In this document: positions 1 through 64,000 of the stretch, in pieces
Position numbering within the stretch: position 1 is the stretch's first letter
Layout: the number at the start of each line of letters is the position of its first letter
Assembly: GCA_013076295.1 (NCBI GenBank)
Contig: RQOL01000658.1
Span: forward strand, 4,042,353-4,106,352
Reading direction: 5' to 3'
Length of the DNA stretch: 64,000 nt
DNA from: Sanderia malayensis
Taxonomy: Eukaryota; Cnidaria; Scyphozoa; Semaeostomeae; Pelagiidae
Program-made: the position numbers and the translations under genes
Notes under the pieces: model-generated
Told to the model about the DNA's origin: nothing
What the model saw: only the letters and a program-made list of their open reading frames with translations
The model's database searches: none

Positions 1-1511
1 TTATTTTTTTATTCTTTATATCGATAAAACTTTCTTCGCTGATTTTAGATCCGAAAATAGTATTTAAATCTGACGTCTAGTTAACGAGTTATAACGTTGG
101 GAAGTGTCGATGTTTCGTCATTTTCGCCATTTTTTGTGGTCAACTTTTAGGACTGGGATCTACCTACTATGACATCATAGTTGGTGCCATTGTGCCCCGT
201 TCATTTTCCCGTACTGAAGCAACAAATCTGGCATCAATTTTCTCTCATACTATGGACTCGATATTTGTTTTTTTGACTTTGATGATTAGAAACAGGTCGG
301 CGCATTATGACATTGAAATTTGAAAGGCTTGCGATGAGTTTGCAGCTGTGGGGAGGAATTACAAAACTCCCATGTAGTGGCTGCTCGTTGTGCTCAGTGG
401 AGGCGGGCGTGGGCCGTGCATGCAATGTTAAAACTGTACGGGAACGGGGATGACAAGAAGAGCATCAAAACATGATAAAACTGGGAAAATATGCCATATC
501 GATGTGTTTTGCTAGCCCATGGAAATACACCCGATAAATCAAAATTTGTATGGCTTCACAAAATTCTGCTTTATCAGGATGATCGCCCTAAAACTGTGAG
601 GAGAAGGAGATGGATAGATTTCATCAATTCGCAACGACGCCCGACGGAAGAAATTCTATGCACGCCTCATCATGAATGAAATAAATCAAACAACAAAGCG
701 CGATAATTTCGGTACAATAACGAAATTCATGTGTAGTAATAAGGAATTGTGTTGCAGATTTTCTACACTTGCTGTTCCAAATGAAAATCGAATCGTTTCA
801 AGCTTCTTCAAACCCCAAAGGTTTAGACTGACACGGATATGATGGCCTAAATTATTGCGTATATTGAATTTTGATATACACTTTTGCTTCATCACATACA
901 CAACAAAAAGATAATAATTCAGATCTAGTCAAATGCCCAGAAAGTTTTCTTTCAACATTTCTTTTCTTGCTCACATCTCTTTCATGGCTTTGACTGAAAG
1001 AGTTCTCAGCCAAATGGGATCAAATGCATCAGGTTTCTCCTTCATCGGTATCACTATCAACGGTCTGCTTTGCTCTACGATACGATCAATCCTATCCCCT
1101 CGCCATCTTCGCATTCCTCGGCACTGCAATCCCTACTGTTATGAACTACTATCCGACAAAGAATGTTAATTTATGGAAACTTTCTATTCGATTCTGATCA
1201 CCAAAATTGCACAAATACCCACGAATACACATAACGAGACACGACCAAAGCGCAACGCAAACACTATTTATTATACTGAATGCAGGCCTACGCCCGCCGC
1301 CACTGAGTACGACGAGCAGCCACTACATTGGAGTTTACCTACTATGATGTCATAGTAGGTAAATTACGGTCCTAAAAGTTGACCACGAGAAAGTGGCACG
1401 CGTTGCCTCGTATCTCAAAAACTACTTGTCATATCAAAAAAATATAAACGGATTCAGAATCAGCGCATTCGAATCTATAGTTTTAGCCAATAAAAAAATA
1501 AGGTGTAGGGG
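1..1511. mobile_element. Decayed DNA transposon with long inverted repeats and a THAP fragment
   Basis: Bases 1-183 read as an imperfect reverse complement of 1347-1502. Both arms contain a T-rich outer end, a GCTGATT block and a GTGGTCAACTTTTAGGAC block, then CTACTATGACATCATAG. A second inverted pair, about 365-425 against 1283-1334, lies inside, so the left arm carries about 160 bp that the right arm lacks. The interior holds a THAP-like zinc-finger remnant and no complete transposase. THAP domains are known from P-element and Kolobok transposases, so one of those classes is the natural guess. The left tip lies at or outside the window edge, so no target-site duplication can be read. Confidence 0.7.
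491..679 (+). pseudogene. THAP-type zinc-finger remnant
   Basis: The 62-codon reading frame has the layout of a THAP (C2CH) domain: an early Cys at MPYRC, a DDRP segment, the basic RRRRWIDF core with its conserved Trp, and a closing C-x2-H (LCTPHH). The second zinc-binding Cys expected just after MPYRC is replaced, giving AHG where a CG would be expected. The frame stops soon after the domain and no downstream transposase domain follows. It sits between the inverted repeats of the surrounding element and is best read as what remains of its DNA-binding domain. A weak chance similarity cannot be excluded. Confidence 0.5.
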
Positions 1512-1946
1512 CACTTTAAGAAAGTTTGAAATATGCTCATATAAAAAAACCTCATGTTATTAAAAAAATAACTAATGCACTCACCACATTTACAATCTAA
1601 AAAGAAAAATAACACAGTGAATTAAAGAATTGAATTATTTGGAGAAAGTTTAATTGGGATAGATTTAAAAAATGTGTTACTGATTAAAAACAAAGACACA
1701 CAAACTTACCGGCTGTTGAAAAAAAATTTGAAGATGAGCGGAAAAAAAGAAAGATAAATAAATTATTATCAGAGTAAATAATAACAATAGTTATGTGAAT
1801 TTAGGAAAGAGAAAGGGTCATTATGCGTAAAGGAAACTATTACCTAAAGGACAATATGTATCAAAAACCCAAGGGAAGAAATTCAGTCAATTTGACATCC
1901 AGAGTGAACTTGCTACTGTATATGACTATGGCTATGGCTAGGCTGG
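1512..1946. other. Intergenic, no gene seen
   Basis: AT-rich sequence downstream of the TRAF-like gene. It could contain that gene's missing last exon, but I could not identify one. No repeat of note was seen. Confidence 0.5.
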
Positions 1947-2903
1947 CTATGTGTTAATTAGTCTGCAGGTAAAAGGTAGTGTGTGAAAGTGGCAAAGAAG
2001 GTTACTGACCCCTGCATGCCAAGAGCAAGTCATCTTCTTGTTAAATTCATCAAGGAACGGTTTACTGCAATTCTTGCAAATGGTTGGTCCTCCTTGAGAT
2101 TTGATCTTACGGCAACCAGACGATTGTGGGGAAATTGGGGGCAGTGTGGAGGAGTAGTTGGGGGTAACCCGATCTCTGCTACACGTGGGAGGAGCAGAGC
2201 GAGTGCCTAGTTCTGGGGTACTTCTCACAAGTGTTGGTGAGAACTGTTCAGGGTTTCTCTCAATACGCTTCCACATGTAATCTTTTTGCAAACTTCTCTC
2301 TTCTCGTAGGCTTTTGTACGATTCCTGTTTCAAGTTGACAATGTGCTTTTTCAGCTCTCGGTCGTTATTCCTCAACTGTCTGACAATTATTTGCTTCCAT
2401 TTCTGCTCCATACATCCTTGGGCTTTTTGATGTCTCCTTAAGTCGATGTATTTTAGTCTTTTGCCACAACCGTTACAGCTAACAAGTCGATAATCACAAC
2501 TTTTCAAGTGCTCATCTAAATCTTTTCGCTTCAGTTTAATCAAACAGCCAGCATTAGCATTAGGACAAACTGTCTTTTTCATCACGCAAAAATTTGCCAA
2601 GTGGTCATCCAAATCCTGTAATTTCATCTGCTCGCCACAATTTTTTGAACAGTACACAAGAAGATTACCAACAGCACGTCTGAGCTCATTTGTCGCTTCA
2701 TTGTCAGCCTTCACAAGTTTCTCGGAGCAAGGGCAGCTCGAGAGATCCTGTTTTACTCTCCTCAGGAAACAAGTTTTGCAAACTGAGTGCTGACAATCTC
2801 TCAACTTCACAGCATCTTGTAACACTTTGTGGCAGTGAACGCATATAAATTCCTCAGTAACATCATCCACAAACATATAAACTCTTATATCCTTCTTTGG
2901 CAT
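1947..2903 (-). CDS. RING/TRAF-type zinc-finger protein
   Basis: The 318-residue frame starts at an ATG and opens with a RING-like C3HC4 cluster (residues about 20-65: CVHC, then CQHSVCKTC, then CPC). TRAF-type zinc-finger blocks follow (about 75-165), with repeated CxxxC...H...C patterns such as CPNANAGC and CNGCGKRL. A short basic helix comes next, then a Ser/Pro-rich linker, and near the C-terminus a further Cys/His pair, CKNCSKPF...CSWHAG. RING plus TRAF fingers usually mark an E3 ubiquitin ligase or signalling adaptor of the RNF41/RNF151/TRAF type, but no MATH domain is present. A possible splice donor (GG|GTCAGT) near base 2006 follows CSWHAG, so the last 20 or so residues may be intron read-through and the true C-terminus may lie in an exon I could not find. 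Confidence 0.8.
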   Translation of the reverse strand: MPKKDIRVYMFVDDVTEEFICVHCHKVLQDAVKLRDCQHSVCKTCFLRRVKQDLSSCPCSEKLVKADNEATNELRRAVGNLLVYCSKNCGEQMKLQDLDDHLANFCVMKKTVCPNANAGCLIKLKRKDLDEHLKSCDYRLVSCNGCGKRLKYIDLRRHQKAQGCMEQKWKQIIVRQLRNNDRELKKHIVNLKQESYKSLREERSLQKDYMWKRIERNPEQFSPTLVRSTPELGTRSAPPTCSRDRVTPNYSSTLPPISPQSSGCRKIKSQGGPTICKNCSKPFLDEFNKKMTCSWHAGVSNLLCHFHTLPFTCRLINT

Positions 2904-3957
2904 GTATGTATATTAAAGAAATATCTTAAAATATACTCTTCGGGATTCGGCGTGCTCGATTCCAGACAACAGTGTCGAGTCGATTGCTCTTTTAATGTTA
3001 GCTCAGTTCGTGCTTAGGCCAGCAAAACGACTTCCGTCCTGTTGACAGTTGCCATGGTTCCAATTCATCCGATTGTTTGCAAACCTGATCATGTTTGCTT
3101 GCAGAACAAGGAATTTTTGCAAACAACACTAAACCTCAAGAATGTGATCTGCACGCAAAATTTAATCTGTTTGTTTGTAACAATAATGGGAGGGAAGGGA
3201 CTCTTAATTAGTCCAGCTCCAGCGAGAGCAAAAGGTGTCATTGTGTGACATGAATTTGCGGTACCATTTACATTCTGCCATTGTCGGAGGGGTTGAAGCA
3301 AATATGAATAGGAAACTATCTCCTTTTGGGTTTACAAATATAAATTAAACTTTTCCACTCGGGTTTCCTTTACATTGTGTTGTGGCCTGCGATGCAAAAA
3401 GCTCATGTCATTTATGTGCGCCAAGCAATTCAATTCAATGGCGAAAGCAATTCAATTCAATACGGAAAACAATTACAAAAAAAGACTCCTTGTGCCCTCC
3501 CAGCCATAAAACAAAATTTTACATTATGCTTCAGACAAAAATTCATAGAAAAAATCTTAAGATCTTTTCATAATTTCCACCACCAAAACATGAAACTAAC
3601 ATAAAGAGTAAAACCCTGCACGGATATGAACAACAAAATACTGTTCTTGCATTTAAATAACTACCATTGCATTAATATTGTCATCAAGTTAGACAACCAA
3701 CACGTCTTACCAAGATAACATGTTATCTTGATCAAGAACTATTCGTCTTTCAGTAACAGCAATATCTAATTCAACTCACTGACAAGATTCCATATGCCAT
3801 ACAATATAAATTTTTCAATTATACATATAACTGTTTACTTTAATAATGAAACATTACAGTTGTTTTTGTTGACGTCTGTTATGCATCAGTGCAACAATGT
3901 TTGTGACCTTTTAATAAACAAAATAGGAAGGAAACTTGCTTTAAAAAATTGAGCACA
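2904..3957. other. Intergenic: promoter side of the TRAF-like gene, 3' side of UBC9
   Basis: The stretch 2930-3060 has more CpG than its surroundings and is the likely promoter of the minus-strand TRAF-like gene. A short direct repeat (GCAATTCAATTCAAT, twice) lies around 3424-3463. The remainder is probably the UBC9 3' UTR and spacer. No credible reading frame was seen. Confidence 0.45.
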
Positions 3958-6108
3958 TTACTTGGCACTGAACTTTTGAGCTTGTTGTCTGACACGCTTT
4001 TCATATTCTTGCCTGTTTTGGCTGAAAATTAAAAAAACTCCTCAGGAATAATCATTCTGGCATCCACACAATTTACAGAAATTAAACTCTACAATGTTTC
4101 AATCCTTAAAGATATCTATGTAATGTCCTTAGCCAATGATACCTAAAACTGGTTCAAGTACTTGCACTTTCTTAGCAACTTTGTTATTTTGAATGAAAAC
4201 TGTGTGACATGTAGACTATTCAAAATTAACATTTCTTTTACTTTCTTTTATTAACAAACTTTTATAAAAAATGTCTAATTTTTAAAAATGATTTTAAAGG
4301 CTTTCAGCTCTCCAATTTAGATTCCTTATAATGTAACTTATGTTAAAAAAATGAAGGTTTGTATCAAATAATGCATCAAGCTCATTGGGTTTACAACTTT
4401 AAAAAATTGCAAGAGAACAGATATATATAAACTTATGTGTAAGAAATGCTGGCTTATATTCTAAGCTATTTTACAACTCAGAGCTGGCATATAAAGAAGA
4501 CTCTTAGAACTGCAAGCTCTAAGGAGAGTATTAAAGTTAAATGGAAAACCTTTACATTCACAACTCACCAGAAAGTGGTGTATGCTTCAGCCTGCGCAGG
4601 ATCTCTGATGTTGGGATCATTAAGAAGATCTTGAATTCCAAGCAAAATTTGTTTTATTGTAACCGCTGGTCTCCAGTCTTTGTCTTCGTCCAATAATGAT
4701 AAACAAACTGTCCCAGATGGGTAAACGTTTGGGTGGAAGAGAGGCGGGTCAAATTTGCCTGGAACATGAGTATAAAGAGATTTGTCAAACTTGTCAATTT
4801 GTCAATCAGTAATTTCCAGAGCAATAATTCATTCAAAATAAAATAACATGGAAAAAAAGCAAATGTCTAGATAAATATGAACTCACATTTTGGAGGTGTA
4901 GATGGATAGTCATCTTTGAAGATAATTTTTAATATATATGAACCACCTTCCCATGGAGTCTAAAGAAAGAAGAACTGTTCACTTAGAAAAATTGATGTTT
5001 AAATTATAAATCAATGCAAAAGTTAATATAGAAGAAGTATGTTTAATGGGTTAAGAATGGGGGAAGATACCCCATAAATTTATGAAAACTGTGTTGTATC
5101 TTTTCTACCCTTTTAATAATAATCAAGGCGTATAATAATAATCATGGGGTAAAATAATAATCTACTTGCCCCTTTCTTTCCAGGTATTGCTGAAAAAAAA
5201 TAGATGAAGATAATTTCATGAGCATCACAAGTTTGCTTTAGATTATTAATTACCTTACAATTGATAACTTACTTTTGGAATGGAAAGTTAATTAATACAT
5301 ATTATTTAAATGAATAAAAAATGACTTCCTCAAGGGACAATAGGGTTTATGGTTAACTTTAGATACATAATTCATATATATGTGCAAGTTTATTTTAGCA
5401 TTAGCTGTAGGATTAGTTTGGGTTGGCTAGTGTGTATTAAAAAGTGGGCAAGAAAATTGGGAGAAATGAGCATGCTATAAATGTCCTTTTACCACAGTCC
5501 CAAGTCATCATGTTCAGAGTTCCATCTGGATTTCTAGTTGGTTTTGCAACAAACCCCTGGAACAAAATGACAATAAAATTGTTACAAATAACCAGAACAA
5601 TCTATTTAAAGGCTATTCAAAAACGGCATTTATCTGTTACTAATTCAAAAATTTAATGTTCGTTATTGTTAACCCACAATCAACTCCCTCAACTATTAAT
5701 AGATTTTGTATTATATACAGAACTTTCCTACAGGCTTTAATCCAATTTTGAGATTTGTTAGAAGTAAAGTAAGTATACTAATAAATGAGATAATTTCAGC
5801 AAAAACATAGAATAACAATATAAATTGTAGAATAAGCAATACAGATTCAAAATATTTCCTGTTATGAAAAATAGAAAAGAGGAGACCGTAAACAAAGTTG
5901 ATATGAAAGTTAAATTATTGTTTCTAATCAAAACATTTTCTAGAAAGCCGCTAGTAAAAAAGAAAACTGTGTTCAAATGGACTGAAAAAATTGGCCTACT
6001 GTATATACAGGTTTGATAAGATGTAAATGAAAATTAACTTACAAATGGGTGGTCCTTTCTCCACGACTTTCTTTCTTCAGCTAGTCGACCAAGAGCTATC
6101 GTTGACAT
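3958..6108 (-). CDS. UBE2I: SUMO-conjugating enzyme UBC9
   Basis: Six exons on the minus strand (6043-6108, 5493-5556, 5170-5189, 4887-4959, 4569-4758, 3958-4021) join in frame to 158 residues, exactly the length of vertebrate UBC9. The protein starts [16 protein letters not shown], contains the catalytic segment [10 protein letters not shown] with Cys93 in the expected place, the FHPNVYPSG motif before it, and ends [17 protein letters not shown]9 takes SUMO from the SAE1/SAE2 activating enzyme as a thioester on Cys93 and transfers it to target lysines, mainly in the nucleus. All splice junctions were placed by hand. Five introns are GT-AG. The intron after the 20-nt microexon begins GCAAGT, a GC-AG intron, and no alternative GT keeps the frame. 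Identification is very secure. Confidence 0.98.
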
Positions 6109-8021
6109 GGTATTAGAACGACAATTCAAAAATTCTGAAAACAGGAAATCAATGAATTTTCGTTTTAGTTAAAAACTCGAAAATATCACAGCATTTTTGG
6201 GCTTTTTCTTCAAATTCAGCCACTCGCATTCTCTCGCATCATGTTCTCCATCCTTTTGCAGAATGAAAAGCGCATGTGCAACAATGTCTCGTTGTCAAAA
6301 AGAGGTCATAAAATGTTGTTTTATGTTTTGATCAACAATTTCACAAGTCTTTCTAAAAGAAATATTATGCTTAATTTTAAAGCAGCCTTTTTATATTAAA
6401 AAATAGTTATACCATTGCGAATAAACAAGCTCCTTCTCTATTATTTGAGAGATAACACAGCAAAACAAATAGCAGGATAGAAGATATCTTTAATTAAACT
6501 TGAGCTTTTGTTCAAAAATTACTCTTACACACAGTTGACATCGGCCATATCGACTGCGCATTATCTCGAACACTCGCTTTGTCGAACCATCTTCTATTTT
6601 CCCTGGAGGGAGAAATCGTGGTTAACAGCTTCATTTTATTGACTATGACAGTGAATCTCACCTGTTATCACTTATCAAGTAACTTGATAACGGGTCACAC
6701 CCGAAACGCCGTTCAACATTTTACTCCGCATAACTAAACTACTGTAACTTTCTCACTGATTTCCGCTGCACAGCAGAAAATCTTTAAAAGACACGTCTCG
6801 AAAATGAGGCAAATCGTCGATGCATGACAAATATCAACCAATGAAAGTTGTTGATTTTCATGCAAACAATGAAGGTAATTTAAAATTTGCTTCGGTTTAC
6901 TTCTTTTTGAAACGTGGAAAAAATATATGCGCGGCGCATGATGACAATGTTTGGAATTGCATATTTTGCCAGAAATGATTCAGATTTTTGATGGAAAAAA
7001 TTACATCTGCATAACATATCAGAAAAAGCTGTTGCAAAACAAGATTCCATGTCGACTAAAGTGGTGAGGTCCTTCCAGACCCTTTCCAGGAAGGGTCTTT
7101 AAGTCATTAAGTCTTGAGACGTTTGGTAGAATATGTATTCAGAAGTAGAATTGGGGGCCGAGCCATTGAGGCTCATTATTTAAATGCTCACGTTCCTATA
7201 CGTTGTACACCATTTAACATTTATCCTTATTCAAAAAACGATCATGTGTTACGTCAGCAATATCTTAAGCTAACTTCATTGCTGAAATAGAATCGAAAGC
7301 AACTGACCCCAGATCTCTAGACTGGAAGAAACTTCAATTCGCACCTTGAGAGTTTTCAACATAGCGGATGTCAATTGTAGCATTCTCGTTAAGTTATGAT
7401 CTCAACCAGATTTCCTAATTCCAAAGCTCCTACATGCATATTAATATTTAATGTTGTCAGAACAAAACAAGAGAGTTATTATTTCAAGAAGTTTTAAAAA
7501 CCCTTTGCAAAATTACGGTTGAGTCAGACAGGGCAGTGTTTAGAAAACACAAGTTTTATATTGCAATAGAAAAGTTCGTAAGGGAACAACAGGAATATGG
7601 CTACACAGCATAATAATAAAAATTAACAACTGGTGTTAAAAATACTTCATCTAACTTGGTTATGTTATGTTATGTTATGTTATGCATGTTATATTATTGT
7701 GTTTGGTATGCAAACGTTTATTATACTGCAGTCTGTTATCACGTGACAGATGTGACGTATTAAATGATTGGGAGATAAAACGAAAGGAGAAATGGACGAA
7801 GGCAGATACTTGTTGAATGGTGCATGGGAGACGCTTGCAAAGGTGAAATTGACATGCCTTATACCATATATGGTACTTACTCGCATTATTCATTAACTCA
7901 TCAACTCGCGTATTCGCAGTCTTGGCGCATTATCGAATATTTGGTTTTGTTGAATTTGAGACACGTTTCTGGAAATTGCCTAAGACAATTCAAATAACAC
8001 TGAGCTTGCTTCCAAAAAAAG
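6109..8021. other. Intergenic between UBC9 and a GPCR
   Basis: This is probably a divergent promoter region: UBC9 leaves on the minus strand and the GPCR on the plus strand. Apart from a short TTATG microsatellite near 7660 I see no repeat or coding sequence. Small reading frames here have no recognisable domain. Confidence 0.4.
7660..7684. repeat. TTATG microsatellite
   Basis: Five consecutive copies of the pentamer TTATG. Confidence 0.85.
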
Positions 8022-9706
8022 ATGGAATATCATAATAGTTCAAAAAACACGACGTCATTCCATCTGAACATTTCATCTGAAACAACAAAGCCACAAAACA
8101 ACGGAACATTGTTGAACACAGAGCCCCAACTGAACAACATACTGATGGTATGCCTGTATTCCGTGATATCTCTGGTCGGCATATTAGGCAACGGCTACGT
8201 GTGTGTAAGGATAGTTACAAAGAGTGCTAAGATATCGCACTTCACCATTTTACTGATTTCACTTGCCTCAGCCGATCTCCTATCATGCTTGGTGTCGCCA
8301 ATTGCGCTTGTACATGACTTGATAACGTTATCCTTCGGTCATGGCAAATGGTATCTTGGTGACGTAATGTGTGTATTGTTGCCTGCATTGACACCGATGC
8401 TTCTCGCTGCTTCCACCTGGACGCTGGTTGTCATATCCATTGAAAGATTCAGGTATGTTAACTGTGACGTAATGCAATCACCAAATCTGTAAACCCCAAA
8501 ATAACCGGCCGTAATAACGACGAGATGACTGTAATAGCGAGATGGCTGTAATAACGAGATGGCTGTAATAAGTTACTGTTAATAAGACGGCCCTAACTAT
8601 TAGGCGTGGTTATAACGAAGCCTGTTGCGCCATCTTCGTTGACTAAATTAAACATTTCTTCTCAATCATACACTTTCATTGATGACGCAGAAAGAAGAAA
8701 GCTGCTTCTCACCCGTGAACTTTTGAATGAGCATCCTATAGCTATTTCACAAGCCTAACCGAACATAACATGGCATGTTCTTTGGAGAAATTCACCTGCT
8801 ATTCCACTGATTAACTATTTCTCTAACTATTATGACCTTATCACGATGTTTGATTTTAATTATTAAATTATCAAATACATTTCTTTCAGTCCGTTTTGCT
8901 TCAAACGTTAAGATTTAAGCTCGAGCTAAAAAGGGTATTTGTCCCATTTCAGGGTTGTAGCCTACCCAGTATCAGCAAATCAGGACAAAATACTCATCTC
9001 AGTGGGGACACTGCTGGTTGTGTGGACCAGCGCAGCCTGTCTCTCCGTGCCAATGGGACTAACATGGCGAATGGAGAAAGGTGAAGCATGCATGGAGACA
9101 TCCAATCATCTATCTGATAAACAACAGTTCGCTTACCTCGTCGCTGTTACAATCATTATATGGGTAATACCTTGTTTCATCCTCACTTTCGTGTATACAG
9201 CAACTGCACGGCAGTTGAAAGCGAGTCAAATGCAACATGCCGATGATAGAGCAGTGGCACGCACGCTCAAGCAAACGAGACGCATTGTACGAATGTTTGT
9301 CATTCTGGTCGTCCTCTTCTCCTTGCTGTCGCTTCCGTATGCCGCGTTTTTCTGTGCAATCAGATACATCAAGGCGTATCGTCATGATCTACTCAACTCG
9401 AAAAGCAGGATCAATGAATTGGCATTGTGGAATACGGTTCTTTTTACGTCTTGTCTCCTCAACAGTGCAATCAATCCAATCTTCTACGCGAAAATCTTCG
9501 AAGCCAAACGAAGGAGAGGAGGCAGAGAACAAAGCTGCTGTGATGCGTTCAAGTCAAAGCTGCATGCCGTTAGTCCAAGGACAAGAGAATGTAGATTGAG
9601 CTGTGTTCCAGCATCAACAGCCACTACGGCACAAGTTGCTTCTATTTATCGCCATCCCAATGAACAATCGCACTGCACAAGAAATATAAACACCACAACG
9701 ATGTAG
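8022..9706 (+). CDS. Class A (rhodopsin-family) GPCR, peptide-receptor-like
   Basis: Two exons (8022-8452 and 8953-9706) join through a phase-2 intron inside the TM3 end motif, giving 394 residues and restoring ISIERFRVVAYP. The extracellular N-terminus carries four N-glycosylation sequons. GILGN marks TM1 (near 56), LASAD TM2 (with the conserved Asp at 85), a Cys at 117 starts TM3, and ERF at 141-143 replaces DRY. The second extracellular loop contains a Cys (EACMETS) for the usual disulfide. TM6 has SLPY in place of CWxP and TM7 has NPIFY. The overall look is that of neuropeptide receptors (NPY, tachykinin or galanin group), but I cannot assign a ligand. It is not closely related to the three GPCRs at 48-54 kb. 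Confidence 0.9.
8513..8571. repeat. Short tandem repeat in the GPCR intron
   Basis: Imperfect tandem copies of a unit reading roughly CGAGATGGCTGTAATAA (variants with ATGACTG and TAGCGAG) inside the single intron of the GPCR gene. Confidence 0.7.
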
Positions 9707-10405
9707 TTCTTAATGAAAAAACAATTTCTTTTCTCACCCAGCTCTGTGATTTCAGACTCCATGTATGACGATATTGTCTGCATGCTCCAAATCTTCCTCA
9801 AAAACCAAAAATGCTAATGAATTTCCCTAAGCCGTAGAACTTCTATGCTCCAAAAAAGGAAATATATTTCAAATAAAAAAGTAGCTAAGAACTGACGACT
9901 TAAATTCGCTTGAAATTATAGTTGACATTTCAAAAACTAATAAAACAAATTATAATGACAATAAGAGTATAATGTTCTTTATAGTTTTGTCCAACTATAT
10001 ACTCAAAGATTAAGAATCCTTGGATATGAAATACCTATAATGTGTCTATATTGTTCAATAGATGTAAACCATATCGTTATAGCATACTAGTTGACAAATA
10101 GTTTTACAAACAAACAATAAAATCATGTTTTACTGCTTGAATGAAAATAATATTAGGGGAATCGAGCAATTTTGCGACTTGTTTAATTAATTTGAAATGT
10201 TTAATTCCCTGCCACAAGGAGTGAAAATGGACTGTGGACTGTCTGGTCTTCAAGTTCAAAATCACTCAAACATTTCGATGCAAAATCAAATTAAAGATGC
10301 TTGTCATAGGATGGTATAAAATAGGGATGGTAAGTGTGTAAAGGGATCAGAGGACATTGCGTGGTAGCTAAAGAGGACAAGTTCAATATCGCCTACATAG
10401 CATAA
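9707..10405. other. Intergenic between convergent genes
   Basis: Holds the 3' flanks of the plus-strand GPCR and the minus-strand PDK1 gene, with AATAAA-like signals near 10118 and 10420. No gene or clear repeat was seen. Confidence 0.45.
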
Positions 10406-13400
10406 TCAATTAGAGAAATAAAGCTTATGTATCTGTTGAATTTTAGTTACCCACTCCATTGCATAACCATTTGGATCTTCCAAGTAGTACGTACGACAGG
10501 GCTGCAATAAAAAATCACTGATTAGCATTGATTAATCGGTGATTAATTGATTGTGGTCGTCAATTAAATAATCAATATAGTGCTGATTGGCAAATTACTA
10601 TCGATTTAATGAAAATAGTAACTAATGATGATGATTGTGATAATGATTAATGATTGTGATTATGATTCAAATAATGATTAATGATGATGAGTGTGAGAGA
10701 TATATTCGATATCAATAAACGTACCGTGTGGACAAAAAAAATCTTAAAATTTTTAGCTTCAGATCTAAGGTCCTTGGTCCTGAAAAACGAAAACAAAATA
10801 CAATTAAAAATATAGAAGCCACTCCTGTTACAAGTTTTGAAGTGTCTAGCTTCTGCTAGCTTGTCTTCACAGAATATGCTAAACTCCGAACATTGACTTA
10901 TGACGTACCACGGAATTTCACCCTTCAATTCCATTGCATGTGGATCTACATAGAAAAGATGGGGCCCATCTGTCAGTAGTAGCTGCCGGCGCTTAGCAAA
11001 AAGACCCTGGAAAACAAACACATTTCTATTAAAAAAGAACCTGGATAAGTAAAACACAAAAGGAAACAAAAAGTTTAATTTAAGTTACCGAGGGTTTGAA
11101 TGAATGAAGCTGAGAATGGAGGTAAGGATGGATGGACTTGAACTTGAATTAAACGGTGAATGGTTTATTAAGGTTATATTACAATTAAAATAACTATTGG
11201 TTCGAGTATTTAAATTGCGGAAGGTTCAAATCTGCAGATGTATAAGGGATGATAAAAGCCATCACGATTGTGAGAAGCTTCGATTCTTCAAATATTTAAG
11301 TAAATGTCGAGTAAGAATGTAAGAATTTCATATGGTTGCACAGCATGCTTTTAATTTGAGTAATTAAAGATATCAGAGGAATAAATAGAATGTGCAAATT
11401 GTTGGCAACAATATAAGCGAGTTTGCATTATCCCTGTAAAGCAATTGAAAGAAGCAAGATTAGATCGCCAAAATAAAGCAGCATTTTTCAGTAAATAAGG
11501 TTAGAAATTAGAAGTTTTTAATACACTGCTCGATATGATATCTGGCAAATCCTATTTGAAGGATGGTGTTTGATAAACAATCATGAGAAATACGCCGGTG
11601 TTACACTGTTGCACTGATAACAGATCTCTATGGATAAGAATTAGAGCTAATATGAACAAAGATTAGCTGATGGTGGTACGAAAATTCAACTGAGAGAAAC
11701 GATTGGTTGCCATAATTATTTGAGTAAGGGGGAATAAATATTATGACAGTTAGCTGTGTTTGTGCACTGACCAGCTGAAATGCAGATGCAACGTTCAATG
11801 GAATGATGATATAAATAGCCCAAAATAATTCTCGTAATATTTTTAAGGTATTGTTTTGCACAGGCAAAGAAAAATTGAAAGCAATGAAGAATACTAGTAA
11901 AGATTAAAATTAAATATCAGACATTTATTGACACTTAAAGTTTGAGTTGGAAAAGTAGTAAAGTAGGAGGGAAGAACAAGAAAAATCAAACATAGAAAAA
12001 GATTTAGAAAAAAATTTAAGTTTGCTGGGCTATCAAATGGGCCTGTCCGGAAATTAAGCAAGGCAACTCTCCCACCCAAGCGAGAATCGTTAGACTATAC
12101 TAAGGGGCGTATGGTTTCAAAAACATAAATGTATTGGATAGAGATATAGAGATTTAAAAAAGTTGAGGTAAAAAGTAGTGGCATAAAGACAGAAAGAAGA
12201 AATGAAATAATTACTAACCTTTCGTTTATCAACAATGCCTTCCTTCAATATTGTACGACCACCAACAAACTGCTGCCTGAAAAGTGAAAAAACAAGAGGC
12301 GTTGAAAACATGGATTATTTCGTGTTTTTAGAATATGCTGTTTTAAAATGAAATTCTCGATTAAGATCGGGCGAAACAAATTGAAAAAACAAAAAAGCAG
12401 TTTCAAAAAGAACGATATACATGAAAAATAGAAAAAAATGTCAAAATAGAGCGAGATTTAGAATTAAGCTAAACTTGTCAGGCTATTAAAAGTGGGACAA
12501 GGAAACCCAACAAGAAAAACAAGAAAAAGATAATGGTTATAATAATGATGAAATAAAAGACTGAAAATAAAGAAGGATAAAGAAAGGTAAAAAGAGCAAG
12601 AAGCAGTATTAAAAGTATCAGAAGAAAAAAAAGATGTTGAAGAAAAAAATGAGGATGCAGGAAAAACAAACCACAATGTGACAAAAATAGAATTCTCATT
12701 CTCCAAGTAATGGGTAGAATAAGTGACATAAAATAGCGACATACCATTTTGAATCTATTATAGCAGTTTTGTGGTCTTTTTCTTCAACTCTGGAACTCGG
12801 TCGTGAAGAATCATTTGAAACGTTTTTAATTAATAAATCGTTGAACATATCATTCATTATTTCATCGTCTTCATCAGATGAGATAGAAACCTAGTTAAAT
12901 TGGAAAAAAGGACATATAAGTTGATAAATAACTAGGTTAGTCTGTACCCAGGAATGTAAAATACAGGCAGGCATGTTAAGTTGGTCTGGATTCAAGACAA
13001 ACTACATGTTTTAGGCAGACTACAATTACGCTACAATTGATGCAAATATTCACGCCAAACAAGGCTACAAGGCTACAACATGCCAAAGAGAAGAATTACA
13101 ATTAGAACGTACGTCATAGCTGCTACCCAAATCTTCGCAATCAGCCGAAGTTGATGGAAGGTAAGGAAGAAGTTTTGGAGGTTCTTGCTTATGAAGATTC
13201 TCCCATTCGATACCTAGTAAACAAAGTTTAAAAAACATGACATTAAAACAATAAAATATATAATATGTAGGTATATTGATAAAAATTAATTAATTAAAAT
13301 ATATATCTCTAATATTATATGTGTGTGTAAGAACTAATATATTGAGAAGTATTGACAACTGGGATTAAGTAACAATGCAATTATAACCGACGCAAAATTG

Positions 13401-16400
13401 TTCAGTTCAGTAAAGTCAAGTAATGACCTTACATTATGAAGCAATGTAACTGATTGTAAGCATAATAATATACAGCTGACATCCACTATCTTGAATTTTC
13501 AGAAGAAATTGAAATTCGTTCGAAATAGCGGAGGTCCCAACGATACCATACAAAACAAGAGAAAATGGAAAATCCTTCAAGAAGGCCAAAGTTCCAGATA
13601 GCGTTAGTCGAGATAGCAGATGTCAAATGTAGAAATAACAATTATAATAAAAACACCTTTGAGAAAATCATGATTTTTTAAAGTCTCATAGCCACCAACT
13701 TCCTCACAACCAAGTCTTTTTGTTGGATTTAAAATCTAAAAAGAAAAGATATTATAAAGAGATAATTAACAAAAAACTCCATCTCAATCAAACAATTATT
13801 GGCGTGGCGTAAAGAGCGTTGAAAATTATAATAGCTAATTCGTGCTTTTCTAATAAGCTTCAAACATCAGCTTCTACCAAATAAACCAAATAAATCTATG
13901 GAGTAATTATCACATTTCTGAGAAACAAATGTGATTCGATATCTACTCAGAAATCCTTATTAATGTTGCAAACATGGATTAAACAATAGCTCATGAGGTG
14001 TCTTACCAATAATTTTTCTACTAAATCTCGTGGACATTCGGGAAATCCATCAGGGAAGTCGTATTCGAGTTTTACAATTTTCTGAAATGTCTGATATTCA
14101 TTGCTACAAAATCAAAATCAGAAAACAAATTCTAATAAGTGACACAATTGACCTGTCTGGAAGTTCAAACCGGGACATCTCCCGCGCAACGCAAATACCA
14201 CGATGGTTAAAAGTAGCAATACAAGGACAAAAGAGAAAGAGAATGGGCCTATCCGGGAGTTGAACCTAGGACCTCGATGGTCTACTCCGAGAAAATTACA
14301 TAAAGACAGAGTGGTTGATAAAGGTAGGAGATAGTATGAAATAAGTGCAAAGGATACGGCAATATTCTACAAGTAGAGATAGAAAGGAGATGAGAGGGTT
14401 AGCAATGTTACAGTGAATATTGAAATGATAATTACTGACCTTGCTCTGAATGGTGATCTGCCAGATCTCAACTGGTAAATAATGCAACCAAGGGCCCAGA
14501 GATCGGAGCTGGAAAATATTAACAACATTATACGCAATGGAGCAATATCAGATGAAATTAATGAAATGTCATTATGTTTTTATAGCAGCTACAGCATAGA
14601 CAACATTACATGAATCTGTCCACTATCGTGGCATGGTGAATATGAATCTTAATGAAAAACCCTCGATGTACTAAGCCACACATTTGGTTGTTTTTTATTG
14701 TTTACTTCATGTTTTCATTATAATGTGATTTAACTTCTTTGCTTTTATTGCGATGGACTCTCTCTGATTATTTTATCTACTTAAAAGATTCATCCTATGT
14801 CAGTTGTTTGTAAACATAATCTTGCAAAGTTTTCTTTGTCTTAATTTGATTTACTTTATAGATGACTGGATATATTTAATAAATGTTTGTTATGCAAATA
14901 GTTCTAATGTAATAATGTAGAATTGTATTCGGGTTACCTGATGAATCAATGAAAATAACACTGAATTAAAGCCAGTTAACGGCTTGACATACGCAAAGGC
15001 AGCAAACGAGATTAATGATGGTTAAAATGATACCTTTTGAATGCTACTTTTTCGGTTAATAGTTCTGGTGAGACATACTCTGCAGTGCCAACAAATGAGG
15101 TTCCCTTCATAGCTGCAACACGAGCAAAAAGCAGAATAAAGAAACAAATCGATCCATCAGCCAATTGAATGTTATTGCAATTCCTCCTCAATCAATGAAT
15201 CAATCAATTGAAACTTTGATCAATCCAGATGCACGTCCGTAACTTACTATCTTTGCCGAGGATTTTCGATGTTCCAAAATCAGTAATAAGAATATGCATG
15301 TCTTCGCCGAAAAGAATATTCTCTGGTTTCAAATCTCTGCACAGAAAAAAAAAATCATATCAATCATAAGCAAAAGATTGATAATATTCTCGCTAAATAT
15401 TGATATCACCTCGTATATACCCGCCACCTCTTTACATGGGACAGCATAGCTGCCGGATATATGAAGGATTTATTGTGATAAGAACCTTCGCAATAATCTC
15501 TATTAACATAGACATGTTGGATAGCAAATATGAATGACATTACCTGTGGATGATTCCTTTACCGTGAAGGTATTCCAGCGCAAGAATGATTTCAGCTGAG
15601 TAAAACTGCGTGCATTTTTCGTTGAAAGAGCCAAGCTAAAAAGAGGAAAAGTACAGAAATTAAAAAAGGTATATAGACGCCTGCCAAATAGCGACTGACA
15701 ATGAATGGTAAGCAAGTGAAGATGTAACTCTACGCAGAAACCTCTGTGCAGAGCTTTCATAGTACACTGGGGCTATAGATGTAACTAACTGTTAACATTG
15801 TTAAAATGAGTGTTGTTGTGATGTAAAACAAATAATCAGAATAATCCAGCAATTGATTAAAATGATATGTTTTAAAATAAGTGCCAGCAAAAAATATGGA
15901 GAGGGGTTGCTTAGCGTGGTTAAATACCTAAATATATATATTTGAGGTGATCGAGTGTTGTCATTTGTGTTTAACATTTGTTATTGATAACATAGTCAAA
16001 TTTTTCTATTGACTATGTTGACAGAGTGTCGCAAAGAGTCGCAAAGAGAGAATGCTCGCATTCAGAACTTGCGCAGACGCTTCGCTGCGCAGCAGCAAAA
16101 ATTGTTTTCATCTGTGTCGCACGTACAAAAATCAAATAAAGCATGGCCAACTAAAAGGGGCAGGGAGACACAGCTGCCTCGATCTGTTGAGTCCTCTTGT
16201 GGTAGAATATTTAAGTCGACAAACCTTGTTTATATATGGAAGCATCTCTCCCTTCTTCGCAAAGCTAAGGCCATAATCTTTTGTAAATGAAGGAAATTAA
16301 GAACGCAACCTTATACCAATCGAAGCACTCAATCATTTAAATACAAATGAGCTTTGATGAATGAATTACCATGTATTACCTCGAAGTGTCCAATACTTGT

Positions 16401-18491
16401 CAAACTTAAATCTGACTTGATTCAAGCTGCGGGGACACGGAAACAATTTTCGTGCGATAGCAAAAAAAATTATTTGTTGCAATAGCATGTTTCACTGTAT
16501 TCCCACGTTAAATGCCCTTATTTTGCAACTTTTTTCATGTTGCAAATGAGGAGAATCTTAAAAAAACCATGAAAAACCTCGTATCCCCCACCTTGAGAAC
16601 ATTTTTTGCAACATTGTTGATTTTAACAAATCAAAATCGTGTGAAAGGCCCCATCGATCTTCCTGCGTAGTAGCCATGGCCTTGTCCAGATAGATAGATC
16701 GTGTTTTCATTCGTTCTTCTTCTTTGTCGAAAAGAAGTGCTAACTACAGATGCTATTATCACATTTTACTGATAGCGACTGCCATCTTAAAACACTGTCT
16801 CATATTCATATTCATATTCAGATTGATATTCAGATTCACATTCGCACATTGCTTTCACATATGAACATATTCATATTCATATTCGCATGTTTTGGTTTCA
16901 TAAATTTTGTTCCATGAATTTTGTTTGATTAAACTGTTTAATTTCTAAAAAGGAACCTTTTTCCATTCCCTCAATAAGCGCCCTTCCTCAAATAAACGCC
17001 TCCGAAAAAGTGATGGAATTAATAACCGCACCGAGCGCCTAATCAATAAAATATGCAATGTGAAATGTTGCTAATGCCAGTGTCACCACAGGATGACTGG
17101 GAATAAAATGAAAGCATGAATGCAATGAAAAGATACAAAGATGTTCCTTGTCTTGAAATGTGAAATATAGCTTGATGATAAAGGGATGGTTAGTCATTGC
17201 CAATGCTTCCTTTTCTCTAGAAACATATACAACTTTCTTCTCTCTGATTATGTGGCGCTTCTCTAAAACTTTCACTAAAAACAAAAAATTGAAAGCAAGT
17301 AATATATTGTGAATGCCAATAAAGTTTGCTTTTAAAGAAACAACCCACAGTCAAATCCTAATATAACGAAGACCTTGCAAGGAACTAACCAATATTTCTT
17401 GACAAATCATAAGAAATTCTTTTACAATAAGAAAAAACGTTACCTGAACTTTACAATGAAAGAGCTAAAACAACAACTTTCCCCTATATACTGTGCTATA
17501 TACTCTATACTGTAATATTTATCTTTATGTTCATGTGTAGATTAATATTGGAATAACTTACTGGCAAATTTTTTCTCAGTTGCCAATTCTTGAACAAGAT
17601 AGACCTGAAAGGGTAAAAGTAGGGTAAACATAAACTTATTTCCACCAATCATATTGAGCATGGCTTTTTGAGCACAGTGACTTGCACCCCCAAGTGTCCT
17701 TGGTGCCCACAGGCAAACCAAATAATTTTTACCAGACATAAATTGACAGATATTTTATTGATTGGGATGAAGCCCCAAAGACAAGCTTTGACCCAAAACC
17801 TGCAGTTTATACATTTCTTACTAGGAAGAATAAGCAAATAAACCTAATAATTTTATATATCAAAAGAGATTTCTTTTCTTAAATTCAGTACAATGGTGAT
17901 CAGGCCCATCCGTATCAAGTAATAAATTACAAACAATCTATTATTGAGGGAAATACAAAACTCTGCAGTGGATAAGGTCATTAGTGGAATTTCCTTATCC
18001 ACTGCAAAAAAACTTGAAAGGTAGCCAATGTAGTAATTGTTATCAATACTTGACAATGCAATTTACAAAAGAGATTAATATGGTTGCAAAATGGATTTGA
18101 TGGGAATACACTTACAGTTGAATAAGAGCCTTCTCCAAGAATTTTGATGAAATTGAAATCATTTTTTGATTTTTTCTTTCGTGGGGTAGCACTAGCGGTT
18201 TGCTCAGCACTTGTTTGACTCCTTTCTTCATTTTCTCCACTCTTTGAATTGTTCTGTTCAGGTTTTGCTTCCTTGATATAAAATTGATATAAATTTCATA
18301 TACCTGATTTTTAATGACAATGACACTCAATCATAGTTATCTAAAGTAAATAACGTCCAAGACTACCGTACCCTGTCACTTGTGTGGTGTAGAAGATATA
18401 TACAATAAAACCTTCATAAACAAAAATAACAACAAATAAATGTATCTAATAGAGATTAAACATAGGTACATACCTCTTGCTTTTGCTCCAT
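10406..18491 (-). CDS. PDPK1: 3-phosphoinositide-dependent protein kinase 1 (PDK1)
   Basis: Seventeen minus-strand exons join in frame to 488 residues: 18474-18491, 18116-18271, 17562-17604, 17137-17274, 16225-16277, 15544-15635, 15248-15336, 15034-15112, 14440-14508, 14007-14103, 13657-13735, 13113-13213, 12745-12890, 12219-12276, 10909-11006, 10725-10779, 10406-10501. The kinase domain begins [10 protein letters not shown] (about 48-57), with the ATP Lys at 74 (FAMKVLEK), HRDLKPEN at 166-173 and DFG at 186-188. The activation loop [14 protein letters not shown] carries the Ser (202) that PDK1 phosphorylates in itself. The PH domain occupies about 388-488 ([16 protein letters not shown] ... 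[10 protein letters not shown]), binding PIP3 at the plasma membrane. PDK1 activates AKT, S6K and other AGC kinases. The N-terminus is shorter than in vertebrates. The 53-nt exon has a weak acceptor (TTTACAAAAG) but fits exactly. Confidence 0.97.
12038..12109 (-). repeat. tRNA-Pro-like SINE or pseudo-tRNA
   Basis: Read on the minus strand, this has an A-box-like TTAGTATAGT, an anticodon-arm region GATTCTCGCTTGGGTGGG close to that of tRNA-Pro, and a decayed T-arm ending CCGGACAGGCCC. Arm pairing is broken, so it is not a functional tRNA. It lies in a PDK1 intron. Confidence 0.55.
14149..14206 (-). repeat. tRNA-Pro-like SINE fragment
   Basis: The minus strand reads GCGGGAGATGTCCCGGTTTG, then AACTTCCAGACAGG, matching the variable loop and T-arm of tRNA-Pro with mismatches. 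It is a second degenerate copy in a PDK1 intron. Confidence 0.5.
14243..14290 (-). repeat. tRNA-Pro-like SINE fragment
   Basis: The minus strand reads GAGGTCCTAGGTTCAACTCC, then CGGATAGGCCC, with a good B box (GGTTCAACTCC). It is the third copy of the same tRNA-Pro-like family within PDK1 introns, 37 bp from the previous one. Confidence 0.55.
16801..16890. repeat. CATATT-type simple repeat
   Basis: Imperfect tandem CATATT/CAGATT hexamers within a PDK1 intron. Confidence 0.75.
16957..17045. repeat. GCGCC-type MITE fragment
   Basis: Contains the phrases AATAAGCGCCC, AATAAACGCC and GAGCGCCTAAT. They resemble the interiors of elements at 41.8 and 45.0 kb in this window. No clear ends were found. 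Confidence 0.4.
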
Positions 18492-20558
18492 ATTTCTGAG
18501 TTGAGTTGGTAAAGTTTTATCACAATTTGAGATTAAAACTTGTTGTTTAAATTTCTTCTTCTACTATCTGATAATGATTACTCCTTTCCTTTCACCTTAT
18601 CTGTTGATCTACCTTGGGTCCAGACTGCGTTTTCGCCGTTTCCGCTCAATAATAAAATGTTTTGAAGAAACAAATTACAGTTAGAGAGCAACGATAAATC
18701 AAATGTGTATCCTTTCACCAAAAATAATTAACAACTTCATTTCACCAGGTTAATTTGAACAAACCATTAAAAACATGAACTAAATCGTGCATGAAGAAAC
18801 TCTGAATAATATTTTTCTTTTCAACCTTGTCCGCCATTTTTTAATTGGTCTACAGGCAGCTGGCAATTGTGAGTATGCTTCTGAATTTGGAAACATTGTA
18901 TATAGGTGGGGGGAATTACTTAGCACGTCTTGCTTGCAGAACTTTCAACTTCGAAGTAAGGTAAGATTGTGTCAAATCAAAAGCCAGGCAGCATGAAAAA
19001 TGATGAAATGCTCCTTGGCTAAACGTGTCGGTCAACAGGGTTGATAGTTTTGCACATATCTGACTTATGTATATTCTTTTCTTTTCTATTAAAAGAAATG
19101 CCACATTATAAACTTCCACTAAATTGTAATGTATGTATGTATGTGGAAATTTTGCTTACAAAAAACCCTGGTCAATTTGTTGTATAGGATAAGTTGAAAG
19201 ACAAGATTGTGAACTTGAGAAATATCAGCAGCCTGCCAGAGTAACAAACTGCATTAATGAATGACATAGGATAAGAAATGGAGATAAAGAGGGGGAGACG
19301 GGAAAAAGAGAGTGCAAAAAGCGATGCAAATGGGGTTTTACAAAGCCTCGTACCAATTGCACAGCATTGGTTCCTTTTCTAACCACGTGACACCCAGTTC
19401 ACGCAGATCACATGATTGGATGTGGTTGTGAAAGCCATCTGCAGCCTGCAAAGCACATGTCATGTACAGCTGCACGCCACACCACAGTGCCCACCATTTT
19501 CACTTCAAGTTCATTCGCCGTGTTATATGTATGTATGTGTGTGTGTCTCTGGATTTGTGCACTAAATAACGAATATTCCTATTGTAAGTAAAGAGCCGGC
19601 TATTGTTGATCAGATGAGAATCGAGCCATTCAGAGCGAAGGACGTCGAATAAAAAGCACCAGAAGCCAGATGGTCGGAGAATCGATAAGCACGGTTCTTT
19701 TTCAATCAGCAAGTAAAGATAATGAAAGAACAAGAAGGAATTGTGCTGCAGCAAGTCTACGTATTTTTACAGGTAATTTAAATCAATGCACGCTTTCTTC
19801 TCGTGGTGACAATTGCTACAGAATACAACACGGGAGTTTGGAAATTGACTTTTCAGGCTTTGAAATGCGAGAGAACTCGGTTGAAAGCATATAAAAAGGT
19901 ATTTTGCGAAGTACAAGTGTGTGTATATTTTGCCTAAATCGAACTCTCACCTGCCACTTTGGATGAAGTTGTTCAAATGTACTTGCTGTTGCGGTGAAAC
20001 TAAGGCCTATGTTTCAATGACGATTGCGTTTATACTTTCTTTTTCTTTGTTGATATTATAATGAAATATACAAACAATTAGAAGCATAAAAAGTTTCTCC
20101 AACGACATGGGCATATCGAAAAAGCGATTTTGTTATTGGACTCTTGCTGGGTGATGTTTTCTTTCGCAGTTTGATAGTTTCTTTACTTTTCAAATGAAAA
20201 ACTGAATTTTGAACGTGATGTAATGAATTGAGGATGAATGTATATGAATACATTCTTGTCACCGTGTTTATTGGGCATTAGTTGAATTTCTTAAGAAATG
20301 ATTTACGAATTGTATAGAACAACATAACATTTAGATACATAACTGAGAAAGAATGGTGTCAGAATTTAGCAGTGTAGAAGCTATGATGAATGTAAAATCT
20401 TCATTCAGTATCTTCTTTGCATTTTAATAGGGCACGGTAAATGAGTGGAATTGGAATTTACAATTCGACTGAGAAAGAAATAGACAAGCAAATGATACAG
20501 AATCGAAAAAGATAAACAAAACAACTCGGCAATTTTTCAAATGAGTAAATAAAAAGAG
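18492..20558. other. Intergenic between PDK1 and the FAM234-like gene
   Basis: Divergent spacer with the PDK1 promoter on one side and the FAM234-like 5' UTR on the other. The part around 19330-19500 is richer in GC and CpG and may be regulatory. A GTATGTAT run lies at about 19525. No credible coding region or RNA gene was recognised. Confidence 0.4.
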
Positions 20559-23500
20559 ATGAGCCAACAAAACCAGCCAGAACACGCGTTTCTCTTCCCA
20601 GAAACATTTAACGACACAAGTCTTTATTCAACTCCGAGAAGTAGCATTTGTGAAGGTGTTTCAACAGACTGCGAAGCCGATGTGGAGTCAAATCTGTCAG
20701 CTAACTCAGAATATGCCTCCCCAAACAGGCGTCGTAGCTCCGCAGGTATATACGGCATTGTGAAGGCCAACGAATTCTCATCACGCAACGTTTACAACCA
20801 GAGAACAAAGAATCAACGGCAAGATGGCGATAATGACAAGCAAGGTTTCTTCAATTGGAGAAATTGGTGGAAGATTGTGTCTTCGACTGAAAAGCTCGCA
20901 ATTCTATCAGCTATTGTGATCTTGGTCTTGATTATTTTGGCTTTCGTGTTTCTATTTCCAAGCTTTCGAATTGGCAACAATGGAAACACTTCCAGCGGAA
21001 AGGATGTGGGCAATGACAAGGCAGTGATTAGCTACTGGCCAGTTGAGCTCAGAAATGCGTCACCGACTACAAAAATGGTGCTGGCAGATGTTGACCTTGA
21101 CGGGGAAAAAGAAATCCTGTTTGGTGTAACACAATGGCAAGAGGATGTTTCGAGGGCAGAACGTGACATCAAAAGACGGAATGGAAAAGAAACTGCAAGT
21201 TTTCATAGTAGCGATAGTAGTAATAGTAACAGTAGCAGAAATAGGTCACTGATTATAGCCATAGATGCAGATAGCGGTGAAGTTGTGAGGGAAGTACACG
21301 TTAACTTTCAGCCATATTGGATAAAGTGCGACCCAGCTGATTACGTCAACGCCAGCTGTTTCGGTGTATCTCGCAATGGAACAATCGCCAAACTCAATAT
21401 GGCCGCCGGCGTGTTGGTATGGGCCACCAATTCATGGAGTGATATCCATTCCGTTTCATTGATAGAAGACATAGACATGGATGGAATGTTGGACATGATC
21501 GTCATCTGTTCATGGCAGCCTTCGGCTTCATCCGAAGACCAAAGGATCATATCAGGTATCGCGTTGGTATCAGGTAGAAGTGGCAACGTTATAGGCAGCA
21601 AAACCCGCTACCAACTCAGTCAGCTGCCGTCGCCATTCCTGATGCAGCACGTCGATGCCAAGAACAACACGTGCATCTTGTTCGCCACTCGACGCAGCGA
21701 AGAGTCGACGATTTGGGCCGTACGTTTGAGAAGGCTGGTCGAGATAGCAACAGGTGCACGCAAGAGGGTGAATCTGGTCAGCGAGAATCCCCTGCTGGTT
21801 GTCAGGAATGCACGGACGACTATTACTCCAGTTCACTATGACGTAACAAATGACGGAGTCAAGGATATTGGCTTTGTACTCAAAGATGGATTGGTCTCCT
21901 TCGTAGATGGTGCTGCGTTCAAATTGAGAAAAACGATCGATGCGGGGCAAGGGAAAATCATAAGGTAATCGAATTTAACTCCTTTCTCTCCACATCTACT
22001 CGCAATTGCTGATCAGGACAGAAACATATGTGCGAGAAAAATGCACTTTGGGTTATTTATGTACTGCGAGAAGGCAAACTTGTAGAAGAGCTAACATTCC
22101 CGGGTACACCCAATAAAAGACCACGATGTTCATGGACAAAGCAGTAGATATTAATAGCTTGCTGGTTCCCTGGGTGTTTTCCTCCCCGCGAGAAGAGAAA
22201 CTTGTAGCAAGTCGACAGCTCAGATAGATATTCACTATCTTTGCTCTATGATTTCAGTAAAACTCTCCCAACAGCCTATTTGTAAATATAAAACTGTTAT
22301 TCATCTGCAAATGTTTTACATTAACTATATTGATAAATAAACATCAATCGTGACGACAAAATCGTTATTTTTCCAGCATTTCAATTTTGCCGACGAAAAA
22401 TTTCCGAAGACCCCTGCTGGCCGTTTTCAAGCGAGCGTATGGAAAATGCGAAGGCGCACTACTCAGCATATACAACTTCAGAAACTCTTTTGATCCGTAC
22501 ACAATAATGATACCTGAAACGCCAGTACTCATGACAGAGATGGACCCGGCCAAGAAGAAGTTGTTCGTAATGCTGCTCAAACCGAAGCCAGTCATGTGTG
22601 ACAAATCTGAGAAGGAGGCAAAGCAGAGACGACGAATAACCCCAAAGCAGAGCACCAATCTGCAATCGAGGCTGGCAGAATCAATCAGTAACCTGGAGTC
22701 GGATGCCGGAATGAGATTCGAAGAAGATTTACAACGGATAACAAACGACAGAGATGAAGATGGCAAAGGTGATATCGACATAGATGCGATTGACAAAGAC
22801 GTACTGGAAAACCTGCGTGAATACATTGGTATCAATGATATGGGAGTGACGAGGTACCACAAACTGTTTCACCTTGTTTGCAATTACTTGTTGCTGCGAT
22901 TCCTGATTTCCTACGGGATTACAACTGAATCCGTTCTCAAGGATTTTAAAGCAACACGCAGCCATCTACTCAACCTCAGCAACAAAAAACTAGGCCACGT
23001 CTTGACCGATCAACTCAAGGGCTTGCTGGCTAACGACTACAGCAAAGACAGTGACTTCATACCATTACTTGACGATCTGGACAATGATATTGAATGGCTC
23101 AAAGGTGTAAAAGTCAAGCAATCGACACGAAGAAAAAGGCAGGAAATTGAAGAAGAGGAGATATGGCCGACAATCAACAGTGAAGATAATGGTGATCATA
23201 ATAATAATGATGATGTTGATGATGGTCTTAATATGACCCCAGGTGAGAAAATGTACAAGAGAAAAGTCAAGTGGAAAGACTCGCTAAATGAAGCGTTAAG
23301 TCACATCGACAAGGCTTCCTGGAACCCAATCTTTCGTAGGCATCGCAGTGGAAGTAGCATAAAGCAACGAAACGGCAACGAAAGCGAGGCTACACGAATG
23401 AATAGAGTGATTCTGAGGCTGAGCAATGCATCTGTAAATCATACAGTTAAAAAGAACTGCCCACATTCAGCTGACGTGTTTAGATTGTTGGAGATCAATG

Positions 23501-24014
23501 ACGTCAACTATTATTGGAAGAACATCACAGGAGAAACAGGTAAGTGTGGCTTGTTTTGGCCAAAGACCAAACAGCATCTGTGTAACAGTATCTGTGTAGT
23601 TGCGTAAACATTGCGCGAACCAAAATTTTCTACTGTCGTCAACGACGTATGTTGAATTGCGCACAAAAACAAATTGATGAATTGGTTTACCTTAAATTAG
23701 TTTACTTTGGTGAGTTCTTCACACCCATGACACGGCACGGCACGACACGACACACTACAACACGACACATTTAGCAACCTTCTCGTGTCGATTTCAGTTG
23801 ACAAATAGATATTCTGAAGATGTATTCTTTACCTGCAGGGATAAGAAAGAACCAGTCGAAAACAGATCGGGACAGCAACTGCTTTGCTGATGCGAAAGTC
23901 GATGTGAAAGATATTCTTATACACAGGCAGCGTTTATATTACTTATCAACGCACGTACCAGATGCACGTTATCATGTCGCTACCAAGCTCTCATGGTTAA
24001 AACTCAATTACTAA
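20559..24014 (+). CDS. FAM234-like type II membrane protein with FG-GAP-like repeats
   Basis: Three exons (20559-21964, 22377-23539, 23839-24014) join in frame to 914 residues. A Ser-rich cytoplasmic N-terminus of about 110 residues precedes one membrane segment (about 112-135, LAILSAIVILVLIILAFVFL). The large extracellular part contains FG-GAP/VCBS-like Asp-rich loops: ADVDLDGEKEILFG near 176-189, EDIDMDGMLDMIVI near 303-316 and VHYDVTNDGVKDIGF further on. This matches the FAM234A/B (ITFG3) architecture, whose molecular role is poorly known. The protein is longer than the vertebrate members (about 550-620 aa), chiefly through a charged, low-complexity C-terminal third. A furin-type RRKR sits at residues 720-723. 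Many N-glycosylation sequons are present. The third exon is supported by phase and open frame only. Confidence 0.8.
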
Positions 24015-25425
24015 CACAAAAACCAAAAACGTTCTTGGCATTACTACCTATGTTGTTGTTGTTGTTTGGCTGAATCTAACAGCGGGTCTTTGGTTTGGCA
24101 TTCAACTTGATCACACTAACCACAAAAGCCTATCTTGTCTATATATATATAAAAATAATACTGCATGTAATGAGCAATTAAATGTTCCTCGTCAATGATG
24201 CTGATGTTTATGTTGTTTCACAAAAAAGATTACTTGCCTTGGCAATTGATTGCAATCATGCTTGCAAAGAAACCTGTCCACAACAGAACCTGTTTGGCTG
24301 AGAGTGTTGGAGCAAACACAAAGGACTGTAGGACTGGCTCCGTGAGAAAGAAGGCTTAGTTTAGTGTGGTCTTGGAAGTTTAACCAATGTGGCCAACTAC
24401 TGATAATGTTGGTACAATGAATCTCTTTCATCCTGTTTGATCATTACGATAAGCCTCAAAATAACTTCTAGAAATAAAAATATATAAAATGTTTTGCTTA
24501 TACCAATTCAAAGGCAACTCCTCCGCAGATCCTCCTTCCATGTTCCTTCAATGACGGATGGCCCAACCATCAAGGAAGAAAGAAATCGAAGTGCCAAGGG
24601 AGTGGCTAAGCACATGCGACCCTCACACGTAATATGAGGCAGAAGGAATGTGGTTATTTCCTAATATAACATCTGCGGTGTGATGCCACGTCATTTCATT
24701 TGGACCAGGTTGGTCCGTAAAATATCGAGTCAAACGTCATTTTCAATGCACTGGTGAAAAACGTCCGCTATGGCAAGTCAAATCTCTGATAAAATGGAAA
24801 ACACCAACACAATCACTAGCAGCCTCGTTTTCAGGTGTTAGGTCATATTCGTCTTATTCTGATGATAGACTTGTTGCAGGACAACCTTGAACCAAGAACC
24901 ACAAACCAATTAGAGCTCTCGTCAAAGCAAGCAGCCAATTACAAGCCAGGCAGAGCTTGTGTGCTTTATGCAGGAAGCCCCCTCTAGCAACGCATAATAA
25001 CACAATGGCTTTCTCTGACTTTGCACAAAAGTAGTAAAAAATTAGCATCAAGTTAAAGTTCAAATTAAATGTAGCAAAATATATAAAGACTAAATACTCT
25101 AAATTATATCTAAATACATGAAATACTAAGGAATATTGCAAGAATAAATATAACTAATAACTAATAAATATAACTAATAACTAATAAATATAAAACGTGT
25201 CATGAGTCAGGATAGATTTAAATCAGTGGTAAGTATATCACATATAATATCCACTATGTAGTTACAAGTACACACTGCTTTTAGAAGATTATCCTTATTT
25301 CTCTGAGCCTTGAGGTCTTCCATTTTTATTCTTAAATTTCTATTGTCTTTTAGCAATTTTGAGCCTCAGTATTGTTAATAAACAATACTCTTATAATTAA
25401 AGTATGCATGTAATTTCACCCATTA
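24015..25425. other. Intergenic
   Basis: 3' flanks of the FAM234-like gene (+) and the first AIG1-like gene (-). Contains GTTGTTGTT at about 24052 and the tandem repeat at 25143. No gene was recognised. Confidence 0.45.
25143..25195. repeat. 21-bp tandem repeat
   Basis: AATAAATATAACTAATAACT-type unit repeated about 2.5 times. Confidence 0.8.
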
Positions 25426-26196
25426 TCAGCAACTTCTGAGCAGTCTTTTTGAAGATGGTTTCTTCCAGAAAAAAGAGGATAATTGTTCACCAAATATATA
25501 AACAGCAGAGGCAGCAGTCATACAGCATATGACAAAAATTGTAAATTGAAACGGGGTTTGATCTCTGACGAAAAGGTAAGACCAATAACCCGTACGGTTT
25601 CCTACATATACCAGCCATACAACATAACTCAATGAAGCAAATGTCACAACAGATATTCCAATAAACCTTCTTGGGTAATGATGCAAGATAAGGTACACAG
25701 CAGCTATGTCCGAAAGCAATGGAAATGTATGAAGGTATTGGTTGTAAAGACCAGCAACTGGCATTACTCTAGTGTTTTCCGGTGTTAAGATACCATTTGG
25801 ATGGAGAACAACAACTCCCCAATATAAAATACACACCATGACACCAAACGGGAAGCAAAGAGAAACAAATATATTATCTCTGAAACGAACCAGACGACCA
25901 TTCCCATGTTTAATGGATTTTCCAGCTCCATCAGAGATATTTTGTAGCTGCACGGAGCTAGACTGGTAGTCATCGAGGAAGAACAAGTAGACATTTAGGC
26001 CCGTCGCAAAGAGGTAGAAAGTTGTGTGCATATACTGCGCCCAGTGTGTCAACGCTTTCATTCTTCCTCCATAAATGTTGTATGATTTGAGGTCAATATA
26101 CAAGAAGTCGTAGCAGCAACCAATAATGTTAATAATCAAGCAACATAAATGAAATACAAAAGCATTTTTCTTACCAATCATATTTTCAGCCATCAT
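25426..26196 (-). CDS. AIG1/ADTRP-family membrane hydrolase, copy 1
   Basis: The single-exon frame encodes 256 residues from the first ATG (an upstream in-frame TTG was not used as the start). It is rich in membrane segments, as expected for the multi-pass AIG1/ADTRP family. The family's two catalytic positions are visible: Thr in YGGRMKALTHW (near residue 50) and His in LYNQYLHTFPL, followed by the HHYP block. AIG1 and ADTRP are known as threonine hydrolases that cleave fatty-acid esters of hydroxy fatty acids in membranes, so a lipid-hydrolase role is likely. A diverged paralogue on the same strand lies 10 kb away, with the secreted-protein cluster between them. Confidence 0.88.
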   Translation of the reverse strand: MMAENMIGKKNAFVFHLCCLIINIIGCCYDFLYIDLKSYNIYGGRMKALTHWAQYMHTTFYLFATGLNVYLFFLDDYQSSSVQLQNISDGAGKSIKHGNGRLVRFRDNIFVSLCFPFGVMVCILYWGVVVLHPNGILTPENTRVMPVAGLYNQYLHTFPLLSDIAAVYLILHHYPRRFIGISVVTFASLSYVVWLVYVGNRTGYWSYLFVRDQTPFQFTIFVICCMTAASAVYIFGEQLSSFFWKKPSSKRLLRSC

Positions 26197-26238
26197 CTTT
26201 CTCAAACCCGGAAAAAGGTAAAGCAGTTGTAGTAGGTC

Positions 26239-26342
26239 CTTGACCTCGATTAGGCCCCGAGCCTCGAATAACCCTCCCCTCGAATAAGTTCCCAGACTAA
26301 AACAAGTTTTGCCAAATAAGCCCCGGGAGGCTTAATCGAGGA
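26239..26342. mobile_element. Short MITE with CCTCGATTA ends
   Basis: The left end CCTCGATTAGGCCCC and the right end GGCTTAATCGAGG form an inverted repeat around about 100 bp. The interior has CCTCGAATAA and AATAAGCCCC phrases, the same vocabulary as the 384-bp element at 31819. Confidence 0.6.
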
Positions 26343-27115
26343 CTTGAATGTTGTCATTTGTGTTTGACATTTGTTATTGACAGAGAAATAGGACGATAGT
26401 TACTCGTCGCATTCTTTTTGTTTTTCTTGCGAGCTGGAACTACAATGGCACACTTCCATATTTCAGGAAATATGCCTTCCAGGACCCAGAACCCAAGACC
26501 CAGGACTCAATGCGAGGATCTCGTATTCAGGACCTTGCTGTCGAGTGAAATGTTAATTTATGTCTGAAGCACAGAAATAGTTAAAATGAAAATTTTTATA
26601 ATTATTTTACAATTCAGGGGATTTTAATTCAATGCTGCACAACATTTAAAAACGCTAAAAGGATTGGAGTATCTTGCTCTTAACGAAACTTGTATGAATG
26701 CAATACCGAATCCGGGATCGAAGTAAAACTGGTGCGATATGAAAATTTTAACTTTAAACAGGCCTTCTTTTAATGGTTAATTTTAATTGAACAAAACAAT
26801 ATTAATTCAGGGAATCCTCTTTAAATTTTGCCATCTTGTGATGCTATTGAAGTGAAATGGTGAACGCAGGCTACGAGTCCCGCATATGACGAACTCTTGC
26901 TATGACAAACTAAATTTTACTCTCGATATACAAAATATTTTATCTCTTATTATAATTTGAGATTTGTAAACAAGATATTCATTTTCGATAGCGAACCAAT
27001 TGAATTCAGCTTGTTTTTTGGAATTGCCGAAAAAAGCCCACGACTGTTTAATTGCAAAATCGAAAGTTTAACTGGACTTTTATTGAATATGAAATACAAA
27101 ATCAAGAAAAGCAAA
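26343..27115. other. Intergenic, left edge of the secreted-protein cluster
   Basis: Includes a 35-bp motif (TGTTGTCATTTGTGTTTGAC and following bases) also present at about 15956 in a PDK1 intron. Otherwise no feature was recognised. Confidence 0.4.
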
Positions 27116-27539
27116 CATGATTGGATATCATGACGCAGCACAGGGACACAAGCTGTTTAACTTTCAAGTTTTATAATGATCCAAAGCAGAGATGTCTTGT
27201 TTGATGAAAACAGGCTTCATGATATTACTGGCTCTGCCCTAATAGTTTGTTATTTGAATTCGGAGTTCAAGACAGCTTTCCCTTGTCTAGGGCCCTTTGA
27301 ATATTAATAATATCTTCCTTTGAAATATGAGGTGTAGTCCTTAAGGTGGTGGAATTTTACTGGGAACAATTAAATAATCCTGCACTCTTTCCTTGTAAAG
27401 CAGTAGACTGGAAAATAACCCATTATTGTTACCAAATATTGGGGTAAGTTTTGAAATCTCATTGAAATTATCTATAAAACATGAGCCTAAACAACAAGCC
27501 CAACAGTCACGAAGTGTCAGTGGTGAAGGCATTTCCAAG
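27116..27539 (+). repeat. Upstream (promoter) block of secreted family, copy A
   Basis: This block recurs upstream of each family copy: about 28073-28702 (B), 33191-33821 (C), and decayed at 30410-30640 (E) and 31010-31440 (D). Shared markers include TTACTGGCTCTGCCCTAAT, GTAGACTGGAAAA and TATTG(C/G)GGTAAGTTTTGA. It ends in the TATA box and non-coding first exon. Confidence 0.85.
27472..27479 (+). promoter_or_regulatory. TATA box, family copy A
   Basis: CTATAAAA, conserved with its context (ACATGAGC...AACAACAAGCCCAACAGTCAC) in copies A, B and C. Transcription should start about 30 bp downstream. The non-coding exon 1 then ends at 27539 (TTTCCAAG|GTAAGT). Confidence 0.7.
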
Positions 27540-27696
27540 GTAAGTGAAAGCTCCGAAGAGGCTTTTCAACCATTGTAAATTTGTTAAACTCAATTCTGAG
27601 GCAATTTTTCCTCACCATCGTCATAAGAAATGTCTACACAAATTATGTTGTGATAAATTCATAATGATTTCTTTAACAGATTCGACGCCTTGCTGC

Positions 27697-27858
27697 ATGA
27701 AAATGAAAGCCTATATGATCGCATCCATTCTCCTTTTTGGATTGTGTTGCCTCGTGCTTGCGACACCCAAAGGTAAGAATGACAAAAACATTTGCGTTGT
27801 ACTAGATAAAGAAAGTTATACACCTCTGTTTACTATATCTACACGTATGCACAAATAA
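27697..27858 (+). CDS. Secreted-family copy A: signal-peptide exon without its own C-terminal exon
   Basis: The coding exon follows an acceptor (TTTAACAG, exon from 27680), starts at MKMKAY and encodes a textbook signal peptide (ILLFGLCCLVLA, then TPKG), with a donor at 27772/27773 (AAAG|GTAAGA). No C-terminal exon lies before the next promoter. If unspliced, the frame runs on for 29 codons to a stop at 27858 (ending STRMHK). The run-on part lies in a block that is repeated upstream of copy C, so it is probably not selected coding sequence. The phase-1 donor would be compatible with copy B's C-terminal exon at 29046, so copy A may act as an alternative first exon. Function unknown. Confidence 0.5.
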   Translation: MKMKAYMIASILLFGLCCLVLATPKGKNDKNICVVLDKESYTPLFTISTRMHK

Positions 27859-28930
27859 ATTCTAGAATGTACTTCTACCATCCTTATATACACTTTATAC
27901 ATTCTATCTACTGTTATACACCTCTGTTTACTATATATACACGTATGCACAAGTATATCCTAAGTGTTGAATCGTATTTTGTCAATGTCAATATACCATG
28001 ACTGCTTATTTGCAAAATCGAAAGCTTAACTGGACTTTTACTCAACATTAATTACAAAATCAAGAAAAGCAAACATGATTGGATATCCTGATGCAGCACA
28101 GAAACACAAGCTACTTAACTTTCAAGTTTTATAATGATCCAAAGCAGAGATGTCTTGTTTTATGAAAACAGGCTTCATGATATTACTGGCTCTGCCCTAA
28201 TGGTTTGTTATTTGAATTCGGAATTCAAGACAGCTTTCCCTTGTCTAGGGCCCTTTGAATATTAACAATATCTTCTTTGAAATATGAGGTGTAATCTTTA
28301 AGGTGGTGGAATTTTACTGGGAACAACTAACTGTGGAGAAAGCAGATTTCATTTGGTGATAGCCTAATTTGATAATAACAAAACCAGTCAGATTACTGGC
28401 TGATTGCTGCTTTTGGAAATCTTATCATTTAAATCAGTTTGTTCCATTATGTTACAGATACACTTGCGGTTCAGCAATCTCCATTGGTGGGTAACAAAAT
28501 ATGCTGATCCCATAATGAAGGATATGAATTTCAAGGCACAATCCTGAACTCTTTCCTTGTAAAGTAGTAGACTGGAAAAAACCCCTTATTGTTACAAAAT
28601 ATTGCGGTAAGTTTTGAAATTTTATTAAAATTCTCTATAAAACATGAGCGTGAACAACAAGCCCAACAGTCACAAAGTGTCAGTGGTGAAGTAATTTCCA
28701 AGGTAAGTGAAAGCTCCGAAGATGCTTTTCAACTTTTGTAAATACGCTAAGCTCATTTCTGAGGCAACATTTCTTCACCATCGTCATAAGTCTATACAGA
28801 ATATGTTGTGACAAATTCATAATGTCTTCTTTAGCAGGTTCCACGCCTTGCTGCATGAAAATGAAAGTCTATCTGTTCGCATCCATTCTCCTTTTTGGAT
28901 TGTGTTGCCTCGTGCTTGCGACACCCAAAG
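27780..28930 (+). repeat. Segmental duplication, left copy (B upstream region and signal exon)
   Basis: Matches 32900-34054 over about 1.15 kb, beginning at ACAAAAACATTTGCGTTG and running through the TATA promoter, non-coding exon and signal-peptide exon. By eye the identity is very high, in places above 95%, implying a recent duplication that created the 5' half of copy C. Confidence 0.85.
28635..28642 (+). promoter_or_regulatory. TATA box, family copy B
   Basis: CTATAAAA in the same context as copies A and C. The non-coding exon ends at 28702 (TTTCCAAG|GTAAGT). Confidence 0.7.
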
Positions 28931-29506
28931 GTGAAAATATTTCAATTGACTTGCAGCAGAGAGACTCCCTTAACAAAACCAATCATTTATTATACCCTCA
29001 TTTTTTGTAATGGTAACTGAAGCTTATTAAATCTGTTTATCATAGTCGCTAAACAAAATGACGAACTTGCAAGCCCAAAGGTAAAAGATTACAAGGAGGA
29101 GGCAGCAGATAAGGATGCCAACAATGAAGTGAGTGATGAAATGGAATCCAAAGGGCCATCTAAATTGATTGAAAGTGACAAGACTTCAATGAACAACGCA
29201 GCCCAAAAGAGTCCAAGCTATCGTCGCCGTAGTTATGTTCGCCGCCGCAGATATACTCGTCGCCGCGGATATGTTCGCCGCAGATATACTCGCCGCAGAT
29301 ATGTTCGCCGCAGATATGTTCGCCGTAGATATACTCGCCGCAGATATGTTCGCCGCAGATATACTCGCCGCAGATATGTTCGCCGCAGATATGTTCGCCG
29401 TAGATATACTCGCCGCAGATATGTTCGCCGCAGATATACTCGCCGCAGATATGTTCGCCGCAGATATGTTCGCCGCAGAAGCCGTCGCCGCCGCAGGGCT
29501 TGGTGA
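28855..29506 (+). CDS. Secreted precursor with acidic propiece and arginine-tyrosine repeat tail (copy B)
   Basis: Two coding exons (28855-28930 and 29046-29506) join at phase 1 to 178 residues. The start is the MKMKVY Met conserved in all copies, since an acceptor at 28837 places the earlier ATG in the intron. Residues 1-22 form a signal peptide. Residues 23-83 are mixed-charge to acidic (KEEAADKDANNEVSDEMES). Residues 84-178 contain 57 Arg among 95, as RRRYV and RRRYT pentapeptides, closing RRRSRRRRRAW. No Cys occurs after the signal. A secreted polycation with an acidic propiece recalls cationic antimicrobial precursors (for example Hydra arminins) in layout, not in sequence. Alternatives are a polyanion-binding structural protein, Tyr cross-linked matrix or a protamine-like protein, though a signal peptide argues against the last. 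No known family is recognised. Confidence 0.8.
29283..29486 (+). repeat. 15-bp coding repeat with a 75-bp higher-order period
   Basis: Thirteen consecutive 15-bp units CGCCGCAGATAT(GTT/ACT) encode RRRY(V/T). The order T-V-V-T-V repeats with a 75-bp period, and a silent CGCCGTAGA variant recurs at the same place in each period. This shows that blocks of five units were duplicated together. Confidence 0.9.
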
Positions 29507-30409
29507 AAAGTGAAGCAAACTATAATGCTGAAGTAGTTTTCTGACTGCCAGGCTTAGAAGCAGGCATCTAGCATTAGTATGATATTATAACCACTTTTTT
29601 TGTCATTATATAATCCAAGATGAGCATTAATAATTCTTGTTATTCTTGCATTTACTCTCATCCAAAACAAAGGGTTAATTCACAGAACAATACCACAAAC
29701 TTTAGCCCCAAATCCTAAGAGGAACACAATTTAACTCTTTCGGCGAAAGCACTATTTAAGTGTTGTTGTTAATAAAATTTTATTTCCGTAATCAACTGAA
29801 TTCAGATAGTTTGTTTGAGTAAAATGTACACAGAAGTAAAAATGGCCAAAACAGAACTGTGCACGAACGCAAAAATAGGCAATAAAAACGAGACTATATT
29901 TCACGTTGTTAACCAATTTTGAATCAAAGAAAACAATGCCAAAATTTAGATGCAAGCTAATGGAACCTAAAGCTTTGGTGAAAACAAGCTTTAAGACGGG
30001 AAGACATACATGTTACATGATGCATATCTCAAATTAAATGAACCAGAGCACTAAATATGTAACTTCAACAAAATCGGGGACAGCCCAGCCTCGGAAACAA
30101 TATAAATTTGTTATTTCAAATTGCAAAAAACCCTTTTTAGGATGTCTCTCGAATAAACCTTTATAAATATCATTTCAAAGCCAGTTAGTGCAATTATGAT
30201 TAACACCCTGTGTACATTTACAACACACCATGGCACAAGTAGCCAAAATCCAACGGATAATCCAACTTTGCCCAGGCTCTTCCCCTGAAAATTAAATGGG
30301 TTCTTCAATGATGGACTTCTATTGACAAAAAAATAGTTGCAGACACGGTTTGGAGATAACCAAGCCATCAAAATTGCTAAACAGATTGCTTTTTGTGTAT
30401 TTCATCATG
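29507..30409. other. 3' flank of copy B and spacer
   Basis: Immediately after the gene comes a stretch (CTAGCATTAGTATGATATTA, then TCATTATATAATCC) homologous to the 3' flanks of copies C and D. The 255-bp block 29643-29897 then reappears at 35565-35819. The rest holds no recognised feature. Confidence 0.6.
29643..29897 (+). repeat. 3' flank block Z, copy next to B
   Basis: Nearly identical to 35565-35819. Both run from CTTGCATTTACTCT to AACGAGACTAT. Confidence 0.88.
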
Positions 30410-30700
30410 TAAATCAATCACTTTGTTCGCTTTTGCTGCAAATGCATTTGCGGCTCAGCAATTTGCATTAGTGGGTAATAAACCCATCAATCGCTTTATG
30501 GATGATATGAATTTCAGGCCATGGTGCCACACCATTCCCTTGTGAACCAGTAGACTGGAAGAAATCCTTTATTGTTACCAAGTATTGCGGTAAGCTAAGG
30601 AATATCAAGGAAGCTTTCTTCAGCGTAAAAAACGGTGCAACAGTCGCAAAAGTTCAGTGCTGCCAATTAATTTAGACCTTTTAAAACAAATTTATTCACG
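30410..30700 (+). pseudogene. Relic of family promoter block (copy E)
   Basis: Degenerate match to the upstream block: GCGGCTCAGCAATTTGCATT, GTGGGTAATAAACCCATCAA, CAGTAGACTGGAAGAAATCC and TATTGCGGTAAGCTAAGG are all recognisable. The TATA box is lost and no signal-peptide exon follows. Confidence 0.6.
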
Positions 30701-31009
30701 AAGGTGTTCTTGTGTCGCCAAAAACGAAAATTCAGGCTTCTCAAATTCTTGAGTATTTTTGCATTATCAAATCATGAACATTAAAAGTAAGTGATGGGTG
30801 GGGATAAGTCATTCATCGATCACGAAACTTCAACTCGCCAAAAGGTGCACATAGGTGTCAGGGTCTGTGAGAATTATAGAACAAACTATAGCCTCTCGTT
30901 TCGCATAAGTTTTCGCTTCTGGTCTAGAAAAATATTTATGAAAACAAGGGTTTGTGCAATCTGGGCAGAATAAAACGCGAAATTAAATAACAAATAAAGA
31001 AAAGCAATC

Positions 31010-31531
31010 ATCATTGGATATCCTAATGCAGCACAGGGACACAAGCTGTTTAACTTGTCAAGTATTGTAATGATCTAAAGCAGAGATGTTGTATTTTATA
31101 AAAACAAGTTTCGTGATCATACTGGTATAGCCATTATGGTTTATCATTTGAATAACAATTAAATGGCTAGATCCAATGAAATATTTTCTTCCTTTCAAAT
31201 ATGAAGTGGATTATGTAGATGTTTAAACTGGTGCATTTTTGCTGACAAAAACTAATTGCAGAAAAAGCAGGATGAGATTTGGTCATAACCAAATTTGGTA
31301 ATAACCAAACAATGCAAATCAATGCATCACTGTCCGATAATGTTACAAATACACTTGCGGTTGAGCAATCTGTATTGGTGCGCAACAAAATCCATTAGTC
31401 CAATAATGGAGGGCATGACTAGGGCATGGTACCCCACGCTTTGCCAGATGAAGAGAGAGATGAAATGGAGTTCAGAGAGCAATCTGAATTAAGTCCACGC
31501 GACAGAACAGATATCATCCTTCTCGGTGGCT
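31010..31531 (+). pseudogene. Family copy D: upstream block fused to a C-terminal exon remnant
   Basis: From 31010 the sequence follows the family upstream block. At about 31437 it jumps directly into C-terminal exon sequence, so the TATA box, first exon, signal exon and intron are deleted. The remaining frame (31443-31531) reads DEERDEMEFREQSELSPRDR, then TDIILLGG and a stop, clearly homologous to copy C. Without a promoter and signal peptide it is probably a pseudogene. Confidence 0.7.
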
Positions 31532-32690
31532 GATGAAATGCAGAGTAAACAAAAATGCTGAAGTACAATGAACAGGATTGAAAATAAACATTTAGCATTA
31601 GTGCGTTGTAAAAACCACGTTTTTTTCATTATATAACCCGAGATGAACATTAATAACTTTCGTTCTTTATGCGTTCAATTACTTGCTGTATCTGAACACG
31701 TTCTGGCTGATAATGATAAACGTAAAATTATCAAATTCCGTCAAAAAGTTCTGACGAAAGCAGAAGTGCGAAATTCAGAATTTAGCAGAATTCCTCACAT
31801 TAAAAACTCTTGGGTATACCGTAAATCCTCGAATTAGCCCCCTGGGGGCTTATTTATTTTTGACATTTTCAGAGGGGGGCTTATTCGAGGGGGGGGCTTA
31901 TTCGAGGGGGGGGCTTAAAAAACTATCTGAAATATGGCACAAAAATTGACGTTGCTACTGAGAAAATAAACGGGAAATTGGTTTAGTTGTTCCAGCAAAG
32001 TATTTTGCATACACAGATAATCAGAAGAATGCCCAGATATTGGTGAAAAAACGGTCAGAAAAACAAAATTTTCTCGAACTCGCTGTACGCAAACATGAGC
32101 ATGTTTGGGGTGGGGGCTTATTCGAGGGGGGGGCTTATTAACAATTTGTTGTTCTAGGGTGGGGGCTTATTCGAGGGGGGGGGCCAATTCGAGGATTTAC
32201 GGTAACAAACGAAATTTTACACTCGGTATAGCAAATATTTTATCTTTTATTTTCATTCAAGTGTTATGAGCAAGATTTCCAATCTTCTCTCCGGGCTGTC
32301 ATTGTTAAAATCAAAATCATGCCTCGTTCCGAATCAGAAATGAATGTTTCGATGGAACGGTTTGGAGTGCTTCAATCAGAGACTTTGCCATATATGGGCA
32401 GCTCAACAGAAACACACAAGCAAGGGCCACAATGTAAGGTCGCAGGCTCATAGCCAGCAACACGACAAGTAGTCTGATGGTTAGTCCCCGATGTATGCAT
32501 CCTATAAGGTCCCGAAAAGTTGACGACATACATATCCTATAGGAGCTAAGGATCCAGAAACATTGCTGATGTCATTAATATCCTGAAGGATCCCAAAACA
32601 TTGTTAGAGCCACATATGTCATATAAGAACGATGTTGCAGTGAAGATGAAATGTATAGAGATACAGTAAACTGTAGGATGTATTTGCGCA
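31532..32690 (+). repeat. 3' flank block X, copy D side (contains a MITE)
   Basis: Homologous to 34373-35520. It runs from the CATTAGTGCGTTGTAAAAACC region through GGTCCCGAAAAGTTGACGAC to ATGTATAGAGATACAGTA. It contains the 384-bp MITE that the other copy lacks, and lacks the hAT MITE that the other copy has. Confidence 0.8.
31819..32202. mobile_element. 384-bp TA-flanked MITE with CCGTAAATCC ends
   Basis: Terminal inverted repeats CCGTAAATCCTCGAATTAG and CCAATTCGAGGATTTACGG are flanked by TA on both sides. The interior has repeated GAGGGGGGGGCTTATTC phrases and no coding potential. The paralogous site near 34641 (GGTATAACATACG) is empty, which fixes the boundaries and the TA duplication, as for Tc1/mariner-type targets. 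Confidence 0.88.
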
Positions 32691-32745
32691 TACCGGGTAG
32701 ATATAGTAAACAGAGGTGTATAGCAGTAGCTGGGTAGAATGCATA
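32640..32745 (-). repeat. Inverted copy of the TATACACCTCTGTTTAC unit
   Basis: The reverse complement of about 32680-32740 matches the unit found in direct orientation at 27818, 27913, 32937 and 33032 (TATACACCTCTGTTTACTAT...GTATGCACAA). The junction between duplicated blocks is therefore locally palindromic. Confidence 0.75.
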
Positions 32746-32899
32746 GCATTTCGGTAATGTGTCATGAAATCCAATATTCGGGGATTTAAGATTCTAGTCT
32801 CTTCTGTTATCTTGAACAGTAGACAACTTCGAACCATAAACATGTGTTCACTATCGCAGACGAATCTACTTGTGTTTGTCACTTTTATCAGTTCTCCTA

Positions 32900-34054
32900 A
32901 CAAAAACATTTGCGTTGTACTAGATAAAGAAAGTTATACACCTCTGTTTACTATATCTACACGTATGCACAAATACATTCTAGAATGTACTTCTACTATC
33001 CTTATATACACTTTATACATTCTATCTACTGTTCTACACCTCTGTTTACTATATATACACGTATGCACAAGTATATCCTAAATGTTGAATCGTATTTTGT
33101 GAATGTCAATATACCATGACTGCTTATTTGCAAAATCGAAAGTTTAACTGGACTTTTACTCAACATTAATTACAAAATCAAGAAAAGCAAACATGATTGG
33201 ATATCCTGATGCAGCAGAGAGAAACAAGTTGTTTAACTTTCAAGTTTTATAATGATCCAAAGCAGAGATGTCTTGTTTTATGAAAACAGGCTTCATGGTA
33301 TTACTGGCTCTGCCCTAATGGTTTGGCATTTGAATTCAGAATTCAAGAGTATTTTCCCATGGCTAGAGCCGTTTGAATATTAACAAAATCATCCTTTGAA
33401 ATATGAGGTGTAATCTTTAAGGTGGTGGAATTTTACTGCAAACAACTAACTGTAGAGAAAGCAGATTTAATTTGGTGATAGCCAAATTTGATAATAACCA
33501 AACCAGTCAGATTATTGGCTGATTGCTGCTTTTGGAAATTTTATCATTTAAACCAGATTGTTCCATTATGTTACAGATACACTTGCGGTTCAGCAATCTC
33601 CATTGGTGGGTAACAAAATATGCTGATCCCATAATGAAGGATATGAATTTCAAGGCACAATCCTGAACTCTTTCCTTGTAAAGTAGTAGACTGGAAAAAA
33701 CCCCTTATTGTTACAAAATATTGCGGTAAGTTTTGAAATTTTATTAAAATTCTCTATAAAACATGAGCGTGAACAACAAGCCCAACAGTCACAAAGTGTC
33801 AGTGGTGAAGTAATTTCCAAGGTAAGTGAAAGCTCCGAAAAGGCTTTTCAACTTTTGTAAATATGTTAAGCACAATTCTGAGGCAACTTTTCTTCACCAT
33901 CGTCATTAGAAATGTCTATACAAAATATGTTGTAACAAATTCATAATGATTTCTTTAACAGATTTGACGCCTTGCTGCATGAAAATGAAAGCCTATCTGT
34001 TCGCATCCATTCTCCTTTTTGGATTGTGTTGCCTCGTGTTTGCGAGGCCCAGAG
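32900..34054 (+). repeat. Segmental duplication, right copy (C upstream region and signal exon)
   Basis: Counterpart of 27780-28930, bringing promoter, non-coding exon and signal-peptide exon to copy C. Confidence 0.85.
33754..33761 (+). promoter_or_regulatory. TATA box, family copy C
   Basis: CTATAAAA in the same context as copies A and B. The non-coding exon ends at 33821 (TTTCCAAG|GTAAGT). Confidence 0.7.
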
Positions 34055-34372
34055 GTAAGAATATTTCAATTGACTTGCAGCACAGAGAAATATCGTTAAC
34101 AAAACCATGCAACGTAGAAATTATCTCGTGAATTTTTGTAATGGACACTAAAAGAAAGTTCATTAACTCTATTTATCGCAGCCGATAAAAGGGAAAGGGC
34201 AAACAAGTATAATGACCACGCCTTGGAGGATGACGAATTTGACGATGAAGATGATCTGATGCAAGATGAACCGAGAGATGAAATGGAGTTCAGAGAAGAA
34301 TCTCCACAAAGTCCACGCGACAGATCAGATGACGCTTTCGGCCTCTGGTGGGTGGTGGGGAAAGCAGAGTAA
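33979..34372 (+). CDS. Small secreted acidic precursor (copy C)
   Basis: Two coding exons (33979-34054 and 34182-34372) join at phase 1 to 88 residues. Residues 1-22 are the family signal peptide (ending CCLVFA). The mature part begins RPRADKRERANKYNDH, continues with a strongly acidic stretch (LEDDEFDDEDDLMQDEPRDE), then EMEFREESPQSPRDR, and ends FGLWWVVGKAE. DKR and RER near the start and a GK near the end are possible processing sites. The DEMEF core aligns with the DEMES part of copy B and with relic D, so all three C-terminal exons are related, while the C-terminal 20-90 residues differ completely. No known family is recognised. Confidence 0.72.
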
Positions 34373-35520
34373 ACGAAAATACCGAAGTAAAGCAAACAGG
34401 ATTGAGAACAAACATTTAGCATTAGCGCGTTGTTATAACCACGTTTTTTTTTCATTATATAACCCGAGATGAGCATTAATAACTTTCGTTCTTTATGCGT
34501 TCAATAAATTGCTGTATCTGAACACATTCTGGCTGATAACGATAAACATAAAACTATCAAATCCCATACAACAGTCCTGGCGAAAGCAGAAGTGCGAAAT
34601 TCACAATTTAGCAGAATTCCTCACATTAAAACCTCTTCGGTATAACATACGAAATTTTACACTCGCTATAGCAAATAATTTATCTATCATTTTCATTCAA
34701 GTGTTGTGAGCAAGATTTTCAATCCTTTCTGCGGGATGCCATTGTTAAAATCAAAATCATGCCTCGTTCCGAATCACGAGAGTTTCAAATGAATATTTCG
34801 AAGGAATGGTTGGGAGTCAGTGGCGATTTGTAGGGGGGCTGAGCCCCCTAATTTTAATATATGCTGAATTTGTGCTTTGCAAAATTTCCCGTTATCCATA
34901 AGTTAAAGTTTAAAGGCCTCATTTGTAAAGATTCTGATGTCAGTCGCATGCGATATTTTAATTCTCGTATCCCCGGTGTCTTATTCAGTTGTTTTATTCT
35001 CTTAAAGGCTTAAAAACCATTGTTTGGTCTGGTCTGGTTTGTGTGAGCACTGGTTTTCATATTTGCGCCAATAAAAATATGGGCGTGGTCACAAGGAAAC
35101 ACACCTACTCTTGTGGTGTTGCTTTTGGAGCCCCCTTGTTCATTGCTTTAGAAATCACCACTGTTTGGAATGCTTCAATCAGAGACTTTGCCATATATGG
35201 GCAGCTCAACAGAAACACACAAGACAGACGTTTTCTCCAAACTTGAAACAAGGGCCACAATGTAAGCAGTTGCAGGCTTATTATCAGCAAAACGACAAAG
35301 AGTCGAGGGTTAGTCCACGATGTATGCATCCTATAAGGTCCCGAAACGTTTAAGTTATATATGTCCTACAGGAGCTAAGAGTCCAGAAACATTGCTGAAG
35401 TCATGTATATCCTGAAGGGTCCCGAAACATTGTTAGAGTCACATATGTCATATAAGAACTACGTTGCTGTGAAGATGCAATGTATAGAGATACAGTACAT
35501 TGTAGGATGCATTTGTGCAC
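34373..35520 (+). repeat. 3' flank block X, copy C side (contains a hAT-like MITE)
   Basis: Homologous to 31532-32690. Shared phrases include TGCTTCAATCAGAGACTTTG, ATATATGGGCAGCTCAACAG and GGTCCCGAAACATTGTTAGA. The copies differ by two reciprocal transposon insertions. Confidence 0.8.
34818..35163. mobile_element. 346-bp hAT-like MITE
   Basis: Ends CAGTGGCGATTT and AAATCACCACTG form terminal inverted repeats of the hAT type. The 8-bp flanks TTGGGAGT and TTTGGAAT correspond to a single TTTGGAGT at the empty paralogous site 32361-32368, giving an imperfect 8-bp target duplication. The interior has GGGGGGCTGAGCCCCC and no transposase. Confidence 0.88.
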
Positions 35521-35564
35521 AGGGTTCTGGTGATGCAATGTCTTGCAAATCTCTATCATCAGTC

Positions 35565-35819
35565 TTCTTGCATTTACTCTTATCCAAAACAAAAGGTTAA
35601 TTCACAGAACAATACCACAAACTTTAGCCCCAAATCCTAAGAGGAACACAAGTTAACTCTTTCGGCGAAAGCACTATTTAAGTGTTGTTGTTAATAAAAT
35701 TTTATTTCCGTAATCAACTGAACTCAGATAGTTTGTTTGAGTAAAATGTACACAGAAGTAAAAATGGCCAATACAGAACTGTGCATGAACGCAAAAATAG
35801 GCAATAAAAACGAGACTAT
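35565..35819 (+). repeat. 3' flank block Z, copy next to C
   Basis: Second copy of the 255-bp block at 29643-29897. It marks the right edge of the amplified region. Confidence 0.88.
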
Positions 35820-36412
35820 CCTGCGTGAATTTTAATAGCGAGCAAAAATAAATTAGTGGTGACTTATGGATTCTATTCTAGGGCTTCACTTATGGAAGAC
35901 CGAACCGAGTCCAGACAGATGTCCACCACACCCAGACTCTGGTGTAAGATACAACAAATCAAATCAATTCCTTTAGTCATCTATGGCCTGCCAGACCAAT
36001 ATACTCAATCATACAATTCAAAGATATAGTTATATGTATAACTATATAACTTGTATAAGAAACCATTTATTTTATAGGAACTATTTATAAGAATCCATAG
36101 GGCCATATTTTCAAAACTTAAAAAACTTTGGTATCAGATATCCTATGACTCAAAAAAGTTAAGAAACTTTCTATGTTGTTTGGTTTTCCCTTTTTTTGTG
36201 CCAGTTCAGTTACATTTTAAAAAACTTTTTGTACCATATCAAAAAAGGGTGAAAGCTAAGAAACTTTGGTATGACAATTTTGCATAATTTCTTATAAAAA
36301 ATAAGGTAGTATAAATCTGTTTATACATTGAAAACAAAGTCAAAATCATGCAAACAGGTTCACATCAATACCGGCTTGAAATGATATAACAACATACATA
36401 TAACACCCAATA
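35820..36412. other. Spacer between the cluster and AIG1-like copy 2
   Basis: AT-rich, with repeated AAAAACTTTGGTAT/AAGAAACTTT phrases around 36115-36275 in both orientations, possibly a decayed small repeat. No coding region. Confidence 0.45.
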
Positions 36413-37174
36413 CTACTCCACTTTATCAGCCTTTGATGGTGTTGCCAAGATCGAAGAATTAATATAATACCCAAGTAGAAAAAAGGAAATTCCAACAAAA
36501 TAGAAGCCACCCAAAAAGACAGTAACACCCAGCCAGCTCATGACTTTGAGAACAGGATAAACCCATATATTAGCTTTAAAAGCAATCCACAACAACCAGG
36601 CAATATAAATTACACAGAAAAAACTAAATATCAAAAGTCCCAATGTCTTACTTGGGAAGTTATGATGTGAAACAAAAGTCAGTTCAATAAACCCCATGAA
36701 CAACGGTAGTGAATGTGCACAATGATTGTATAGGCCATGGACTGGTATCATGTGTCTCAGATGTGATGGTAGCATGAGTTCAGAGTCAACTGCCATAACT
36801 CCCCAAAAAGCTGTTGTCACAATTATACCAACTGGAAATATGATTGAGCCAAACATCGTATCTCTAAAATTGATCACTTCTTCGTAAAAACAACTAAAAT
36901 TGTTGCTCTTCTTCTTGTCGTTCGTTTGAAATTTCTTTGAGTCTGAGCAGCCATAACTGCAATTCTTCAAGCCTGCTAGGCAATCTGCAGCCAAGGCCAC
37001 AGAAAAATATGATGTTGACAGAATCAGATTGATGAAGGTTAGAAATTTGAATCGACCTCCATAAGAATTAGTTACACCTTCGATAAATATATTCGCAATA
37101 TTGTGATAAATGGTTGATGCAAAGATAAAAAAAGCTACAGCGTGGAAAAAAAACTCTGACCTTTTTCCAGCCAT
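36413..37174 (-). CDS. AIG1/ADTRP-family membrane hydrolase, copy 2
   Basis: 253 residues are encoded if translation begins at MAGKRSEFFFHAV. The frame is open for 62 more codons upstream, but that part lies in CpG-rich promoter-like sequence and has no family similarity. Multi-pass hydrophobic segments are present. The catalytic Thr lies in YGGRFKFLTFINL and the catalytic His in LYNHCAHSLPLF, followed by SHHNFP, as in copy 1. A Cys-rich insertion (CLAGLKNCSYGCSDSKKF) lies between the second and third membrane segments, where copy 1 has a shorter linker. It should act as a membrane lipid-ester hydrolase by family analogy. It is substantially diverged from copy 1, so the duplication is old. 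Confidence 0.88.
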   Translation of the reverse strand: MAGKRSEFFFHAVAFFIFASTIYHNIANIFIEGVTNSYGGRFKFLTFINLILSTSYFSVALAADCLAGLKNCSYGCSDSKKFQTNDKKKSNNFSCFYEEVINFRDTMFGSIIFPVGIIVTTAFWGVMAVDSELMLPSHLRHMIPVHGLYNHCAHSLPLFMGFIELTFVSHHNFPSKTLGLLIFSFFCVIYIAWLLWIAFKANIWVYPVLKVMSWLGVTVFLGGFYFVGISFFLLGYYINSSILATPSKADKVE

Positions 37175-37884
37175 TTTGCAATATGCGGAAGGAAGGAAGG
37201 AGAAACGAAAGCCCAAAGCAGAAAGGGGAAACAAGGGAATTAAAAAAGCCAGTGCCAGGCCAGCACATGTCGAATCACGCGGATGCAAATTGCGTTCGCG
37301 TGTCGCGCGGGCATACGAGTGTTCAAAACCGCGGGTGGAGCAAAGGGGAGGGGCTGGCAAAAGGGACTTGGATGACCACGCCCCCTAAACGTTGGAAAAA
37401 TGCCGGCAGGTCAAAAATATTGTAGATGAAGAAGGTGGGTAGGGAAATTGAGAGCACTTAGAAAGAAAACAACGTTCATTGCATTGATTAACTTGAGCTG
37501 CTCTTGAACAAACTTTTCAAGTCAGATTTGGACGCCATGTTGCGCGAAAAATATCTGTTGCTGCTGTTGTGCCGAAGAGAAGCAAACGATGACGTAATGC
37601 GGGGCAAGTTCAAGCAGAGCATTACGGTTCGAGTCCCAAACGTAGGCGCATGCTAACTACGTTGTGTCCGTGTCCCCACAATTGATACAATCATGCTCAA
37701 TTAAGAGCATAAGTAATTTTACGAGTATATATCAGTGGGACAAATGCCAGAGCTGAAAAGCCACGGGGTATTCAGTTTCGAATGTGTGCAATGCACTTGG
37801 CAAATTAGTGGGTTGTGGTTATAGTGGCAACTGTGCAATGGCAATTGTCCCCCGGTGTACCAGATTGAGTATCCTAACCGGGGA

Positions 37885-37922
37885 GGATGGTTTTCTCGGC
37901 GTTTCTGCCGAGGAATCATTCC
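37885..37922. other. Imperfect hairpin with a CTCGGC/GCCGAG core
   Basis: CTCGGC (37895-37900) pairs with GCCGAG (37907-37912) across a six-base loop. The stem extends imperfectly outwards to GGATGG and CATTCC. It lies 22 bp before a stronger hairpin. Confidence 0.55.
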
Positions 37923-37944
37923 GAACCGGGCAGCCAAAAAATCC

Positions 37945-37987
37945 GGTACCCGGGGATCTACTTTCTGTTGTAGATCCCCGAGGTACC
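37945..37987. other. Long hairpin: 17-bp stem with one bulge
   Basis: CGGGGATCTAC (37951-37961) pairs perfectly with GTAGATCCCCG (37970-37980) over an 8-base loop. GGTACC at 37945-37950 and 37982-37987 extends the stem past a single bulged A. This is far more symmetry than expected by chance in AT-rich DNA. It may be part of a SINE or another structured element. Confidence 0.75.
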
Positions 37988-38035
37988 ATCCCTCTTTTAA
38001 TTCCTCCACTTTATCCAACCATTCGGAACCGCAGA

Positions 38036-38100
38036 GGATTCGAACTCACTACCTCTTGCGTGGCAAGCACACATGCTAACCACACATCCAACGAAGCTGA
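38036..38100 (-). repeat. tRNA-Gly-like SINE head
   Basis: The minus strand reads GTGGTTAGCATG (A box), TTGCCAC (Gly-type anticodon loop) and GAGTTCGAATCC (B box). The acceptor stem does not pair, so it is not a working tRNA gene. Together with the hairpins at 37885-37987 it may form one tRNA-derived SINE on the minus strand. Confidence 0.6.
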
Positions 38101-39372
38101 GTTAATTGTCAAGGATGTACGCGTTATTTCAACGTGTACATCATTAGTTCAAATGTAGCAAGTAAGTAATGGTGTATAGAAATTGGATCTATTGTCAGTT
38201 ATATTTCGAGGTATTTATTTCTTCTCACAGATGCTAAAAAATTGTGCTGCAAATATACATTTGGATCCGGGGTTCTCTATACGCGGTGTGATTTGGCGAG
38301 TCACTTTTGATCGGGCGATAAAAAATTTCAAAGTACAATTCGCTGGACCGTTTTCTCTAAAACGTGGAACGCATATCGGCAGAATGGAAAATATGATGAA
38401 TGGAACCAAAATATGGAATGTAAAGTCACATTGATGAAGCAATGGAAAACATACTTCGCTGCATTTCCCTCCATAATATGCTATTATGGTTGAAAAATTT
38501 CGATGACTTCAACAACATTTAAAACCGACACAAGAATAAAATACATGCATGACATAAAATGCACAACAGAAAGTTCCACTCATTGTACATAAAACAACTA
38601 TTATGAATATCTTTGAGCATAAAAATTACGCCCAAAAATTCACTATTAGAGTGAACATTTAATTTGTAAAAGCATTAAATTCAAAAATTTCAACTTACCA
38701 TACACTAGACTAGGCGAAGTCGTGTGATATTTTTTGCCAATGCCAATCATTAATATCCTGAGATTGCTCCACATCTCGGCTGGATTGTACTGCATTCAAC
38801 TTCTGTTCTAGCTCATTCAGACAAAGAGGACTTGACCTGAGAAAAGTACAAAATAGATAAATAAGACAACAAAACGCCTTTCTACAACGGAACATTGGCC
38901 TTCCCTTATCAAGAAATGGTCAGAGATGTTTTAATTCATTTTCATATAATGGATATATCTTCACAACAAATAACGTAACTGGCCCAAATAAGTATCTGAT
39001 ATATTGAGATTGCACTTTATATCATATAAAGGTTGAATTGCAAGACTGAGACGAGATTACTAGTCAAGTAATCATTCAGTCTTGCACTGGTGTTAATTAA
39101 AAAAATGGCAATTTATTGATCAAGTGTAAATTCGCATAAACAATTCAGCTAATTAGCAAGATCTCAGTACGAAACTTTAATTATTCATAATTGACCTTTA
39201 TATAGATAGATATATATATATATATATCTACGAAGTCTGTATATCGGTTACCCGTGAGAGTGCTCAATACATTTAAGTAGAGCTAGACATGCGAGATGCA
39301 GAGTTTGGTCTATTAACTCTTTTCTCTTCCACGTATATATATATATTTATAGATATGTTAAAGAAAATTCGC

Positions 39373-42300
39373 CTACTTTTTGTAGTTATCCTTGCCAAAA
39401 TGAAACATCTTTCTGGAGCTTCTTGGCGACGAAACTGGTGAAATTCGGTTACCAAATCCAGATGAAGATAAAGATGGACTACCAATAGGCGAAGCAGTTG
39501 GAGTGACAGATCTTGATAATTTCAAAATGGGCAGTCCTTTAAGCTTCGCTGCTCGTAATCCACTTGATCTGGCTATGATAGGAGTAGTAGGAATCGGTGT
39601 TGAGTCCCCCAATCTGAATAAATCATTCTCCGATCTGGATCGATCCAGTGTTGATGACGCAACTTCCAAGTAAAATTGACTTGAACCAAAGCTACGGGGA
39701 GAGTCGATTTTTAAGCCAGAGGTTTGGTTGCCACTGGGAAAGTCGCTACTACTGCGTACTAATTTCATGTGTGTCTTGTCGTTATTGTCTGGTATGACGT
39801 CATTAGATGCTTGTCGCTTCACGAACCCTTTTGCTGCCTGCAGTAACCTACAAAACAATTAAAAAACATAGCGCTACCTAAGACATACATACAGCCAAAT
39901 CTGCATAGTTCGAACTCGTGTAATTCGAACCATATCCAGTTCGAACGAAATTTTCCGTCCTTTCAAGGATCACTAATGAACCAATTCTTATCAAACAAAC
40001 CTCTATAATTCGAACGTTTTATAATTCGAACATTTTCACGCTTATCCAGGGTGTTCGAATTGGACAGAGCTCACTGTAGTCCGAAATTTATTTCCAGGTT
40101 CTGTTCATATAAACAAACTACTTGTCTCTCTCCTGATAGTAAGTTTTCTTTGCTTTGTGCATAGTGCATATGTTAGACATTCCATGCATCAAACGGGTAA
40201 AGCTAACACTTACAAGGTTGCTAATAATTAGAGGATCCATTTGATAGTCGCCTCAAACATCAAAATCGGAAATACAACTCCAAAAGGTTCTAGTTCCATA
40301 ACTTCGCCCCTTGTGACCACTTTGAGACAATTTTATCAATTGCGTGGTTCTGGCAATTAGGGTCCTAAAGAATTTTTTTATTTAGAAATGATTTAACGCT
40401 TTTCTCACCAACCTGTTATTGGATTTTCGCGCGTTTGATGTTTTGGCATTCTTTGCGCTCTCCACCAGCTCTTTATAACGTGCAGACTTTAAAAATCGTG
40501 GATAACTATCCGTATTCATCAAGTTGAATATCTGGCTCTAAAACCGAATTGATTCGATTGGAATATACACAATACACACAACCAGACTCCTTCAGTAAAA
40601 TATAAACAGCCAACAACGATAAGATAAAGCCAGTGAAACTTCCATTAGAGATGTAGACTGAGGTTTAGTTTAAAGAAACTCAACTCATCTATTGGAAATT
40701 GTGTCGCTATTCAGAGTACGTCAGCCTGATAAAATGGCATTACTATACAAAAAGCAAGTAATCTTGTTCCAGTTATCTCCTGTATTCGTCATGAACATAT
40801 AATTACTTGCGATGCCTTTGAGTTATTGATTCGCGTGGAACAAATGACGGGACACACGCGCTTTCATAAGAAAAACAGCTCGGATCCGTACTAAAAGTTT
40901 CTTAGTTTTTTATAACCAGTTTCTAGAAGTTTCTTAACAGCTTTTATTTGCATATAAAGGGTTTTTAACACAACACACAAAGCAAAATTTGAAGGAAAGG
41001 TTGCGGCAAATTCACCCATTACTGCACTATGAGTGAGTTCGATGCAATACATAGGCAAATTGAAATCAAACAAAACTGAGTTGCTGTTGTATTATTTTCC
41101 GCCAAATGACAAAATGATGTTTACTTTTGTTTAGATGATTCTTAACAAACCAATGCCTTTGGTTAATTAATAATTTATATTCCTTTTCCCATTGTTTAGT
41201 TGGTTAGCTGATGCTTGTTTGACATTTCATTCAAATTATTCTCCAGTTTAATTATCATTCGTCAGATCAGTGTATCCGTATTATCTTAATATGACTAAAG
41301 GCTTGCTGCCATATCAAGTACATTTTGTGGATCATTTTATGATGATGATATGAAGATTGCGATTGTAATATTACAAAACCTCTATGCCAATCCCATGTCG
41401 ATCTTACCTGAGCTAAGTCGAATGCGTATCTGAATGGAGTTTGAATTCCGTCACGGATTTCCTGCATCGCTTTATTATCGACATTAATTTCATTCTTAGC
41501 TCCGGGAGCGACAAAATCCCTATAAAACATAAGCAACAGCGTAAACAAAAACAAATCCAGACAGCTGTGGAATAAACAAACAAAAGAAGAATGCTCCTGC
41601 AAAAGTTGATGCCTTAGCCCAAGGCCAATGCCTCAGCCATTATGGCTGGGAAAACACTTTCATCGGGTCGTGAGCGTTTGGAAAATGCAATGCCGTCAAG
41701 ATCACCAGTTGAAGTTGATCTTGACTGCTTGATATTGAATAATATTCGGAACTACATAAGATTATACTTTTGTTTTTGAGGTTGTTTGATTTTAAAATTT
41801 CAGGACTTTGAAATAAGGGCCTCCTTTTTGTAAGCGCCCCACTCTAATAAGCTCCCTGCCAATTTTGCAAAATATTTAATAAGCGCCTGGGTGCTTATAG
41901 AGGAAATACGGTACCCAGAATTTCTGGGGGTAAGGGCTTATACCAACTGGACCCACATTAACAACAGTTATCATAGCTGAAGTGGCTATCTAGTCTAAAT
42001 ATTCGTACGTTGCCTCATCTGTTATCGTTCAAATTTGATAATTGGGGGGGGGGGGATATTTCACAAAAGGACTCAGATATTTAAAAAAAATTAATTGTCA
42101 TACCTATATATTTGAATAACAGCAGTTTTTATTTTTGATTGCTCGGCGTACCTGAGCTCTTCACAGCGCAGCCAGAACCTGAGATAGGGACAGATACAAA
42201 GGAATGACGATCGGTTAACAAATTACGTTTGAACCATTGTTAAGTCATTAAATTCATACTTGAAATGTTTTGAAAAAATTCAGAAAGAAAGCCAAATAAT

Positions 42301-45300
42301 AATAAATATGCTATTTTGGTCCATGCATTGAATTAATTAACAAAAGTAATTAACTTTGAACTTTCTATTCAAAGCCAATGAAATAATGAAAAAGGGAACG
42401 ATTGATGAAAAATTCAAACCTCAGATTTTCATCGCTGAACTCTTTCTGCAAAAACTTTTCTAATTCTTCTATGCCCTTATGATCTGACAACAAAGTAACC
42501 AGTGAAATTTTCCATGTTTCCAATCTCAGTGAATCTAGCGATAATGTTCTACAAAGAAACCAGATGCTCGACTTTCAAAAGAAATACCCCTGATACCATT
42601 GTCATGGCGACAACGCATTATCGTCAACACGGCATTATCATGAATACGGCATCAAAAGGCAGGTGAAACGGTTAAAAGACACGGACGGTTATGTGGGGAC
42701 AACACTCGTAGAAAACAAGTTGACATGCGTGGTTGTGGTGGAGAGCAGGTTCAACAGACAACAGCGCAGAAACTCAACCAGAAGTCAAAGACAACCAATG
42801 GTAAGTAAATAAAAAAGTATTTAATCAGTCACAACGTGAGCACCGAACTAAGATTACAACAAACTCCTGGGTCAGCAAGGACTTTTAAAAACACAGGCTG
42901 TAAATAGTAGCTGTAACAAAAGAGCAAAATAACTCCGAAGATAGCAAACAAGCAAACATTATAGTCGAAGAAACAAGGGCAAGAAAGACAAAATTCTAAA
43001 AAAGTCAAACTTGAAAGTCAGCATGCAAGTGCTGGTAAAAGCAGGTTAACATGCGAGGGGTCTTGACAAAAAGCAAGTACACTTTTACAGCAAGTACACA
43101 AGAGCACACTTTATAAGAACACTGAGGCTTGATTTCAAATGGAGAACAATAGGAAAAATAAGAACATCTGAGTCTCGGCAAAAATTTACTGGTTCTTATA
43201 AAAAACAGAGTGTACGCAAGCTAAGAAGAAAGCGATAAAGGAACCCGAACAAAAAAGAACTTAAGAAAAGCAACCAATTCAGTAAGCAAGATAGTTACCA
43301 AGCTAACAACAATACTGCAAAAAAGCTAATCAAATAACGATTTCAAAAAGATGACACGAAGGGAGCAAGTAAAGCGACAAGTAGAATGTTACAAAACTAA
43401 TAAGTAACAAAACCAGCTAAACCATATCAGTCTTTAACACCAATGTATTCCTAGTCAAATGAAAGTGAGTAAGTTTACCTTGGCATAAAATCTTTTAACC
43501 ATCTACTGCTTGACAAAGCGAGGTCTGATTTCGAATCCAACAATACGTCAATAGTTTGACGCGAATAACAGTGACAGGCCAAACTGAAAAAAATGACAAT
43601 GTCAAAAAAGTGATAAATAATCTGACAAGACTTGACATTTACATTTTTATTTTTATTCACCAAAAACATAGCACTAGTATGAGGTAGGTATAGGTTATGA
43701 TGCAGAATCGAAAGCCTGGAGTGAACAAAATAACCCCAAGCCATAAAACCATTAAAGGACGCAGTCTATAGAAAATTTCATTTTTGCCATATTTTTTATT
43801 GTTTGTTATGAAAGAAAAAGTATTACTTTATACTATGATTTGTACTATGAAAATGATATTTACCAAATTAAAACAAGTTTTGTAAAAGCGGTTTTAAAAT
43901 TAGCCCCTAGCAACCAGCAGCAAGTTCAGTGTTCCTGGTTGCCATGGGATTTCTCGGAAACTTCACAAAAAACAAACAATTATTTGCAATCAATAGCAAA
44001 GAGTAAATTTTCAGATATAAGCAATAAATATAATTTTTAGATAATTTAAACTGCGCAAAAGAAATAATGAAATACACGACGTTTGGAGCTTTACTCGTCT
44101 TCAGGTGTCAGCATCACACATAAAGACGAGCAAAGTTCATTTGATGTGCTGAACGCAAACAATTTGGATTACATTTTCAAATGCCGACAATGACCACCAT
44201 TTTAAGAAACTCCCTAATTAAGATGTAAAAGACCATTTCGTATTTCACGGCAATCAACTTATCCACGAGTTCTCCATCTTTCTCGTGGACATATTCTTTA
44301 GATTTCTGCTGTTTTCCTGATATATTTTGCATTGTCTCGTACTGCCGTCACATCTCCCCACTTACCCCCAGATTCTTATTTAATTTGTCAGTCACAGTCC
44401 ATTTTTGACATTCATGCAACTTCACAAACCAAATAAAACAAGCATACGTCTAAATAAAGCATACAATAAATAAAAACTCATAAAAGTATACAATAAATAA
44501 AAAATAAATAAATAAAAGTTATGCGGAACACCATTCGTGCAAAAAAGCTTTGGCAACCAAAATGAAATTCGCGCCAAAGTAAAACACATCGAATCTTGGA
44601 CTACGCCTGCTGATGCAGAACATGCTGATGCAAATTGATTCTGTAACAAACAATTAATTATCTAAATATGTCACATTTGATTATGTGGTCTTATTATTGA
44701 TATAGCTTTCAGCTGGTTCAAAAACCCATAGTTCAGTCTATGCCAAAATGAGCACCAAAAGAAAACTGCTCCGAATTGCAAGCATGCCTGTGGTGTCCCG
44801 TTCGAACTATTCGAACACAGAACGACCACTTGTTAGTGCTTCAATGCATATTCATAGGCCAGTAGGTAAAATTATGCCCTATTCAGATACTCCAAATTCC
44901 TGAACGATTACTGTTGCTGTAACATATTCTTCTTTTATCGTCTATTTTTGTTCCCTAATATTTAGCTCTGCTTATTTCCATCAAACGTATTTCAAGAATT
45001 GCATTACCGTATTTACTCAAGTGAGCGCCACTCCTGAACGAGCGCCACCCCCGAACCGAATAAGCGCCGCATTGAAAGTACTGGGCATTAAAGTTTACTG
45101 GGCATTAATACGGTAATGGCATGTTGCTGTTATTATTGTTACCACTGCAGAAATGTTGAAAATGCTTTTAAATTTGAAATAGAATTTTCAATTGTTGGAA
45201 GTGGTTTTAATATTGGGAACTGCTGCAACTGTATCTCGAAAACAATGTTTATTAATAGTTCCAATTATAACAAAACAATTTTTATACTTTTTTGGGTAAC

Positions 45301-48300
45301 CGCACACTTGCGTCACAAGAAGTGTTCATCAAACTGAAGCATAACGTTTTTCATGAAATGGAAAGGATAGAGTTGGAATTGATACCGAGACTCTAAAAGA
45401 AGTCGAAAAAGCTGTTTCTTGTTGCAAGGTGGACCTATTGGATCACACAATTCATTGCATTTTTCAAAAGCAACCACCAATTTCGATAATGTTTAAGTCT
45501 AAACCCTGAGGCAGGCCATGACAAGACATTGGCATTGCATTGCAAGGTATGATTGTGTAAAAATTTGCCCCATGTTGGAGTGTAGTGTCGTGTTGAAACT
45601 AGAATATCCTGCAACAAATACATATACCTCCCCATTCCCTTCAGCCTAAAATACCCCCCAAAAAACAATAGACGTGACGCTTAGATTTCGGTTGGAAAAA
45701 CATGGGGCTGCAACAAATACTTTCTTCTTCCAAAGAATAAACTATTTTGGGCCGCCCATTTCTCGTTGGTCTCCTAACAAAACCAGTTTCTTCAAAACTT
45801 AAATTTCTAAAAACACCAAAAATTCAGCAATTTTCCTGCAAGATGGACAACTATTTCTCAAAATTAGCATTAAAAATTTATTTTCTTTAACAAAATATCT
45901 TGTACACAGATATTTTGTTTTCAAAATTGTTTCATGACGTCAATATATAATTTACAAAAATGCAAAATGAATTTGGCACACAAGCCTAAGGAAATGAACT
46001 TTGAATACGTCGTTCAATGTTGGTCTTAACTTTGAATGCGGTATTGGCCTTCACTTCCTAGATGAAGATTTATGTGTTTTTTTTTCAAGCGTTGAGAGGT
46101 TGGGAGCAGGGCCCAATTGTGTGTCTTTTATTACAATTTGCAAAACAATTTTCAACAAAGCCAGGACTTTTTAAAGAAAAATTTAGAGCCGCACAACACA
46201 ACTGTGCTTCGGTTGTTCAAGGAGTAAACTCTTAGTTCGAAGTGGGGTTCTAAATGAATAAAGAGATTTCAAACGCCAGTCTTAATTTCAAAATAATATT
46301 TATTCGTTTTTTCATTATTTTCAGTGCTTTTTTACTCTAGTTATTATTCTTGTTGATATCATTTGTGTCATTAGATAGAAAAGTTTAGAATTGCACATTG
46401 CAAAGTCCTTCTTCCGCACTGCAAAAATATTCTTAGAACTGCACTTAAAAAAAACCTGAATAAAGTATCAATAAGAATTTCGTTGTTGCACAATTATTGG
46501 CTGGATTTAACATACCTTTATCTGCAGTACATTTGCAAACACAGCAAAATAGCCACTCAAACTAAACCCACGATTGAACGATGATTGCATTTCTTTCCAC
46601 AGGGGGCTCAAGCCCTTTTACAGAGGACCATGAACCCCGTAGTTCTACCCTATGCTTAATCTGATAGCCATTTTCTAATGGGTGGTGCGTAACATTTGCT
46701 CCCCTAGTGCTTCATTACACTTCGTCAAAACCATTTTAGTAGTTTTGGGAAACCGAATTAATGTTTTTCTACATGTATCTCAATACCTCCTGCTTAAAAT
46801 ACGATGCATGGAGAATGCACGAAGATTACATTTTTTGCTCCGTTGTCTTTCTAAAAACAAACTATATATAGCCAAGCCTCTTTTAATTTTGCTTTCATTT
46901 CTTATCACCGTATAGATAATTCGAAGCATAATCATGGCGACATGAGATCATTTGACTTGCTAATCTGTAATTACATGTTAGACACACAGTGCTAAATTGG
47001 TGATTCTTTGTAAATAACAACCAATCATTTGAGTCAAAATCAGATAGATTTAGAGTGGTCTTTGTTGGTCAAAGTAAAGCTATTGACCAAGCATACCCAA
47101 TCGAACGAGTGCCCCTTACCCAAGAAAAAGATGACTGGCAAGAGAAGATGAAAAGAATCCACCCTAGTAAATTGGCTCACTACGCAGAAGATTACCCAAT
47201 CTGACAGGGCAATAATGGAGCTATGCACAACAAGGTCTTGCAATGGTTAATTGTGAGCAAATATGAAAAAACATGCATTGGAATGCAGTAGCGTAGTTAA
47301 ATGGGGACATCAAGGAGGAGCAAAAGCCCCTTGTGAGGCTAAGTTAACATTTTATTCGAAAACTTCAATAATTAAAAAAATAATAGAAAAATAATTATGA
47401 TTGCCTGTTTCTTGCATTTAAGTGTCAGATTTTGGAAAGCATTTTTGTTAACCCTTTCTCGGAAAGTCTACAGTTTTTGCCCCCCCCCCTTCCTATGAAA
47501 TATTTTAGTAACATCACAGTTGGTCTGTGTTGAAGCACTTCTTTAAATCAAGCTGAAAAGATTGCACAAGACATCTTTCGCATCATCTTCAATAGAGGGG
47601 AAAAAGAACAGCGATATCTTGTTTTGATTGTGATTAAACAACTTCCAATGATGCATCAGGCATTTGAGGTATTGTACGGCGTAAACACGAAGAACAAAAG
47701 ACAGAATAGTTCATGATAATTAGCCGTAACAATCGATTAGTGAAGACAATTATAGTGTCATTGCATACCTTGATTCGTCATACGTAATGTGAGATGCCTC
47801 ATTGGATAATTACTGGGATGAATCGGAAAAAATAGGCTTAAATTACAAGTAGTGGCTGTTTACCAAAACCGATGGACAACCATTAATCTATTTCTACAAT
47901 TAGGGAGAAGAAACAACCAGCAAGATCACTCAAACAACGTCATAACCAAGAAGTATCACGTACACCAGGTAGGCAGCTAACTTTCATTTTGTTATTATAA
48001 ACAGATGAGGCACATTAATGTGCGATGCATAATATACCATGGTAGCCCAAAATAGGAAACTCTCGATTTTTCAAATTCAGTACGATCCTTCATTGTACTG
48101 ATCCACTCCTTTCGCAAACAATGTTTTCTTGAAAATTCCAAGACGATCAAGTATATTTTTGATGCTTAGGATTTCCAAATCCCAAATATCCCAAAAAGCG
48201 CTTATATTGCAGCTTCAAGGAATTTAAAGAAACAAATTTTAAAATTGAACAGTTTTCACAATCTTTAACAAAACAATGTCGAAACATCTTGAAAGAGGGC

Positions 48301-51300
48301 GCTTACAGAAGGTAACGCTTTATCGAAAAAGTAAGGCACTTAAATAAAAAACTTATTAGCCGGTAGTGACTAACTAGCTAATCATGGGTTGTTAAGTCCA
48401 TGATACAGTGTTCGTCTTTTATTTGATTTAGCAACAAGAAATTATCCAGGAAAGGTTTCCAGGCATCTGAAGAATGAATTCATCTACTAGTAATTTATCT
48501 GCGTGCATCACACGCAAGACTGTCGTCGTATTTAACATCACATGCATTGATTTGAAAATCATTTATTTCATATCGGGATGGTACAAGTACAGCTTAATCG
48601 CCATCATGGCATTCGACGCCATCTTGACCGCTCCGACAATAATCATGAACCTATTAACGGTAATCGTAGTGGCAAAAAACCGGTCACTACGAACCATTTC
48701 GAATTTGCTGCTGGTCAGTTTGGCAGTAACTGGCAATAATTGTTAGCTTGGCGTGGGTATTGAAATGCCAGCCAATCTGCTGGTTATTTGTCATGGTCTA
48801 TCAAATTGGATATTACTTAGTGACTTTATCGTTCTTGACAGTAACCGCGGTGGCATTAGATCGCTACACCGCTATATTCTACCCATTTTACTATCGCAAA
48901 TGGACAGCAACAAAGCGGAATCTTTGTTATGTCATAGCAGTTACATGGCTACTTCCAATCCCGATCGTGGCAGTATCCTTTGCTACGTCACATATGACAT
49001 TACAGCAGCGAGTATTGGCCATTTTAGCTCCATTTGCAGTGGGCATCAGCATTTACGTGCAGTTCAAGACAGTCAGGGCTGTGAACGCAATACGGAAAAG
49101 AGAAATGAGCCTAACAGTCGGTTTGCATGCTCATCTCAGCAACAAAGAACGGAGAAAACAACAAGCGAACAGAAAATCTACGAAAGTTGCCACTATGATT
49201 CTCGTCACAATGATCGCATGCTATCTGCCTCAGTCGGTTCTAACGATCATACGGATGTTACAAAGCAACAAGTACGACTTCCAAGGCATCTATGATTGGA
49301 CAAAATCTCTCGTTTTATTGTGTTCGATGCTCAACCCGATCATCTATTGTTTGATGTTGACAGAAGTGCGCAAAAGAATTTCCCGACTTTTCCGTCAATG
49401 CAAAAACAACGTTTATCCGGTCTCCAATTCGGGTAGCAACATCTCCTCAGCGGCACTGTCAGACTTGGAAAGCAGACTTTGATCAATGTACATTCCACTT
49501 ACATTGGTATATGTATCTCGACAAAAAACAACGCAAAATACAGAACAAATAAAACCGAATATCAATCAAGGAATGATGTGTACGCGTTCTGTAATGAGAA
49601 GCAGATGTCAAATGACAATGTGGTCATCCTTTCAAAGAGATATTGATAAGAGTAAACGTGAAATAATAAGTAATGCAATAGAACCGTCAAATTGTCATAA
49701 CTGGCATAGTCGGTACTTTAATATTCACAAAAGAATTCGGGTTTCTTCAGCCCTTGCATGCAAACACATGCATCTGGGAAACTAGCTCACCAGCTTATAC
49801 AAAGAAAACGACAGAAACATGGACATAAAGCTTCTTGCTTTGTAAACAAGACAAAGAAAAACAAACAAAGAAAAACATAACAAAGCTAGGCAAACATCAA
49901 AATACCAGTCGAAATATCAAGTATTTTCACGTCCAGTAAAGCTACACCTGATTGTGTACCAAAAGGACAGATAAAAAATTAATTGCAAGCTAACAATACC
50001 GCAGGACAGCTTGAACAATACAACAGACAACCAAAATTCTTTCAAGGAATATTATCTTCCTATTTAAACTGTTTCATGGTTGCCTTAAACTGTTGTTTGT
50101 CTATAAATAACGCTAAATGAAACATTGATACTAGACTACATAACAATGTATATTATACTTTCTATAGGGGACCTTAAGTTTTCTGGAAAACTTTGATTAC
50201 AAAAATTAAATTTCCAAGAATTGGTGTGAGCCAGCATCTGTTAATTATTAAGATATCAAAATTCACCACGAACAAAACCAGTATAGTGGAGAATGTAAAC
50301 ATTAATTGTTTATAATTTCCTGAAACAAATTGATGAATCAATAGACTATTATCTTCTTTCCAAAATAACAAACATTGTCAACAAATAGAAAATAAGCAAA
50401 ATCACTGAGAGTTTGCTTAAAAACCCAATTCCGAAAAGACACACAAAGCTACACAAGTTTGCTCCTGCTTGAAGAATGACAAAATGTGAAAATACAATGG
50501 CGTGAAATACAAAGATCGAAGATTGGACACCTGCACTGCAATAGAAAAACTGCATTCATTTTGGAAAGCAAAATCAAGTATGATTGGTTAAAACTAGCAA
50601 CCAGAACAAGCTTAACATATCAGAAATATTTTTGTTGCCTGTACAAAAAGTGCACACACAAGCACAAAACAGAAGGCGCATGGAATTGGTGCTGGTTGGA
50701 AGCAGTGACAAGTTGGCCCAATCATGTCTGTGTCTCTGAAGAGAAATTTTACATGCCTGAAAGAAGGCGACGAGAAGATTCGACTGTTGTTCAAGTGTCA
50801 CAATCTCGATATGAACTATCCTCTTTATGATTCATACGATAAAAGCTTTCTTGGTGTGAGTTTGTTTGATTTCATTCTGGCTCCATTGACAATGTTCATG
50901 AACGTTGTCGTTCTCTTCACCATCTACAAGCACAAATCACTGCACAACAAACCAGCCAACTGTATCATATTCAGCCTAGCACTCAGTGACATGCTAACCG
51001 GCCTATTTACTCAACCGATCAAGGGCATAGTCATGCTAAATATATTCAAATGCGAGCCGAATTGTGCGTTCAACATTGCCGCTCTTCAGTTGTCGTATTC
51101 TCTTGGCATCGTGTCGTATCTTACTCTATCGTTGATTACGCTTGAACGCTACATCGCCATAATCCACCCTTACAAATACCAGCAACTGACCACAAGCAAC
51201 AAATTGGTCATCAGATTGATAATTGGGATCTGGCTTCTCGCAACACTGACAACAGGCCTAAGTTTTCTTACGCCGCAAATGCTGTTGCAGCGGCTCTTTG

Positions 51301-54300
51301 CGATCGGCATAAGCGTTGTTTCCTTTGCGCTCTGCGTCACCGCGCACGTGAAAATTGTCCGCACGGTAAACGGAATTCAGCGCAACATCAGGCGACAACA
51401 AACAACGGCGCGGGGAACAAGTCTCAGTGCAATAGACGGCGGAACGAGATTCGTAGCAAATCGCACAAATGTCATGTCAAAGGCAACAGCAGTGGCGCTA
51501 AGCGTGCTAATAGTAATGTCGTTGTGCTATCTACCCAGTGCCGTATTTACGGCACTGCGATTTTTCGGTATGGACAACGATTTCGTCAGAGTGTTTCAAG
51601 ATTGGACGAACAGTTTCGTCCTAATGAACTCAACAATCAACCCCTTGATCTACTGTTTCCAAATGAAGGACATGCGAAGGAAAGCGTATGAGATTATCAA
51701 ACCGAGGAGATCCACTCGCATAAGCGAATGTACGCGAGGAGAAATCGGGCCTCACAAGGAAATTAGTGGTCAAAGAGGAAGACAACACGTGCAAAACCAT
51801 CGCATAGAGGCAAAAACAAAGGAGACACAGAAACGAGACACAACGATCTTCTAATGACAACGAGGCTTCTTGCACAATTCAACATCCCCGTAGATTGGGA
51901 TAATGTGTAGCAATTGTATAGAAATAAAAACTGCAAATGTTCCAGTCAATCATATTGTCGTATACAGAAATCATAAAACTGGCAAATAGGAATCCTATAC
52001 CTTAACCAAAAGATACAATCATATTGTCGTACTGCTGATGCGATCAGTTATGACATCCAGCTTCAATGAATAATGTATCATTTAAGCATACATATTTCAA
52101 AAATGAAGCTACTGTGTTTGAAGACATTATTTCAATTCAAAACAAATAAAACAACAGTTCATAGTTTTCGAATTTTGTCGGCTAATCTAAATCTAGCCCT
52201 CCCCCGTTGCCATGGTATGCGGCACTGAGCGTATAATAGAATATTGTTGGAAAAAAGACAGTTGATTTCATGCTGTACGTGAAAGATGGTGAAAGCAAAC
52301 GTTGATAATAAACCTTTTGCCAGTCACAAAGAGCAATTTGTGAAAACAATGCAGCAAAAAATCGGGAAATTATGCAAGAAAATTCAGGAGCATCGATACA
52401 TGGATGTTCATCAATGTTCAATATCAATTATCAATATTGGATAAGAAAGAATAACCGTGAGAAAATCATACAAAAAATGCTGTCTGAGAATATACAATGT
52501 GTCACACATCTGCCGGAATACCACTCTAATCAACAACTTAATAACGCAAATATACGAGAGAATAGAGAAATGATCTTTCAAAATTAATTTGTCTAAGAAT
52601 TGAATGCTTGTAAACAGTAATTGATGATTTCTCCAGAGCCGGCGGTTCTAATCAGATGAAAGCATAAAGAAACTACAAAGAAGGCGATAATATTTGTACA
52701 GTTGCTATCTTTTCCACCCAAAAGAAGTGTGTTGAGTCAAGAAACGAGACTCGTGGCTGTGGGGTTAATCCCATGGGTTGAAGATTCGTAAGAGAATATT
52801 TTTGAAAGAGAATTTTGTTTACAGGAAAAACATTGTGAAACACTTGCATCGTACGACAAAGAAAGAAAGAACTGCTGGAAATTTTAATAGTATTTCTCTT
52901 GAAACACGAATGAAAGAGTCGAAGTTTCATCACGATTTATATGTATTAAACAGCTGTGTGGTAGAGAAGGACATTCAATAAGATAACAAGCCCTGATTAG
53001 GGCAAGACAACTCGAAAACCTCAAGAAACGAATATCAGTTTGAGTTCAGCAAGAAAGATGACCGTCAAAACCGCCTGTTATTCATTTCAATGTCTCAACG
53101 TGAGAGCACAGTATCCTTTGGATGATACATTCTACAACAGCTACATTGCAATGATAGCATTCGATAGTATATTGGGACCGATTGCTGCAACATTGAACTG
53201 TATGGTTCTCATAGTTATTATCAAGAATAGATGCCTACAAACAGTACCGAATGCCATTCTATTCAGCCTGGCTACGAGCGACATGATAGCCGGACTGGTT
53301 ATTCAGCCACTCAAGGCAGTAATGACTTATCAAATTATCAACAGAAACGTGGTCTGTGGATTATACATCACCAGTCTTCAGCTGGGCTATCTCATAGGAA
53401 TGACATCGTATTTATCGCTGACACTGATGGCTTTTGAACGATACTTCGCGATATTTCATCCATTCAAGTATTACAACTGGACAACTTCTAAGCGAATAAT
53501 AGTCAGACCAATAATCGCGATATGGCTCCTGTCGATTCTGATAATCGCTCTTAGCTTCTCTACACCGCAGATGACGATAATGCGTTTATTTGTGATCACT
53601 TTAATTCCAACTTCAATCGCATGGAGCGCGTTCGTGTACATTCGCGCCTGTTTACTTGTCAAGCGGATCAACGTTCAAACGGCAAGAATAACAATCGTTA
53701 CTGAATCAACGAAACACGACGAAAATGCTGTTGCGGACGGTGTAGCGCTTGAAACACGCTGTACCGCTAAAGCAGTGGAATATCCTTCCGCAGTCGGAAA
53801 GAATTCCTTACACAGAGAAGACAAGGGACTTGGGAAGAAGAGCAAACAGCCGCCAAAAAGAAAAGCATCCTCCATTGCAAGACAAGGGCCTAACTCAAAA
53901 GCCACTCGCCTTGCAGTTGTCATTCTCGTTGTACTGGTGATATGCTATATTCCTAGTTGCGTGCTGACGTTCATGCGGGATTATTCGCGCGTGAAAAAAC
54001 GCTGGGTATTCGGCGTTCACGATTGGGGTACCAGTTTTGTGTTGTTGAATTCTACGCTGAACCCTATCATCTACTGTTGGAAACTCAGTGAAATGCGAGT
54101 GAAAATTCTGGATTTCCTGAAAAGCATCTGCTGCGCGAAGCGGCAGGCAGAGATCACAGAAAAATGATGTTGTCAAAAAACTTGCTTTGACGTCCCAAAA
54201 AACCTTGCGATATAATTTAATTAAATTTTTGGAAGCTTAAATCAAAACTTGCGGTGTCGAAATAATGAGAAAATTCAGGAGTAAATACAGCTTACTCTAT

Positions 54301-57300
54301 GTATACTATAACACACAAGAAGATTTTTACTTGGATGAATGAAATTGAATCGACAACCACATTGAATATTAGACTATAGCAGTCTAAATTAAACAGATCA
54401 GAACAATTGGTCAGATGCAGAGATTTCTAAAGGGTCTCGTTGTTTCGTTGTTGCAGGACATTTTTCTAACGATGATATACAAGTGGTCGAGGGATGATCG
54501 GGACAAGAAAACTTATACATGGTAAAAGAAAAATCAAAGATACGGCTTGTGTAAAATTATCCCAACATCTCCCTTCTTTGCGGTTTTAGTTCGATCCTCG
54601 TCATTAAATCTAGGACACTACAATTGACTGTGACAAAGTAAAGCCGACCTATCATTGTACTGCTTATTCATTTGGCCTCTTTCAACCTTTAAGTTAACGT
54701 GTTACTGACAGAGTGGCAAGTTAATCTTGTAATGAACCACTAGAAAATCAGAACCAGCAGAGCAATCTACTTACAGGAGAGATATCTGGGCCCACAAACG
54801 CAAAATGGAGCTGAAACACAAGATAAATAAAAAAGACACTTACTTGTTGAAGGCAACGGACGTAGGAATTCGAATGCGTTGAGTCTTATCTTTCAATGCA
54901 TTCACCTTAAATAAAATGCAATTATGCATTAGATTTGATATAGCAAATATTCCAAACACTGAGGAAATGGAATTGAAGGAAGAGACTGATTGTTGCATAC
55001 GTGTTGATAAATTAGCTCACTTCTACCAATAAATTATTCAACCGTGGGAATATTTCATCGAAACATAAAGATAACTAGTAAAGTTTAATAGAGTTAATTA
55101 AAATTAATTAAAAATATCATACCTCGGTTTGAAGAGTTGAAAGTGTTCTTAGATCCTAGCATAAAAAAATTATTAGACTGAAAAAGAATTATAAAAAAGA
55201 AAGAGTTATACTGCTTCTACTTAAAGTTTTAATTCTTTTTACTACAGTAATTAACACAAAAGTGCCAAAATCAATTGGTTGGAAAAATTTTCAAAAATTA
55301 ATTAGCGGGGGGACAGCAACTAGGCACCTAAGAGGAATTAAGATTGTCCCACAATCAAATTACTATTGGTCTTATTAGCCTTTTATCATGCTGTCTCTAT
55401 TAGCCAATAGTTCTCCCAATTTCAAGATATCTTTATTGATCTTACCACCGTCTCTATGGACGCCATGTGAGATGTTTCATTTACTGTTCTCTATCTCTCT
55501 TACATCTATAATCATGTACAGCTAGGTTGCAATCAAGCAGCCTAAAGTGATACTCAATAAGCAGCTAAATTACCTTTCTGGAAAATCTGTTTGTGTAACT
55601 CTTATATCCAGCATCGAACACATTAGTCTCATCTTCCTAAAAAGGAAACTAACCCGGTTACACATTACGCACAAGCTTAAAGGCAAATTAATCACATGAT
55701 CCAAAGAGCTTCAAAGATATCTTCTCAAAGTTCTTCTCCCTAAATTTCACAGACAAGACAGGAAACTTTAATAAACAACCAAGTATACCCGTAGCCTGTG
55801 GACTCTCCAAAATGCTTCTTCCTCTTTCATAATAAGAATTCTTTCGGACTTTTTCTTTTCTTTCAGAACTCTAAAAGAAACAAGCAAGATCGATTGAATA
55901 TAGCTAGTGGAATAACTTTGACTAATTAGTTTTAGTTCACGTAAGATCGACGTTGCCCTCACGCTTTACTCCATGAAAATGGCGTTTCTATTTATTACAA
56001 GATTTCTATTAATGAGCAAGATAGCTGAATTTGAGCTTAATGTCCAAAGAAAGGTTGGACATTTTTCTGAGAATGCTATATTGCAGTGACAGTGAGTAAA
56101 AACATAATTCGCCCCAATACCTGTACTGTTCTTCAGCGGCTTTCATGACGCTACTCCACCTTGAGCCAAATAATTCCAGGAGCTTGGTAAAGTAAACCTA
56201 GAAATTGGAAAGAAAACGATAAAATGCTTACAACAAATACAAAATGGCGATGATACAAATAAAGCAAAGGTTGAAAACTAAATGAAATTAAAGATTAAAT
56301 AACATATGTGTACATGATGATTCAGCAGCTTACCAACTCGTCTTGTCGCAGGCCATTCTTGTCTTTTGATAGCATCTTCTTCTTCACCAAATAAACAGCT
56401 TGAAAGTAATTTCATTCGACAATAACAGAGGAACAATCAATAGTAAATAGTAAATAGTAAATAGAATACAAGAAGCAGCACAGAATATGAAAACAAAATG
56501 TTGGGCATACAAAACAGTTTTTATGAGTTGGTAACACCCACCATACTCCTCCTCACTGCCATCTGGTTTCTGCGAAGGCCAATACTTTGAATTCTGAAAA
56601 GGAAACAAATAAATTAATTGCAAGACATTTGTCAGAGAAGACGATGCATGCTGTTAGTAGATACTGTGCAATGACTTAAAAACTGAGGGTAAGAACATTG
56701 CAGAGTGGATGCGGCAAAATAAACTTAGTCTAAACACCAATAAAACTGAATATATGGTCATTGGTCACAAAAGACGAATTAACCATATCCAGGGGGACAT
56801 AAACGTGGAAACAAATGGAGTAAAAATCCAACGAGCCCATGATGTAAAATATCTAGGAGTCACTATAAATGAAAACCTATCTTGGAACAAGCAGTACAAG
56901 AAGCTTAAGTGTAAACTTAAATGTGGTCTTTCTTCTTTGAGGAAACTTAAAAACATACTCCCACAATCGAAACTGGACCAGGTTTACAGGGCAGTCTTCG
57001 AGAGCCATCTAAGATACGGTGATGAATTATGGGGAAGTCTGTCCAATACAAAGCTTGAACATCTTCAGCGTCTTCAAGACAGGGCTCAAACATTAATTCA
57101 AAGTGCAAAATTTGAGGACGGGTGGATCTGTAAATGGCTGTCAGTTTCGAACCTAATTAAATATGACAGGGCTATAATGACGTACAAAATGATAAACGGT
57201 CTTTGCCTTGACAGCCTAAGAGGTAAATTTATCACTAGATCAGAGATATCTAGCTATTCGACAAGGAATCAGCTTGATATTGACATCCCAAGGCATAATT

Positions 57301-59740
57301 TAGAATTCTCAAAGCAAAGTTTCTTTTACTCTGGGGCCAAAACATGGAATGAAATTCCAAGAAACATCAGAATAAGCCCCACAATTTCTATGTTTAAAAG
57401 AAACCTAGAGGAATTCTTACAAAGTTAATAAATTCCCAAAAATATAAACACGATCCCTAGGTAGAACAGCTACATCTTTATTTTATATATATATATATAT
57501 ATTAAAGTATTAATTTGTATTAGTAGTTTATTTTTATCATAGCTGATAGAGAATTCGTGTATAAAGATTTTAAAATGAAATGAAATGAAACGAGATATGT
57601 TAATCTTTTTCAGTCACCTGGAATCTAAAATGTGTGGTATCTTCTTTTAAGAGAACTTGGGATGAGTGATGGTCGTTTGAATATATATACCCATGATGCA
57701 GTAGAAGATTCCCAAGATGCACTGCTTCGGCTAAAAGTCGAAAATCAGAAATTGATATTTATTGTGAATGAAGGAATTTTGATCAATGAAGACTAAACTC
57801 AAACTTAACCGAATTGAAGAATTAAAGAAAGACAATTATTACTGAAATGTTCAATTTCCAGGATCCTCTGCAACGTTTGAATAAATTCTGCACCTGGGTA
57901 GCAATGAACAAATAAAATAACAATAATAAGAATGATAATAAATAACCAATGAAACCAACTATGTGGCAAATTCCAAAATATTAAAATGCATTTATATAAG
58001 ACCTGTAAATATGTCAAGTTGAACTGATCCCCTAAACTTCTTCTGTGATATTTTCGTAACGCCTTTGTCGTCATCTTGAAGCTTCTTGATGATGGCTTCA
58101 AGCTATAAAAGGCGATGAAATAACGTCGACAAATTTCCAGCAGCATAATCGTAATTGTCAAATCTAGACTCGGAACTCGTCCCACCTCAATAATCACCCC
58201 TCGGAAAAAGTAGATTATTAAGGAGAGATAGAATGAAGAAGATATCAAACTTTATAGGAGCTCCCATCTTAGTAAGCGCCCCCGGCCAAACATCCAAGCA
58301 TTCATGTTTTGTAAATAAGTCACCGGGAATCTATTTGAAGAATAACGGCATTGGATTGGATTGTCAGAGACTAGCAGTTAAAAATGGTTTAAAATGGCTG
58401 GTTTTCTGAATTGCTAGATGACGTCTACTGTCTACCTCTTTTTTCCGGAGCCTGGGGACAATGGCACTCTGGTCACAAAAACAGCCTTTCGGCGTTTCGG
58501 AAACCTACTGGGGGCCGGTGCTATGAAATACCCCGAGGCCCGCGCTGGCTCTAGGCGGTCCTGCCAATGAATGACCCCTTGAAATGTTCCAAAACCTGCG
58601 ATCATTAGCAGTTTCCTTGTTTGTTGAAGAGAGCAGGTGTGAGACGAATAGAGCAAGTGATGATGTGAGGAGATTTCGATAAAATTGGCGCGACAAATGA
58701 CAAGCAACATTGACCATAAACAGAAAACGGAATGTGAAATTTGTGGAATAGCTGTTGTGTTGTTTTATTGCTGTATACCATGTTGTTAATGTCCATACAT
58801 TGTGCAACATTGACAAATGAATAGCACCCCAAAATTGAAATATTCCAGTGTCCTATCATTCTAACAATCTAAATTCAATGTTTTATTAAAGTCAAAAGCT
58901 TCGGTTCGGAGCCATATTGAATGAAGATTCAGAAATTTCTTCCCGACACCCATAATTGCATTGCGTGAGCTAATGTAAATATCAACACACAACAATTTCT
59001 GCTCGAATTAAATAACAGCTGCTTGTTTTCTATTCTGCATAGAACTCACAAATAAAGCCTTTGTTTATCCAGGTGATGGTCAGTAAATTCAACCATCTTA
59101 AAAATATCCCTGATGCATTGGATATGATTTTGTTGGCTAAAAATTCCTGACGAACAAGCATTCACAAATGAAGTACTGGCAATGACACGATTTGTCACAT
59201 TATTTCACGAATAACTTCACGAATAACTTTCCAATATATTTAGCTGTTGCATGCATCACATTGTAAGGCACAAGCAGGCAACGAAACTTCCTGGTGCAAG
59301 AAAAACGGCCAAAAAATATGGCAACAATTTCAAAACACGATGGAATGTTTCCACAATCAATTCAAAATCTCAGGTCAAACGGTTTATTTATTTATATTTC
59401 ATCTCTAAACGCGAAGAAGCCTAAACTTTGTGAAAAATAATTCATAACAATTCGTAAAAACTTGTTGTCTCAAACCCGCAGACATTATTTCAGAGATCCA
59501 TATTTTGAAACTAATTCTGACAATCATGCAAAGAGCAATGACTGGTGCTCCGCCTAAGACACGACACAGTTACACACACATAAAACATTGCTTGAAAACA
59601 CTTAGAAAATATCAATAGATATCACTTACCCTCTCAAACAAATCATAATCGACGTAATCTTCGGCTATCTCGTCAAAGTTAAAAGCAGTCAACATCTTGA
59701 ACAGCCTTTCACGAGGAGAACTGGTTGCTTTACAAAACAT
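39373..59740 (-). CDS. R7-type regulator of G-protein signalling (RGS6/7/9/11-like)
   Basis: Eighteen minus-strand exons join in frame to 621 residues: 59630-59740, 58003-58102, 57843-57893, 57618-57730, 56542-56593, 56334-56398, 56121-56197, 55789-55870, 55574-55636, 55123-55155, 54844-54905, 54775-54810, 43479-43583, 42420-42548, 42104-42178, 41408-41519, 40413-40537, 39373-39847. A DEP domain (about 38-125; FTGAEFIQTLQ, EAVHLGNLLLHHGY) is followed by the helical linker (AFWRVHR), a divergent GGL region (about 235-300) and an RGS domain (about 325-455; EFSDENLRFWLRCEELR, DFVAPGAKNEIN, SYPRFLKS). A Ser/Pro-rich 158-residue tail ends the protein. R7 proteins pair with G-beta5 through GGL and speed GTP hydrolysis by Gi/o. 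The usual NPW motif of GGL is not evident, and an exon could be missing from the 11-kb intron, although phases match. Confidence 0.9.
39890..40078. mobile_element. pogo/Tigger-like MITE
   Basis: TACAGCCAAATCTGCATAGT at the left and the reverse complement TACAGTGAGCTCTGTCCAAT at the right form imperfect inverted ends, both followed by TTCGAAC. The interior repeats ATAATTCGAAC. It lies in intron 17 of the RGS gene. Confidence 0.65.
41813..41915. mobile_element. MITE fragment with a CCGTATTT-type end
   Basis: Contains TAAGCGCCCC, AATAAGCGCC and a right end AAATACGGTA, like the element at 45007. The left end is not clear. Confidence 0.45.
43584..48473. other. RGS intron 12, left part
   Basis: AT-rich intron sequence 5' of the nested GPCR genes. 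Contains a 107-bp MITE at 45007-45113 and a poly-C run at about 47480. A possible 5' non-coding exon of the first nested gene ends near 47970 (CACCAG|GTAGGC). No further genes were seen. Confidence 0.45.
45007..45113. mobile_element. 107-bp TA-flanked MITE with CCGTATT ends
   Basis: TA-CCGTATTTACTC at the left and AATACGG-TA at the right are inverted ends with TA on both sides. The interior has GAGCGCCACTCC and AATAAGCGCCGC. The outer CCGTA matches the 384-bp element at 31819, suggesting related families. Confidence 0.65.
48474..49482 (+). pseudogene. Nested class A GPCR, disrupted in TM2
   Basis: The N-terminus and TM1 (IMNLLTVIVVAKNRSLRT) read in one frame to a stop at 48744-48746 just after SLAVTGNNC. 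The rest, from LAWVLKCQPICW on, reads in the next frame and includes DRY, TM5 and TM6 (CYLPQSVLTI), NPIIYC and a normal C-terminus. Compared with the neighbour at 53058, about ten residues around the conserved TM2 Asp are missing, consistent with a deletion of roughly 30 bases that is not a multiple of three. The remainder is intact, so loss is recent, unless this is an assembly error or a spliced region. It is on the plus strand inside intron 12 of the RGS gene. Confidence 0.78.
49483..50723. other. Spacer between nested GPCR genes 1 and 2
   Basis: No convincing coding sequence. An A-rich AAAGAAAAACAAACAAAG stretch lies near 49850. Confidence 0.45.
50724..51854 (+). CDS. Nested class A GPCR 2
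   Basis: Single exon, 376 residues, with seven hydrophobic segments. TM1 has the Asn in FMNVVVLFTIY, TM2 SLALSDMLTG with the conserved Asp, and a Cys begins TM3 (NCAFNIAALQL). TM3 ends LERYIAI, TM6 has CYLPSAV in place of CWxP, and TM7 has NSTINPLIYC. The second extracellular loop is only about eight residues (FLTPQMLLQR) and has no Cys, so the usual TM3-loop disulfide is absent. That is a feature of the melanocortin/cannabinoid/adenosine-like group and of many cnidarian receptors. The ligand is unknown. About 35% of residues appear shared with the neighbours by eye, so the three genes are tandem paralogues. Confidence 0.9.
   Translation: MSVSLKRNFTCLKEGDEKIRLLFKCHNLDMNYPLYDSYDKSFLGVSLFDFILAPLTMFMNVVVLFTIYKHKSLHNKPANCIIFSLALSDMLTGLFTQPIKGIVMLNIFKCEPNCAFNIAALQLSYSLGIVSYLTLSLITLERYIAIIHPYKYQQLTTSNKLVIRLIIGIWLLATLTTGLSFLTPQMLLQRLFAIGISVVSFALCVTAHVKIVRTVNGIQRNIRRQQTTARGTSLSAIDGGTRFVANRTNVMSKATAVALSVLIVMSLCYLPSAVFTALRFFGMDNDFVRVFQDWTNSFVLMNSTINPLIYCFQMKDMRRKAYEIIKPRRSTRISECTRGEIGPHKEISGQRGRQHVQNHRIEAKTKETQKRDTTIF
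51855..53057. other. Spacer between nested GPCR genes 2 and 3
   Basis: A short duplicated phrase (ATCATATTGTCGTA) lies at about 51951 and 52018. Small frames here have no domain. Confidence 0.45.
53058..54167 (+). CDS. Nested class A GPCR 3
   Basis: Single exon, 369 residues from the first ATG. TM1 has the Asn in TLNCMVLIVII, TM2 SLATSDMIAG, and TM3 begins with a Cys (VCGLYITSLQL) and ends FERYFAI. The second extracellular loop is very short and has no Cys (FSTPQMTIMR). TM6 has CYIPSCVLTF and TM7 NSTLNPIIYC. A long basic third intracellular loop (about 215-280) contains several Lys/Arg clusters and is longer than in gene 2. It is a paralogue of nested genes 1 and 2. The ligand is unknown. 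Confidence 0.9.
   Translation: MTVKTACYSFQCLNVRAQYPLDDTFYNSYIAMIAFDSILGPIAATLNCMVLIVIIKNRCLQTVPNAILFSLATSDMIAGLVIQPLKAVMTYQIINRNVVCGLYITSLQLGYLIGMTSYLSLTLMAFERYFAIFHPFKYYNWTTSKRIIVRPIIAIWLLSILIIALSFSTPQMTIMRLFVITLIPTSIAWSAFVYIRACLLVKRINVQTARITIVTESTKHDENAVADGVALETRCTAKAVEYPSAVGKNSLHREDKGLGKKSKQPPKRKASSIARQGPNSKATRLAVVILVVLVICYIPSCVLTFMRDYSRVKKRWVFGVHDWGTSFVLLNSTLNPIIYCWKLSEMRVKILDFLKSICCAKRQAEITEK
54168..54774. other. Intron sequence between nested GPCR 3 and RGS exon 12
   Basis: AT-rich, no feature recognised. This short gap separates the GPCR stop codon from the end of intron 12. Confidence 0.5.
56655..57595 (+). mobile_element. 5'-truncated non-LTR retrotransposon (LINE)
   Basis: An open frame at 56709-57428 encodes 239 residues of the C-terminal part of a LINE reverse transcriptase: WMRQNKLSLNTNKTEYM, VKYLGVTINENLSW, FESHLRYGDELWG and TWNEIPRNIR are typical of the thumb and following region. 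Just upstream (about 56655) are remains of the catalytic motif region, broken by stops. A TA-rich stretch and a 3' tail of TGAAA repeats (about 57574-57592) end the element. The style fits the CR1/Jockey-like group, but I cannot name the clade. It is inserted in intron 4 of the RGS gene, antisense to it. Confidence 0.85.
58432..58565. other. GC-rich block of unknown nature in RGS intron 1
   Basis: Distinctly GC- and CpG-rich compared with its surroundings (GGGGGCCGGTGCTATG, GAGGCCCGCGCTGGCTC). The minus strand is open across it but shows no known domain. It may be a piece of a repeat element or a regulatory island. Confidence 0.35.
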
Positions 59741-60864
59741 GTCCGTCCTTGTTTGGTATTTTAAGATTTTTAATTAGCACTGGCTGTCTTCAGCCCTACA
59801 TAATCTCATTGCACACTTCAACACCAGCGACCAATGTGCACAAATCTTTACGTAAATTCGCGTTGACTTTTTATTCCCCACCGAACATATTTCATTCTTC
59901 TTTGTTTTCATGAATTTGAATATGGGAAGCCAGGAGTGAACTTTAACAGATGTTGTTTTCCTTATTTTTAAAATCTCGTTTCTTTGTATTCTTTCTATGT
60001 TTCTTCTTCACATGTTCTGTATACATTACATTGCATTGCATATTCTTTAAACTAGATTTCCGGCGACTTGAGGGTTCAGATGTACAATTGAATTATCCAT
60101 CAAAATTAGTTTAAGCGTCTTCAATACAATAAGAAGGAAAGATCAAGAGATGTTCTAGCTTGCATAAATTTCTACAAGTTCATAAATTCCTCTATTTGTC
60201 AACTCCAATTTTCGTCAACAAGACAGATAATGTTTGACAATGTTTGTCAAGGCAAGGAGTCAGGTCAGCTGCAGAAAACCTGCAATGCAAGAGAATTTTG
60301 ATTCACAATATTATGCGAGTAATTGGGTAATGAATGGCAATAATGGATGAAAAGAACCGAAAAACAATGCAAAAACATAATATAAACAACATGTATATGA
60401 AGAGGTTAAAAATTAATGTAATGTGGGCTTTCTTTTCTTGACTTGTAGATGCGTATTCATCGTTTGACAAGCATTTGCATGCTCCTCTTTTCAAAGATGT
60501 TTTGGAGAATATCAACCATTGTACAACGTTCTTCAAATTGCATGGCATTAATTTTATATTTGCCGAGAAAATATTGCATAATAGAAATATAAATGCTTTT
60601 ATGGCAAAATATTCGAATAAACGAAATTGAGAATAAGTGTAACTTTAAAAAAATCCGTAATTGAATAAATTTGTAACTTTAAAAAAATCCAACCAATGAA
60701 AACAGATCATAAACCTCTGTTTCACTTTAAGAGGAAAATGCGTGACGTGTAGCCTCTATATCAAATCAACAACAATCCAATATGGCGAAAAAAGTTAAAC
60801 GTTTTTTTCTCATTTGGACTTTTTAAAGAAGAAAGAAGGGGTCTTGTAAAACGATGTGATAAAA
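59741..60864. other. Divergent promoter region between the RGS gene and GPANK1
   Basis: The RGS gene leaves on the minus strand and GPANK1 on the plus strand, so both promoters should lie here. The region is AT-rich, and no TATA box or repeat stands out. Confidence 0.45.
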
Positions 60865-61980
60865 ATGACGGCATTGATGGGAAAATCCACGCCTTCTTCA
60901 GCGTATCTTAATCATTTTGTTAAGGCACAAAATGATAGTAATCCTCAGATTGGAAAAGGAGCAGAAAATAGCGATGGCCTAGAAATCAGAAAGTTTTATG
61001 AAGAAATTACCAAAGATAGCAACAGGAAGGAACCAACTAAAGTTGGGGAGGATAATGAAAACTACACTGGTTTTATCCAGAGATATACGAACAAAGTAGA
61101 GCGAACTGGAGATCGGGAAAAAAGAGCCAAAGAACACTGTAAAGCAGGAAAAATGAGGAAAACCCGCAGATCCGTGGAGTCAATGTCAACAAGAAATATT
61201 AAACGCTGTGTGACAGATCTATTTAGATTCATTCACGAAGGAGACTTTGCCTCATTTCGGGAGCTTTTCGAAAGTCAGGATTTTTCAACCGATCTACGGG
61301 ATCAATACAATTGGACACCTCTTATGTGTTCTACTGCAGGCGGCCATGTCAACATTGTAGAGTATCTTTTGGAGAAAGGTGCCACTGTTTATTCACCAAT
61401 TGATAGCGCAGGCATGAGTGCCTGGGATATTGCTGTGAAAATTGACAATGCAATTATTATAGACCTGTTCTTCGAAAGTCGAGTAAAAAAGGAGAAAATG
61501 TCTCCACACAGAAGGCCTCTTAAAAAGGAAGAGATTGAGAAGGAGGTGTGCGAAATGTGTGGTGTCGAGTTTGAAGTGGGTGAAAGAGACAAGCATTTCA
61601 GTTCTACTTCACATTTATTTCACCAATTCAAAGATAAGAATCTTCCAACATATTACCATCTGACAGCTGATAATGTTGGGTACAAGATTCTTAAAGATAC
61701 TGGATGGTCGGAAGATCAGGGTCTTGGTCCTCACGGAAAAGGTGTGAAAAATCCTGTTGCAACAGTCCTGAAAAGAGACAGGGCAGGACTTGGGTTGAAG
61801 AATGATCAGAGAGGACGAGTAACTCATTTCAAAGCAAATGACAATGAAGCAGTAAAGAGGCTGCCAATTGAGAGAAAGAAAAGAATTCAGAAGAGGCTCA
61901 ATAAAAAAGAATATGATACTAAAATGAGAAAGAAATCTCAAAGATGGGAAATGCATTTTAGAGAGTACATGAATAGTTAA
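60865..61980 (+). CDS. GPANK1: G-patch and ankyrin-repeat protein
   Basis: Single exon, 371 residues from the first in-frame ATG. A charged N-terminus is followed by ankyrin repeats (about 115-195; NWTPLMCSTAGGHVNIVEYL and DSAGMSAWDIA). A Cys/His zinc-like motif follows (CEMCGVEFEVGERDKHFSS, then H, at about 228-250), then a G-patch (about 273-315; NVGYKILKDTGWSEDQGLG, GKGVKNPVATVLKRDRAGLG). A basic Lys/Arg-rich tail ends the protein. This is the domain order of GPANK1 (BAT4/G5). G-patch proteins often activate DEAH-box helicases in RNA processing, and GPANK1's own role is not well defined. No introns are needed. Confidence 0.93.
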   Translation: MTALMGKSTPSSAYLNHFVKAQNDSNPQIGKGAENSDGLEIRKFYEEITKDSNRKEPTKVGEDNENYTGFIQRYTNKVERTGDREKRAKEHCKAGKMRKTRRSVESMSTRNIKRCVTDLFRFIHEGDFASFRELFESQDFSTDLRDQYNWTPLMCSTAGGHVNIVEYLLEKGATVYSPIDSAGMSAWDIAVKIDNAIIIDLFFESRVKKEKMSPHRRPLKKEEIEKEVCEMCGVEFEVGERDKHFSSTSHLFHQFKDKNLPTYYHLTADNVGYKILKDTGWSEDQGLGPHGKGVKNPVATVLKRDRAGLGLKNDQRGRVTHFKANDNEAVKRLPIERKKRIQKRLNKKEYDTKMRKKSQRWEMHFREYMNS

Positions 61981-62561
61981 TAATAAAACAGAAAATTTTA
62001 CAGTTTGCTTTTGTAATAAATCTGAGTAATTTTAAGGTGATGAATGAATTTTCATTGCTGCTTCTTGTCCACTGAATTAATATAAATCTGAAAATGTGAT
62101 GGCTTAGCTTCATAATTAATAACGAAGGCAATAAATTCTTATTGCAGTTATTATAATAACTGTGAATTTGATGAAATGAAGTTTGATTCCCCCCCCCTTG
62201 ACTTGAAAAATAGTTGTACACTTTTTCACAGGGATCCTTGTATAATACAAACAAACTGACCATCACATAATGTTGTATTCAATGTTTCTACCAATCAACT
62301 TGAATTAATTTAATTTGTTGTCATCACATACAAATCTCGGAAACATCTGCTGTGGAAGACAATTACATACGTGACGTCATCTTCTGTTTACCGAAGATTT
62401 TTTCTCCCACTCACTCCCTCCTTCAAAAAAAAAGATTTAGACCATAGATGATGATCTATGATCTATTTAACGAAAACATGCAATTTATTTGAAATTAGAG
62501 ATTTATTGCCATTTGATCGTGTTACTTTTTATGGTAAACGTGAAAGTGGAACTTTTGAACG
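61981..62561. other. Spacer between GPANK1 and the CDR2-like gene
   Basis: Tandem same-strand spacer with a poly-C run at about 62190. No other feature was recognised. Confidence 0.45.
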
Positions 62562-64000
62562 ATGGAAGGTAATGTAGAAGCAGCAAGCTTGTTTATGGCT
62601 GATAATTTTCTGAAAGATGGAAAACGCGGCGATTCCAAACAAGATGAAAGAGAAATCGGAGAAAAAGTCGAAAGAATCACCGAACTTGGTTAGTTTTACA
62701 TTCCGATAAGCTTTTTTTATTACCAAGGCCCAGTTCTACCTAAACGTGACAAACTAAATTTTTATCAGGTGTTGGAAATACGATATTAGGAAACACTTGG
62801 GAAACACTTTTGGAAGTAATTTTAGGCCTTTAGGCCATAGCAAGGACACCCAACCCTTAAAAATTTTCAGACACCTGTTGCTTATTTGTTGGTTTTGTTG
62901 AGAGCAGGTGATGATTTGATTAAATTCTAGTCTTTATTTGCACAAGTATTTTATAAGCTTTATAGAAACTCTGAATAATGAATTATTGTTGTCACCTTAA
63001 TCTTTATCCACATGAATGAATTTACTATAATTTGTCTCGCGCGGGATCCATTATCATTGCCTTTCTTTGTCATCCATTTCATTGCCAACCATGATTTTTA
63101 CGATGATTTGATTTTCAGATTTAGAGCTTGCTGCAGAAATTGGCAAGGTTCTTTTGGAGAAAAATAGAGAATTGGAATTGTTACTACGAGCTTCGCAAGA
63201 TTACGCAGAAGAACAGATATTGAAAGCGCAGGTATTAGAATTTTTGCTTCAATCGAAACAGCTGTGCCTTCTTCCATATAAATAACATTTTGACCACAGT
63301 ATCTTCGTACAAATGTCAAACAATTGCTGAAAATTCTGTTATCGTTGCTAAACAATGTTTCACCTGTTGATACATGAAATTATTTTCTTCCGTAATAAGA
63401 ATAATTTGTAAATATTTAACAGCGCAAACGATACCTGTATCCAGTTAATCCGAATATTGCAGGTGCATAATGTTGATGGCCAAAAACGCCATTTGCAATT
63501 TCCAGATTACCCCCGAAGTTCTAGGTCTCTATCTTCCTACATAAATCTCGATAAATGAACGAGGGCTCTTGTTTTAACATAAAGCCCTGAGAAAATTGTA
63601 TTGTTAACGGGTAGATGCATGTTGTTAAGTTAACATTCACCCTTACCTGCCTTGTTAATATTTCTTGAACTGGAGCCTCAGAAAAGATAGTCTGGCTGTT
63701 ATTAACGACCACGTGTTGGATTTCAGTTCTTCGAGCAACAAGCCGAGAATTTGCGAGACTCCTTAAAAAGCCAGTCAAAAGCCCTGGAGAATTTGGAAGC
63801 TCATAACCACGAGTTGGCTGATCAGAACACCCAATTGAAAAACGACTGCAAAGTAGCCAACAGCAAAAACAAAAGACTGTGGGACACAATAGAATCGCTT
63901 GAAAAGAAATGCGAGAATTACAAATTGAAAATCGACCACCTTGAGGCGGAGGAAAATCATGTTTTTGAGAAGGGGTGCGAACAAGAGAATTCTAGAAAAT
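62562..64000 (+). CDS. CDR2-like coiled-coil protein, 5' part only
   Basis: Three exons are visible (62562-62688, 63119-63231, 63727 to beyond the window) and join in frame at phases 1 and 0. The protein starts MEGNVEAASLFMADNFLKD. The segment DLELAAEIGKVLLEKNRELE matches the conserved N-terminal block of CDR2/CDR2L (also seen in the HAP1/TRAK group). A long, heptad-rich coiled coil follows (EQQAENLRDSLKSQSKALEN, LEKKCENYKLKIDHLEAEE). CDR2 proteins are cytoplasmic coiled-coil scaffolds. The gene is truncated by the window edge, so total length and C-terminal features are unknown. HAP1/TRAK remains an alternative, but the spacing fits CDR2 better. Confidence 0.8.

Follow-up and report, generated by a model that had tools for sequence, protein, structure and literature searches.

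A large family of arginine-triplet repeat genes in the jellyfish Sanderia malayensis and its possible antibacterial role

What use would a jellyfish have for a protein, apparently secreted, in which well over half of the last 95 residues are arginine? The gene in question lies in a 64,000-nucleotide window of the Sanderia malayensis genome (contig RQOL01000658.1, positions 4,042,353 to 4,106,352 of the forward strand), to which all positions given without a contig label refer. A preliminary description, made from the letters alone, had proposed two exons (28855–28930 and 29046–29506) encoding a signal peptide, an acidic propiece and an Arg/Tyr repeat. This layout, the splice and the residue counts were right: the exons join in frame to give a protein of 178 amino acids, the final 95 of which comprise 57 Arg, 17 Tyr, 10 Val and 6 Thr among others.

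Coding exon 1 (MKMKVYLFASILLFGLCCLVLATPK; 28855–28930, forward strand) was called as a predicted signal peptide from its hydrophobicity and its conservation among paralogs, rather than with a signal-peptide predictor. The donor GTGAAA (phase 1) follows it directly, and the GT..AG intron (28931–29045) ends with the acceptor TTTATCATAG. Paralogs on C405 back this splice, as a signal exon and a phase-1 GT..AG junction in the equivalent place were best-scoring in all 11 open frames tried there. Similar signal exons were found in those 11 frames and, within the window, at 27697–27771 and 33979–34053. The splice sites in the C405 models, and in the type II models described below, were chosen by a custom score built from pyrimidine tract, donor match and acidity.

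Exon 2 begins with the propiece (29046–29221), which ends in NNAAQKSPSY; a similar motif, (A/T)Q(K/N)(N/S)P, closes the propieces of L002 and of many C405 members. It is followed by the Arg tail (29222–29503), built of pentads of RRR plus YV or YT, and by the TGA stop codon (29504–29506). The first units of the tail are irregular (SYV, RYT and GYV) and its end reads SRRRRRAW. Tandem Repeats Finder placed the array at 29260–29479, with a period of 15 and 14.7 copies. The protein has two cysteines, both within the signal exon, and so the six-cysteine framework found in the mature part of cysteine-stabilised antimicrobial peptides such as aurelin and the defensins is absent. Although the propiece holds 13 acidic residues, its net charge comes to no more than about −3, where the tail has +57, so that "acidic" is a weak word for it.

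Other copies lie nearby on the same strand. Similarity identified the signal exon at 27697–27771 as part of a truncated upstream copy, in which no array is reached before the next copy starts near 28.0 kb. A propiece fragment at 31441–31515, supported by 3′ flank similarity at 31531–31675, marks another, degenerate copy. Paralog B (33979–34372; exons 33979–34054 and 34182–34372) encodes 88 amino acids; its signal exon is similar and its propiece acidic, but it has no Arg array and its C-terminal end is AFGLWWVVGKAE. Array-less members of this kind, with a similar signal exon, an acidic piece and short, varied C-termini (e.g. AFGLWWVVGKAE), were seen at 33979–34372 and at L042, L043 and L044. 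A short frame, MS(L/V)NNKPNSH(E/K)VSVVK, is conserved at 27481–27540, 28644–28694 and 33763–33813; it appears to lie in a 5′ UTR exon, with a GTAAGT donor after it, and may be an upstream ORF or a relic. The copy at 27481–27540 has no stop.

The genome of S. malayensis was then searched by exon with four family queries. These gave 58 matches for the window protein (E 1e-3) and 75, 54 and 117 for the other three (E 0.01), in overlapping sets. Picking by eye and merging of rows from the four match tables left 87 places, 55 of them on seven contigs longer than 1 Mb; the remainder, some of them on small contigs, may be second haplotypes. One of the 87 (C613:3804939) has no array. The sequences of about 40 arrays were read, several of them near-copies of each other. 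On this evidence from sequence, the window gene belongs to a large family with several dozen loci in the genome of this pelagiid scyphozoan. The single protein of the preliminary description is real, but it is one of many.

Three architectures were distinguished. In type I a signal exon is followed by a single exon carrying both propiece and (RRRXX)n; the loci are the window, C613:3.95 Mb, C405:1.04–1.13 Mb, C807 and C569:1.07 Mb. In type II (C613:0.22–0.28 and 0.73–0.78 Mb, C611 and C612) the signal is MRTFVCLAVLLGLALC or close to it, and a strongly acidic exon of its own stands between the signal exon and the array exon; the longest tail, of 372 residues with 73 RRR and 220 Arg, is of this type. 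Type III arrays are (RRXXX)n, for example RRISY, RRIGY or RRVSF, and occur at C580, C825, C571, C479, C616:6.02–6.10 Mb, C829, C309 and C613:0.66, 1.16 and 2.36 Mb. In one type III branch EEKLAKREPFF precedes an array such as (RRISY)n, which ends in RWG; in the other the array is mostly preceded by EQADPKPFF and ends in RRWGK. A hydrophobic signal exon is present in all three types, and those of types II and III look alike, although homology throughout all three types is not claimed.

The order of signal, acidic piece and array was recovered in 11 of 11 C405 open frames tried, and seven of the eight type II loci tried could be modelled; in type III, matching kinds of exon are visible. Some of the type II models need care. 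For 739053, 757863 and 775166 more canonical exon-3 acceptors exist than the ones used, the model for 273733 is open to doubt, and locus 277135 was left without a model because the exon-1 pattern missed its signal exon, which is visible. A gene model, P0001, joins a family-type signal and propiece to a reverse-transcriptase-like stretch, and at locus L006 the propiece stands without an array.

Arg makes up about 60% of the tails of types I and II and 40–53% of those of type III, with aromatics in addition. Among 21 arrays, from a scan in which frames with RRT were discarded as a guard against antisense reads, the number of RRR per array runs from 6 to 73. The regular X pairs take 30 forms, YV, WA, AV, WS and YY being the commonest. 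X is mostly aromatic, aliphatic or small, and no regular pair in these 21 arrays contains D, E, K, Q, P or G. In a wider, unfiltered scan WE and WG turn up as well, both of them forms of the unrelated repeat protein at L037; WG also occurs once or twice in the C807 arrays.

Is the arginine frame the one that is translated? Open frames alone are not decisive, the +2 frame being stop-free in 19 of the 21 arrays and one antisense frame in 20, and codon-position bias was therefore used as the criterion. All units were walked through and changes were counted at the nine Arg-phase bases of each. In 20 arrays there were 49 synonymous and 9 non-synonymous changes, where 28.7% synonymous would be expected under neutrality (binomial P about 1e-18, a figure that overstates the case because the arrays share ancestry). 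A single irregular unit in the 775-kb array accounts for seven of the nine non-synonymous changes, and array C405:1128789, within which a piece of the propiece is duplicated, was left out of the count. The window array alone has five synonymous changes and none that is non-synonymous. This excess argues that the Arg frame is selected and, together with the paralogs of like layout on many contigs, it rules out chance or a simple minisatellite.

The EukProt gene model for the window exon, P0002 (gene9322-10305_t), uses another frame, giving AADMF/AADIL repeats, and is probably a mis-annotation. For a C405 paralog there is a model, P0003, that follows the Arg frame through most of the array. P0002 also links the 5′ exon of the upstream copy to the window exon (27481–29506). 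An unrelated repeat protein with KKMGE units, L037 (C726:3029500–3030500), gives RRRWE/RRRWG in a side frame, so similar-looking strings can arise off-frame.

Propieces were compared in 13 pairs. In ten dS exceeded dN, in two of these barely; examples of dS/dN are 0.84/0.29, 0.52/0.10, 0.71/0.24, 0.38/0.067 and 1.29/0.44. The three pairs with dN above dS are all close pairs and include window/L002 (dN 0.10, dS 0.067), for which reason the propiece of this subgroup is not visibly constrained. The window copy is atypical of its family in having a near-neutral propiece, a tail that ends in AW without a C-terminal Gly, and a propiece with no sign of constraint against its nearest paralog.

Amidation is usually signalled by a C-terminal Gly or Gly-Lys, and KR is a usual convertase site. 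Both were looked for around the arrays. Directly before the stop, 29 of the 39 complete family arrays have G (20) or GK (9), though these are not independent counts because many of the arrays are near relatives; the window array is among the ten without. KR stands just upstream of the array in one type III branch (KLAKR-EPFF), and type I has no such site before its array. Tails of 36 of the 39 contain no acidic residue, a count to be read with the scan pattern in mind, as this itself disfavoured acidic units by requiring five without D and E. When a wider set of loci was scanned without either filter, 44 frames were returned: the same 40, an antisense read, L037 and the fusion gene described below, which appeared twice through two overlapping loci. 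Complete frames then numbered 42, the three extra ones being the antisense read, the fusion gene and the unrelated repeat protein; 29 of the 42 end in G or GK and 36 have a tail free of acidic residues. The six exceptions are the antisense read, the fusion gene, L037, L002 (one acidic residue), L024:7108 (two, degenerate) and L034 (one).

Net charges of acidic piece and tail were computed for eight array-bearing members. In three type II members the acidic piece carries −33 to −40 against +24 to +41 for the tail, and here charge masking is possible; in three C405 members (−22 against +24 to +42) partial masking is possible. For the longest tail masking was rejected, 220 Arg being too many. Nor does it work for the window copy (−3 against +57), for which the preliminary description had drawn the parallel with masked antimicrobial precursors.

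The strongest hint to function came from C569:3997391–3998521. This is one open frame of 377 codons, in which SNDDDDDDSQIEKRSPWGSRR is followed by 37 RRx(G/S)(Y/F) pentads, 25 of them RRIGY, and then by ITFDSEGN and SGVTLGRGYDMK. The last part of this contiguous piece scores 29.0 bits (E 1.2e-6) against PF16754 of Pfam (Pesticin: homologue of phage lysozyme), for which the cut-off is 25.8, and the score rises to 32.4 bits when the next exon is added at a guessed junction. An exon scan of the genome gave this fusion as the sole match to PF16754, at 26.2 bits, just above the cut-off. By an estimate made after the fact, such a match placed at random would have a chance of about 0.1% (some 174 kb out of 184 Mb) of falling within 1 kb of any of the 87 arrays. 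The Pesticin-like part has E, then T after 24 residues and D after 6 more, which may correspond to the catalytic Glu, Thr and Asp of such muramidases. The lysozyme-like piece had no sequence match in the PDB and none above cut-off in NCBIfam, and a signal exon for the fusion gene was not located. Unlike this gene, the window array and the other complete arrays read end at a stop, with no such domain after them. The fusion nevertheless places a family array in one frame with what is predicted to be a peptidoglycan-cutting enzyme. As the two share a reading frame, it seems likely that the tails act on bacteria, by binding and killing them.

The reading preferred here, to which we would give an even chance, is that the family arrays are polyvalent secreted cationic proteins with antibacterial action, released from precursors. 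The signal would be removed in the ER and the acidic piece cut off, at KR in the one type III branch and at some other site in type I; a C-terminal Gly would be converted to the amide. Arg triplets would then bind phosphates of the bacterial envelope, many at once, with the aromatic or aliphatic pair inserting into the membrane interface. Repeat number would set avidity through this multiple binding, and in the fusion the array would bring the muramidase to the cell wall. For the window copy the mode of action would be no different. The antimicrobial parallel of the preliminary description is in this way strengthened by the family, with its acidic exons, C-terminal G or GK, KR in one branch and lysozyme-domain fusion, and fails in one respect, the masking of the window tail.

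The layout is that of arminins from Hydra and of arminin-like precursors in placozoans, which have a signal peptide, an acidic N-terminal piece, a cationic C-terminal part, a C-terminal Gly for amidation and several paralogs (PMC12013895). The family shares the order of parts, with the window propiece at only about −3 net; a terminal G or GK stands in 29 of its 39 complete arrays, and the window copy has AW there. Arminins are described as alpha-helical (PMC11767717), and they were compared with the family by description only. For eight family tails the hydrophobic moment is 0.01–0.09 at 100 degrees and peaks at 0.69–1.08 at 72 degrees. With near-zero moment at 100 degrees the pentad period does not give an amphipathic helix; in this, and in running to 372 residues, the arrays differ from arminins. 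Single-sequence AlphaFold2 modelling of the exon-2 protein produced one long tail helix (mean pLDDT 67.3 in the best of five models, 46–53 in the others), which as modelled would not be amphipathic. Judged from sequence, the best reading is therefore arminin-like in layout and not in helix periodicity, and since the pentad period lacks helical amphipathicity the action would be "linear amphipathic".

Designed peptides offer an analogue for such chemistry. Arg/Trp/Val peptides in which Arg and hydrophobic residues are kept in separate blocks kill bacteria, and the linear-amphipathic L-RWV12 is antibacterial with a mean MIC of 3–4 μM (PMC11504230). The same paper reports no high membrane perturbation by the L-RWV series and a drop in activity beyond 12 residues, with MIC values of up to 24–32 μM for L-RWV16 (PMC11504230). 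The last point disfavours a simple reading in which longer is stronger; polyvalent binding with interfacial insertion would be the mechanism favoured here. Like the family, the L-RWV series sets cationic and hydrophobic blocks of Arg and Trp/Val side by side in the chain; it is synthetic, of 8–16 residues and a single block pair, whereas the family is natural and repeated, with 6 to 73 RRR. Several observations count against the antibacterial reading. At up to 372 residues the arrays are much longer than usual antimicrobial peptides, and their RRR would be exposed to convertases; for the window copy, the nearly neutral propiece, the AW end, the excess of dN over dS against L002 and the other frame of P0002 all weigh on the same side.

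The main rival, which we regard as unlikely, is that these are secreted polycations that condense an anionic polymer (nematocyst poly-gamma-glutamate, acidic mucus or mesoglea glycans) into a structural or adhesive coacervate through Arg and aromatic contacts. The composition given above fits this, very long arrays of up to 73 RRR suit a polymer, and an external polyanion would fit the window copy in particular, because it has almost no counter-charge of its own. The C-terminal G or GK and the KR site, however, suit a processed peptide better, and the fusion to a lysozyme domain is left unexplained. The sequence evidence holds nothing in favour of the nematocyst, DNA or Tyr-linked-matrix roles that the preliminary description had listed as alternatives. 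The paper on the Sanderia nematocyst proteome uses none of the words "arginine", "repeat" and "antimicrobial" in its main text (PMC7766711); this neither supports nor refutes a nematocyst role, because such a protein would leave few tryptic peptides. That the window copy is instead a decaying or mis-read member of a real family, its array surviving as a coding minisatellite, is decidedly unlikely. Its truncated (27.7 kb) and degenerate (31.4 kb) neighbours, the missing C-terminal Gly, the window/L002 dN above dS and the frame of P0002 would all be accommodated; its signal exon, splice sites and exon-2 frame are nevertheless intact, and the five synonymous changes without a non-synonymous one within the array speak against decay.

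Two further possibilities can be given much less weight. With its regular units and RRR as a convertase-type site, the array could be a multi-copy peptide precursor, from which cleavage at each triplet would free dipeptides such as YV or WA. In neuropeptide precursors, though, a conserved peptide alternates with variable spacers and basic cleavage sites, and the arrays show the reverse, with RRR constant and XX in 30 forms in 21 arrays. As it is Arg, and not X, that is constant, this is highly improbable, and we know of no product class of signalling dipeptides. A protamine-like sperm nuclear protein is scarcely credible: protamines, cephalopod and other molluscan ones among them, do resemble these tails in their very high content of Arg with Tyr, but they are nuclear, whereas the family has a predicted signal exon, hydrophobic in all three types (judged without a predictor), and an acidic piece. 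It is the signal exon that makes this role unlikely. Hydrozoan cnidarians are reported to lack protamines (PMC9903204), a statement that does not extend to scyphozoans.

The preliminary description had known of no named family with this repeat, and none was found to cover it: the window protein reached the cut-off of no Pfam model, its best PDB sequence match had E 0.33, and six repeat strings of the arrays were absent from the papers covered by a full-text search. Nor was a paper on such arrays found, as judged by titles, abstract openings and a few passages. A secreted cationic precursor with an acidic piece is a known kind of molecule; an effector of Arg-triplet pentads, with dozens of loci and a lysozyme fusion, has no counterpart known to us.

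Relatives in other organisms were sought with a profile of seven family proteins. It retrieved three "merc" proteins, P0004–P0006 (E 5.5e-4 to 5.6e-3), which have a type II-like signal (LLGLALCISAT) and an acidic piece; the sequence of P0004 stops at EQDPYYYRR. Their source was presumably assembled from marine metatranscriptomes, in which case they would be expressed. A second profile with these three included added two more merc proteins and, from short NCBI contigs, P0011 (E 2.7e-7) and P0012 (E 3.9e-6), which resemble the acidic exon and the signal exon. A full array from another animal was not found in these profile searches. P0007, from another genome, has a signal-like start, an acidic piece and RRRRYTRRRW (E 0.75) and is a lead only, possibly to a distant relative. 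The bacterial-looking matches P0013–P0015 and P0008 were set aside; P0008 has, like the family, a leader and an Arg/Tyr/Trp tail of the RRRYW type, but with E 1.9 against the family it is taken as convergent. Since gene finders can mis-frame such exons, as P0002 illustrates, relatives may lie unrecognised in other cnidarian genomes.

More tentatively, and with less than an even chance, the arrays may form a new class of animal host-defence effectors: encoded polymers of Arg-aromatic pentads, from a few to about seventy units, with linear amphipathicity, differing in repeat number and X residues among dozens of tandem paralogs and in one case fused to a peptidoglycan-cutting enzyme. By array length and chemistry the jellyfish would then tune its bacterial partners and enemies. 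If this were true, few sets of arginine-rich secreted proteins known to us would be as large or as extreme as that of jellyfish. It would be a natural counterpart of the designed Arg/Trp/Val antibiotics, in which repeat number and activity could be compared across dozens of variants, and would give a direct handle on how jellyfish control bacteria.

The remainder of the window carries other features. A domain scan found two FAR-17a/AIG1-like genes on the reverse strand, one on each side of the cluster (25429–26331 and 36416–37384), and rhodopsin-type GPCR frames at 8004–9706 and 48730–54164, three of them consecutive at 48.7–54.2 kb (the frame 8930–9706 was left out). A frame at 56661–57428 resembles, by eye, the 3′ end of a non-LTR reverse transcriptase. 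Repeat and self-similarity analysis revealed an inverted repeat at 31817–32204 with tandem copies of the 17-base GGGGGGCTTATTCGAGG, which is likely to be a small mobile element.
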